Assembly (NCBI RefSeq): GCF_000003815.2
Contig: NC_049993.1
Coordinates: forward strand, 427,539-491,538
Source of the DNA: Branchiostoma floridae
Taxonomy: Eukaryota; Chordata; Leptocardii; Amphioxiformes; Branchiostomatidae
Reading direction: 5' to 3'
DNA: 64,000 bases
How positions within the stretch are numbered: the first letter of the stretch is position 1; each line of letters begins with the position of its first letter. Made by a program: the position numbers and the translations under genes. Below the pieces are notes generated by a model. That model ran no database searches. It had not been told where the DNA came from and worked only from the letters and a program-made list of their open reading frames with translations. This document shows, in pieces, positions 1-64,000 of the stretch.

Positions 1-214
1 GGCCTGAAGATGACCCGCTACATTTTTCTCAGACGAGAAATACTAGGTTCGCCTTGCATCAACGTGGTCTTCAGCAAGCCTACTTAGGTGATAATCTGGT
101 TGATGGTGCCGACTGCTGTTATCATACTCTAGTAGGGAAATTCTTTTTAAATAGACCATACCACAGATTAATGAAATTATGTATCTGACATTGAATTTGT
201 TTACAATCTTCCAG

Positions 215-1195
215 AACTACCAACAACAATCTCCCCGGTAACAACTCCACTAGTTACAACTCCTTCAACACCCTCTTCAACACAACCACAAAGTACCACA
301 GAGGCTGTGACGTCATCTGGCGTGTACCAACCCATTGGGGTACAGGACGTCACAATCATCCCAGATAATCTGATGACAGCGTCATCCCAAGTAAGCGGAT
401 CCGAGGCGTACAGGGGCCGCTTGAACGGTGATGGTGCATGGCAGCCGTCAGGACAAGGTACTGAGTTCCTGGCGGTGGATCTAGAGTACAATCGTTACAT
501 CTTTGGCATCCAGACCCAGGGACAGGGAAATGGCTACGTGGAGACCTACAGGATCCTATACCAGGTGGACAACACAACAGATCTAATTCTGTACTCGGCT
601 GGTGGTGGGACCGCCAAGGTGGGTTCGTAGATTACAGTTGATAGGTATCCTTCTCTTTAAACCCTCCAGTGTACGTCATACTCTCATATAGGGCCATAAA
701 TGCACCTCTTTGCCCACGGCTTATGCAACCAGCTATACAACATATATTCGATTCCTCATTGGATTTGTACTCTATCTTCATTTAGTTGGACGGTAAGTAG
801 AGCGTACAGAATCCAAAACAAACAAATCATGCAAACCGAAAGATGCAGTTCAACTGGTAGCCACGATTCTTAACTGATATGTTACAATCTAATCACAACA
901 TGTAATAGTCACTGGGCAGCACTGCACGCGCACCATCACTGAGAATGTATGAGATGCTATAGATGAAGCAAAATCAATTAAGCTTAAAGGCTGCATATTA
1001 ATGATATAATAGGAATCACATGACATTCTGATGTGCTGCAACATTTCTTTTCACAGATCTTCAACGGCAACAGCGACAACGAAACTATCGTCCAACAAAA
1101 CTTCACCTCGTACATCTACGCCCGGTATATCCTCGTCAACCCGCAAACGTGGCTCGGCGCTCCACGACTGAGGATAGAGCTACTTGGAGTCGATG
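215..1195 (+). other. F5/8C module A1 (two exons)
   Basis: Exon 215-618 enters in phase 1 (linker ELPTTISPVTTP, then the domain core) and leaves in phase 0. Exon 1057-1195 begins with IFNGNSDNET and leaves in phase 1. The exon pair is therefore a symmetric 1-1 module, the classic arrangement for exon shuffling of extracellular domains. Compared with the modules of copy B it has TWLG where most others have TFSG or TWSG near the end. Confidence 0.8.
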
Positions 1196-4100
1196 GTAAG
1201 TATTGAAAATGGCATTTCTGCTACTCATTTCTCTGACCCTTCTGTTCAGAGTTAGAGTGTAGTTCAACAACGGTTTGGTGTGATAATATTGTCTTCAGGT
1301 GAAAAAGAACACACCATGAACTTGTCAACTAGAGCTCAGAGAAAATGTTTCAGTAGACTTTTTGTATACTTTAACGTCCGCATTCTTCTACGTTTACATT
1401 CTTCTTGTTGTTGTTGCTGTCACACTCGATGGTACGTTCACATGAAAACATAAAATTGATTCAAAACGCATCATTTAAGATGGTAATGGGCATATTTTCT
1501 ATAAAAAATGTAATTCTAATCATGCGCAAGTATCATTGAGTTGACAACCTTAATTAGAATTCTCTAACCTAGTCTTCTTTATTATCATTGTCATCATTTA
1601 TTTATTCATTTGTTCGGCTTGCAATCTGTATTCCAAGGAACACTGGCGAAAATACATAATTTGTTATCAGAAACGCTTGTAAAACTGGACTGCTGGTCTT
1701 ATCTTACAGAGCTACCAACAACAAGTTCGCCTGTAACCACGCCACTGTTGACGACAAGTTCGCCTGTGACCACGCCACCGGTGACAAGTTCGCCTGTGAC
1801 CACGCCACCGGTGACAAGTTCGCCTGTGACCACGCCACCGGTGACGACAAGCTCCGCAGTGACAACAAGTTCCCCTCTGGTGACGACGCAATCAACAACA
1901 AACTCCCTGGTAACAAATCCGTCAACACAAACATTGAGCGTTGAAACGACTTCGGCCATTGAAGAATCCACCGCGATGGAAGAACAAACAACAGATATGT
2001 TGACGGCGAGTTCAGAATCAACGACTGTGGAGACATCGACGGCTTCCATAGCTCCATCGGGAACAACAGTCGAAACCACAACAGCCGCATCTACTCCGGG
2101 AACTCCAACGGAGGAACCACAAACAACATCCACCCTCAGCATTGAAGAATCTACCCCTGAAGACACAACCCTGGACTCAAACACTATCACTGAGGTATCA
2201 TCCACAGTGCTCACTTCCACCAAAGACTCGCCATCAGGGCCGAGTGTTACTTCGCCAACAGTAGACGGCTCTACATTACAGACGTCGATGTTTCCAACAG
2301 ACGCAGGAGCAAGCACTGAGTCACAAACACAAGGCCAAGTCTCCACTCGTCCTTTGTCGATCTCCACTACTTCTACCGATGACATGATAACGAGTGCAAT
2401 AGTATCAACACAGGGTCAAGATGTGACGACACAGACTCTTTCAACCATGGCACAACCGGACACAACAGCTTCGGTAGACGTCACTGTCTATACAACCGTC
2501 ATCGGTGCTACCGATGGAACGACCACAGAAAAGTTAGAAATGACAACATCAGCATCGGATCAGCTTTCGACCCTTATTGAAGTAATAACAGCCGAGACAG
2601 TCGATCAGTCTACCTCAGCACCGGCAGTTCCTACCAAGACGCCAACTTCTTCAGCCGCAACATCAGATGTATCCGTCTCGGCGTCAACTGCTTCAACCGC
2701 GGCACCAACAGCTTCTTCCGCTGCACCAACAGTCACATCGGCGGCACCAACTGTTCCAACTCCAGCCCCAGCAGTCTCCACGTCGATTCCAACCAGTGTT
2801 GTAGCGTCCACAACGACACAAGCTGCGACAACAATCAAACCAACCCAGGAGTTTGTTGTTGTAATCCAGTCCCTCGGACTATCGGACGAAACCATCATCT
2901 CAAACGATCAGATATCCGCCTCATCGTCTATAGAGGGATTTGAAAGTTTCAAAGGTAGACTGAACAACGAAGGTGCATGGCAGTTTAATGCCAGTGATTC
3001 AAATCCATTTTTACAAGTAGACCTGGGAAGTGTAACTACGGTGACCACTATTCAGACTCAAGGTTACACAGATGGGTTCGTCTTCTCATACACACTGGCT
3101 TACCAACAAGTTACCCAGACGGGAAGAAGAAGACGGCAGGTGAACTTTGTCGACTACGAGGAAAATGGAACAGTCAGGGTAATCTTTTCATTTTCTATAA
3201 GGTTATTTAGTTAGCTTTCAATAAATAGATTTTACATCACTATCAGGTCATTTATGGAAGTGTATATGTAACTATCATCATTGTTTGAAACATTGCAGTA
3301 TCAAAGGGTGTCCTATTTTTAAGATATCTTTCTCCACACGGACTTTTCATTTGAAGTAAACGTATCTGCTAGTTCTTCTTCTTGCATACGAACTATGGTT
3401 TCATATATAATTTGCATAATTTCCACGTTCTGGACCAGTGAATACCAAAGGAGCAATTCATATGCCAATATAATACCCCTCGGGCCCATGGCGACTTTTC
3501 AAGCATTCATCCGTAACGAAATAAATGTCCATGTGTATTGACTATGATGTTTTTCCTCAGGTATTTGAAGGAAATAATGACGGTAACACAGTCGTCGAGC
3601 AAAATCTCACCACGCCCATCGTGACGCAGACGCTCAGGATCAAACCGACAAACTTCTCCGACACCCCGCAACTGAGGGTCGGACTGATAGGGGGTAAGTA
3701 TCACTTCGCTATGAGAAGTATGTTCGTTCTGCATAGAATTCAACTTGATTTCATGATGTATTTGGTCCTTATTTGCGATGAACCTCTGACGAAAACGTAT
3801 ATGACAAATGCTCTCACCGTTTAAGATCACTTTGTGAAAGATCGTTGATCGTTGATATTTCTACTCATACGATGGTTCTTTTGCGTCCACAGAGGTATCC
3901 GTACCGATTACAGTGACAACAGGAGCAGCGCCAACCACCACAGTTGGACAGACCATCATCACCACGAGAGGGCTGGCGGACTGGCAGCTGTACGCCATAG
4001 TCGGGGGGTCATCTGCAGGAGCCGTGCTGCTGCTGATGGCAATCATCGGGCTGAGTGTGGCCAGGTCCAGGAAGACTAAGAAAAGGTATGATGATGTTGA

Positions 4101-7100
4101 ACGCATGGTGCAAGTTACTCGTAACATCTGGCAGGCAAAAACTGTCGACTTGTTTTGCAGTTGTCTTTCTGAAAATAGAAAAGCATGTGAATTGAATAAT
4201 TTAACCATAAAAGATCATTTCTTGGGGGGGGGGGGGTACACAGACAAAAATCCCTTGTCGCAAATGTTAATTGTATTGAGATAACATTACAGGTGGAGGT
4301 ATGGGATCTTCTGGGGTGGCCTTTATTGTCATCGTTGTAGTTGAAATATGAAAGTGAGATATTCCACAAAATGAATAGATATTCGGCACTTACACCTAAG
4401 GAATGATCGTTAAACTTTATAATGTTAAAAAAAACAATTAATGTTTCTAAAAATGTGATGGATCATTTGACTGATGACTCGCCCAATTCCAGGTTTACTG
4501 CCTTGCTTGCATGCAGGCTAAATTGATAGAGGGTAACTAACAATACAATAAAATCATTCAACGGTAATGCACGCAGTTATCTAATACACAATCACCTATT
4601 TCCCGTTAATTAACGTTTAACGATTGGAATCGGATTGCGAATTGGCAATTTCGTATTAAAAAGGAGAACGTACAGTAAATAGAAATCATCTTTGTGATGA
4701 TATTGATCTGCGATGGGGGGGGGGGGGGTTGGTAGTAGGCCGTAGTACTAGTAGTACTAACTATAGCTAGATGACTAACAAAACGGAAAAGCTACTAACC
4801 CAGTATGGCCTAAGGTGAAGGTAGCTCTAGTTTGCATGAGGGAAACGCATGTTATGTTTCCCTGCAGCAGATCCGCACGCTTCACTAAAGGTCACTCCGC
4901 TTGGAGCAACGTAGATACAAGGTAGGAAAGCACTGTTGTTCCGCCCAGACATGTCTACAGTCTCAGTACCTTCTCAAATTCACTTTTGCTAAACAACAAA
5001 TCATGACCTTGTGAGAAGGGACCAACTGTTGTGAAATCAACTCTAAGACTCGTGTAATACTATGTGATTGCCTTCTGAACGCTGCCTTGATAACATTAAT
5101 CGATGGTGATGATGCTAATGGTCCAGTGTTATGACAGATGTACACATTATCTGGTGGATGTTCCCATCAGGTGCTATGTGTGGTACATTTTGTCGTGTAG
5201 TGTAGTTACAATGGAATTATGATATTATGATATTGACTATCCCAGACAACACTTTGGCACGCTTTACACACCATTTTCAGAGTTGCCTTAATTTGTACGG
5301 AAATGAATGTATGATTTAACCTAAAAGTATGTAAAAAAAACCTTATTGCTACTTAAGTAGCGTTTCCCCCGGGTGGACTTGGATCACCCCCAGAGACTCA
5401 AGTCGTCTCCATTCCCCCAGCGTGTCATGTGTGTAAAGCCACAGAGTACTATTCGACTCGGAATGAACTCGCCATTTTTGTAAACATTTTGTGTACGTTG
5501 GGCAACTGTTGCGACTCGTTTAGACACAACCGTTAGCGTATGTGATCGACCAAATTGCAAGCTTGCCCTTATGACGTGCACAAAAAGTTATCCTAGCTTC
5601 GATAAATCCATCTGTTCCGGCGTCCCATCTTATGATGTGTTCCTGGATAACGAGGTTCTATATTCACAACCAGGATCCAACTACATGTATTCCAAACTCC
5701 AGCTAAGAATACGGTTTGGGCACGCATGCTGTACGTTTGGGACCTCCGAAACGTCGGCTGCACATAGATGCTGGATGTGAATAACGAATCTTGTTCTCCA
5801 GTTATTTTCCAACCTTATGACGTTAAGATTCACGGGTATGAACTGTTGATTGTCCCTAATGTGCTGATGACACGCCTGATGACATTATACTATTTTGTTT
5901 CAGAAACATATCTACATCCGGCTCGATACCGACGGAAAGCTACAAGTGAGTAGACACCCCCCCCTGCGAAAAAGTCTAATATATGTAATTAGTTCTTCAT
6001 TTGCATGATTGATACCTAACAAATTCCTTCCGTTAATTCCTTTCTCAGTCACTTGTTCAATCAATCAATTAAAGAGGGTCCTACATGTATCATGAAATAC
6101 ATCGGATGTATAAATTTCCTCATCTTTGATCCAGATTTACATTTGATCATTACGTCATTACGCAAACTAACGTTACCTACATCTGAAAAATCATAAAGAT
6201 CCGTCAACCTCTCTTTCAGTTATTCTTCTTTCAAAATCAACAAAATCGGTCCCTGTAGTTTCATAAAAGCGACAACTAGCTATAGGTTCACAATCTACAT
6301 CACTGCATTAAGAGCTATCTACCACTCAAAAATAACGACCTATCAACACCAAAAGTTTCATTGTAGTACAGTAGAAAGCCATTACGAAGCCCATTATAGA
6401 ACGTGACCTTCGTTTTCTAACGCCTACTCACCTACCAAATATCTTAAGATTTGACAACTCTCATAATGCAATGATAGGCACGATTAGACCTACTGTATTG
6501 TAGCATGAAACACGTATTAGACATTTACGTATGTTACCGTATATTGTTTGATTTATAGATTTATAGATTTGATTTGTAGATATTATAGTAGACCATGCAA
6601 AAGTCTCAGTACTCATAAGCTCCCATTTATAGCTTCTCAAGTTACGCTGTATGTCTACAGACAGAAAGACACACACATGCTATCTAAACACTCAGAGCGA
6701 AGGTGGTGAGAGTAAATCGCAAGACAGAAACCAAAGCAAAACATACAAGATTATATTTTCTAAGTGTCTTACACCATACATTGATACAGATGACCAATTT
6801 CTAGATTTCTAGAAACTAAACTTGCCCATTTGCTCACATATCGTTTGTATGTACCACACAGAATCCCCCGAGCCAGGTCCAGCTACAAGCCGCGTGATGA
6901 GACGTACAGCAGTGTACACTATAATGACGCTTACAGGTATGTCCTTATTCCTACTCTACCTATAGACCATCTGCTATCAATAAGCGACGATAATTTAGTC
7001 ACATATAGCGAATTTGCCTCGTCTGTCAAGCCATAATCTAATCAGAGTGCATACATCTTCAATCACAACCCCACTGTTGGTTGTGATTCTTACTGTTCTG

Positions 7101-7977
7101 CACTCAGCATGATACTGAGGAAGAACGTGAACCGGTAAGGCTGCTGTTTGCACACGTGCTTTCCTACTGGTGTTGGTTGAGCATTGGCTACTCTGCACCT
7201 CATTCGCACAGACAAACAAACAAACAAACAAACAGTCCACATCAGCTGATGTCGTCAGCAGCAATGTAAATACCACATGCTCATAATTTCAAATACGTGT
7301 GGTTCGCTTGGTACCTTGTACATGACAGTCATTCCTACTGGCTTTTCAGTATCGTTTCAGTACCTTTTCCTCATCTTTATAGATAACACGAATGACTATG
7401 TAGTTCCTGTGAAGTCTTATTTCTCCTTGTTACCATTGTTTGTCATGTCTATTTTACCTTTTACATTCTATACTAGGTCATGGAGAGGGTATCTAATAAT
7501 ATTTGTAGTACATTTATTACAATTATTTTGAATATTTAAAAAGTAATGAAATAATAAATATACAGAAAATACTTTGCAGATATTGTGAAAAGTTTATTTT
7601 TATTTTCTAAGTATCAAATCTCTTATATCACTGTAATTACAAAGAATTGAAAACATTTGCAAATGATGACAATGGCATACCTCTGACTCGGAATAGACAC
7701 TTCATTACATCATTCAAGAACCATTCATGTTGATAGTGTTACTTTCAGAGCGCTTTCTATCATGCACCTCCTTTATGGGTCAAAAACATTTCTTTCTGGA
7801 GGGGGTATAAAGTAACACCATTGTTGATATCATTTATTCCTCAGGTCTGATGACGAAAGTCTTCCACCCCACATCGATGATACCAAGTCACCTGTGGTTG
7901 GTCACAACGGCGACTACGCCTCTCACGCAGTGATGATTGACACCCGGGCACCGGGAGGCACAAAACTGCAGTACTGA
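215..7977 (+). CDS. Copy A: mucin-like F5/8-type-C domain membrane protein, 5' partial
   Basis: Eight exons are seen with GT-AG borders and matching phases: 215-618, 1057-1195, 1710-3178, 3561-3693, 3893-4085, 5904-5945, 6862-6936 and 7845-7977 (TGA). Together they encode about 861 residues; the start lies upstream of the window. Order: Thr/Ser/Pro linker, F5/8C domain split over exons 1-2, a mucin-like stretch of over 300 residues, a second F5/8C domain (end of exon 3 plus exon 4), one transmembrane helix (exon 5), then a cytoplasmic tail (exons 6-8) with several tyrosines ending KLQY. F5/8C hallmarks are GRLN..GAW, the FLAVDL strand, GIQTQG, the F.GN.D turn and LRIELLG. F5/8C domains commonly bind carbohydrate or phospholipid; adhesion or mucosal recognition at the cell surface is an inference. 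No cysteine is visible anywhere. The second domain carries an RRRR site. No ortholog is recognised. Confidence 0.85.
1710..3693 (+). other. Module A2: long mucin-like exon plus membrane-proximal F5/8C domain
   Basis: Exon 1710-3178 encodes 489 codons. It starts with SSPVTTP repeats (a 27-bp tandem unit near 1755-1845), continues as a Thr/Ser/Pro-rich stretch expected to be heavily O-glycosylated, and ends with a diverged F5/8C half. Exon 3561-3693 completes the domain (VFEGNNDGNTV to LRVGLIGG). A GRRRRQV sequence lies in the loop just before the exon border. An in-frame ATG at 1610 lies in the preceding intron; the acceptor at 1709 fixes the exon start. Confidence 0.8.
3893..4085 (+). other. 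Transmembrane exon, copy A
   Basis: Phase-1 to phase-2 exon. It encodes a short Thr-rich stalk, then a hydrophobic helix beginning near LYAIVGGSSAGAVLLL and ending at a basic stop-transfer run (ARSRKTKKR). This orients the F5/8C domains outside and the following exons inside the cell. Confidence 0.85.
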
Positions 7978-8319
7978 GCTGCCAATCATTCGCCTGGAGT
8001 TTCAAGCTTGTCCAAAATCTGCAGTATATTCGTTACATGATTCTGGTATTAGACATTGACTTTATTTGGATCCACAATTAGCTTGACATTTCTGTTACGG
8101 ATTGTTACAGTGGTTTATGACAATTATGTACAAATGTATGGAGATTTCTGATTCATGCAATTCGATATGCCTTTCAATTTTTGTGCTTATCTTTAGTATA
8201 AAGCATATCCCAGCAGCCTCTGGTACGTATCATCCTCCTAATATAACATGCTGCTGTTAATCCAATGAAATGTCTCCGGAGAATGAATACTGTAGGAGAC
8301 GTGTTACCTCTGCTGACGA

Positions 8320-8419
8320 NNNNNNNNNNNNNNNNNNNNNNNNNNNNNNNNNNNNNNNNNNNNNNNNNNNNNNNNNNNNNNNNNNNNNNNNNNNNNNNNN
8401 NNNNNNNNNNNNNNNNNNN
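8320..8419. other. Assembly gap of exactly 100 N
   Basis: A run of 100 undetermined bases, the conventional size for a gap of unknown length. It separates the 3' flank of copy A from a mid-gene exon of copy B, so all 5' exons of copy B are missing at this join. Confidence 0.98.
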
Positions 8420-8998
8420 TCTAGTTGGGTACTCAGAAGATGGTGGGAACGCCAAGGTAAGACCGGGTACAGTTTGTAACAGTTTTTAAACACTCTTATT
8501 TTCTGTCGCTCTTCTGTTTTGCACCACAGGTTAATAGAATGCTATAGCTTTACTTGTTCGCCTAAAGCTGATATAAAAAAGGAACAAGGAAACGTGCCAA
8601 ATGATTCATCGTTTCATTCCATTTCGTTCTAGAGTTCCATTCCTTTGTGTTAGTGGTGTGTCACTTGTTCTTAAAGTATGCGGATCATAACCAAATGGAG
8701 GCATTTCCCTACAGCTAACAAAGCAGATTGTCAGGACTGCTTGAGAAAACATTGTTAATGAAGGAAACTTGCATACGATATCGTAAAGTAATTGTACGGT
8801 ATTTTAATGTATTTGCACAATCACCTAGATACGTGACTAAGACCGTATGTTTTCGTCAGATCTTCAGCGGCAACAGCAACAACGAAACTATCGTCCAACA
8901 AAACTTCACCCCGTATATCTACGCCCGGTATATCCTCGTCAACCCTCAGAACTTCTCCGGTGCTCCACGACTGAGGATAGAGCTACTCGGAGTGGATG
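8420..8998 (+). other. F5/8C module B1, first half cut by the gap
   Basis: Only the last 37 bases of the first exon (8420-8456) survive after the N run. The second exon, 8860-8998, is complete (IFSGNSNNETI to ELLGVDG) and has the standard 139-base length. Confidence 0.75.
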
Positions 8999-11900
8999 GT
9001 AAGTTGCCATTGGTGCCACCAAAGTAGAAAACTGATTTTAAAACATCAGCTTCCTATTTTCTCAGTAGTAATGTTCTAAGACAAAAAATTGGATTCGATG
9101 GGTATCAAAATGGTATTCGTCAAGCTTGTTGTGTTAATGATGTTTTCTATGGTGTCAAGATCATTATAATTAAATGTTTTCATAGAGAAATTGATATATT
9201 CATTTTTCAGTAGTAAACTACATTTTCACGACCCCACATCTTCATCCTCGCCAAATGGCATTGATCTTAACGACTGATGCAATTATCGAATCCCCACCGC
9301 TTACTAATATGATATAATAGCATTTATTCATTAATCGACCATATCTATATATTTATCGATATTCCCCTTTCCCATTGTCACGTGTGTGAAAGTCCTATCA
9401 TAATTTTTAGACCTTCAGGTAACAAGATGCGCGATAAAAGTCAAGCAGCTGAATTAATTTTGGAAACGATTTCATCAAATATGCACATCAATTTCTGTTT
9501 TCCACAATTTGCTTATTGCACGTCAATCATTAGATTTACTAAGCTATTTTCATAACGAGCTTCCCGTCCTTCACCAAATTAAAGTGTTATAGTATGTTTT
9601 ATTAATCATTCAAATGAGGTCTCTTTTTCGATGACAGATGCTACGTGTTTGAAAAAGCCTTCATGAAACTAAATGGAATTGTACAATCTGATCTAATGTG
9701 CAAATTCATCCCTATTTTGTTTTGTTGCTATATAGAAATGATAACGTTATATCATTTTTCTGCTCTGCTCCAGAACTGCCAACAACAATCTCCCCGGTAA
9801 CAACTCCACTAGTCACAACTCTTTCAACACCCTCTTCAACTCAACCACAAAGTACCACAGAGGCTGAGACGTCATCTGGCGTGTACCAACCCATTGGGGT
9901 ACAGGACGATACAATCATCCCTGATGATCTGATGACTGCTTCATCCCAAGTAAGCGGATCCGAGGCGTACAGGGCCCGCTTGAACGGTGATGGTGCATGG
10001 CAGCCGTCAGGACAAGGTACAAATGAGTTCCTGGCGGTGGATCTACAGTACAATCGTTACATCTTTGGCATCCAGACCCAGGGACAGGGAAATGGCTACG
10101 TGGAGACCTACAGTGTCATATACCAGGTGGACAACACAACAAATCTAGTTGGGTACTCAGAAGATGGTGGGAGCGCCAAGGTGGGTTCGTAAATGACAGT
10201 TGATAGATATCCTCGTCTGTCCTTGTCTTTAAACCCTTCAGCGCACGTCATAGTCTCATAAAGGGCCATATATACCGCTCTTTGCCCATGGCTTATGCAA
10301 CCAGTGATATAAGATATATCCGATTCCTCCTTGGATTTGTACTCGACATTTACTTGGACGGTAAGTAGATCGTACAGAATCAAAAACACAGCTGCAATAC
10401 AACAAACCATGCAAACCACAAGACATGCAGTTCACTTTGTAGCCACAATTCGTAACTGATATGTTACAATCTAATCACAATATGTAATAGTCACTGGGCA
10501 GCACTGCACACGCACCATCACTGAGAGTGAGAATGTATGAGATACTATAGATGAAGAAAAATCAATTAAGCATAACGCTGCATATTAATAATATAATAGG
10601 AATCGCGGACATTATAATGTGCTCCAACATTTTGTTTCCTCAGATCTTCAGCGGCAACAGCGACAACGAAACTATCGTCCAACAAAACTTCACCTCGTAC
10701 ATCTACGCCCGGTATATCCTCGTCAACCCGAAAACCTTCTCCGGTGCTCGACGACTGAGGATAGAGCTACTTGGGGTCGATGGTGAGTAATAAAAATGGC
10801 AATTCTGCTAAAGACTTCTCTGACCGAAATAAAGTTAAAAACAGGATCGATTGTTTAGAACGAGAATCGTCTTCAGCTAGGTCAAAAATAATCAGATTAT
10901 GGACCTGTCACTTTTAATGTATTACTAATGACTACTGTTAGCATAATCAGGTCTTTGATTTAGCTTGCATCATCTCAATCATTGGTCTTACCCTGACAAT
11001 AGTGTGTGAGATGTTGGTTAATTATTTTTGGCATATATATTGCACAACGAAGTACATCATCAACAAACATTATAATGTTAATGGCATAACGATATCGATA
11101 CCATCTTCTAGCGCTTCCTACAACAAGCTCCCCGGTCACAACCCCTCCCGTGACAACCAGCTCCACACAAACGACCCCTCCCGTGACAACCACCTCCACA
11201 CAAACTACTCCAATCATGACAACAAGCTCCCCGGTAACGACTCCGCTCATCCCGACAACCTCCCCGGTAACAACTACGGCTACGGAAATCCCGACCACCT
11301 CCTCGCTAACGACTACAATCGGTCCGATGACATCTCCTGTTACGACTCCAATCGGCACAACAACAAGTCTGACAACGAACCAGGTAGACACAACCAAACT
11401 ATCAACATCCTCAACACAACTGCCTCAAACATCGTTTAGTTCTGATGTTCCTACCACTACTCCGTCAGTCGACGCAGAATCCACGACGAACCAAGGACAG
11501 ACTACCGCCTCCAACATCTTCTCCAGTGCGCAAACTCAAACAGCGGCAAGTACCATGGGGTCCGAGACGTCATCTGGCGTGTACCAGCCCATCGGGGTAC
11601 AGGACGTTACAATCATCCCAGATGATCTGATGACAGCTTCATCCCAAGTAAGCGGATCCGAGGCGTACAGGGGCCGCTTGAACGGTGATGGTGCATGGCA
11701 GCCGTCAGGACAAGGTACAAATGAGTTCCTGGCGGTGGATCTACAGTACAATCGTTACATCTTTGGCATCCAGACCCAGGGACAGGGAAATGGCTACGTG
11801 GAGACCTACAGTGTCATATACCAGGTGGACAACACAACAAATCTAGTTGGGTACTCAGAAGATGGTGGGAGCGCCAAGGTGGGTTCGTAAATGACAGTTG

Positions 11901-14900
11901 ATAGATATCCTCGTCTGTCCTTGTCTTTAAACCCTTCAGCGCACGTCATAGTCTCATAAAGGGCCATATATACCGCTCTTTGCCCATGGCTTATGCAACC
12001 AGTGATATAAGATATATCCGATTTCTCCTTGGATTTGTACTCGACATTTACTTGGACGGTAAGTAGATCGTACAGAATCAAAAACACAGCTGCAATACAA
12101 CAAACCATGCAAACCACAAGACATGCAGTTCACTTTGTAGCCACAATTCGTAACTGATATGTTACAATCTAATCACAATATGTAATAGTCACTGGGCAGC
12201 ACTGCACACGCACCATCACTGAGAGTGAGAATGTATGAGATACTATAGATGAAGAAAAATCAATTAAGCATAACGCTGCATATTAATAATATAATAGACA
12301 TATTAATGATATACTACGGATCACTTGACATTATAATGTGCTCCAACATTTTGTTTCCTCAGATCTTCAGCGGCAACAGCGACAACGAAACTATCGTCCA
12401 ACAAAACTTCACCTCGTACATCTACGCCCGGTATATCCTCGTCAACCCGAAAACCTTCTCCGGTGCTCGACGACTGAGGATAGAGCTACTTGGGGTCGAT
12501 GGTGAGTAATAAAAATGGCAATTCTGCTAAAGACTTCTCTGACCGAAATAAAGTTAAAAACAGGATCGATTGTTTAGAACGAGAATCGTCTTCAGCTAGG
12601 TCAAAAATAATCAGATTATGGACCTGTCACTTTTAATGTATTACTAATGACTACTGTTAGCATAATCAGGTCTTTGATTTAGCTTGCATCATCTCAATCA
12701 TTGGTCTTACCCTGACAATAGTGTGTGAGATGTTGGTTAATTATTTTTGGCATATATATTGCACAACGAAGTACATCATCAACAAACATTATAATGTTAA
12801 TGGCATAACGATATCGATACCATCTTCTAGCGCTTCCTACAACAAGCTCCCAGGTCACAACCCCTCCCGTGACAACCAGCTCCACACAAACGACTCCAAT
12901 CGTGACAACAAGCTCGCCGGTAACGACTCCGCTCATCCAGACAACCTCCCCGGTAACAACTCCGCTCATCCCGACAACCTCCCCGGTAACAACTACGGCT
13001 ACGGAAATCCCGACCACCTCCTCGCTAACGACTACAATCGGTCCGATGACATCTCCTGTTACGACTCCAATCGGCACAACAACAAGTCTGACAACGAACC
13101 AGGTAGACACAACCAAACTATCAACATCCTCAACACAACTGCCTCAAACATCGTTTAGTTCTGATGTTCCTACCACTACTCCGTCAGTCGACGCAGAAAC
13201 CACGACAAACCAAGGACAGTCCACCTCCTCCAACATGTTCTCCAGTACGCAAACCCAAACAGCGGCAAGTACCACAGGGTCCAAGACGCCATCTGGCGTG
13301 TACCAGCCCATCGGGGTACAGGACGTTACAATCATCCCAGATGATCTGATGACTGCTTCATCCCAAGTAAGCGGATCCGAGGCGTACAGGGCCCGCTTGA
13401 ACGGTGATGGTGCATGGCAGCCTGCAGGACAAGGTACAAATGAGTTCCTGGCGGTGGATCTACAGTACAATCGTTACATCTTTGGCATCCAGACCCAGGG
13501 ACAGGGAAATGGCTACGTGGAGACCTACAGTGTCATATACCAGGTGGACAACACAACAAATCTAGTTGGGTACTCAGAAGATGGTGGGAGCGCCAAGGTA
13601 AGAGCTACCGTAACAGATTGTAACAACACCCTTATTCTCTCTCGTTCTTCTGTTTTGCGCCACAGGTTAATAGAATGCTATAGCTTAACTTGTTTGCCTA
13701 AAGCTAATATGTTAAGGAACAAGGAAAGGTGCCAATTGATGCATCGGTTCATTCTATTTCGTTCCATTAATTTGTGTTAATGGTGTGTCACTTGCTTTTA
13801 AATGCGGATCATAAACGGAGGCATTTCCCTACAGCTAATAAAGCTTTATATTTCAGAAGATTGTCACGATTGCTTGAGAAAACACAGTTAATGAAGGAAT
13901 CTTGCATACGCTATCGTAAAGAAATTGTACGGCATTCTAATGCAATTGCACAATCACCTAGATAAGTTTTAAAGTGACTAAGTCCGTATGTTTTCTTCAG
14001 ATCTTCAGCGGCAACAGCGACAACGAAACTATCGTCCAACAAAACTTCACCTCGTACATCCACGCCCGGTATATCCTCGTCAACCCGCAAACGTGGTCCG
14101 GCGCTCCACGACTGAGGATAGAGTTACTAGGGGTCGATGGTAAGTTGTAGACCCCACAGAGGCAATAGTGACGATACTAAAAGGAAATTGATTTTATAAG
14201 CTAATGGTACTTTGCTGAAGAATAAGGATACAGGTGGCCTGAAGATGACCGGCTACAGTGCCCTAAGACGAGAAATACTAGGTTCAATTTGCAACAACAT
14301 GACCTTTAGCAAGCCTGCTTAGGTGATAATCTGGCTTGTGGTGCCGACTGATGTTATCATACTCTAGTAGGAAAACTATTTTTCTTAGATAAATCTTATT
14401 GCAGATGAAATTATGTATCTGACATAGAATTCGTTTGCAATCTTCCAGAACTACCAACAACAATCTCCCCTGTAACAACTCCACTAGTCACAACTCTTCC
14501 AACACCCTCTTTAACACAACCACAAAGTACCACAGAGGCTGGGACGTCATCTGGCGTGTACCAACCCATCGGGGTACAGGACGATACAATCATCCCAGAT
14601 GGTCTGATGACTGCTTCATCCCAAGTAAGCGGATCCGAGGCGTACAGGGGCCGCTTGAACGGTGATGGTGCATGGCAGCCTGCAGGACAAGGTACAAATG
14701 AGTTCCTGGCGGTGGATCTACAGTACAATCGTTACATCTTTGGCATCCAGACCCAGGGACAGGGAAATGGCTACGTGGAGACCTACAGTGTCATATACCA
14801 GGTGGACAACACAACAAATCTAGTTGGGTACTCAGAAGATGGTGGGAGCGCCAAGGTGGGTTAAATTCATATGATCATGGTTTATAAACATTATTCCTCT

Positions 14901-17900
14901 CCAATGTGTTCTCTCCCTTCCTTTTAGTTTGGACTACATTGTTAGTAAAATGCCAACTTGTTATAGAATCACGTATTCGCCAAAAACTTGTTTATGATGC
15001 GTTACTGCCCAACCAATTTTACGTGCGGGCACTAAAGGAAGTAACGCATTTAACCACGACCACAAGGATACATTTACAAAATGTACCTGCAGTTCTAACA
15101 ATGGTATCTGAGCATGTTGTCATGCCTGTTCGATAAAATTGGTTGATGAAGGAAACTTGTTGTAGCCTTAGGCCCAATCTAGGCACAATTTTAAAAAAAA
15201 CTGTGTCTAGATCGTGCCTAAGTATGGGAATTGCTCCACAGTGTTTACGTACAATCAGCTTGATAAGTAACAAATACCATTTCTTTCCTCAGATCTTCAG
15301 CGGCAACAATGACAGAGAAACTATCGTCCAACAAAACTTCACCTCGTACATCTACGCCCGGTATATCCTCGTCAACCCGAAAACCTTCTCCGGCGCTCCA
15401 CGACTGAGGATAGAGCTACTTGGAGTGGATGGTAAGTAATGAAAATGACATTTCTGCTACTCCTTTCTCTGACCGAAGTAGAGTGCAGTTCAACTACGGT
15501 TTGGTGTGATAATTGTCTTCAGGTGAAAAAAAAAACACATCATGAATCTGTCAACTAGGCTAGAAAATGTGGTCTTTTTGTTTACTTTAACGTTCACATT
15601 CTTCTACGTTTACATTCTTGTTGCTGTCATACTCGATGATGCGTTCACATGAAAACAGAAAATTAACTCAAAACGCATCATTTATGATGGTAATGGGCAT
15701 ATTTGCAACAGAAAAAAGGCAATTTTAATCATGCACAAATATCAGAGTTGACTTGTTAAGTAAACAATCTTAGTTAGAATTTTAACCATAACCCAGTCTT
15801 GATTATTATCATTATCTATTCGTTCGGCTGGCAATATTCATTCCAAGGAACACTAGTGAAAATACATCATTTGTCATCAGAATCGCTGGTAAACTGGATT
15901 ACTCGTCTTACAGAGCTACCAACGACAAGTTCGCCTGTGACCACGCCGCCGATGACGACAAGCTCCGCGGTGACAACAAGTTCCCCTCTGGTGACGACGC
16001 AAGCAACAACAAGCTCCCCTCTGGTGACGACACAAGCAACAACAAGCTCCCCTCTGGTGACAACGCAAGCAACAACAAGCCCCCTGGTAACAACAACAAA
16101 TCCGTCAACACAAACATTGAGCGTTGAAACGACTTCGGTCATTGAAGAATCCACCGTGATGGAAGAACAAACAACAGATATGTTGACGGCGACTTCAGAA
16201 TCAACGACTGTGGAGACATCAACGGCTTCCATAGCTCCATCGGGAACAACAGTCGAAACCACAACAACAGCCGCATCTACTCCGGAAACTCCAACGGAAG
16301 AACCACAAACATCGGTAGACACATCTACATTACAGACGTCGATGTTTCCAACAGACGCAGGAGCAAGCACTGAGTCACAAACTCAGGGCCAAGTCTTCAC
16401 TAGTCCTTTGTCGATCTCCACTACTTCTACCGATGACATGATAACGAGTACAATAATATCAACACAAGGTCAAGATGTGACGACACAGACACTTTCAACC
16501 ATGGCACAACCCGACACAACAGCTTTGGTAGACGTCACTGTCTATACAACCGTCATCAGTGCTACCGATGGAACGACCACAGAAAAGTTAGAAATGACAA
16601 CATCAGCATCGGATCAGCTTTCGACTCTTATTGAAGTCACAACAGCCGAGATACTTGATCAGTCTACCCCAGTACCGACAGTCTCTGCCACGACGCCCAC
16701 GACGCCAACTTCTTCAACCGCAACATCAGAAGTATCCGTCTCGGCGTCAACTGCTTCAACCGCGGCACCGACAGTCCCTTCCGCTGCACCAACAGTCACA
16801 TCGGCGGCACCAACTGTTTCAACTCCAGCCCCAGCAGTCTCCACGTCGATTCCAACCAGTGTTGTAGCGTCCACAGCGACACAAGTTGCGACAACAATCA
16901 AACCAACCCAGGAATTTGTTGTTGTAATCCAGTCCCTCGGACTATCGGACGAAACCATTATCTCAAACGATCAGATATCCGCCTCATCGTCTATAGAGGG
17001 ATTTGAAAGTTTCGAAGGTAGACTGAACAACGAAGGTGCATGGCAGTTTAATGCCAGTGATCCAAGTCCATTTTTACAAGTAGACCTGGGAAGTGTAACT
17101 ACGGTGACCACTATTCAGACTCAAGGTTACACAGATGGGTTCGTCTTCTCATACACACTGGCTTACCAACAAGTTACCCAGACGGGAAGAAGAAGACGGC
17201 AGGTGAACTTTGTCGACTACATGGAAAATGGAACAGTCAGGGTAATCTTTTCATTTCTATAAGGTTATTTAGTTAGCTTTCAATACATAGATTTTACATC
17301 ACTATCAGGTCATTTATGGAAGTGTATATGTAATTATCATCATTGTTTGAAACATTGCAGTATCAAAGGGTGTCCTATTTTTCAGATATCTTTCTCCACA
17401 CGGACTTTTCATTTGAAGTAAACGTATCTGCTAGTTCTTCTTCTTGCATACGAACTATGGTTTCATATATAATTTGCATAATTTCCACGTTCTGGACCAG
17501 TGAATACCAAAGGAGCCATTCATATGCCAATATAATACCCCTCGGGCCCATGGCGACTTTTCAAGCATTCATCCGTAACAAAATAAATGTCCATGTGTAT
17601 TGACTATGATGTTTTTCCTCAGGTATTTGAAGGAAATAATGACGGTAACACAGTCGTCGAGCAAAATCTCACCACGCCCATCGTGACACAGAGTCTCAGG
17701 ATCAAACCGACAAACTTCTCCGAAACCCCGCAACTGAGGGTCGGACTGATAGGGGGTAAGTATCACTTCGCTATGAGAAGAATGTTCGTTCTGCATAGAA
17801 TTCAACTTGATTTCGATGATGTATTTGGTCCTTATTTGCGATGAACCTCTGACGAAAGCGTATATGACAAATGCTCTCACCGTTTAAGATCACTTTGTGA

Positions 17901-20900
17901 AAGATCGTTGATCGTTGATGTTTCTACTCATACGATGGTTCTTTTGCGTCCACAGAGGTATCCGTACCGATTACAGTGACAACAGGAGCAGCGCCAACCA
18001 CCACAGTTGAACAGACCATCATCACCACGAGAGGGCTGGCGGACTGGCAGCTGTACGCCATAGTCGGGGGGTCATCTGCAGGAGCCGTGCTGCTTCTGAT
18101 GGCAATCATCGGGCTGAGTGTGGCCAGGTCCAGGAAAACTAAGAAAAGGTATGATGATGTTGAACGCATGGTGCAAGTTACTCGTAACATCTGGCAGGCA
18201 AACACTGTCGACTTGTTTTGCAGTTGTCTTTCTGAAAATAGAAAAGCATGTGAATTGAATAATTTACCCATAAAAGATCATTTCTTGGGGGGGGGGGGGG
18301 TACACAGACAAAAATCCCTTGTCGCAAATGTTAATTGTATTGAGATAACATTACAGGTGGAGGTATGGGATCTTCTGGGGTGGCCTTTATTGTCATCGTT
18401 GTAGTTGAAATATGAAAGTGAGCTATTCAACAAAATTTATAGATATTCGGCACTTACACCTAAGGAATGATCGTTAAACTTTATAATGTTAAAAAAACAA
18501 TTAATGTTTCTAAAAATGTGATGGATCATTTGACTGATGACTCGCCCAATTCCAGGTTTACTGTCTTGCTTGCATGCAGGCTAAATTGATAGAGGGTAAC
18601 TAACAATAAAATAAAATCATTCAACGGTAATGCACGCAGTTATCTAAACGTTTAACGATTGGAATCGGATTGCGAATTGGCAATGTCGTATTAAAAGGAG
18701 AATGTACAGTAAATAGAAATCATCTTTGTGATGATATTGATCTGCGATTTGGTAGTAGGCCGTAGTACTAGTAGTACTAACTATAGCTAGATGACTAACA
18801 AAACGGAAGCTACTAACCCAGTATGGCCTAAGGTGAAGGTAGCTCTAGTTTGCATGAGGGAAACGCATGTTATGTTTCCCTGCAGCAGATCCGCACGCTT
18901 CACTAAAGGTCACTCCGCTTGGAGCAACGTAGATGCAAGGTAGGAAAGCACTGTTGTTCCGCCCAGACATGTCTGCAGTCTCGGTACCTTCTCAAATTCA
19001 CTTTTGCTAAATAACAAATCATGACCTTGTGAGAAGGGGCCAGCTGTTGTGAAATCAACTCTAAGATTCATGTAATACTATGTGATTGCCTTTTAAATGC
19101 TGCCTTGATGACATTAATCGATGGTGATGATGCGAATGGTGCAGTGTTATGACAGATGTACACGTTATCTGGTGGATGTTCATATCAGGTGCTATGTGTG
19201 GTACATTTTGTCGTGTAGTGTAGTTACAATGGAATTATGATATTATGATACTGACTGTCTCAGACAACACTTGGGCACGCTTTACACACCATTTTCGAAG
19301 TTGCCTTAATTTGTACGGAAATGAATGTATGATTTAACCTAAAAGTATGTAGAAAAAACCTTATTGCTATTCAAGTATCGTTTTCCCCGAGTGGACTTGG
19401 ATCACCCCCAGAGACTCAAGTCTTCTCCAGTCCCCCAGCGTGTCATGTGTGTAAAGCCGCAGAGTACTATTCGACTCGGAATGAACTCGCCATTTTTGTA
19501 AACATTTTGTGTACGTTGGGCAACTGTTGCGACAAAGTTTTTCCGACAATGTCAATGTTTCGTTTAGACACAACCGTTAGCGTATGTGATCGACCAAATT
19601 GCAAGCATGCCCTTCTGATGTGCACTAAAAGTTATCCTAACTTCGATAGATCGATCTGTTCCGGCGTCCCATCTTATGATGTGTTCCTGGATAACGAGGT
19701 TCTATATTCATAACCAGGATCCAACTACATGCATTCCAAACTCCAGCTAAGAATACGGTTTGGGCACGCATTCTGTACGTTTGGGACCTCCGAAACGTCG
19801 GCTGCACATAGATGCTGGATGTGAATAACGAATCTTGTTCTCCAGTTGTTTTCCAACCTTATGACGTTAAGATTCACGGGTATGAACTGTTGATTCTCCC
19901 TAGTGTGCTGATGACACGCCTGATGACATTATACCATTTTGTTTCAGAAACATATCTACATCCGGCTCGATACCGACGGAAAGTTACAAGTGAGTAGACA
20001 CCCCCCCCTGCGAAATAGCCTAATATATGTAATTAGTTCTTCATTTGCATGATTGATACCTAACAAATTCCTTCCGTTAATTCCTTTCTCAGTCACTTGT
20101 TCAATCAATCAATTAAAGAGGGTCCTACATGTATCATGAAATGCATCGGATGTATAAATTTCCTCATCGTTGATCCAGATTTGCATTTGATTACTGTAAA
20201 TGCAGAAATGTTCGCGGTGGATTAATGTTTGCGGTTTTCGCGGTGACCACTTCACCGCGAACTTAAAACTACCGCGACTATTTTTCTATTGTGGCATTAG
20301 ACTGCAGTCTATGATGTTACCGCGAAATTAAATCCACCGCGAAAAGTCCTTTTTCCTGCTACCGCGAAATTAAATCCCCGCGAACTTAAATGCATTTACA
20401 GTATTACGTCATTACTCAAACTACGTACATCTGAAAAATCATAAAGATTCGTTAACCCCTTTTTCAGTTATTCTTCCTTCAAAATCAACAAAATCGGTCC
20501 CTGTAGTTTTATAAAAGGACAACTAGCTACAGGTTCACAATCTACATCACTGCATTAAGAGCTATCTACCACTCAAAAATAAGGACCTATCAGCACCAAA
20601 AGTTTCATTGTAGTACAGTAGAAAGCCATTACGAAGCCCATTATAGAACGTGACCTTCGTTTTCTAACGCCTACTCACCTACCAAATATCTTAAGATTTG
20701 ACAACTCTCATAATGCAATGATAGGCACGATTAGACCTACTGTATTGTAGTATGAAACACGTATTAGACATTTACGTATGTTACTGTATATTGTTTGATT
20801 TATAGATTTGATTTGTAGATAATATTAGACCATACAAAAGTCTCAGTACTTTTGTTGTGTCAATAAGCTCCCATTTATAGCTTCTCAAGTTACGCTGTAT

Positions 20901-22234
20901 GTCTACAAACAGAAACACACACACATGTTATCTAAACACTCAGAACAGAAACCAAAGCAAAACATACAAGATTACATTTTTCTAAGTGTCTTACACCATA
21001 CATTGATACAGATGACCAATTTCTAGATTTCTAGAAACTAAACTTAACCATTTGCTCACATACTGTTTGTATGTTCCACACAGAATCCCCCGAGCCAGGT
21101 CCAGCTACAAGCCGCGTGATGAGACGTACAGCAGTGTACACTATAATGACGCTTACAGGTATGTCCTCATTTCTACTTCAACTACTTGTATGTCATCTGC
21201 TATCATTAATGTGATTCCTATCTTCGGATGATATATAATATTTCAAAATAAAGCACATTCTGGTTAATAAGCGACGATAATTCAGTCACATATAGCCAAT
21301 TTTCCTCGTCTATCAAGCCGTAATTCAATCAGAGTGCATACATCTTCAATCACAATCCCACTCTTGTGATTTTTACTGTTCTGTCATACTTCCATGATAC
21401 TGAGAAATAACGTGAACCGGTAAGGCTGCTGTTTGCACACGTGCTTTCCTAATGGTGTTGGTTGAGCATTGGTTACTCTGCACCACAAAGTCCACAGCAG
21501 CTAATGTCGTCAGCAGCAATGTAAATACCACCTGCTCATAATTTCAAATACGTGTGGTTCGCAAGGTACCTTGCACATGACAGTCATTCCTACTGGCTTT
21601 TCGGTATCGTTTCAGTACCTTTTCCTCATCTTTATAAATAACACGAATGACAATGTAGTTTCGGTGAAGTCTTCTTTCTCCTTGTTACCATTGTTTGTCA
21701 TGTCTATTTTACCTTTTATATTCTATACTAGGTCATGGAGAGGGTATTTGATAATATTTGTAGTACATTCATTACAATTATTTTGAATATTTAAAAAGTA
21801 ATGAAATAATAGATATACAGAAAATACTTAGAAAATAAAATAAAAACTTCCAAAATATCTGCAAAGTATCAAATCTCTTATATTACTGTAATTACAAAAG
21901 AATTGAAAGCATTTACAAATGATGACAATGGCATCCCTCTGACTCGGAATAGACACTTCATTACGTCATTTAAGAAACATTCATGTTGATAGTGTTACTT
22001 ACAGAGCGCTTTCTATCATGCTCTTCCCTGTCTGGCTCTAAAACATTTCTTCCTGGAGGAGGTATAAAGTAACACCTTTGTTGATGTTATTTATTCCTAA
22101 GGTCTGATGACGAAAGTCTTCCACCCCACATCGATGATACCAAGTCACCTGTGGTTGGTCACAACGGCGACTACGCCTCTCACGCAGTGATGATTGACAC
22201 CCGGGCACCGGGAGGCACAAAACTGCAGTACTGA
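8420..22234 (+). CDS. Copy B: mucin-like multi-F5/8C membrane protein, 5' partial
   Basis: Sixteen exons are seen: 8420-8456 (cut by the gap), 8860-8998, 9774-10180, 10644-10782, 11112-11878, 12363-12501, 12831-13597, 14001-14139, 14449-14855, 15293-15431, 15914-17241, 17623-17755, 17956-18148, 19948-19989, 21084-21158 and 22102-22234 (TGA). All phases agree and about 1,660 residues are visible. There are six F5/8C modules, each a phase 1-1 exon pair, spaced by Thr/Ser/Pro linkers of different length, then a transmembrane helix and a tail ending KLQY. The domain core (QPIGVQD, GRLNGDGAW, FLAVDLQYNRYIFGIQTQG, GYVETY) is nearly identical between modules, which implies recent duplication or gene conversion. 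Cysteine is absent from all visible exons. Signal peptide and first exons are not present. A cell-surface adhesion or recognition role is inferred from the architecture only. Confidence 0.85.
9774..10782 (+). other. F5/8C module B2
   Basis: Exon pair 9774-10180 (407 bases, short linker) and 10644-10782 (139 bases). The linker resembles those of A1 and B5. The intron and 3' flank are almost identical to those of B3. Confidence 0.85.
10181..12830 (+). repeat. Near-identical intron-exon-intron duplication within the module array
   Basis: The stretch from about 10181 to 11111 recurs almost base for base at 11879-12830, including the intron, the 139-base exon and the following intron. The second unit has a small extra segment near 12296-12332. 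Identity of introns as well as exons shows duplication or conversion younger than the divergence of copies A and B. Confidence 0.85.
11112..12501 (+). other. F5/8C module B3 with long Thr-rich linker
   Basis: Exon pair 11112-11878 (767 bases) and 12363-12501. The linker has repeated SSPVTTP and SSTQTTP units. The exon has the same length as B4, but the internal repeat units are arranged differently. Confidence 0.85.
12831..14139 (+). other. F5/8C module B4 with long Thr-rich linker
   Basis: Exon pair 12831-13597 (767 bases) and 14001-14139. The upstream intron and the linker exon are nearly identical to those of B3, while its own middle intron resembles that of B1. The array therefore looks shuffled by unequal exchange. 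Confidence 0.85.
14449..15431 (+). other. F5/8C module B5, counterpart of A1
   Basis: Exon pair 14449-14855 and 15293-15431. It is the positional equivalent of module A1 within the larger duplication that begins at 14235. Confidence 0.85.
15914..17755 (+). other. Module B6: long mucin-like exon plus membrane-proximal F5/8C domain
   Basis: Exon 15914-17241 (442 full codons) and exon 17623-17755. It is the counterpart of A2, with fewer codons in the O-glycosylation linker and a different repeat (TTSSPLVTTQA, three copies near 15975-16080). The GRRRRQV site is conserved. Confidence 0.85.
17956..18148 (+). other. Transmembrane exon, copy B
   Basis: Same length and phase as the copy A exon at 3893-4085. 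It differs by one residue in the stalk (E for G before QTIITT). Hydrophobic helix followed by ARSRKTKKR. Confidence 0.85.
20194..20401. mobile_element. 208-bp MITE with CTGTAAATGCA ends and TA target duplication
   Basis: The inverted ends CTGTAAATGCA and TGCATTTACAG are flanked on both sides by TA. The interior is rich in CGCGGT and ACCGCGAA motifs. The aligned position in copy A (near 6149) has no insertion, so this is a clean filled/empty site pair. TA duplication suggests mobilisation by a Tc1/mariner-type transposase (inference). Confidence 0.85.
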
Positions 22235-22572
22235 GCTGCCAATCATTCGCCTGGAGTTTCAAACTTGTCCAAAATCTGCAGTATAGTCGTTACATGATTC
22301 TGTTATTAGAAATTGACTTTATTTGGATACATAATTAGCTTGACATTACGGATTGTTACAGTGGTTTATGACAATTATGTACAAATGTATGTAGATTTCT
22401 GTTTCATGCAATTCGATATGCCTTTCAATTGTTGTGCTTATCTTTAGTATAAAGCATATCCCAGCAGCCTCTGGTATGTATCATCCTCCTAATATAACAT
22501 GCTGCTGTTAATCCAATGAAATGTCTCCGGAGAATGAATACTGTAGGAGACTGTTACCTCTGCTGACGACAA

Positions 22573-23754
22573 TGCGATATGTCAGGACAGATGATTTGAA
22601 AACTAGTTTATGAAGCCAACCTATAGTGTCAATAATGTGAACAATCAAAGATAACGTTTGAGACGTTTACAAGTTGATCGCCCGGGCGGCGATGTCATCC
22701 CTAGTCTTTGGCAGGGATTGGTTTATATACCTCGATATTTGCAAACAGCACATTAAACATAAGGGTAACAGGGATATTGTTTATATTTTCTCTACTATAT
22801 TTTCGTAGATACTGTATGTATTAACTTCATGAGAACTTCATGAGGGCTATGAGTACTTTCTTGTGCAAATATGTTTAGAAAGTTTTCTTTACCTTTTTAC
22901 CATTTTCACATGTTTGTACGTCAATGAATGGTATGTGTCCGCAGTCAAGTTTCGTAATGGCGGCAGTATGCAAACAAATTATGTTGCGGAAGAAATAGCA
23001 TTATCTGTGTTTTTCTGCTTTCTGTGCTTTTAGATCTATGATATTTACATTTGCTGCAAAATAGCTGGTAGTGCTTTTGTCAATTACTACAAAGGGTCAA
23101 GAGGTGCTTGAAGAATTAGATATGGTCTAGGATTAGGAATCAACTGCACTGTGTATTTATGTTCAGAAATAAAAGACTAGAGCCTTATTTCTGTCCGAGA
23201 CAGCTTTATCAAACCGTTCCGAAGTCTCATTGTCTTCAGAGGTTTGCTTTTGTTGTGTTAGTAGCGGAAGCATTATACCAGAGTCGTTATATAGTCTGAA
23301 TAAACTGTGATAGGGATTGAACATGTTCGATTCAATTCTTCCTCGTCGTAAGGTTTCCTATCCCCAATATCTGACTTAACTGATGACGTCTCATTGTCTG
23401 TTCTGATACCTCGGATCTCCCGTTTTCAACAGTACTCCTCCCGTTGTCAAAGACTGTAACCATCAGAAATTTTGATTCGAGAGTAAAGTAAACCTCCGTT
23501 TTTAATCTGTTATTTTACGTTAAAAACGTTTTAATTGATTTTTTGCCACTTTTAGACCAAGACTATATATATTTGGCCTGCCTTGACCTTGTATGATAAC
23601 AAAATGACCTGATATTTGACCGTATGACGGGTCTTCCTGGATCATTAGCAGTTTTGTTACGATAATTGTATTAGGTTACGCATATTTACATGTTACAAAG
23701 AGTTTACTCAATAGTAGATTAGTTGCAGCAGTAATTATTGGCTTGTACAGATTT
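22573..23754. other. Probable 3' UTR and intergenic spacer
   Basis: No supported exon, RNA gene or mobile element was found. The first part probably belongs to the copy B 3' UTR. Confidence 0.5.
23168..23173 (+). promoter_or_regulatory. Candidate polyadenylation signal after copy B
   Basis: An AATAAA lies about 930 bases after the copy B stop codon, in AT-rich sequence with no competing gene. It is a plausible 3' end for the membrane-protein transcript. This rests on the motif only. Confidence 0.35.
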
Positions 23755-24285
23755 TTAAAGGGGCATTCCACTCCAGACGGGACTTTTTCCGATAGATATT
23801 AATTGTAGAAGTGACAAATGTATGCTATGTACCATGATACGAAAGAGAACCCATTAGCCCCACGCGCATCAAAAAGCATTCAGTCTTCTACAAAACTCCC
23901 CAAGTACCCTCTAATTAAATTAAGTCAATCTCAGCCTACGGCTGAATACAATGTGCCTGATACAAAGATACAAAGCTAATTTCAGGGGCGCTAAGAAAAC
24001 ACGTCTAGATATGTGTTTTTTGATATCTTGTGAACAATTGACCTTCTTGGTGTCCTTAGCGCCCCTCATTTATGCCGAAAATATTCACGATAAAGGAAGT
24101 ATCTACACGTATAGGGAATACATGGGTAGGGTCTGCATGGGTTTAGTGAGTGTCATATTGTTTTACAAACACACGTTGCGTAATTCGCCAAGTGGAATTC
24201 TGCAAAAGGTTGGCTGATCATGTATTCATTGATACATTATCAATTGGAAAATAACACTCCCTTCTGGAGTGGAATGCCCCTTTAA
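23755..24285. mobile_element. piggyBac-type MITE, copy 1 (TTAA target site)
   Basis: A 523-bp element (23759-24281) has long inverted ends (AGGGGCATTCCACTCCA and its complement) and TTAA on each side, the target duplication of piggyBac elements. No transposase is encoded. A related copy lies at 50724-51256. Confidence 0.8.
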
Positions 24286-24296
24286 ACAGATTGTCA

Positions 24297-24470
24297 CAGA
24301 TCGTCCCTCGGATAGGACGTTAAATGGAGGTCCCGTGTTTGACGAGCCACACATTGAACACGTACAAGAACCCACCACACGTATCGAAAAGAGTAGGGGT
24401 CCTTCCAGGTATGAGTGCATCAAATAGATCTGTCCGGACATGCAGATTTTTACCGTTCAGTACAAACATG
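24297..24470 (+). mobile_element. SINE-like repeat with conserved core, copy 1
   Basis: It contains GTCCCTCGGATAGGA, then an ATGGAGG block, then a CCCACCACAC block and GGGGTCCTTC, in the same order as at about 41130-41230. The shared block order with drifted spacers suggests a SINE central domain. The tRNA-like head seems missing here. Confidence 0.5.
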
Positions 24471-24474
24471 TACA

Positions 24475-25090
24475 CCCACCCACATACCAAGTATAATTGT
24501 AATCCATCTGGTTCTGGGGTTAGGGTGGCTAAAAAATCATTAAACGTAAACAAACAGATACACAGACACACCAAAAACTATAACTCCAATTTTGTGGAGA
24601 TAAATAAGAATTTCACACCAGTCATGCAATACATAACGTAATGCAATGGGTCACCCTACTCAAAGTTCAGACTTGTATTCACTCCGACACATACATACAG
24701 TAGGTACCGAGTTCAGGCTTGCCGACATCAGACTTTTGATCTCGCCATAGTAAGATCTCATCAAAGAGTCTATCTGGCGATTTGCAAGCTTTTAGAAGTT
24801 GTAGTGACTAGAATCCAAAATGGATTGGAGAAACATATAGACTGTTACTCTGTGCGGCAGACCTGGCACTAGTGGGGTACGGTGCATTTGTGTAACTATC
24901 ACCTGGCTACACGTAGGTGAAACATTTCAGATTATCAGAGTATTTCGTGGAAAATTGTTGACCAGTGGTGCAGAGGGCCAGAGTAGTACGTTTTCAGAAG
25001 TCTACTTTCGAGATGCATGCCAAGTTTTTTTTTCAATGGATGGCACTTTGTCAGCCGTGTTAGGTTGGCGAGTTGCAATACAAACTCTCA
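24475..25090. other. Intergenic stretch, nothing recognised
   Basis: Short frames only, with no domain, splice pattern or repeat that I can support. Confidence 0.5.
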
Positions 25091-25094
25091 CAAA

Positions 25095-25320
25095 AGGTAG
25101 GAGCCATTCTGTATCTGTATCTATATAGCCATAATAACATACCAGCTTTTGTAATTGTATCTATACTGCCAGTATAACGGCCCTTCGGCGTATGCTAACA
25201 TTATGATACCAGCTTTTGTGTATCTATACTGCCAGTATAACGGCCCTTCGGCGTAACACACCAGCTTTTGTGTTTGTCTCTGTATCTGCGTGCCAGTATT
25301 GCCACCCTCGGCGTCAACAC
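25095..25320. repeat. Degenerate tandem repeat, about three units
   Basis: Units share ACCAGCTTTTGT, TATCTATACTGCCAGTATAA and CGGCCCTTCGGCGTA. The third copy is more diverged. Confidence 0.7.
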
Positions 25321-26840
25321 AGTGTTAAGCATGGCAGCAGATTAGGTTATATTACGAGTATACTGACAACCTGTCACACATAATCTTTGCACATGTGAAT
25401 GTAAGCGTTGTGATAGTGAAACTATGGAAGCACCGATGAATTGTTGTTGTGCATGGTAGGATGACTGAACAGCCAGCCCACCATTAGGCCTTCTTAAATA
25501 CTCTTTTTTAAAGCTGCTTTAGTGACTGCTGCGGCTGCCACGCGCAATGTCGGTACAAAATGATCCATATCGAAAGGAGAATTCAGAAGTGCAGGTCATA
25601 CTGGGATGTCAAACACCAAACAACTACACATGAACCGGAAATCTATATTCCCCATCCATACAGCCACACATACAGTACGAGACACTCAATGTGTAGTTTT
25701 TACCTCCATGAGGAAGGGTCACATAAGGTGTACATAATGAAATGACAATTATGCAAATCATGAATTTGCATATCTGAAGAGTAACATCTGTTGGCACAGA
25801 TCATGTATTAATGCAATATGAAAACCATTGAATTAAAGAATTTCTTATCAATTATTCAAATTAGATCCTTATTAGTACATCTCTGCCTAAAGTACATGCA
25901 TGCTTCATATCATGTAAATGTGTCGTTCTTTCAGAAACGCTCAATAGTAAGCTACAAGGGGGCCAAACATAGAGCTTTTCTTTCTGACATTAGAATCATT
26001 CTGCCAGCAACAGGCCACAGCCACGATGCAATAAAAAATCGGAAAACGCCCGGAAATGGCCCATTTTTCTTGTGGGCACTTCTATTATTTCATCGTGAAA
26101 TGGTCGAAGAATGAATGTTGCAAAAAGTCCATTAAAATGTCTTGGACCGCGTAATTTCATCTGAAAAAACGGTGTCATATAAGCCTCAAAACGCGTTTTT
26201 AGCGCTATTAGTATTTGCGATATATATATATGTACGTATCATGTTCTGAGCAAAAGGCAGAATGTGGAATTCCCTGCTGCATCAATTTCGGCTACCAGGA
26301 CGCTCAAAATATAACTATTACCTTCCTCTTCATAAGGTCTACCAACATACAAAATATCAACACAAATCCTCCAGAGGATCTCACATTTTGCTCACCACAA
26401 GCATGCTTTAACACAGACAGATAGACAGACAAATGGCAGAAGGACGAAAAGCACAAAAACACCATGTAAACGTCCTTTACCTTTATTTGTTACGGGGAAC
26501 TACTTGGTCACGATGACGGGAAGTTGGTGGTCCTTCTGCTGCTTCTAATTGTATATAATTGGGTGGTGATTGAAAGTAATAATAATTATTATTACATAAA
26601 TGTAGAGTGCCATGTTTGTGAGTTTGTGGTACATGTAACGCTGTGAGTAGCGTTGAAGTGTTCAAGCTGTTACCTGAGAACACGTCTTACGTGCGCTGTG
26701 ACATCATCAGTGCCGTTTGGAAGTGTTTGTATGTGTGTAAGTATAGTGAATTACCTGCAGATGGGTCCTTCAAAATCAGAAAGACGTACATTAGGATGGG
26801 TAGTGTGAACTTCTCAAGTCAAGACAAATTCAGCGATGCC
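25321..26840. other. Intergenic stretch, nothing recognised
   Basis: Scattered short frames have no codon bias, family motif or splice context. AT-rich spacer. Confidence 0.5.
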
Positions 26841-26845
26841 AGGCA

Positions 26846-26925
26846 GAGAGAGAGAGAGAGAGAGACAGAGACAGAGAGAGAGAGAGAGAGACAGAGACAG
26901 CGACAGAGACAGAGACAGAGCTATG
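26846..26925. repeat. GA-rich microsatellite
   Basis: A run of GAGA and CAGAGA units lies immediately before the LINE-derived coding remnant. The Arg/Glu-rich frames here are an artefact of the repeat. Confidence 0.9.
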
Positions 26926-27387
26926 TCATTTGACACGCTGAACTCCAGCACATGTTTGCCAGGTGACACACCAACGGCCACATCCACTCCACTTAGATCA
27001 AAGCAGAGGAAAACTCACACTAGAGGTAATGGCCACAAAAAGAGCAAGGCTAAACTCCTGCTGGTAAACTGCCAGAGTGTTAGAAACAAAACTGCTGAAT
27101 TGGCAACTGTGATTGATACTTATAAACCAGACATATTAGCGGGCACAGAGTCATGGCTCAATGAAAACATATCAAGCAGCGAAATATTCCCTGACATCTA
27201 TATAGTTCACCGTAAAGACAGACAAAATGGCCCAGGAGGTGGTGTATTTCAGGCAAACAGGGATGATCTGATTGGCACCCATAGACCAGATCTGGACACA
27301 GACTGTGAGACCATTTGGACATAAACCCAACTTGCAGGAGAGAAACCGCTTATGATTGGTACATACCCCAGACCGGTGTACCGAAAG

Positions 27388-27570
27388 TGCGAAAAGGAAC
27401 GAAAAGGAGCGAAAAGGAACGAAAAGGAACGAAAAGGAAAGTACCGAAAGTGCGAAAAGGAACGAAAAGGAACGAAAAGGAACGAAAGGGAACGAAAGGG
27501 AACGAAAAGGAACGAAAAGGAACGAAAGGGAAAGTACCGAAAGTGCGAAAAGGAACGAAAAGAAACGAAG
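27388..27570. repeat. Decamer minisatellite (GAAAAGGAAC)
   Basis: Repeated GAAAAGGAAC and GAAAGGGAAC units are punctuated three times by a GTACCGAAAGTGC variant, giving a weak higher-order pattern. It follows the first LINE endonuclease block and creates long spurious frames on both strands. Confidence 0.9.
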
Positions 27571-29344
27571 TATGAAGCAAAGTGAAATAAAATCGATGGG
27601 AATATAAGGTAACGATACTGTGATCGGCAAATGCATATGAAACGGACTTTATTTTTGCATTTTTGCACCTCCATCGGACCAGGGCAATAGTCTGGGTGAG
27701 CTTGACAGCTCTTTAAAGAAGAACTTAATTGCACGACAATTGTACATGGTACAAAAGTACGGCAACAACTATTACATAAAGTACAAAATAGAGGTATAGG
27801 ATAAAGCTTAACAACATAGTTAACATAACAATAAGGGCTAACATGCCTAATTCATTCATATAGTATCATAATGAAGTAGGCTAATCATTAGCTTCAGTAT
27901 TCTTTCTAATAGCAAAGCAGTCCTTGATGTATTTGCCTATATTTGCATTTTTGGAGTTCTGACATCTAAATAAATGTGCAAATCTGTCTGTAGCATCGAA
28001 TATAAAATGGGAACTAAGATAAAATCTGACAATGTAATCATTCTTGGAGATTTCAACACCCCTGGTATTAATTGGGATGCCAGCACAACAGACAACGCTC
28101 AGAACCATACAGGGCAGGCACAGAAACTACTACACTTAGTGGACAACCATGGGCTATTCCAAACAGTTCAGGAACCAACCAGTGATGGTAATATTTAGTG
28201 GTAATATTTTATGGTATATATAACCCAAACATAATAAAAAAAATACACTAGTTCCATGGTTCTAGTGGACGTTAAATTGACACTCAAACAGAACAAAAAC
28301 AAACAAAAACTCATTTGCACGAATTCCGATGAGCCGGCTATCAAAAATGACCTTGAGGACTATGCAACAAACTTTAACCTGAGAACAAAAGAGATGTCAG
28401 TGACACAGAAATGGGATGACTTCAAAGGAAAAATGAAGTACACAATGAACAAGCACATTCCTAGTAAAATGACATCAAGCAGATACAACTTGCCCTGGTT
28501 TCACAGAAACTTAAGAAGACACTGTCGGAAGAAGCAACGTCTTTACAATAAAGCTAAGAGAACAGGGCAAGAGGAAGACTGGAACAAGTACAAGAGGGTA
28601 AAAAAGGAGTGCAGAAAAGCATAAGATCAGCACACTCAAAATACTTGGCGAACATACTGGGAGAAGCTATCACTGACAAACCCAAAACATTCTGGTCATA
28701 CATAAAAGGCCTGAGGAGAGACCTTGTTGGGGTAGCCACTCTAAAGGTGGGGAGCACCGTTATAAGTGACAGTAAGAAAAAAGCAGAAGCACTCAGTTCA
28801 CAGTTTAAAAGTGTATTCACAGCAGAAGACACCACAGACATGCCATCTCTTGGGAACCCCTGCACCCCTGCTATGAAATTTCTACTTATGGTGTAGAAAA
28901 AATGTTGCAAGGCCTTAACCCGTCCAAAGCAGCCGGGCCAGACCAAATACCTCCTTGGTTCCTCAAAATGACAGCCAGTGAAATCGCACCTGTTTAACAT
29001 TTTCCAACAATCGCTTGACACAGGCGAAATCCCCAAAGACTGGAGGGATGCAAATATATGCGCTATTTTCAAAAAGGGAGATAGAGCGGTCCCCAGTAAC
29101 TACGTACAAACCTGTATCACTTACCTGTATTTCCTGTAAACTACTCGAACACATTATCCATAGCCATATCATGAACACTTAGAGCGGTCCCCAGTAACTA
29201 CAGACCTGTATCACTTACCCGTATTTCCTGTAAATTACTCGAACACATTATCCACAGCCATATCATGAAACACTTAGAAGGTCACAATATGCTAACGGAT
29301 TACCAGCATGGTTTTAGAGCAAAGCGATCCACAGAAACACAGCT

Positions 29345-29926
29345 TACGAGGGGCGTGCAATTAGTAATGGTCCTGACCCATTTCCCATAGCAGGAGATTA
29401 ATGAAACTTGGCACAGTTATTAGTCTTTCTCTTCATAGGAATCACCCAGAGTTATGCATTTCTCCCATCGTTTGATGCAGCTCTGGACACCGATTTTGTA
29501 GGACACCCCAGGTTGGTCCTCCAACTGATGCCTCATCAATGGCACAAGAGGGACGACCAGGTCTGGGAGCTGTTTCCACAGACTTCCAGCCACGTTTGAA
29601 TTCAGGATGCCAGCGTTTTACAAGGTCATATGATGGGGCATCATCACCATAAGTTTCATTTATTTCATCAAAAGTCTTCTTTGGTGTGCGTCCTTTCAAA
29701 TACAAAAACCGGAACACTGCGCGACACTCAACTGGTTCCATTTCACACCTGGTCCATTTCGCACCTGACTAAGTTCAAACACCAGTAAATCAGAAACCAC
29801 AATTAGTTCAGAGCTGTCTTTTGCAACATAACCCATAGAGATATGAATTATTACACATACAAAATTTCATTTAGATCAGACAACTGGAAGTGGGTCAGGA
29901 CCATTACTTATTGCACGCCCCTCGTA
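29345..29926 (-). mobile_element. Deleted mariner-family element nested in the LINE
   Basis: Inverted ends begin CGAGGGGCGTGCAAT and are flanked by TA on both sides; the element is 578 bp. On the minus strand, about 29540-29741 encodes the N-terminal DNA-binding part of a mariner transposase (VECRAVFRFLYLKGRTP, YGDDAPSYDLVKRW, GRPS). The catalytic D,D34D region is gone, so it cannot move itself. It lies inside the LINE reverse transcriptase and is therefore younger than the LINE. Confidence 0.85.
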
Positions 29927-30042
29927 TTTTGACAGTTCACGACAATAGCTGGGGCACTAAACAATAAAAAGCAGGTGGATCTAGCGATACTTGATTTCAC
30001 TAAAGCCTTCGACAAAGTCCCACATAGCAGACTCATATAAAA

Positions 30043-31037
30043 CTGGGCTATATAGATACAGATACAGAAGTCTTGATTGGGAGTGTAATGAGTCTAACGT
30101 GTCACGTTTATTCTTACGTAAGTGTTTCATGCATATTGGCCACCTCTGTCAATACAAACCAACCCCTTCCTTGTAGGTATGGTCATACTTTCAACAATGA
30201 AAATATCGTGTTTAACTTCAAATATAAACATAGAATTACCCTTCTTTCTACATGATCACATATACCTTCACATCAACCGAGACGGGGGCCGATACCAACT
30301 GCCAAGCACCTTTGACCCTTTGCTGACGTCACACTTCCGTTCCGGTTGTATGACTTAGGCTTTGGGTCATTTCAACTTGATAAGGCTCAGAGGACTGATC
30401 GAAACATTGTTGGTAAGCACTTATTTTGTGTACGGATATAAGGTCTTAAAATTGTAACATAGTGTTGACTACCGTCACAGATGAACTTACATTCAAACAC
30501 ACATAGCTGTCGTTTGTATAGTAATACTTCCTCATCATGAATTTCTCAACATTCCCGTAACGTTAGCAAATTCTGCTCACGTGGTTCTTCCCATCGTCCA
30601 CTAGCAGAACAAACTGTTGGGCCGGCTCCAACTCCTGTCCACTTCAACTATTTCCAGCGCGCCTCATCAAGACCCGTCACGTCCCCGCGCACGAGCCTTC
30701 AGATGACATATCAAGTGTAGTTAATGTTTGACATCTCGTCAGCGATATTTCGGTTGCAGAAAACACTCGAGAGTGAGATCGTGTTCATGTTTGGGCTCAG
30801 GTGGCCCATGACTGTAATATATGGCAGTGTGGTGAGCCATGGCGTTATGGCACTAATTGGTGCTGGCTTGCCGCTCCGAAACGGTTCTAATTGGAGCTGG
30901 CTTCCGCCCAGAAGTGTCACTACAGTTCGTACCAAGTGGAGTCAGCGTCTTTCTAGTCACCTGTACGTAGCATAACGCCGTTTGGCACGCGTGTCAGCAT
31001 ACATTTGGCTACATGTATTCATCACTTTCCTGACAAC
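30043..31037. other. Spacer upstream of the GPCR gene
   Basis: Probably holds the GPCR promoter and 5' UTR. A frame at 30724-30975 has no recognisable domain, and part of it is an imperfect repeat (GCTGGCTTGCCGC and GCTGGCTTCCGCC). No supported feature. Confidence 0.4.
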
Positions 31038-34000
31038 ATGGTGCAGGCGGCCAACCTCACCAACACGTCCTGGTCCAGCGGAAACACTACCTCTCCTTCC
31101 CAGGGTATCACGTCCGTTCTGTACCTATACCCCCACATCTCTGTCCCAACCCTGGTAGTTGGAGCCGTGATATTTATAGTTGGAGTGGCAGGAAACTCGG
31201 TGGTGGTGGCTAGCGTACTCCGCTTCAGACAGCGAGGCATCTACTTCTACTTGCTGAGCCTGTCGCTGGCAGACTTGTTGGTTCTGCTCTTCGGCCTCCC
31301 CATGAAAATCGCGGAGTGGTTCTTTCTGTCGGAGTGGGTGCTGGGGACCGCCATGTGCAAGATCCTGGCGTATCTACAACTGCTGTCCTTCACTGCGTCT
31401 GTCATGACATTAACGGCCACTGCAATCGAACGGTAAGGTATAGATTGAATGAATGAATGAATGAATGAATGAGTGAGTGAGTGGATGAATGATTGATTGA
31501 ATGAATGAATGGATAAATGGATGAATGAATGAATGAATGAATGGATGAATGAATGAATAAACACATGAACGATGTGTCAAAGTTAAAACTACATTCCCTC
31601 CCCTCACCAAATGGTGCAACAGGCGGCGTCCATCTCCGTTTTTGGAGCCTTGGTTCGTACGGTGTGTGAAACCTCTCAAACCATGTCCAGTAGCATATTG
31701 TTCGTTAGACATTGACACTACAGTGTGTGAAAATAGTGTATCATAGCCCACATCAAAAAGACAATTCTATAAAACATGTTTCCAAGTCGTTTTATCATAT
31801 TTCATATTCAAGAAAAATCATTGCCTGTCCAACCTTAGATTTGATACTAGTAGTATGTAAAACCTTAGCTTTTATGGCATGACCAAAGTTTAGCCCTAAT
31901 GTAGCGTAACGTAACTTCATGTGACGCGCAGGACTACAATGCTGATGAAGGATGAAGTCAGAAACCACAGCAGAGCTGTTGTTTCAAATATTCACCCACT
32001 AAGAACATGAATATGAATATATTCTTGATTGAAAAATGATTCCAGAATAGACCGGTAAAATGAATATACGGAATGTACCAAATTATAATCTTTTTACTAT
32101 TCCTACTCCCCGATGCAACCCTCTTATCTAAATATGCATGGAAACGTTAACAGTTAAGCAACTGGATAAAAACAGCCAGACGTTTCAGACAGCATACACT
32201 GTGTTTCGTCAGTGACTGGTCGATAATCTGGACTTGAAATACTGAATTGATACTTTAATGAGGAAAACTGACCGGTGGTACGTTTTGCTTGCAGTCTGTG
32301 TTTTGAATGCAAGAAGGTTCGCGGCAATGTGGGCAAATCTAGAGAGCTGCCAAAGCTTGCACACGCACACACACTTGCACATACATCCACAGACACGGTC
32401 ACGAGACTACACACACGCACGCACACACACACATGAGCACACATACACGCACAAACATACACAATCACAAGAGCACACACGCATTAGTACACGCACACAT
32501 TCACACACACACGCTCATGCACACGCATACACATGCGCAAACACGCACGCATCTCTGTCAAAATACATCCTGCCGAACACACACACATACACACACACGC
32601 ACGCACGCACACGCACACACATATACACGCACGCGCGCACACACACACGCGCGCACGCACACACTCACACATTACATACACGCGCACACACACACACAAA
32701 CACACGGTCACGAGACCACACACATATGCACACACACATACACATACGCACATACACGCGCACATACATACACGCGCGCACACACACACACACCGATACA
32801 CACACAAACACACACACATATACATACACACACACACAGACAGACACACTCACACACATACACATAGACACACAAACATATGCACACACCTGCACATACA
32901 AAAAGATACTCGCACACATACACAAAGCAAAAAAAAAATAATACAAGATATCATTCGTTGACATGGATAAATTAATTACATGGTCCTATTATCATTCCTA
33001 ATGATATACAATGACCAAAATGTGACATCTCAGATCCACGCGCATGTTGTATGCAGATGACAGTTACCTTCAAACATGTCTGCGTCGCCGCATTGGTTTC
33101 AACAACACAAACAGTTGAAAAATCCAACCTGACAAGTTGAATTTGGTATGTTGAGTTGTTTACTCAGCTACCGCAGATTCCAATGTTATGTGTTGATGAA
33201 GTGTAGTGTGGTATCGGCGAGGAAATGTTGTGGTGAGTTAAAGTGTAAGTGTAGAACCGGTGAGAGTGTTGATGAAGTGTATGTGTAGTGATTGTGAGTC
33301 GATGGTGTGGTGTTGATGAAGTGTAGTGTGGTATCGGCGAGGAAATGTTGTGGTGAGTTAAAGTGTAAGTGTAGTACTGGTGAGGGTGTTGATGAAGTGT
33401 ATGTAACGTTATGGTATTGGTGAAGCAATGTCATTGTGTTTATGAAGTGTATTTGTGAAGCCTATGTGTGGTATTGATGACGCGATGGTGTTGCTGAAGT
33501 GTATATGTGGTATTGGTGAAGCAACGGTGTGGTGTTGATGAAGTGTAAGTGGAGTATAGGTGAGGCGATGGTGTGGTGTTGATGAAGTGTACGTGGAGTA
33601 TAGGTGAGGCGATGGTGTGGTGTTGATGAAGTGTAAGTGGAGTAAAGGTGAGGCGATGGTGTGGTGTTGAGGAAGTGTAAGTGGAGTAAAGGTGAGGCGA
33701 TGGTGTGGTGTTGAGGAAGTGTAAGTGTAGTATAGGTGAGGCGATGGTGTGGTGTTGATGAAGTGTAAGTGGAGTAACGGTGAGGCGATGGTGTGGTGTT
33801 AATGAAGTGTAAGTGTAGTATAGGTGAGGCGATGGTGTGGTGTTGATGACGTGTAAGTGGAGTATAGGTGAGGCGATGGTGTGGTGTTGATGAAGTGTAA
33901 GTGGAGTAACGGTGAGGCGATGGTGTGGTGTTGATGACGTGTAAGTGGAGTATAGGTGAGGCGATGGTGTGGTGTTGATGAAGTGTAAGTGGAGTAACGG

Positions 34001-37000
34001 TGAGGCGATGGTGTGGTGTTGATGAAGTGTAAGTGGAGTAACGGTGAGGCGATGGTGTGGTGTTAATGAAGTGTAAGTGTAGTATAGGTGAGGCGATGGT
34101 GTGGTGTTGATGACGTGTAAGTGGAGTATAGGTGAGGGGATGGTGTGGTGTTGATGAAGTGTAAGTGGAGTATAGGTGAGGCGATGGTGTGGTGTTGATG
34201 AAGTGTAGTATAGGTGAGGCGATGGTGTGGTGTTGATGAAGTGTAGTATAGGTGAGGCGATGGTGTGGTGTTGATGAAGTGTAGTATAGGTGAGGCGATG
34301 GTGCGGTGTTGAAGTGTAAGTGTAGTATAGGTGAGGCGATGGTGCGGTGTTGATGAAGTGTAGTATAGGTGAGGCGATGGTGTGGTGTTGATGAAGTGTA
34401 GTATAGGTGAGGCGATGGTGTGGTGTTGATGACGTGTATGTAGGGTGGGTACCGGTACACGCCGTTTTTTTCTTGTTGGAGTGGTCCAGAAAAAACGGAC
34501 CGGACCAGAAAAAAGTGTAGTGGTCCAATGAGAAAATGAGCAGATTATGTCGGCAGGTGCTCACGTGCTAGGGGTTTACCAGCCCAAGGAAACAACAAGA
34601 GCGAAGTGTTCACAGATAACACGTTTTCATAGATAATTAGGTCCCGGTTCAGGTCCAGACCTAGACCTGGTCCTCTGGTCCTGGACCATACCTAGACTTG
34701 ATTTTCTGTACGTGTATTTGTGGTGTTGGTAAACCTTCAGGCGAGGATGTGGTGTTAGCGTGTAAGCCAATATCTTGAATATCTTTCTACAGGAAATTTG
34801 TGATCTTGAACCCTGTGAAGGCCCGTACCCAGCAGGTCAGGCGCAGGGCGTGCCGCGCGCTGCTACTCGTGTGGGGTATATCTCTCATTCTCAGCTCCCC
34901 GATCCTGTTCCCTGTGGTAAGTTATTTGAGCCATTGTTACCATTACCCTAGTTGCATAGTTTAGTTCTGAGGAAATATAGCAGGAACGTCTCCAAACCGT
35001 GTTTTTGAGATCACATGGCGTAGCCTTGTTACAAAAGGTAGTACTGTGAAGTGTGCAGGTATTATGTTAGTAATCCTCCCCCGCCCCATGTCTATGTCAC
35101 ACTACAGTCATTGGTCTCGTTGGCAGGAACGAATATTCTTATCAAAGACCTGTTTCTTGGTACTGCTTATGCTAGGGTCACATTTGTACCGATGTCTGTA
35201 GGAGGTGGAGCCCCGGTCGGGCTCTGAAGTCACCAGTTTTGTTCAAGTGGACTGCCGGACAAGGCTTAGGTCACATTTCCAAACCGGGGCCCGGCCGGGC
35301 AGCTTTCGGGAGCCAAAAGAAGGATATAAAAGATCAAAATGCACAAAATGTAAAAATGAGATTCATGAGTATAATATGCGTATATTTCTAGGTATACGTT
35401 TTAATTTTTCGTCTCTTAAAACATCCCGGCCGGGCCCCTGTTTGGGAATGTGACCTAAACCTCTCGGTGTTTTCACGGTTAGGTAACGGTGTCCGTTTGT
35501 CGCTGGGCACCGGGCTGATTTTAACTACCGTCTTGTCCACAATGGCCCAGTAGCCGCAGGGTGTCGCAATGGCCACGTAGGTGCAAGTGAAGCTCGCAAC
35601 TGCACGGCCCAGCTTCGGAACGTGCGGTCACTAAAGAAGGCCGAAAAGTTAAAAAGTTGTCCGTTTTAAGAAAATGCCGAGACGACATGCAAAATCTTAT
35701 AGAGGAGTACTGGGCTAACATTTTTGCTCATCCTCTGATGGAATATGACGGCCCAAGACCAGCTACATTTTTAGCTAATCCCGTGCGTCCCGTCCTGCTA
35801 CTATCCTGAGGGGATACATGTAAGCCACGCATGCAGCATGGCCGCTAGAATGTCCAAAGGTTTCCGCGTTATGAAACAGAAAGAACGTGATGTATGTTAA
35901 CAACTTAAATACATAAAGAACTGGTATGGATGAAATATATTTCTTTTGTTTCTGACGTTTCATTTCTTTCGTAGTTCGTACGGAGGCGATACCACTTACG
36001 GATTCCAAAAGATTGCCCACGTTTTGGCACGTAGACAGCACATATGTGCACATACGGTGGTCTGTACCCTTAGCTTAAGCGACGTGAATGTTGCAGACTT
36101 GCATTAAAGAGTGCCAGATGTAGTTTGTGGGGCGGAGGTGCCAGTTTTGAACTGATAGTTTCAGACCGACTCTGCGTGTAATAACATACGCACTGCTGTG
36201 ATCAGCACCAAGGCCAGCTCTATGTGTTATGTAACCCGGGAATATGATTGAACCGGGCGGAGCTATATGTACTTTCTTCACTGGCAAAAGTAGGAGCTGT
36301 GCAGGAGAATTATACTTGGTACGAAAGTGATTGATTTCGAACCTTTTACTTTGACCATTAAGTTTCCATTTTCCGCGACGCATTTTGAAATGGTCTTTCA
36401 TCGCAAAAGGCACATAAATGTCCACCGTAAAAGCTGGTGGACTAGACTATATTTTAGATAATGCTTAAAAGATATCTCTTCTCACATGTTCCTCGTTAAT
36501 CTCGTCTGCATCCAAACTATTTTTTGGCTGAAATTAATGTCTGTTCCCAACATCTAGATGATAGTTACTGTTACTTTGAACGGACATTTCACTGACGTCC
36601 GTGTTTAAGAAGACACATCAGAGAAAATCGCAAATCAAAAATGAGTTCGCTACTAGTTTTACTGCGCGCGTGTACAGACGATGTAAGAATAGATAAACGC
36701 CAAACATTTGTGAAGAAAGTTGCATACTGTGGGAGAAAAACAAGAGTGAAAACAAGTGATTTAAGGGATTTTACTTCACGTGAACGGAATAAAAGGTCCG
36801 AAAACGACATTTATTTTTTCCTGCAGACGACGGTGCCCTTTGAAGGTNNNNNNNNNNNNNNNNNNNNNNNNNNNNNNNNNNNNNNNNNNNNNNNNNNNNN
36901 NNNNNNNNNNNNNNNNNNNNNNNNNNNNNNNNNNNNNNNNNNNNNNNNNNNNNNNNNNNNNNNNNNNNNNNNNNNNNNNNNNNNNNNNNNNNNNNTGGCA

Positions 37001-40000
37001 GCCAGGAAAGGGGGATATCGAGGCACAAATCCAGACGAAAAGGGTGGAACATGTTAGTCACCAACTTTTCTATGCAATAGCGGTATTAAATCTACAATTA
37101 TATTGGATTGTAATTTTTTGTATTTTGTGCAAGCGTTCTGGTCCAGGCAAGCAGCCCGCGATGATGATGATAATGATTAAAAGTGTGTAGGGTACCTTAT
37201 TTGTTAACATTTGTATGTTTTATTGTTTCATTGTGAAAGATACAAGGTAGTAATAAAACCCTAGGGACTCATAGATACCTATTACTGTATTAAGCGGTGA
37301 CAGTCCGTACGTAGACACTCACATGATTTGGTTACATGAATGACATCGATTTTATTATGAAATCCATTACGGTAAAACACATTTTTATGATTTTGACTGA
37401 TTTTGCTCAGGGATCGAAATACATTCTCTGCTTATTTGCACTGCTAACGTTACACATGACAAAAATTATTTGCACTGCAACACATGACAAATTTTTTGTA
37501 CCAAAACATTTTTGCGTGCACAGTACAAGAATGACAAATTAGTCGTACTAACTATTTCATTGCGGTCCAACCAACAATTGTATCGATATCAAATGCGTAA
37601 GCACCTAGGTAGAAAGTTGAAGGACTGTGTCTAACATACACGTGAACTAAATCTGTAGCACAAGGGCTATGATCAGTATGCCTTGCAGCATGCGAATGCC
37701 CCAAACATAGAATGTTCAACTCGTATGAATGCCTATTTGTGACGTTGGTTAACATATAAGATTTTAGACGCTCTATCCGGGCAGAAAGAAAAGATCTTAG
37801 GCTTTCGGTCAGTCCTCTGTCCTTCTTAAGTTGAGATGACCAAAAGCCCGTGTCGTGAGCTGACCGCGAGACATCTGTCTTGTGAATGTCTTTTCCACAT
37901 ATCCAGAAGGAAGTAGCTTTCTTATGTGTCAATCATGCGGCAACTTCTAGCATTGAGTGTATTGATTGAAATCCTTTTTGAATATTTTTTTCATATTTGA
38001 CCTGTTTGGTTTATCTCGTGGCAGCTGCTGGGTAAAATGCTTGAGGAAGATCCGAAACAGACGAGACTCCACGGATCCAGACTCGGACAATGTCCTGTCG
38101 GCTCACGGCCGGGGAAACCCTCTCAAGGTAGGAGACGGGATTTTCTGGTCCGATTGTCGTCCTCAACATGTCTGATAGGCAAGTAGCTTGTACGTGAACC
38201 AACCTGTTGTCTACAGCTATGTGTTGAACCGTTTGCCCTGGACATGCCATGGCCTTCATAATCAATGAGAAAATGCTAAACGTTAACAAATTGATAGGTA
38301 GTTGATTCGAATTCAAAACTCGTGACATTTGGGAATAAACTAGAGGTGAACATTTGGAATTCGACAAAATTCTGCAATTCGACAAAATTCTACAACAAAA
38401 TTGAATTTTTGAAAAGTAAAATTCATTATTAATCATTTGAAAGAGGTTTTGATTCTTTTAACTATTGTTTTCGCTTTTTTGTTCTTGTTTGTTTTCATTC
38501 GCTCCCGGTTGTTCCCGGTGTTCCGTAGTAATATGTACGGGTATGGGTATGGGTTGAAATATCTTACTTATCCCAATCTACCATTAATATGTTATAATGT
38601 TTTCTCTTTGGATACTTATTGAAGGTCATCAAGTTGATGGCAGGTCTCGTGCTGGTGTTCACGATGTGCTGGGCGCCCCTCCTCATCTACAACCTGCTCG
38701 TCAAGTTTGAGGTGATTTCCCGCTACACCCAGGCGGCGTACATCCTCAAGCTGGCGCTGCATCTCCTGGCGTACTCCAACAGCTGCGTCAACCCGGTCTG
38801 CTACGCTTTCCTTTCGCGACATTTTAGGTAAGTTTACATACCACTGCGAAAGTTCTAATCCCAATGATCCAAATGGTGACCGGCATACAGTACTCATTTA
38901 AGTTTTATTGGGATACAAATTGACCCCTGGTAATTTTAATCATTTTTTTTTGCTTCCAGTTTTGACTGGTATGACTTATGACCTGGCCAAGTGAGTGTGA
39001 CAACAGTTGAGCTAGGCGGTAGATGGTGCCGCAAGCAGTCATTATAATTTTTTATTGCTTCATAACCATAACACAGTTATGGGTTGAAATATCTTTATGT
39101 TTATGATAATGTTCTTCTTCATATCTTCAGAAGATACTTTAGGCCATTTTTTGCCACCCCCCCTGTACCCTTGGGTTACAATGGCCTAAAATTTGGTATA
39201 GGGGTACATTAGGTATTTATTCAAAGGATCCATGTTCAAGGCAAAAAACACTTCAAATGATCTATTGGGGGATTTTTTGTGGGGTATTTTTTGATTTAAA
39301 GGTTGCCGTGCCGGGGTTGATGACCTCTTTAATTTGTCATTGACCCCACCACCGGTATTGTTAGGTCTCCCAGGTGTGTCTGACTGATCCTATGAGGTGA
39401 TCAGTCAATGAGCTGAAACTTGTTGCAGGGATATGCCTTGGACTTACGCCAAATAGCCAAATTATATTGTATTTTTGCCTCTCTAGTTTTTATCACTTCA
39501 ATGTAATTTTCCATTTTCTTTATGTACTATTTCGTCATTTGTCTTACCATGTAGTGTTCTTGAACAAGACACAAGGATATGAAAACATTCTACTGAAAAC
39601 CACGGACTTCTAACGTTAAAAAGCAAAACAATTTCTTTGTAGGAGTAGCTTCATGCAGAGTTGCAGATGTCTGCCACCCCCTTTACGTGGCAGGTCCCGT
39701 AGTGGCAACTGGATGACCAGCCGTACAACAGTGATGAGGGATACCACGTTCGTCAGCGGGACACGCCGGTCCAAAGCACCAATCCAGGTTGACAGAACGA
39801 CCGAGTTACCAGGTGATGTGAACAGAGATACTGGATACACCACAGACAGCACCTGTACCACCTGTCAGCATCGATGGAATAACAGACACAGCTCTATCCA
39901 AGGCAGCACAACAAGTCGATCTGAGTCACTAGGAAGCGCAAAGCTTCGTGTAACACTGCGCAGATCCAACACTAGCACTACCCATACATGCTCGCTTACA

Positions 40001-40228
40001 ATCCAGACTGTAACTACGTACACTTGTCCAGCAGAATCTACAATTGGGACCGGGAAAGAAAATTGCAGACAACAGAAGCCTTTACGATTTGGAAGACGGG
40101 TAAATTTCCCTAACAAGCTATCAGAAAGCGCAGTATTTGGTATACAGGACCAGAATTATGAAATAGCAACTATTGGGGAACTGAACAACCAGACCCTGAA
40201 ACCAGTTTATTTTGAAACCTCTGTGTAG
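31038..40228 (+). CDS. Rhodopsin-like (class A) neuropeptide-type GPCR, TM5 exon in gap
   Basis: Visible exons: 31038-31432, 34793-34916, 36827-36847 (running into the N gap), 38025-38127, 38625-38827 and 39643-40228 (TAG). The N-terminus has three N-glycosylation sequons (NLT, NTS, NTT). TM1 has GNSVV, TM2 has LADLL, TM3 begins with the conserved C (AMCKI) and ends AIERKFVILNP, TM4 follows in exon 2, TM6 has FTMCWAP, and TM7 has SCVNPVCYAF. Exon 5 carries TM6-TM7, and the last exon is a cytoplasmic tail of about 195 residues with a Cys cluster (SCRC) that could be palmitoylated. ECL2 and TM5 fall mostly in the 148-N gap. The DRY-type motif reads ERK instead of ERY. Peptide-receptor character is inferred from TM6/TM7 and the P.KAR second loop; CCK-like or galanin/allatostatin-like are both possible. 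The upstream TTG-initiated extension was not used; 31038 is the first ATG. Confidence 0.85.
31448..31562. repeat. TGAA tetranucleotide microsatellite
   Basis: Near-perfect TGAA with GGATGAA variants begins about 15 bases after the splice donor of GPCR exon 1 (31432). Confidence 0.95.
32358..32930. repeat. Long CA-rich microsatellite
   Basis: About 570 bases of ACAC, ACGC and ACAT mixtures lie in GPCR intron 1. Long Thr/His frames and Cys/Val frames on either strand are by-products. Confidence 0.95.
33186..34440. repeat. Large minisatellite in GPCR intron 1
   Basis: Units of roughly 25-40 bases combine GTGTTGATGAAGTGTA, an AGTATAGGTGAG block and GCGATGGTGTG. The first part (33186-33440) has a longer unit with GAGGAAATGTTGTGG. 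Both strands stay open for long distances because many units keep the frame; no protein is implied. Confidence 0.95.
35266..35458. mobile_element. About 190-bp MITE with long GC-rich inverted ends
   Basis: TTAGGTCACATTTCCAAACC followed by GGGGCCCGGCCGGG is mirrored at the other end with few mismatches. The interior is AT-rich with no coding capacity. It lies in GPCR intron 2. The family is not assigned. Confidence 0.75.
36848..36995. other. Assembly gap, 148 N
   Basis: The gap starts 21 bases into a putative GPCR exon (acceptor at 36826, reading TTVPFEG). It probably hides most of extracellular loop 2 and TM5. Confidence 0.95.
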
Positions 40229-41060
40229 AAGACAAACGGCAAGGTCAAATCATAACTTGTTTTTCCTTGTCTTGAACAGGAACAATTTTTCGATTTCAGC
40301 AATGCCAGTATTCAATCCACTAATCTACAGTAGAAATTTCCGATGTTGCCACATTATATAGTATAATGATTATATTCTACTGTATTATAAAAAACTAATG
40401 TTTCATCAGGTGACACAGAATCACTTGGTGTTGTCATTGTTAAGTCCTCTATATCTGCCTATCAATATCTGTAACTTTATGTATCTAAGTATGTATGGAT
40501 CTATGAAATCTATGTCTATGATGTATCAACCTATATAAAAATTTATGTATCAACACTATGCTTTGTTATTTTCTCCGATTTTTTATAGATATTGCGGAAC
40601 ACGTAAAAGTATGTCTTAGAAGACGACAAAATACACAAAAAGAAAGAAAATCCGTTCTTTATCTCTGAAACTCGTTGAGTATCTTTCAAACCCCGCAGTG
40701 ACGCAAGCGTGACACAAGTGCGGTGGGAGCGCACCTTAACATGCATGAAAAGCTGACAACTGCTATGTAAGGTGAACAGTTTACGGAAATTAGCCTAGCG
40801 CTCCAGCCAACTCGCTTCTCGCTCAGTGGTGGCCTGGCTACCAGACGCAACGGCTCTCCCCTTAGTTTGTCGAGCGTGCTCAGCAAGCAAAGGAAGGGAG
40901 CCAGTGGTAACGGTAACTATGGAAGATGGTACCTCTGCCAGATCACCACCCTCAGGTTGAAGGAAGGTGCGATTTAGAGATCTGTCATATAATAGAATGC
41001 ATTGTTGATCCAGCAATTTCATGCAAAAATACAAGAGCCAAAATATGGCATCGGCATAGC
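40229..41060. other. GPCR 3' UTR and spacer, nothing further recognised
   Basis: AT-rich sequence with TCTATGTAT-type simple runs near 40440-40550. No exon or RNA gene is supported. Confidence 0.5.
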
Positions 41061-41069
41061 AAAAGGGTA

Positions 41070-41290
41070 GGGTGTTTGGCCCAGACCCGAGAGTTCCCAG
41101 GGGCTAATCCCCTGACATGCTCCGTTGACATTGTGTCCCTCGGATAGGATATCATATGGAGGAGAGCCACGGTGACCTTGCTCATGTTAAAGAATCCACC
41201 ACACATATCTACATGTGCAGGGGTCCTTCATGGTGTACGTACTGCCTGGATATGCAGCTTGTACTCTACAGTAAAAATCTGGTGTGTTAC
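41070..41290 (+). mobile_element. SINE-like repeat with conserved core, copy 2
   Basis: A head with GCCCAGACCCGAGAGTTCCC precedes the core TGTCCCTCGGATAGGA, ATGGAGG, CCACCACACA and GGGGTCCTTC. The core matches 24303-24406. The order suggests a tRNA-like head plus central domain, but the head is too degraded to assign. Confidence 0.5.
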
Positions 41291-41299
41291 TCCATGAGG

Positions 41300-43289
41300 C
41301 AGTCCAGCAAAACAAAGAAAGGCTAAAGCTAAAGTTGCCATACATCACATTGTGATGCGTAGGCTCGGCACCCATCTCCGTTTCATAGCCCTAAAACAAA
41401 CAAAAACATCAAAACAATTTTGACATTTTTTATTCCATATACTTAGAACATGACATTGTATGTTCTCATGGGTAAGTTTACCTACTGCACAATCTCAGAA
41501 CAACCTCGACCATTGCACCATTATACAAGCGTCAAGAGGATATCATCCATATAAAACATTCGAGTATTAAATGATACACATTTGGGAGGATCTGAACACC
41601 TTGTATTCAAAAATTCAATGCTATCAATTTTTTTTAATTAACTGTTTACAATAACATTACCAGCAATAACTATAGGCTCAGTAACTGCACAATCAAGGAG
41701 ATATGCTACAACTCAAAATAAGTTAATCAACATACACAATGTACTTTGTTTAACTAGATTTGGACCATGGAAAACAGCCAAGTCAACACTTTTACCAAAA
41801 AGTAAAGCTGGCTGACCAAGTGAAGAAAAATTAGTCATTTTTTTTGCATAGATCGTTCTTATTTACATGTAGTTTGTAACAATCTTGTAAGCCAACACAA
41901 ACATTATATTTTACTACTGGTGCATTCATGCTGTATATATACAGAGGGAGAGATAGATTAAGAGAGAGAGAGTTCAAACTTGAGAGGCCTTTTCTTCAGG
42001 ACATATTCTTTACAGCTGTGGGGTGGATGACCTGGTCATTTACTTCTGAAGACGACTGTAGTAGGGCATGTGATGTGTTTCCACATTTAGTCCACATTTA
42101 GTTCAGTTTCAGCTCTATGATGTTAACTATCAACATAGTTGGACTTTCATGCTGACATGTAGTTCAAGTACATAACAATTTCTTTTACATTACCTTCCTA
42201 CCTACCTAAGTCCCTTGACCACTGGTTGTTGGTCAGTTTTACAAGCTTATTACATAGGTAAACATTAATATTAGCAACAGTATCATGGCATAACACACTC
42301 AACTGTAGTAGTTAAACTATCTACACCTTCTACATTAGACATTAATTTGCATCTGTCAACATTTATTTTTGTGTTAATCAAAGTGTGATGCCCATGTACA
42401 TGTACTTGTAAGCAAGGTACGAATATACATGTACATGTATATTCAAACTGTTAGCTTCTTTGTCAGGATTTATGATAATAATGTTTTATTGCAAATTCAT
42501 GCCCATGGGGCTAATTGCAAGTGAAGAAAGACTAGATACATGAAATGAATGAATGTGGTCTAGATACATGTAGATAATCTAAATTCTAACATACAAATAT
42601 TAAGTGGATGAATGTACATACAGTACAGAATAGGGTATTATGACCCACCCTCATGAGGTGTTTATGTTGCCATAATTCATCGTCGACTGAATGAACATGC
42701 GTAGCGAGGTCATTTATAAGGTGGTTAAAGGAACCAACCAAAGTGGATCATTAACCTTATTATCATATACTAGATATGATGAATCCCAATGGCGCAGTCA
42801 CAGTTTTTGTTTGTCCAGCCTTTTTTCTTTGCTGGCCCTGGCCAGACTGTTGCTCTCCCTGCCTTCCCAACTTTACCTGCATGGCCATTAGTGATAAAAT
42901 CTCCCCACTCCCTCCACAAGCCAAACATCACTGTTTCTGATCAAATCCTACACATCCAACACATTTGAACAGTGCTACCATTTTGGATCCATTCATCCCT
43001 GAATGAAAATTCAGATTGGACAATTTCCTGTGTATTGTTCATTCTGATTTGGCCTGTTTTTTGGTTAACATTTTGAAAAATCTAGAATGGTTGACGTCAC
43101 CTGGCTATATGATAATTTTCCATACAGACACTTGTTCCATTGTGTATATGTCAGAGTCTATAGACAAGGCTCTTGCAGCATAAACACAGTTCGTTTCCAC
43201 AAAGTTTCTTTCGAAGCTTTTTAAATGATTTTGACCTGCAAGTGAAGAACATTCCAATCTCATCATGCAGATGATTATAGACCACAGGT
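41300..43289. other. Convergent intergenic spacer between GPCR and HD phosphohydrolase genes
   Basis: Holds the 3' UTR of the minus-strand HD gene; a TTTATT at 42485-42490, read as AATAAA on the minus strand, is one candidate end. A short AG run is at 41944-41973. Nothing else recognised. Confidence 0.4.
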
Positions 43290-43421
43290 GAGGTGTGTTG
43301 AGCTCATGTTGCAGGCAGCTCCAGACCTAAGGTGAGGTGTGTTGAGCTCATGTTGCAGGCAGCTCCAGACCTAAGGTGAGGTGTGTTGAGCTCATGTTGC
43401 AGGCAGCTCCAGACCCAAGGT
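43290..43421. repeat. 44-bp tandem repeat derived from the end of the HD-gene terminal exon
   Basis: Three copies with units starting at 43290, 43334 and 43378. The unit closest to the gene contains the last codons (LGLELPAT) and the TGA. The other two lie downstream in the 3' UTR, so the stop codon and the preceding codons are triplicated. Confidence 0.9.
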
Positions 43422-46400
43422 GACATTGATGGCCTGTAGGTGCTGGATCTCCCGATGAAGGTTCTGTCTGGCCTGCTGCTCAAACTGCTCACGGAACTCT
43501 TCTGTACTGAAGATGTTGGTAACTTCTGACAGTGTCTTCTTTAGAAACTGGTGAAAGAAAGAGAGGGAAAGTGATATTGGTCCAGTTAAGCTCATTGATT
43601 GAAGAGCTTTTCTTTCACTGGTTGTGACAGAGAAGATAGATGCTATATACAGTATTTATACAGGTTCATTGTACTGGAAAAAAGCCCCAACAAGGGACAA
43701 CAAATAGTGCTTAATGTCAATGAGCCAGTTCAGCTTATATTCTCTTCTATGTTCTAAAACCTTTCATAGATCGACAAATTTGTACTAAAAAAACATGACA
43801 ACATTGCTGTTTACCACAGACAGTATACAAGGATAATTTTGCATGTAACATTATATCAAATTTTTCAAATTGTATGCAAAATTTATGCCAACATGCAATT
43901 TCACACAAATATTGTAACAAAAAAACATCAACAATTGTAAGCAAACATGTGCCATAGGTTCTGGTCCAGACTTACAAGCTGAACCTGAGTCCGGACCTGA
44001 ACCTGAGTTAATGCAGCACTACCCACAAAGTCTTCTGCACAAACATGTACAATGTAGTTTTCCCACCTTGGCTCTTCTCTCCCGGTACTGGTCCAGGGGA
44101 ATGTGCACATACTCTTGTCTGATCTGTTCTGCATACACATCATAATCTGCCAGTAAAATAAAAACATATATCTTTGTACCAGGAGTCACTCTGGTGAAGG
44201 GGATAGGGATAGACAAGCCCATTGGCCTAATTACCTACAGCAATTGAAAGTGCTGATTGGGCAAGTGCATGTCCTACATGTGTACTGCACTTGCTCAATT
44301 GAGACATTGAGATTTTTTCATGGGTGCAATTTTTACATGGATACATGGGTAAATATTGGACCAGTTATATGCTTTAAACTGAACTACAATAATCTAGACC
44401 TGTAGAGTTTGCAGAACTACAATTCTAGACCTGTAGAATTTGCAGAACTACAATTCTAGAAATATCTATCTCTGGACATTTTGATTACCTTGTTCAGGCC
44501 AGCCCAACACTGACATGTCGAAGTCCAAAAAGTAGTGCTTATCTTTTGTGCCGTACCTGGAAATTTACACAGTGTCACATAAACGTTATTTGCATAACTT
44601 TGGGTATTTTGTTATATTTCAATCCATGCTACAGTATGGATTGAAATATTTTGTTTTTTGCCTGTTCTAAAAACATGTGGCCACAATAGAGTCCATTCCA
44701 AGACACCATGCGGATGTTTGTTGCCAAATGTTTAGAATTGATTTTAAAGTTTTGTAATCATATGTCTAGGACATTTGATACTTCAGAAATATTTTCAACA
44801 CTGTTTCAACTTTATAAATATTTCCCTGGTCCTGTAAAACTTTGGAAATATTCATGGTGTGGAATTGGATACTTCTAATGGTTTCTAGCTAATGATAACA
44901 ACATTCTACCATTATTTACCATTTTCTACCATTTTCTACCATTTTTTGTAAATGGTTCGGTGGGCTGGGAAGATAGCAATTCACACATCCTTGCAAAGTA
45001 TGGTTGGGTGCCATGCAACAATGGCCCACCACAAAGGATCCACCAGTGCCCAGCAGTGAAATCTAAAAATATACAGATGCAACAATATGGCTTACTTTTA
45101 TGGGGGCAATAAACTAATTTACCATTTGGCCAGGTTGACCATTTTTTGTAAATATTTGTAAATGTGAAACAATCACAGAGAGATTTCGCAATTATTCTAA
45201 ATAAAGATATTTTTGTACAGTTACTTTCAAAATGTTTCTAAAATATTCAAAGAAATTCAAATAAATGAGTATTTTCTTAGTCAATGTTTTGAAAATAATT
45301 TAATTATTGTGGCTCAGATATTCTTTTATTCAAAATAATTCAGACTAATGATAAATATCGCCTAAAAACCCTCATGGTGTCTTGGAATGGACTCTAGCAT
45401 CCCTGGTCAATCAGAGAGGGCCACATACACTGTATCCCTTGTGTCCCTCTTTAAACAACATTGGCGATACAAACATTACTGAAATGGCATGGATGGACAA
45501 ACCAAGCCAGGGAAGAATGTCTAGTCCTGTCAATAAGCAATATTTGTTTTTTGCTGTTTTTTTTCTTCTTTTCACCCTTGTGCATTAGTTGTATCCAGAG
45601 GATGTCATACATATTAAACTAAGTATCTATTCCATGTAATTGTTTGATCCGGTGTACAATTATGTACATGCATGTCAGTTCATGAGTTGTGTATGAAGAA
45701 GTTTGCAAAGCTGACCTGTCCTTATTCCTGTGTTCCTTAGTGACATGCTCCTTAGTCAGCAGGATGAGTCTCTCTGTTTCACGGATACAGTCAGGGGGCT
45801 GAAACATAAACCACCACCACATAGTTAAATCGATTGCAAACTTCCAATATTCAAAACAAGCTGATTGTTTGGTTAGGCCACACCAAGTCTATTTGTTGTT
45901 TCTTGGATTTTTTTCAGAAACAAATTGGGTTGGTTGGTCGAAAAAAATTTTTTAAAAGAACTTTTGCAAAAAGTAGGAGAGATCGAGAGGCTTACTCAAG
46001 TTACACAACAGAAATAACAACATTTCAACATTTAAGGGGTCCCTGGTAGCAAAGTTCAAAGTTTGAAGAAAAATGATAAATGTACCGTCAGTACCGTAGC
46101 TATGGGACTACTACTACTACCGTCCAAAATAGACACGTACAGCTACTGGGATTTGAGGTCCATAGTTAATTTGAGAAAGGAGAGGCATTGAAATTTTGTC
46201 AACACGAGGTGTGGCCATCAATTTGAAATTTTTTTTTTTTTTTTCAAATTGGAATAGGGTTGGGAAATCCGAGAAGCAACAAATAAAATTGGTGTGGCCT
46301 TAAGAGGAATCATGCAGGGCACATAATATCAACCTTCCCCAATAAGGTTAAGTCCTCGTCAGCATTCATGTGTCTATGTATCTGTCTGTGACCATCAGAA

Positions 46401-48467
46401 CTCCAGAATACCTGCCAGTGGTTGGATTGACTTCAACACCTATTGACCACCAAAAAATCAAAAGTATTTCCACGACCAAGATACCAAATAAGGGTCCTGC
46501 TGCAGTACCAAGGTTGGCCATCAGGGGGCCCAAATCGACCTAGACCATAAGGTCCACAACACCTACCCACATACCAAATATAATCCCAATCACCTGAAAG
46601 ATTGGAGATTGGAGCTGCACACTAGAACTAATGTACACACATGCAGAACTAACATTACCTCCATTTTCTAGGAGGTGACAATGATTTGAATATGTTTCTG
46701 GTCATACCAATTTGTACCTTATAATCTGCTATATCAAAGGATGCTAGAATGAAGTATGAAGAATACAGGCCTAAGCAATTTGTGGCCAATGATGGCTGTA
46801 CTAGTATGTAACAATACTTAAGTGTCCATTAGTTATCATGGACCAGTGCAGGTTTTGCGCTGACAGATATCACCAAACTGCATAGCTCCAATTTTTGCTG
46901 CATCAAAATTCAAATAGCTCCTGGACCAATTTTTCTTGCGTCAAATGAATGTTTAGACTGTCTATGGAGGTGAGATTTGAGCCTGTGTACACAATGTACA
47001 ATAGTGATCATACAGGTTCAGGAACGTTGACAGATACATGATCATGTTAGACATAGGCAATTCTCTTCCACTGTCAGATATCATCTTGTTCAGATATAGA
47101 CTAAGTTAATCTTATTAAACTTTCAGAATCGTTGATTATAATTGGACTAAGAAATAACTATAGACAAACAATAAAAAATGAACATAATAAATTGGTGGTG
47201 GGAAAACAGTGATGAAAAGAGACATTACGCATTACAAACAGCTGATATGACTTAACATGTCACCTTTTGCAGATTCTCCGTGGCAAAGTGGTGGAACATT
47301 TCTGCACTTCTGGCTTCATTGTCAGAGGCCTTGGCATCATAGACAATACTGAAAATTAAAACAATAATGTTATATGATCCAGATACAGTTTTATGCCATA
47401 CATTATGGTCCTTTGCTTTTAAGAAATAATGAATAAAGCTGACAATTACTAGATGCAAATATTTTACAAACTTAAAGTATTATTCATTTATTTATGATAT
47501 GAAAACTTTTGAACAATAATTTTGCTTTGTTCAATGATTACAATAAATATGCAAATAGGCAATCAGTGCTAGGTACTTACTCATGAAAGAAAATAGCCCA
47601 TGCCACAGCATTCTGGTTTTGTATTTTGTGCCTGTGGTTGTCAAAGTGCAGAAACATGCTGTGCACATGGGACAGGTTGTGATAGAAACGCCACGGCTCA
47701 CAGTACCTGGAAGACATAAGCATGTACCATCAACATCTAACCCATGTAACGTTACCTCTGATGATGTCTACAATGGTTGAGATGTGGATAATGCTATTTT
47801 CATTATTTACCCTCAAATATTCAAAGACGAAGGTTAAGGTTATGCTCTAGCCTGTCAGGCTTTTGGCCGGGTGCTTGGTTTTGGAAGCTTGGCTGCCCTG
47901 GTCTGGCGTGTAGGTCGCGGGTTCAAATCCCGGGAGCGAGCTTCGGGTAAAAACTGTTCTACTTGCCTCTAGTATTTCACTGGTTCCCACACCGGGAATC
48001 GAACCCGGGCCTTGGCGGTGACAGCGCCAAATCCTAACCAACATGGTCGGTTGGCAGTGCTTGAACCCAACTGTTTATACACTGTCGCCTCTAGTGTTTC
48101 AAAGGTAAAGGCCCAATATTGAAAACAGTCCTTGTTTTGACCATTTTGATTTACATAACGTTACCAACGTCCAGACAAGTTTTGTTTTCTATTTCCGGGC
48201 CTTTACCCTTGACATACATGTAACTGTACATGTACAGTATTTACCTGCTATTTACCTAGAATTCCTGTCGCCGCACATGCGTTCTGATCTCTATGAAAGG
48301 GCTTATTTATGACCTACACCATGTAAGCTATCCTCCCCTGGGACGTACCTATCCTTGACGACCCGCCACCATGCCTGGCTCGCCTCCGCCGTCCTCACCA
48401 TGTCTCGGGAACACAGTTCTGTCCACCGCTCGTACAGCGGCGCCTCCACGGTACCGGTACCGGACAT
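43392..48467 (-). CDS. HD-superfamily metal-dependent phosphohydrolase (COG4339-like)
   Basis: Seven exons in transcript order: 48349-48467, 47581-47706, 47264-47348, 45716-45798, 44489-44556, 44067-44146 and 43392-43547 (TGA). All phases match, giving 238 residues. Metal-binding landmarks are in order: the FYHNLSHV histidines (about 49-53), the HD doublet at 81-82 split by an intron (WAIFFH, then DIVYDAKASDNE), and the late aspartates in FLDFDMSVLGWPE (149-151). This is the pattern of the predicted metal-dependent HD phosphohydrolases found mainly in bacteria and scattered eukaryotes; the substrate is unknown. The chosen start (MSGTGTVEAPLYERW) is the nearest ATG before the conserved region. 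An in-frame ATG at 48629 would add a 10-residue repeat (SVGLFSTRGR). The terminal exon is partly tandemly repeated after the stop. Divergent from METTL4. Confidence 0.88.
45873..46302. mobile_element. MITE with GGCC ends and TTA target duplication, copy 1
   Basis: The element is 424 bp (45876-46299). Inverted ends read GGCCACACCAA and TTGGTGTGGCC, extended by an imperfect ATTTGTTG...TTGGATTT arm, and TTA is present on both sides. A 3-bp TWA duplication is typical of PIF/Harbinger elements. It lies in intron 3 of the HD gene. A relative is at 61993-62448. Confidence 0.75.
47965..48101 (-). mobile_element. tRNA-derived insertion (tRNA-Asp-like) between direct repeats
   Basis: On the minus strand, 48055-47984 carries an A-box-like TTGGTTAGGATTT, an anticodon arm TGGCG-CTGTCAC-CGCCA (anticodon GTC) and a B box GGTTCGATTCC in a perfect T-arm, then GTGTGGGAACCA. 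The 5' acceptor strand does not pair, so it is not a functional tRNA. Near-identical repeats GCCTCTAGTATTTCA (47965) and GCCTCTAGTGTTTCA (48087) flank it like a target duplication. A second B-box-like GGGTTCAAATCCC lies at about 47920 on the plus strand. It lies in intron 1 of the HD gene. Confidence 0.55.
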
Positions 48468-48490
48468 GGCACGGGCTCCAACCGTACCAA

Positions 48491-48600
48491 ACAAGCCTAC
48501 ACTCCGTCCACGCGTGCTAAACAAGCCTACACTCCGTCCACGCGTACTAAACAAGCCTACACTCCGTCCACGCGTGCTAAACAAGCCTACACTCCGTTCA
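48491..48600. repeat. 30-bp tandem repeat next to the HD-gene start
   Basis: Nearly four copies of ACAAGCCTACACTCCGTCCA plus CGCGTGCTAA, period 30. It is a multiple of three and open on the minus strand, so it could encode an N-terminal 10-residue repeat if translation starts at 48629. Otherwise it is 5' UTR or promoter. Confidence 0.9.
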
Positions 48601-48708
48601 CAAGATCGGAAGAGCAGACAGACTGACATTTTATAAAATATTGTCCTCTTTGTTCACAAGATCGGAAGAGCAGACAGACTGACATTTTATAAAATATTGT
48701 CCTCTGTG
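48597..48708. repeat. 56-bp direct duplication containing an adapter-like 13-mer
   Basis: Two adjacent copies of a 56-base unit starting TTCACAAGATCGGAAGAGCA and ending in a TATAAAATATTGTCCTCT stretch. The AGATCGGAAGAGC core equals the common start of Illumina TruSeq adapters, but the following bases do not continue the adapter. Confidence 0.85.
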
Positions 48709-49345
48709 TCGTGGTCTCCCCTGGTCTTCAGACACACAACGCAACATGGAAACATAGGGCGTATCGGCAACAGACACGGATCAGGCCCTCCAATTAATGT
48801 CCCTGTAAATGCTCTACCGGTCCATAATATTTTTCTGTGCCGACCCTCAGGGAATTCTCACCTGATGCAATTTCTATCGATCTTACGAAAGGACGGACTA
48901 AAGTACTGCACCTCAGAGTTGTCTGACCCTCAGTAACCTAATGACCTACATGGAAAAGGTCATCGGACAATTACATATCAACATAGGTAACGTTACACAT
49001 TTTAATTTATATTCAATATCCTATCAAATAGTAGATCAAAAGCTAGAATTAGAGTCATCTTTAAGTTTTTATAACAAATTTAGTATCCTTACTATGAGCA
49101 ATTTGTTTCGTTTATGATTACTAGTAACGTTATAAGAAAATTGCGCCCCTATCAGTTGAATGGAATAGATCAGAGCATAGCACGCACGGCACGCACGAGC
49201 AGAACTGTTTATCGAAGTCAGTGGGCATATTCTTTTAATCTTTAACATCAATTACATGTTACACAAAGTCTAGATATATTATGGACAGAATGAGATTTTA
49301 TGTGGTAAGTTTATGAACGTGGGATCACTATAAATCTAAGTTAGT

Positions 49346-52300
49346 ATGGCAGTAGTGGTGGAAAATGATTGGGGTTGGTTTCTGAATCAGAAAGTTGCAA
49401 TTGAAAAGTACTGTGAGACAGTGTCAGATGGAGATGCGGAGAGAAGCTACAGTTGTAAGGAGGAGCTGTTTGCCATCACCCAGCCACACATCACTGCTCA
49501 CCATGGAGGAAGCCTCACCCAGCCACACATCACTGCTCACCCTGGAGAAAGCCTCACCCAGCCACACATCACTGCTCACCATGGAGGAAGCCTCACCCAG
49601 CCACACATCCCTGCTCACCATGGAGGAAGCCTTACCCAGCCACACATCCCTGCTCACCACGGAGGAAACCTCACACAGCCACACATCACTGCTCACCATG
49701 GAGGAAGCCTCACCCAGCCACACATCACTGCTCACCATGGAGGAAACCTCACCCAGCCACACATCACTGCTCACCATGGAGGAAGCCTCACCCAGCCACA
49801 CATCCCTGCTCACCACGGAGGAAACCTCACACAGCCACACATCACTGCTCACCATGGAGGAAGCCTCACACAGCCACACATCACTGCTCACCATGGAGGA
49901 AGCCTCACCCAGCCACACATCACTTCTCACCCTGGAGAAAGCCTCACCCAGCCACACATCACTGCTCACCATGGAGGAAACCTCACCCAGCCACACATCA
50001 GTGCTCACCAGGGAGGAAGCCTCACCCAGCCACACATCACTGCTCACCCTGGAGAAAGCCATGCTGACCATGTACAGACAGGCCTGGAGGCGGTTGCCAT
50101 GGGAACGAATGCTAGTGCCAATGGTTACCAGGACAGGAAAAGCAGGGTAAGGACTGTTCCAAACAGAAACGCTTGCACGGCATTAGGCCCTCAGTAGAAA
50201 AAACAACAACTGATAATACATGATCATGTATACCCATAACCTCCTTGTTCAAACTGTCAACCAAGAACATAACATTAATGTTATAACATCATAAATTTGC
50301 TCTTGTGTCAATGTAATCAAGCTTTATAGACGATGCTAGAGAAGATGCTAGCAAAAAGATTGCATTAGATTTGCAGTCTGCCGAGAATGTCATTCATAAA
50401 ATCTACTTGTTGTATACTGTCTTATAACGAGATAAGTGTGTTTACCTACATACAAAGTCCCATAAGTACAAAGTGAGGCCTAATTCCTTTTTAATGTTGG
50501 TATATATCTTCATGGAATATCAAGTTACAATAGTGTTGTTTGGGTACATGGTCTTTCCATGCACTTACTGCCATACACTGGCTGCATGTGTGATTTTTTG
50601 TATGTTATTTTCATGAACTGCACAGAAAAGAAAAAGAAAGAGAACAAGTGACTTGAATACAGGAGAGGCGGCTGCTATGGAATATCACATTCAGGTTAGG
50701 AATCAAATTAAAACGCTATCAGCTTAAAGGGGCATTCCACTCCACACGGGAGTGTTATTTTCCGATAGATATTCATTTTAGGAAGTGATAACTGCATACG
50801 ACTTCACATTATACGATAAAGTACCCAGTTGCTCCGCATGACTCAAATGCATTCAGTCTTCTACTAAACTCCCCGAGTACCCTCTAATTGAATAAATCCT
50901 ATGGCTGAATACAATGCAAAACTTTTAGGTAAGGTGACCAAACTAATTTCAGGTTCACTAAGAAATTTCGTATTGTTCTTGTATTCTTTGCTATCTTAAG
51001 AGAAATTTGCCTTCTCGGTGTGCTCAGCGTACCTCATTTATTCCGAAAATATGTACGATAAACAAAGTGTCTATGCGTATAGGGAATGCATGGGTAGGGT
51101 CTGCATGGGTTTAGTGAGTGTCATTATTGTTTTATAAAACACACATCACGTAATTCATCCCAAGGTGAATTCCACAAAATTCGGCTGATTGTGTATTCAT
51201 TGAAACATTATTTATTGGAAAACAAGACTCCCTTCTGGAGTGGAATGCCCCTTTAAGGGATATATTGTAAAAAATAATGAGTTGCATCTACCTTATTAAT
51301 TTGCACAGCAATATTTACAATGTATGAATATATGACTTAGTTGTGCTGTGAGGACATCTTGAAATGTGCACACTTCTCACCGCCACTTGAGTTGTCCGAC
51401 ATTTTGTCCATCTTTCCGATGAACCAAGGAACGCGTTAGAACGCGTTTGGTGGTTCGCTCGAATTGTTACTGAAGTTTGTTGAAAGTTACCAATACAGTA
51501 TGCTCCGAAGATCTCCGACCTCAAAAGTTGATTTGGAAATCTACGGCTGGCTTACTTCCGGGTAGGCTACCCAGAAGTAAGTGGATTTGGTCACGACTTG
51601 CTTAAAATTGTGTTGTTCATTCACGCTAGAAATTTGAAAAAGTGACGCAGAAATGTTGAAGATAAGTTACAAGTGTCGATCTGACTGGAGATTTTAAAGT
51701 TCAGAATAGTTGTTTAATATTTTGGTGCCAAAATCTTGCACTGTTACAGTATATCCCTTAAAGCCAGGTCATGCTTATCTAATGTACCGGTAGTAAAAGT
51801 ACACACTTTGCAAGTTGTTGCCAAAGTAAGGATATGTACTACAATGTACAAGTGTAGTTAAACTTAGCACAGATAAATGGGAAGAGGACATCAAATAGAT
51901 CAACTTGAATGCAGTACTACTGACCATTGACCTGTGCAGGTAGACATCAGAAATACCTGCACTAACCTATAATGCTAGTTCACCTTTATCTGTTGGGTAA
52001 CCTATATCTGTTGCTTTTAAAAAACAGGGTATTTGGGGATATCACGTTGACAAATATTGGTTTGCAATTTCAATATTTTCAGTACATTGCAATTTAAAAC
52101 TACAACCCGTCGACTTGATGTGCCTAAATACACTGTTTCGAAAAACAACAGATATAGGTTACCCCTCAGATAAAGGTGAACTAGGGTTATACACATAGTG
52201 TAGGTGCCTGCATAGGTGGTACTTACAACCCTGAATGTGCTTTATACTGGAAAGGAAATGTTTTCTAATGCTAGTTAACCCTATTATTTTGGTTCATACT

Positions 52301-55300
52301 AGATCAGAACAAAGTTGGTACAGGCCCATACAGCAATTCTGTTGACTGGGAGAGCCAGTGGACTGTTTCAAGACATCCCTTCTGATGTTGGTCCTGTTGG
52401 AAAGCCATTCCAGGACTGGGGGCCTGGAAACTGCCTGGCAGATCTCTGTGATTTGGCCAGAATAACAGGCGATGAGAAACCACTTTACATATCACAGGGT
52501 ATGTACAGTACAGACTTTAGATGTGAACATGATTATGTTGGTTCAATTGATATTGGCAGTTTTTGTGGTTAGGCCTAGGAAAAAAAATGTTGTGTTTCCT
52601 GTTTCCCTACCTTCCCTAGAAAAACCTGCCGACCCTAGACTTTTTTTTGGGTGGGCAGTAGAGTCACATAGCTTCCAGTTAGAATTTTTATTCAGCCTGC
52701 TTCCTATTGAAGTAAAAACAGTCTGCTTGTCCTATCTATTGTGCACAAAATCAAAGTTTGACATCGAAAGACAAGTGTCCTCATGCATTTCAGTTTCCTT
52801 TGTTCAACTGTATTGTAATATGTATCACTAGATTTTTGGCTAGCCTAAAAAAAATTACAAAAAAAAAAAAAGATATCACCTACCTACCGACCCTAATTTT
52901 TTCAGGACTGAAACAGGAAACACAACATTTTTTTTCCTAGGCCTTACAGCTTCACCGTAAATACAAAACCAAAGTCTTGCTCAGTATTTTCCCCTCTTTT
53001 CTACGTACGTGTGCTATATTTACATGACTGTGTATGTACATTGTGCAATATTGTGTGTTGCAGGCCTTTGTTACATTGAAGATGTAATGAATACTAACAA
53101 AGCACAAATATTTCATGTTTGAACATTAAATGATATATTTAAGAAGTGCTACATATCCAGATATATAGACGGTAGATATGGTCAGATCACGGCAGCACTG
53201 CCGGAAGCGATTATTCTGTAGCAGCTGCTATACCCTTGCCCAGTTGCTAGTTAACGTTGGTTGTTTCCAACTGGCTGTTCATATCATTTGATATAAGACA
53301 TGTACAGTGAGTTTGATTACAGTAAGACATTTTTTATATTTACTGACCTTAGCAAACTCAAAACTACAGTGAACACTGAACTTTGTCTCTATCGCAAACT
53401 TAAATCCCTGCAAACTTAAAAGCATTGATTTTACGGTACTTTAGATCTAGAAGTATCAGCTTTGCAGGTTTTCATCAGTTTTGGGGTTCCGACAGGAGGG
53501 CATCCATAATATCAGGCCACTGCGGCTTCAAATTTGTGCTCGTTGAATGTTGGTTTGGAATGGAATAGAGTTGCTTCAACATATTACGTAGAAACGTACC
53601 CAAAAATTGACTTTCATGATTAAAGTTCTATAACCCTGACTCGGGCTAATATTGCATAGTAGCAGAGGTATGATGAGGTCGTGGAACTCTATCTAGTTCA
53701 CCAGTATATCGGCTGAGGTCAAAAACATTTGTTGTGAACAAAGAAATTCAATGTTTGTTAACCATTGATTAACCAGTTTAATGAAACTATTTATGGTTGA
53801 ATTTATCTTTTATGACCATAGCAAATGAAAAGGTTGAAAGTACTTAGTTCGTTTTATTTTGTCTTCCCAGGAACACCTTTAGAAGAGTCCAGAGATATTT
53901 TCAACCGACTCGTACTCATCGATTCCAACCAGCCAATCATCAAATGCCTCCTGGGGAGCCGGTACCTGCTTCCTCCCAGGTCCTCATTTCTTATGTCTGA
54001 CATTACCAGGATGGAGCCCCTTCTACAGGGTAAGAGAACCCAGTAACAGACATAGGTCACTTGTGCAGGGTTAGAGAACCCAGTAACAGACATAGGTCAC
54101 TTGTACAGGGTTAGAGAACCCAGTAACAGACATAGGTCACTTGTGCAGGGTTAGAGAACCCAGTAACAGACATAGGTCACTTGTGCAGGGTTAGAGAACC
54201 CAGTAGCAGACATAGGTCACTTGTGCAGGGTTAGAGAACCCAGTAACAGACATAGGTCACTTGTGCAGGGTTAGAGAACCCAGTAACAGACATAGGTCAC
54301 TTGTACAGGGTTAGATAAATAAATACAGGGTTAGATAACCCAGTAACAGACATAGGTCACTTGTACAGGGTTAGAGAACCCAGTAACAGTCTTAGGTCAC
54401 TTGTACAGGGTTAGATAACCCAGTAACAGACATAGGTCACTTGTACAGGGTATGAGAACCCAGTAACAGACATAGGTCACTTGTACATGGTATGAGAATC
54501 CAGTAACAGACATAGGTCACTTGTACAGGGTATTAGAACCTAGTAACAGACATAGGCCACCTGTACAGGGTTAGAGAACCCAGTAACAGACATAGGTCAC
54601 TTGTACAGGGTATTAGAGAACCCAGTAACAGACATAGGTCACTTGTACAGCGTAAGATAACCCAGTAACAGACATAGGTCACTTGTATACAGGTTAGAGA
54701 ACCCAGTAACAGACATAGGTCACTTGTACAGGGTTAGAGAACCCAGTAACAGATATAGGTCACTTGTACAGGGTTAGAGATTCCAGTAACAGACATAGGT
54801 CACTTGTACAGGTTATTAGAACCTAGTAACAGACATAGGCCACTTGTACAGGGTTAGAGAACCCAGTAACAGACATAGGTCACTTGTACAGGGTATTAGA
54901 ACCTAGTAACAGACATAGGCCACTTGTACAGGGTTAGAGAACCCAGTAACAGACATAGGTCACTTGTACAGGGTTAGAGAACCCAGTAACAGACATAGGT
55001 TACTTGTACAGGGTTAGAGAACCCAGTAACAGACATAGGTCTCTTGTACAGGGTTAGAGAACCCAGTAACAGACATAGGTCACTTGTACAGGGTTAGAGA
55101 ACCCAGTAACAGACATAGGTCACTTGTACAGGGTTAGAGATTCCAGTAACAGACATAGGTCACTTGTACAGGTTATTAGAACCTAGTAACAGACATAGGT
55201 CACTTGTACAGGGTATGACTATGAGAACCCAGTAACATACATAGGTCACTTGTACAGGGTTAGAGAACCCAGTAACAGACATAGGTCACTTGTACAGGGT

Positions 55301-58300
55301 TAGATAACCTAGTAACAGACATAGGTCACTTGTGCAGGGTTAGAGAACCCAGTAACAGACATAGGTCACTTGTACAGGGTTAGAGAGCCCAGTAACAGAC
55401 ATAGGTCACTTGTACAGGGTATGAGAACCTAGTAACAGACATAGGTCACTTGAACATGGTAAGAGAACCCAGTAATAGACATCATTCACTTGTACAGATT
55501 GAGTCTCAGAATCCAGTAACAGAAATAGACAACTCAGCAAAAGAGAGGGATATGCAGCTGCAGATTACAACATTGTCATGTACATGTACATTCATGCCAT
55601 GTTGTTACAGGAGGACTGAAGTATCACCTCATTGTAATGGACCCACCCTGGGAGAACAAGTCTGTGAAGAGAGGCAGAAAGTAAGCAGCGATTCCAGTTG
55701 CCTACTTTTCTACCATGGTGTTATACAGTAGGTTGCATGGAGAAATGAATGAATGTGAACTAACAAAATTGTTTCCTGTGACTATTCGTGTGTTTTCAGT
55801 ACATCAAACATTTCATTATTATAATCCATATACAAATCTAGTATGTACATGTAGTGAGAAGGGGCTGCCATACATTTAGGCAGCATGAGCAAGAGACAAA
55901 AGGAAAATATTCACGGTGGTTTTGAGTTTTGAGTAGGCCGCTGTGAAAATTGAGAACATAAAACCAGCACAAAACTTTCTGCATTTACAGTAGTAGAATG
56001 CCAGGAGTGTAGATTTACGATGTAGCTGTTGAGACAGGCCACAGTAAAATGAACACTATGGTTGTTAAGTACACTGTGCTGTACTATGTATCCAGAGGGT
56101 ACATTGTAGATGCGGTTAGAAAAGTGACACAGACAGTTGATGATCACGAATTGCACTGCACCTCCAAAAGCGATTGCTATGCATGTTTGTAGTACCTGAC
56201 TGAGGGTCGATGTGTGGTGTCCGACTCGCTGCCAAGAACTTAAAACCACTGCAAATATTTACTTCTTAACTGGCCCATGTTAGACACATTTTCGTGTAAT
56301 TATCCGGCATTGGTGACTTTTTGTCGTGCAGATAAGCAAAGTCACTAACAATGGAGTGAATGGGAGCCAGTTTGGGATTTTGTGATTCCTTGCAATTGAC
56401 TGAAGTGTGCTGTTATGTGACGATGCTTCTACTGTACTTGTATTTCTGTAGGTATGAATCTCTGTCACCATGGCAACTGTTCCAGCTACCAATCCCGTCC
56501 CTTGCTGCTCCCGGCTGCTTGGTTGTAACGTGGGTAACCAATCGACAGCAGCATATGAGATTTGTGAGAGAAAGACTTTATCCTCATTGGTCAGTGGAGC
56601 CAGTTGCGGAATGGCATTGGTTGAAGGTGAGATTTAGAAAACACATTGAAGATTCTAAACTGAAGAAAAATAGGTCAGAATGGTAGCAGTTCTCTTGCCC
56701 TATATTGTTATGCAACTGGAAAGTACTTTCTATCTTATGGATTTGAAGACTTCTCTGAAAAGATACTTTGAAGTTAAAAAAAAAAAGGGGAAACACTGGT
56801 GTAGTCTGCCCTTGCTAACACATTTTTTGTATTTCTAGGGTTAGTCCTGTGCAGATTGTCTATTTCTGGTACGGTATTGTTAGCGCACTTTGTACTGTGC
56901 TGTAGATTGCTTCAAAGAACGAATCATCCATTTAATTTGTTAAGTGATTCATTATGTAAATCTGCATTGTTGTGAGGTCATGTTGATATGAAACGAAATG
57001 AGATGAAAATTGATGTTTTTTTACATTCCGAGAACCAACATATTGTATATGTGTGGCCTAACATACTTTCCTGTAGAAGTAACCCTCTGTTTTAAGCAAA
57101 CATTCTGTCCATGGATGAATCATCACAGGTCACCAGAACAGGTGAGCCTGTATTCCCCATGGACTCTCCTCACAAGAAGCCTTATGAGACAATCATACTG
57201 GGCAGGTTTCAGGACCAATCAGACGGTCATACGGAGACAAGTTCATCTCCACTCAGTGATGTACCCAGACACAAGGTCATCTGCAGCGTGCCCTGTGCCA
57301 TACATTCCAGAAAACCTACACTGGATGGTCAGTCTCATGTCTATGTCCCTAATATAACATTCATTGACAACTATGTATATAAAATTAATGTATAGAATAT
57401 TTGACACTGACCTCTGAGCTTCTTAATCTCTTAAATACATTACTTTTACTTTTAGAATAAGGTATAGCATTAGTATTTGCTTTAGGTATAAGTGTATCTT
57501 TAGATTGATGTTAAGGTGTAAATAGTCTCAATGTACATTGTTAATGTTGTATTATGGAACGTGTTTGTCTTATGACTCCAGGAAGACTAGTGATGCATTG
57601 TCTGAATTGTGCTTACTAATGGAGATCGTTTTAATAAACAATAAACAATATATCTGTAATAAGGCCATGTTGATTCAACTACTGGTATGTTGATTAAACA
57701 TCCTCAGGGAACCCAAAAACTTATGAGAGGGTGAAAATTGAAAAACATTTGGCAAAAAGTTACCTTCATTATGAAATCGAAACAGTCAAGAAGATTGAAC
57801 AAAATGACTATATAAATACCATTCTTCTTTGACTTTGGAATTTACTTTGAACAGTTTCCAGCATGGTGGAAAACTGCTTTGGGGAAATCATCTAAAATTG
57901 ATGTGCACACAATATTATGAATCAACATGGCCTAAATGAGCACCTCAATTTAGGTGAAGCATGATACTTCTTCATGTAGGTGGTGGTAGCTGGTTGGTGG
58001 AAACCGCTGCCTGGTCTGGTCAGTGGAAATAGCTGCCTGGTCCGGGGGCTGTTTTAGGGGTTTCGAGTAAAGCATAGTGCAGAGCAAGGTATCTCGTGCA
58101 GCGAGTATGCTTCCTTGCAGAAAGTAATGGAATCATATGGATGTTTCCATATCACCTACCATCCGAGGTGGTGTCTGTTTCTTGTTTGCTAAGCAGAAGG
58201 TGGGGCTGTAGTTTTATGATCACACGCGACTGTTCAACAGAGGCCAGTTTCTGGGATCTGCCTTCGCTTCTGTAGAGAAAAGGTGACTGAGATTTAAATT

Positions 58301-60480
58301 CTCCTACGTTGTGCAGCAGTGATGCCTGCCCAGATGGGTTGTTGTACCCTGGGAGACCAAACCTGGTGAGTTGGCGCCACCGGGGATACCCAGGCATTTC
58401 ATTTTCAATATTCCTATATGAGACAGACAAAAAGCAGGCTACTATTTGAAAAATGAATAATCTGTACAGAATACTTCCAGCCGTGTTCCAACTGAAACCC
58501 AGTCTGAAATTTTGACGCGGACATGATACAACCATGAATGGGTGTACTGTTTCATATTGAGATTCCAATGCTTTCTGCAAGGAGACGCAGCTGCACGAGA
58601 TACCTTGCTTTACTCAAAACCCCTAAAACAGCCCCCTGACCAAACCACCGGACAGCGTTTCTGACAACCCTGGTGGTAGTGGCTTCACTACAGCTTGCAT
58701 TTTTTGCCATGCACGTCTGACCCAATGCAACACACTCATCAGTCACCATTCATTCATAACTGCCCATTAGCTGTGCTAGTACCTGTTAGTCATGTAACAT
58801 TAGCATGGCCAGCTTTTTTTCAAACATACTTGTCTTCATTTCAGCCTGGATTGGAATTCCACTCAAGTTGTAGATATAACCTATTATTCCGTGAGAAATG
58901 TGTAGATAAATAAATACCATATCAATACTAGCAATCTTTTAGTGAAAGAACAGGAAATATAATTTGCGCTACCCCCATTGTAAATGGAATTGTCAAAATG
59001 CTTTGAAGGCTGGGAATGAGAACGCTAAAATGGCGCACAGTTCAAAGACAAACGAAGCATAGGAATACCAAAAAGAAGGGCCGGACGAACAAAAACAATT
59101 TCCCAGTCACAGTCCCAGATATTGGGAATGTGCCAATCTAAGTGTTGCTATTTTGCTACTGTAGAAGTCTTGCAGAAGTACCTGCCGCCCTCACCCATCT
59201 GCTTGGAGCTGTTTGCCAGGTGCCTACAGCCCAGGTGGACCAGCTGGGGCAATGAGGTGGGTACATGCCATTTCTGTAGCTGATATCTACGAGGGGCGTT
59301 CAATAAGTAATGCCCCTGACCCATATCCAGTTGTAATGATTCATATCTCTATGGGCTATGTAGCAAAAAACAGCTCTGAACTAATTGTGGTTTCTGATTT
59401 ACTGGTGTTTGAACTGAGTCAGGTGTGAAATGGAGCCAGTGTTGTGCAGTGATCAGGTTTTTGTATTTGAAAGGACGCACACCAAAGGAGACTTTTGATG
59501 AAATGAAAGAAACTTAATATGTTGATGATGCCCCATCATATGACCTTGTAAAACGCTGTCATCCTGAATTCAAACATGGCCGGAAGTCTGTGGAAACAGC
59601 TCCCAGACCTGTTCGTGCCTCTTCTGCCATTGATGAGTCATCTGTTGAAGGACCAACCTGGGGTGTCCTACAAAAACGGTGTCCAGAGCTGCATCAAACG
59701 ATGGGAGAAATGCATAACTCTGGGTGGTTCCTATGAAGAGAAAGACTAATAACTGTGGCAAGTTTCATTAATCTCCTGCTATGGGAAATGGGTCAGGGGC
59801 ATTACTAATTGAACGCCCCTCGTACATGTGTACTCACAGTCATGTCTCAGTCTCAAATAATGCTAGGCTGCTACCGGGTATGTTGGTGGGTTGAGGATGC
59901 AGCCAAGTTGTTCTGTGAGAGAAATATTCTTAGTGATGGTCAAATCTGGATTCCGCAGCCACTCAAGGAACCTGAGGAACAATGGTTGCTGAGACTTAGT
60001 AATGATGGACGGGACTGTATTCATTTTAAGGTGTCCTGTGACTGGAGCTGGTTTCCTATCCAAGGTACATTGTTTTGTTACCGACTAGGTTTGACTGTAG
60101 TTACAACATGCCTGCCCTTTCATTATCAGTTCCATTGCGGCTGTGCGTCCTCTGCCTTACCTGTGTGTTATTGCCAGCCTCTAAGCCTTTGTATACTTAC
60201 CACCAGAAATTGTTTTTCTTTTCTGAATCATTTGTTTGTGCTAAATGACTGTTCTATCTATGTGTACAAAAATCAAGTCTGTTTAAGGGTCCTTTAATGG
60301 TCCCACATACAAACAAATAGCTGCACTAAAGATTTCTAGATGTTTCCATTTAAGGTGCAATTGCTGTTCCCTTTTACACAATTTGTCTCACATTTCTTAT
60401 CTTCAATCTCCCCCTTGCAGGTCATCAAATTCCAGCACTTAGACTTCTTCAATGAAAACAGGCCTGAGTGTCTGCAGTAA
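49346..60480 (+). CDS. METTL4: METTL4, N6-adenine methyltransferase (MT-A70 family)
   Basis: Nine exons: 49346-50146, 50626-50694, 52303-52498, 53871-54029, 55611-55680, 56452-56626, 57129-57327, 59165-59256 and 60421-60480 (TAA). All phases agree, giving 606 residues. The family uses S-adenosylmethionine to methylate adenine N6; vertebrate METTL4 acts on 2'-O-methyladenosine of U2 snRNA and is also proposed to act on DNA. The catalytic DPPW is at residues 419-422 (55640-55651), followed by ENKSVKRG. Other family blocks are AAAMEYHIQ, YLLPPRSSFLMSDI, LAAPGCLVVTWVTNRQ, VAEWHWLK, FPMDSPHKKPYE, LELFARCLQPRWTSWGNE and FQHLDFF. The N-terminus (GWFLNQ..., EELFAITQPHI) also fits the family. The length exceeds the usual 470 or so because of 15 in-frame 13-residue repeats in exon 1. 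Exon 4's donor and the last exon are also minisatellite-associated. Introns hold a piggyBac MITE, a TTA-type MITE and a mariner remnant. Confidence 0.95.
49477..50065 (+). repeat. 39-bp coding minisatellite in METTL4 exon 1
   Basis: About 15 units encode TQPHITAHHGGSL with small variations (residues about 45-240). The first unit grows directly out of the conserved METTL4 segment ELFAITQPHI. The unit length is a multiple of three and free of stops, so two other frames also stay open; those are by-products. Confidence 0.95.
50724..51256. mobile_element. piggyBac-type MITE, copy 2, in METTL4 intron 2
   Basis: A 525-bp element (50728-51252) with AGGGGCATTCCACTCCA inverted ends and TTAA on both sides. 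The interior is clearly related to 23759-24281 but diverged by substitutions and indels. Confidence 0.8.
52569..52946. mobile_element. MITE with GGCC ends and TTA target duplication, in METTL4 intron 3
   Basis: A 372-bp element (52572-52943). Inverted ends start GGCCTAGGAAAAAAAATG and continue through TTGTGTTTCCTGTTTC with almost no mismatch. TTA lies on both sides, as in PIF/Harbinger-type elements. An internal ACCGACCCTA/CCGACCCTAGA arm suggests more pairing. A frame at 52472-52831 read through it is not a gene. Confidence 0.75.
54026..55495 (+). repeat. 40-bp minisatellite starting at the METTL4 exon 4 splice donor
   Basis: About 36 units (ACAGGGTTAGAGAACCCAGT, then AACAGACATAGGTCACTTGT). 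The first unit contains the real exon end and donor (CTACAGG|GTAAGAG). Later units carry GGTTAGAG, or sometimes GGTATGAG and GGTAAGAG, so donor-like GT motifs recur every 40 bases. There are no unique spacers, so it is not a CRISPR array. Confidence 0.95.
59288..59824 (+). mobile_element. Deleted mariner-family element in METTL4 intron 8
   Basis: A 533-bp element (59290-59822) with CGAGGGGCGTTCAATAAGTA inverted ends and TA on both sides. It is the same family as 29345-29926. On the plus strand it retains a broken copy of the transposase DNA-binding region (remnants of the APSYDLVK segment) and no catalytic domain. Confidence 0.85.
59827..60297 (+). other. Open frame of unknown origin inside METTL4 intron 8
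   Basis: An ATG-started frame lies between the mariner element and the last METTL4 exon. Its first part (about 59860-60063, ending CDWSWFPIQ before a GT) is compositionally protein-like, with many Trp and Glu codons. METTL4 proteins have no matching segment between WGNE and the FQHLDFF block. It could be a fragment of another mobile element or an unrelated exon. Confidence 0.25.
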
Positions 60481-61527
60481 GACTCCATCAGCAGTCAGAC
60501 TTCTTCAATGAAACAGGCCTGAGTGTCTGCAGTAATAGTCGATCAGCAGTCAGACTTCTTCAATGAAAACAGGCCTGAGTGTCTGCAGTAAGACTCCATC
60601 AGCAGTCAGACTTCTTCAATGAAAACAGGCCTGAGTGTCTGTAGTAAGACTCCATCAGCAGTCAGACTTCTTCAATGAAAACAGGCCTGAGTGTCTGCAG
60701 TAAGACTCCATCAGCAGTCAGACTTCTTCAATGAAAACAGGCCTGAGTGTCTGCAGTAAGACTCCATCAGCAGTCAGACTTCTTCAATGAAAACAGGCCT
60801 GAGTGTCTGCAGTAAGACTCCATCAGCAGTCAGACTTCTTCAATGAAAACAGGCCTGAGTGTCTGCAGTAAGACTCCATCAGCAGTCAGACTTCTTCAAT
60901 GAAAACAGGCCTGAGTGTCTGCAGTAAGACTCCATCAGCAGTCAGACTTCTTCAATGAAAACAGGCCTGAGTGTCTGCAGTAAGACTCCATCAGCAGTCA
61001 GACTTCTTCAATGAAAACAGGCCTGAGTGTCTGCAGTAAGACTCCATCAGCAGTCAGACTTCTTCAATGAAAACAGGCCTGAGTGTCTGCAGTAAGACTC
61101 CATCAGCAGTCAGACTTCTTCAATGAAAACAGGCCTGAGTGTCTGCAGTAAGACTCCATCAGCAGTCAGACTTCTTCAATGAAAACAGGCCTGAGTGTCT
61201 GCAGTTATACTCCATCAGCAGTCAGACTTCTTCAATGAAAACAGGCCTGAGTGTCTGCAGTAAGACTCCATCAGCAGTCAGACTTCTTCAATGAAAACAG
61301 GCCTGAGTGTCTGCAGTAAGACTCCATCAGCAGTCAGACTTCTTCAATGAAAACAGGCCTGAGTGTCTGCAGTAAGACTCCATCAGCAGTCAGACTTCTT
61401 CAATGAAAACAGGCCTGAGTGTCTGCAGTAAGACTCCATCAGCAGTCAGACTTCTTCAATGAAAACAGGCCTGAGTGTCTGCAGTAAGACTCCATCAGCA
61501 GTCAGACTTCTTCAATGAAAACAGGGA
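60443..61527 (+). repeat. 56-bp minisatellite copied from the METTL4 terminal exon, including its stop codon
   Basis: About 19 units combine GACTCCATCAGCAGTCAG with ACTTCTTCAATGAAAACAGG and CCTGAGTGTCTGCAGTAA. The second and third parts are the last coding bases of exon 9 (DFFNENRPECLQ and TAA), so the gene's stop and final 12 codons are repeated through the 3' UTR. Copies are almost identical, which indicates recent expansion. Confidence 0.97.
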
Positions 61528-61703
61528 TAGAATAGGGGTTAACTTTTTATTTGTTCAATATGGCATTTTTTTGTTCAATATGGCAATTGACAGGATGGGT
61601 CCATTAGCATCACTGTCAAATGTTGAACTATGCTTCATGTGATGTAGGGGCTGAGTAGGGCTGCAGTCAACTCTGCATCATTATTTGACAGGACATACAT
61701 TGT

Positions 61704-61709
61704 AATAAA
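61704..61709 (+). promoter_or_regulatory. Candidate METTL4 polyadenylation signal
   Basis: An AATAAA followed by a TTTGTTATT-type T-rich stretch, about 180 bases after the minisatellite. If used, the 3' UTR includes the whole 56-bp array. Confidence 0.35.
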
Positions 61710-61992
61710 GTTTGTTATTACGTTCATATGTGCCTGAATTGCCTTGAAAGTAATATCATAGTTCGACCTTGCCTTAAAGGACCTGTACTTTTAGGAGCTG
61801 GTTTCCTTCACATCTTTTAATATGTCATTGTTCTTTAGACAGTTATCTGTGCCCCAAAGGAGGGCTGTTGACACTGGAATGATCATGAAAATAAATAAAT
61901 AATTTTTATCTTCACCGTACCTTTGAGTGATTCATCGTTAATGTTTGTCACTGATTCTCACACTCACTCTCTATCCTGTTATCCTAGGGATA

Positions 61993-62448
61993 GGCCACGC
62001 CAATTTAATTTGTTGCTTCTTGGATTTCCCAACCCATTTTTTTCTGATTTGGAAAAAAAAAATGTAGTCCCGAGAAAAATAATATAGGTTTTGCTATAAT
62101 TGCAGACCTGTAAAAAAGATAATTCCAGGAGCACATACTACTGATGAACCAATCAGAGAGCTTCTTTGTAGTCACATGATAGAAAACAACCAAATGAATA
62201 AGCTTCTTGCATTTCCTCAACACACATAATTTTATTATAAAAACAATTCCCTTTATGCAGACCAATGGTATGAAATCAAAGGAAGAAATTCATTGGATAA
62301 ATCATGCCATGAAAATCTGCTACTAACCTTGTTTTTTTGTGTCATATAAGCCTCATACATGTATGTTCACCCCACGACGTTTTGCATTTTTTTTCCCGCC
62401 CGCCCGCCCCAAATTTTCCTCGGCGCAACAAATCAAGTTGGTGTGGCC
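61993..62448. mobile_element. MITE with GGCC ends, copy 2
   Basis: Inverted ends GGCCACGCCAATTTAATTTG and AATCAAGTTGGTGTGGCC are related to the element at 45873-46302. The flanks do not show a clean TTA duplication, so this copy is older or its ends have changed. Confidence 0.65.
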
Positions 62449-62695
62449 TTTGAAGTGCTTGTGCAGATAGATTGGCTTCATGGCAGCACGCTGTCCTCAT
62501 TTACATAAATATATGAATAAATATATATCTTCTCAAAGTATGAAAGCCTTATTTTACATGAAGCAAAGAAAGCTATTGTAATATTTTGGGGACTTCTTAC
62601 TTATAGCATTTGGACGTTATGTACAAGTGAACATCATTGAACATTTAATTATGCAAATGAGGTCCTCATGTATGTTGTATGGGACAGTAGCAATT

Positions 62696-63075
62696 TCCTT
62701 CCTTCTTTTTTCCATCCTTTCATTCTTTCTTTCACTTCTTCCTTCCTTTCTTCTCTCCATGTACTTCTTTCACTCCTTCCTTCTTTCCTTCCTTCACTCT
62801 TTCCTCTTTTACCTCCACCCTTCCTCCCTTCACTCCTGCCTTCATTCCTTCTTCCATTCCTCATTTCTTCCTCCTCTCACCTCCTTCCTTCCCTCATTTA
62901 TTCCCTCCTTCACTCCTTTCCTCCCTCATTCCCTTCTTAACTCCTTCCTTCAGTCCTCCCTTCACTTGTTCCTTCCTCTCTACCTCCTTCATTCCTTCCC
63001 TCATTTACTGTTTCCTTAACTCCTTCCTCCTTCACTCCTGCCTTCACTCCATCCTTCCTTCCACCCTCCTGTTTT
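62696..63075. repeat. Pyrimidine-rich CTTCC repeat tract
   Basis: Long CTTCCTTC, CACTCCTT and CATTCCTT mixture on the plus strand. The Ser/Leu/Phe-rich frame through it is not a gene. Confidence 0.95.
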
Positions 63076-63450
63076 TACTTCTGCTATATTACCTCTATTA
63101 CATTACTCTGAGAACATATAGAAAATATCACAGTACTCAGTGGTCTACTAGAAGAATCCTGTTGTAATACTGTGCTTACATGCACAGCTATGTGGCCCAA
63201 GGGCTAAAGAAATGGAGATGGCCATTGTCCTATCTAACACTCCCTTTTGACTATAGGCTACGACTGCAGAGCTACCAAAGATTATGACAGATTGCTCAAT
63301 GAATTTTATGGATAAAGAAACAAATTGTTTTACATTTTGTGTGTTTTGTTGCCTTTTAGAGGATACTTTTAAATGTTTGTCTCCAGTCATAAAATCAAGG
63401 AGGGACCCTCTTTCAACCTCCTTGATAAAATCAAGGGTCACACAAATACA
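63076..63450. other. Spacer or intron, nothing recognised
   Basis: Probably intronic to the minus-strand gene whose exon is at 63617-63725. No supported exon. Confidence 0.4.
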
Positions 63451-63451
63451 G

Positions 63452-63616
63452 TCACGCTGAACACCGTCCACACACAAGCAAACATACCTGTCCCTGGTGC
63501 TGAACACCATCCACACACAAGCAAACATACCTGTCCCTGGTGCTGAACACCATCCACACACAAGCAAACATACCTGTCCCTGGTGCTGAACACCATCCAC
63601 ACACAAGCAAACATAC
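63452..63616 (-). repeat. 43-bp tandem repeat adjoining a splice donor
   Basis: Nearly four units, period 43 (landmark ACATAC at 63482, 63525, 63568 and 63611). On the minus strand each contains a CAG|GTATGT or GAG|GTATGT donor-like motif. The first, at 63616, is the true exon border. Because 43 is not a multiple of three, the frame rotates between units. Confidence 0.9.
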
Positions 63617-63725
63617 CTCTTCCTGAGACGTGTGACGACAGTCGCACACAACTACGCCCCACCTGCTGAGATGATTGGCGTGCTCGATCTCTTTGATGAT
63701 GCTTTGCACCCCAGTCATGTCCAGA
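63617..63725 (-). CDS. Internal exon of an unidentified minus-strand gene
   Basis: Acceptor AG at 63726-63727 and donor GTATGT from 63616 bound a 109-base exon (phase 2 in, phase 0 out) encoding LDMTGVQSIIKEIEHANHLS, then RWGVVVCDCRHTSQEE. Clean splice sites and a coherent frame support a real exon. The WGVVV.D.R.TSQEE pattern faintly recalls the WGVMVSHRSGETED segment of enolases, so an enolase-like protein such as ENO4 is one possibility. Spacing differs by a residue or two and the HRSGE core is not conserved, so this is weak. Upstream exons lie beyond the window. Confidence 0.5.
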
Positions 63726-64000
63726 CTAGTGCACAACGATTGACTCGCATACCATGCACAAACACTACCAAGGACATATAAACTTCTTGGCAAAGGTGAC
63801 AATGACATTATGTACTGCTGTGATACTTATTATGTACTGTTGTGATACTTTCCGGCACAACATGTATGTATGTATTGACATCTCTTTCTCATTTACATGT
63901 GACAAGTTTGAAAGTCCTATCATGGAATGCAGTGGATTTGTACACTTTCCTCATTAATCATGCAAATTTGCTGTTAGTTTTTTAAAATTTACAACGGTTA
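63726..64000. other. Presumed intron, nothing recognised
   Basis: Sequence upstream, in minus-strand terms, of the exon at 63617-63725. No second exon is visible before the window edge. Confidence 0.4.

Follow-up and report, generated by a model that had tools for sequence, protein, structure and literature searches.

Probable mirage-type minisatellites over a splice donor and two stop codons of neighbouring amphioxus genes

Tandem repeat arrays that lie across the ends of exons raise the question of whether duplication starts at such borders, or whether arrays that arise in any way are merely tolerated there. The question is posed by a 64,000-nt stretch of Branchiostoma floridae DNA (referred to here as the window), which is situated 0.43-0.49 Mb into a 21.5-Mb contig, less than 0.5 Mb from its end. 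A preliminary description listed five arrays, each said to begin at or to contain an exon landmark, and proposed a mechanism that starts at exon ends. Using Tandem Repeats Finder (TRF), we found all five arrays in the window, but only three contain a true landmark, namely the donor of METTL4 exon 4 (40-bp unit), the METTL4 stop codon (56-bp unit), and the stop codon of a neighbouring HD-type phosphohydrolase gene (44-bp unit). The 39-bp array is located inside METTL4 exon 1, and the 43-bp array belongs to a dispersed family. Gene-edge minisatellites are real in this region, three of the five being locally generated edge arrays, and the other two do not qualify as such.

The assignment of the first gene to METTL4 was borne out. 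Nine exons on the plus strand, from 49346 to 60480, form a closed frame of 1818 nt, the product of which matches the Pfam MT-A70 model (E=4.6e-33) and the structure of Arabidopsis METTL4 (7cv6, E=1.8e-45), with the homology extending into the terminal exon. The 40-bp array (54026..55497, plus strand, ~36 copies), which TRF splits into two rows that abut (7.2 and 29.1 copies), starts 4 nt inside exon 4 (53871..54029, donor after 54029, based on gene reconstruction and 7cv6 homology) and runs into intron 4. The exon-4 donor is found in copy 1 of the array, contiguous with the exon, and scores 8.8 bits in a position-weight model; 31 other sites of at least 4 bits are present in the array, 30 of them at 4.0-6.2 bits and one, in the last copy, at 8.4 bits. 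The 56-bp array (60433..61525, plus strand, 19.5 copies) covers the last 48 nt of the METTL4 coding sequence, including the stop codon TAA of the terminal coding exon (60421..60480, placed by the same two lines of evidence), and continues in the 3' direction. The 39-bp array (49476..50060, plus strand, 15 copies according to TRF and the exon model) is an in-frame coding repeat of 13 residues within exon 1 (49346..50146, reconstructed from the start codon onward). It begins 130 nt past the start codon and ends 86 nt before the exon-1 donor, and being interior to the exon, it was rejected as an edge-seeded array. Inspection by eye also revealed what seems to be a terminal-inverted-repeat element, holding transposase-like remnants, in METTL4 intron 8 (about 59290-59820), and a stretch near 29.5 kb (about 29442-29768) that resembles it.

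The second gene is located on the minus strand, where seven exons from 48467 (exon 1, 48349..48467, reconstructed from the start codon) to 43392 form a closed frame of 238 residues. The 'HD' label is our assumption from a motif, beside a single metal-dependent phosphohydrolase annotation among the eight listed plasmid matches. In total, the product matched 133 plasmid records, all at less than 60% identity, and 6 of the 8 listed among them reach residue 223-232, i.e. the terminal exon (exon 7, 43392..43547, stop codon 43392-43394), which was placed by gene reconstruction and this bacterial homology. Searches of Pfam (best 0.11, sub-threshold), NCBIfam, and PDB gave the product no name. The 44-bp array (43279..43423, minus strand, 3.3 copies according to TRF and the gene model) covers the last 32 nt of the coding sequence, including the stop codon, and continues 3' of it. 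Its ends carry an imperfect direct repeat (11/13 matching) exactly three units apart, the trace expected from slippage between short repeats. Two other arrays near this gene were near-misses and were left uncounted as edge arrays, one at 44381 that misses HD donor 5 by 28 bp, and a 30-bp array of 3.8 copies (48489..48601, no strand assigned, TRF) that lies 22 bp upstream of the start codon and is free of landmarks. Next to the latter, a 56-bp duplication in two copies (48602-48709) contains AGATCGGAAGAGC, with which a widely used sequencing adapter begins; coincidence is probable.

If satellite units from elsewhere in the genome had been inserted beside exons, the arrays at gene edges should share their units with other loci. 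This is true of the 43-bp array (63456..63625, minus strand, 4 copies, TRF and genome search), the unit of which had 221 matches in the genome, on at least 13 contigs among the matches listed, and is identical at 40 of 43 positions to the unit of a randomly sampled locus (L023:3251-4175). In contrast, the 39-, 40-, 44-, and 56-bp units each matched their own locus alone, a single-locus result that holds at the sensitivity of a DNA search that skips very common words and scores the best candidates only. Within this sensitivity, insertion of dispersed units is refuted for the three edge arrays, and we regard it as a most improbable origin for them. The preliminary description had placed the 43-bp array at the donor of an exon at 63.6 kb, and the unit in the window does carry a donor-like CAG/GTATGT, but since the unit is dispersed, it was not seeded by this unconfirmed exon, and the array was rejected as exon-seeded. 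The putative exon had no Pfam match, and a genome search with its region returned the region itself and one neighbouring copy only. This second copy is located beyond a 1721-base N gap just past the window, near a 29.8-copy array of the 43-bp unit (L029, C15:490539-496538), and there the exon-like segment, judged by eye, is roughly 65-70 bp away from the array. When positions 580-1000 and 3930-4430 of this locus were aligned, a hand count gave 4/240 differences upstream and 21/146 in the exon-like part, a pattern that would be the reverse of what is expected under purifying selection on an exon.

The window contains further repeats that we record here. An array of 22.4 copies of another 44-bp unit (33486-34438, TRF), absent from the preliminary description, is situated away from every annotated landmark. 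Thr/Pro-rich repeats of 30 and 33 bp occur in open frames at 1721-1845, 11138-11230, 12839-12994, and 15973-16085, apparently in a repeated gene family; the open frame 11090-11887 has a confirmed F5/8 type C domain. What looks like the donor of a 7tm_1 receptor exon lies 13 bp before the start of a (TGAA)n microsatellite (31433-31558).

Canestro et al. reportedly described 'mirage' minisatellites in amphioxus Adh3 in 2002. In the later literature, mirages are minisatellite-like duplications of intron-exon boundaries in amphioxus, with Adh3 cited as an example, the mechanism called unclear, and a possible role in intron gain put forward (PMC3087553), and further lancelet cases include troponin C (PMC3902484). 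The Adh precedent mentioned in the preliminary description is correct, and we also see the Adh3 arrays in the genome, as discussed below. The METTL4 40-bp array has an exon-intron border in its units, with the donor in copy 1, as in mirages. The 56- and 44-bp arrays have the end of the coding sequence as their landmark instead of a border in the strict sense, and we file them as mirage-like. Locality of the unit, which is our own reading of the published cases, is found in the 40-, 56-, and 44-bp arrays and is lacking in the 43-bp array. As in the Adh3 mirages, which we also see at locus L052, the tandem units contain the splice site, and the coding-edge copy is contiguous with the exon; unlike Adh3, where exon-intron borders are involved, two of the three edge arrays in the window span stop codons. 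We did not see stop-codon versions in the portions consulted of PMC3087553 and PMC3902484. A literature search over titles and the starts of abstracts, with most subscription journals outside its coverage, gave no genome-wide mirage count that we recognised.

Other systems show partial likeness. In the globin genes, 5' or 3' exon borders are tandemly duplicated as well, and RT-PCR suggested regular splicing, but the units measure about 150-160 bp versus 40-56 bp in the window, and two length haplotypes are documented there for BflGb6, whereas the window arrays are known from one assembly. The lancelet PGBD5 gene has 60- and 108-bp repeats that likewise abut or overlap splice sites, but these are imperfect and vary from 2 to 7 copies between assemblies (PMC3902484), fewer than in the window arrays. 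Intron gain by tandem genomic duplication also involves duplication around splice-competent sequence (PMC4974935, PMC2891723), but in the window no new intron is evident. The same literature bears on the idea that the arrays are an assembly artefact. Repeat arrays are hard to assemble, and the 1721-base gap lies just past the window, but the copies within the arrays differ by scattered substitutions, Adh3 arrays of mirage type are reported to show length and somatic instability (PMC3087553, PMC3902484), and the PGBD5 repeats were upheld by re-sequencing (PMC3902484). We consider an artefact very unlikely.

The preliminary description had argued that independent arrays would not hit exon borders this often by chance, and whether there is an excess at gene edges depends on the null used. 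As landmarks we counted starts, donors, acceptors, and stops of METTL4 and the HD gene, 32 in 18.4 kb, or approximately one per 575 bp. With the two abutting 40-bp TRF rows merged into one array and one 10-bp array kept, 3 of the 10 arrays in 43.2-61.6 kb (period of at least 10) contain a landmark; arrays at 44381, 44904, 48489, 48596, 57990, and 61546, missing from the preliminary description, are without one. When the ten whole arrays were placed at random, 3.34 landmark hits were expected versus 3 observed (P=0.78), an expectation that is high because long arrays and a landmark every ~575 bp meet easily. This is what coincidence in an array-rich stretch with zero border preference would give, and the window is rich in arrays, with 3.6 per 10 kb versus 1.25 across 200 kb of randomly sampled DNA (period of at least 20, score of at least 70). 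However, whole-array placement counts copies that were made after the founding event and was therefore rejected as a null for seeding, as the question turns on founding units. With each array collapsed to one founding unit, 0.72 hits were expected versus the 3/10 found (P=0.03), and restriction to the five arrays that have at least about three copies lowered the expectation to 0.43 (P=0.005), both P values being post hoc, as the window was picked for looking odd. The claim thus fails for whole arrays and holds weakly for founding units, and coincidence without any border preference seems to us rather doubtful.

Outside the window, a random sample was composed of 20 evenly spaced 10-kb loci (200 kb; 13 on contig C2 and 7 on C3). 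It contained 25 arrays (period of at least 20, TRF score of at least 70), one of which spans a border, versus about 1.5 expected at a density of 1 border per 1220 bp that was assumed from general gene numbers; exons in this sample were not exhaustively annotated, codon scoring (1136 training codons) being too weak, and border hits may be undercounted. The single border array (L010:6075-7455, 50 bp, 26 copies) covers a donor, and the exon ending there continues in phase into the next open frame; the array unit matched its own locus only in the genome search. The two exons gave no Pfam match, and we take them as coding because their splice phases agree and their frames are open. Sixteen copies of this array carry the strong donor (11.9 bits), thus spare donors need not decay. 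An array at L016:7476 starts beside ankyrin-like coding sequence, but the printed unit does not include the possible acceptor, and the array was left uncounted.

In two further sets, borders were located approximately by homology and a splice-site scan. Over 42 borders at 20 DEAD-box exon loci, a set that may include single-exon genes, none of the 4 arrays (period of at least 20) spans a border, with 0.28 expected, and in five mitochondrial-carrier genes with 21 exons, 3 of 4 arrays do, with 0.71 expected (P=0.013). The latter comprise a donor array (L054, C171:267701-271800, 39 bp, 18 copies, with 19- and 24-bp TRF rows inside it merged) and two acceptor arrays (L055, 141 bp, 3.8 copies; L056, 54 bp, 2.1 copies). 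The coding-edge copy at L054 reads an in-frame TAG (GCATAG, oriented position about 813-818), and several copies of the array carry ATAG at this position. The TAG may stem from conversion by the array. It speaks against smooth tolerance at this locus, where the edge copy may be non-functional in its present form, or for a damaged allele. For the DEAD-box and carrier sets together, 3/8 arrays span borders versus 0.99 expected under the founding-unit null (P=0.053), and 3 of 84 borders carry an array. All unascertained sets gave 4/33 versus 2.4 (P=0.22), restriction to units of 20-60 bp gave 3/19 versus 0.76 (P=0.037), and addition of the window's nine arrays of period at least 20 to the unascertained sets gave 7/42 versus 3.2 (P=0.03). 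All counts outside the window exclude arrays with a period below 20, such as two 11-bp arrays in L039.

As a positive control, we examined a putative Adh3 gene (L052), which we take for the published mirage gene from its best match, in one exon and below the whole-protein cut-off, to TIGR02818, the model of class III alcohol dehydrogenase (E=2.9e-37). Exons 2 and 3 (our numbering) have arrays on 4/4 borders, with units of 26 bp (acceptor), 29 bp (donor), 59 bp (acceptor), and 33 bp (donor), the borders being placed by visual inspection of reading frame and splice sites with human ADH5 as a guide. Together with the three edge arrays of the window, L010, L054, L055, and L056, this made 11 border arrays for comparison. 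In 11/11, the array is located on the noncoding side (intron or 3' sequence), and the coding-edge copy alone reaches into the exon, although tolerance and nucleation alike would give spread in this direction. If duplication started at the exon end, as the preliminary description had suggested, the border should hold a fixed position within the unit, but the exonic share of the unit ranged from 0.03 to 0.86 (mean 0.43) and was compatible with a uniform distribution in a Kolmogorov-Smirnov test (P=0.56, small n), which favours generic tandem duplication tolerated at edges over fixed splice-site initiation.

Taken together, we read the three edge arrays, with a little more than even confidence, as amphioxus mirage minisatellites that arose by local duplication over a donor or stop codon, expanded, and were tolerated at the edge. 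A local segment of 40-56 bp, by chance holding the splice donor or stop codon, would have been duplicated in tandem and then expanded, presumably by slippage or unequal exchange. The copy beside the coding sequence would still give the donor or stop used in the mRNA, and the other copies would fall in intron or 3' untranslated sequence, with purifying selection acting as the likely filter. The arrays agree with this in having the landmark inside the unit, units of a single locus, a closed frame with the edge copy, and spread to the noncoding side.

Alternatively, transcribed exon ends may attract tandem duplication through R-loops, splice-coupled damage, or replication-transcription conflict, borders then being true hot spots. 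The founding-unit excess in the window, the homology-located exons, the pooled 7/42, and the Adh3 arrays on both borders of two exons point this way; the DEAD-box loci, the random 200 kb at its assumed border density, the total of 4/33, and the variable position of the border within the unit point the other way, and the window and Adh3 were both chosen for looking odd. We judge such attraction to be unlikely as the explanation of the three arrays. Passive tolerance, however, does not account for an excess, and the 3/8 homology-located arrays, the carrier genes taken alone, the 20-60-bp units, and the four consecutive Adh3 borders therefore count against the tolerated-duplication reading that we prefer, as borders may truly be favoured to a modest degree. 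Seeding at exon ends is a hypothesis neither established nor refuted by these data.

These arrays add METTL4, an HD-type phosphohydrolase, three mitochondrial-carrier genes, and an unnamed gene at L010 to the hosts of mirages, extend the class to stop codons, and mark mirages as a source of length variation at coding edges. More tentatively, the array frequencies at homology-located borders (3/84), METTL4 and HD-gene landmarks (3/32), and Adh3 borders (4/4) are the basis for a bolder proposal, that donors, acceptors, and stops of amphioxus genes are true nucleation hot spots for minisatellites, with private arrays on a few per cent of all exon borders. If this were true, it would point to transcription- or splicing-coupled duplication that does not need a fixed breakpoint.
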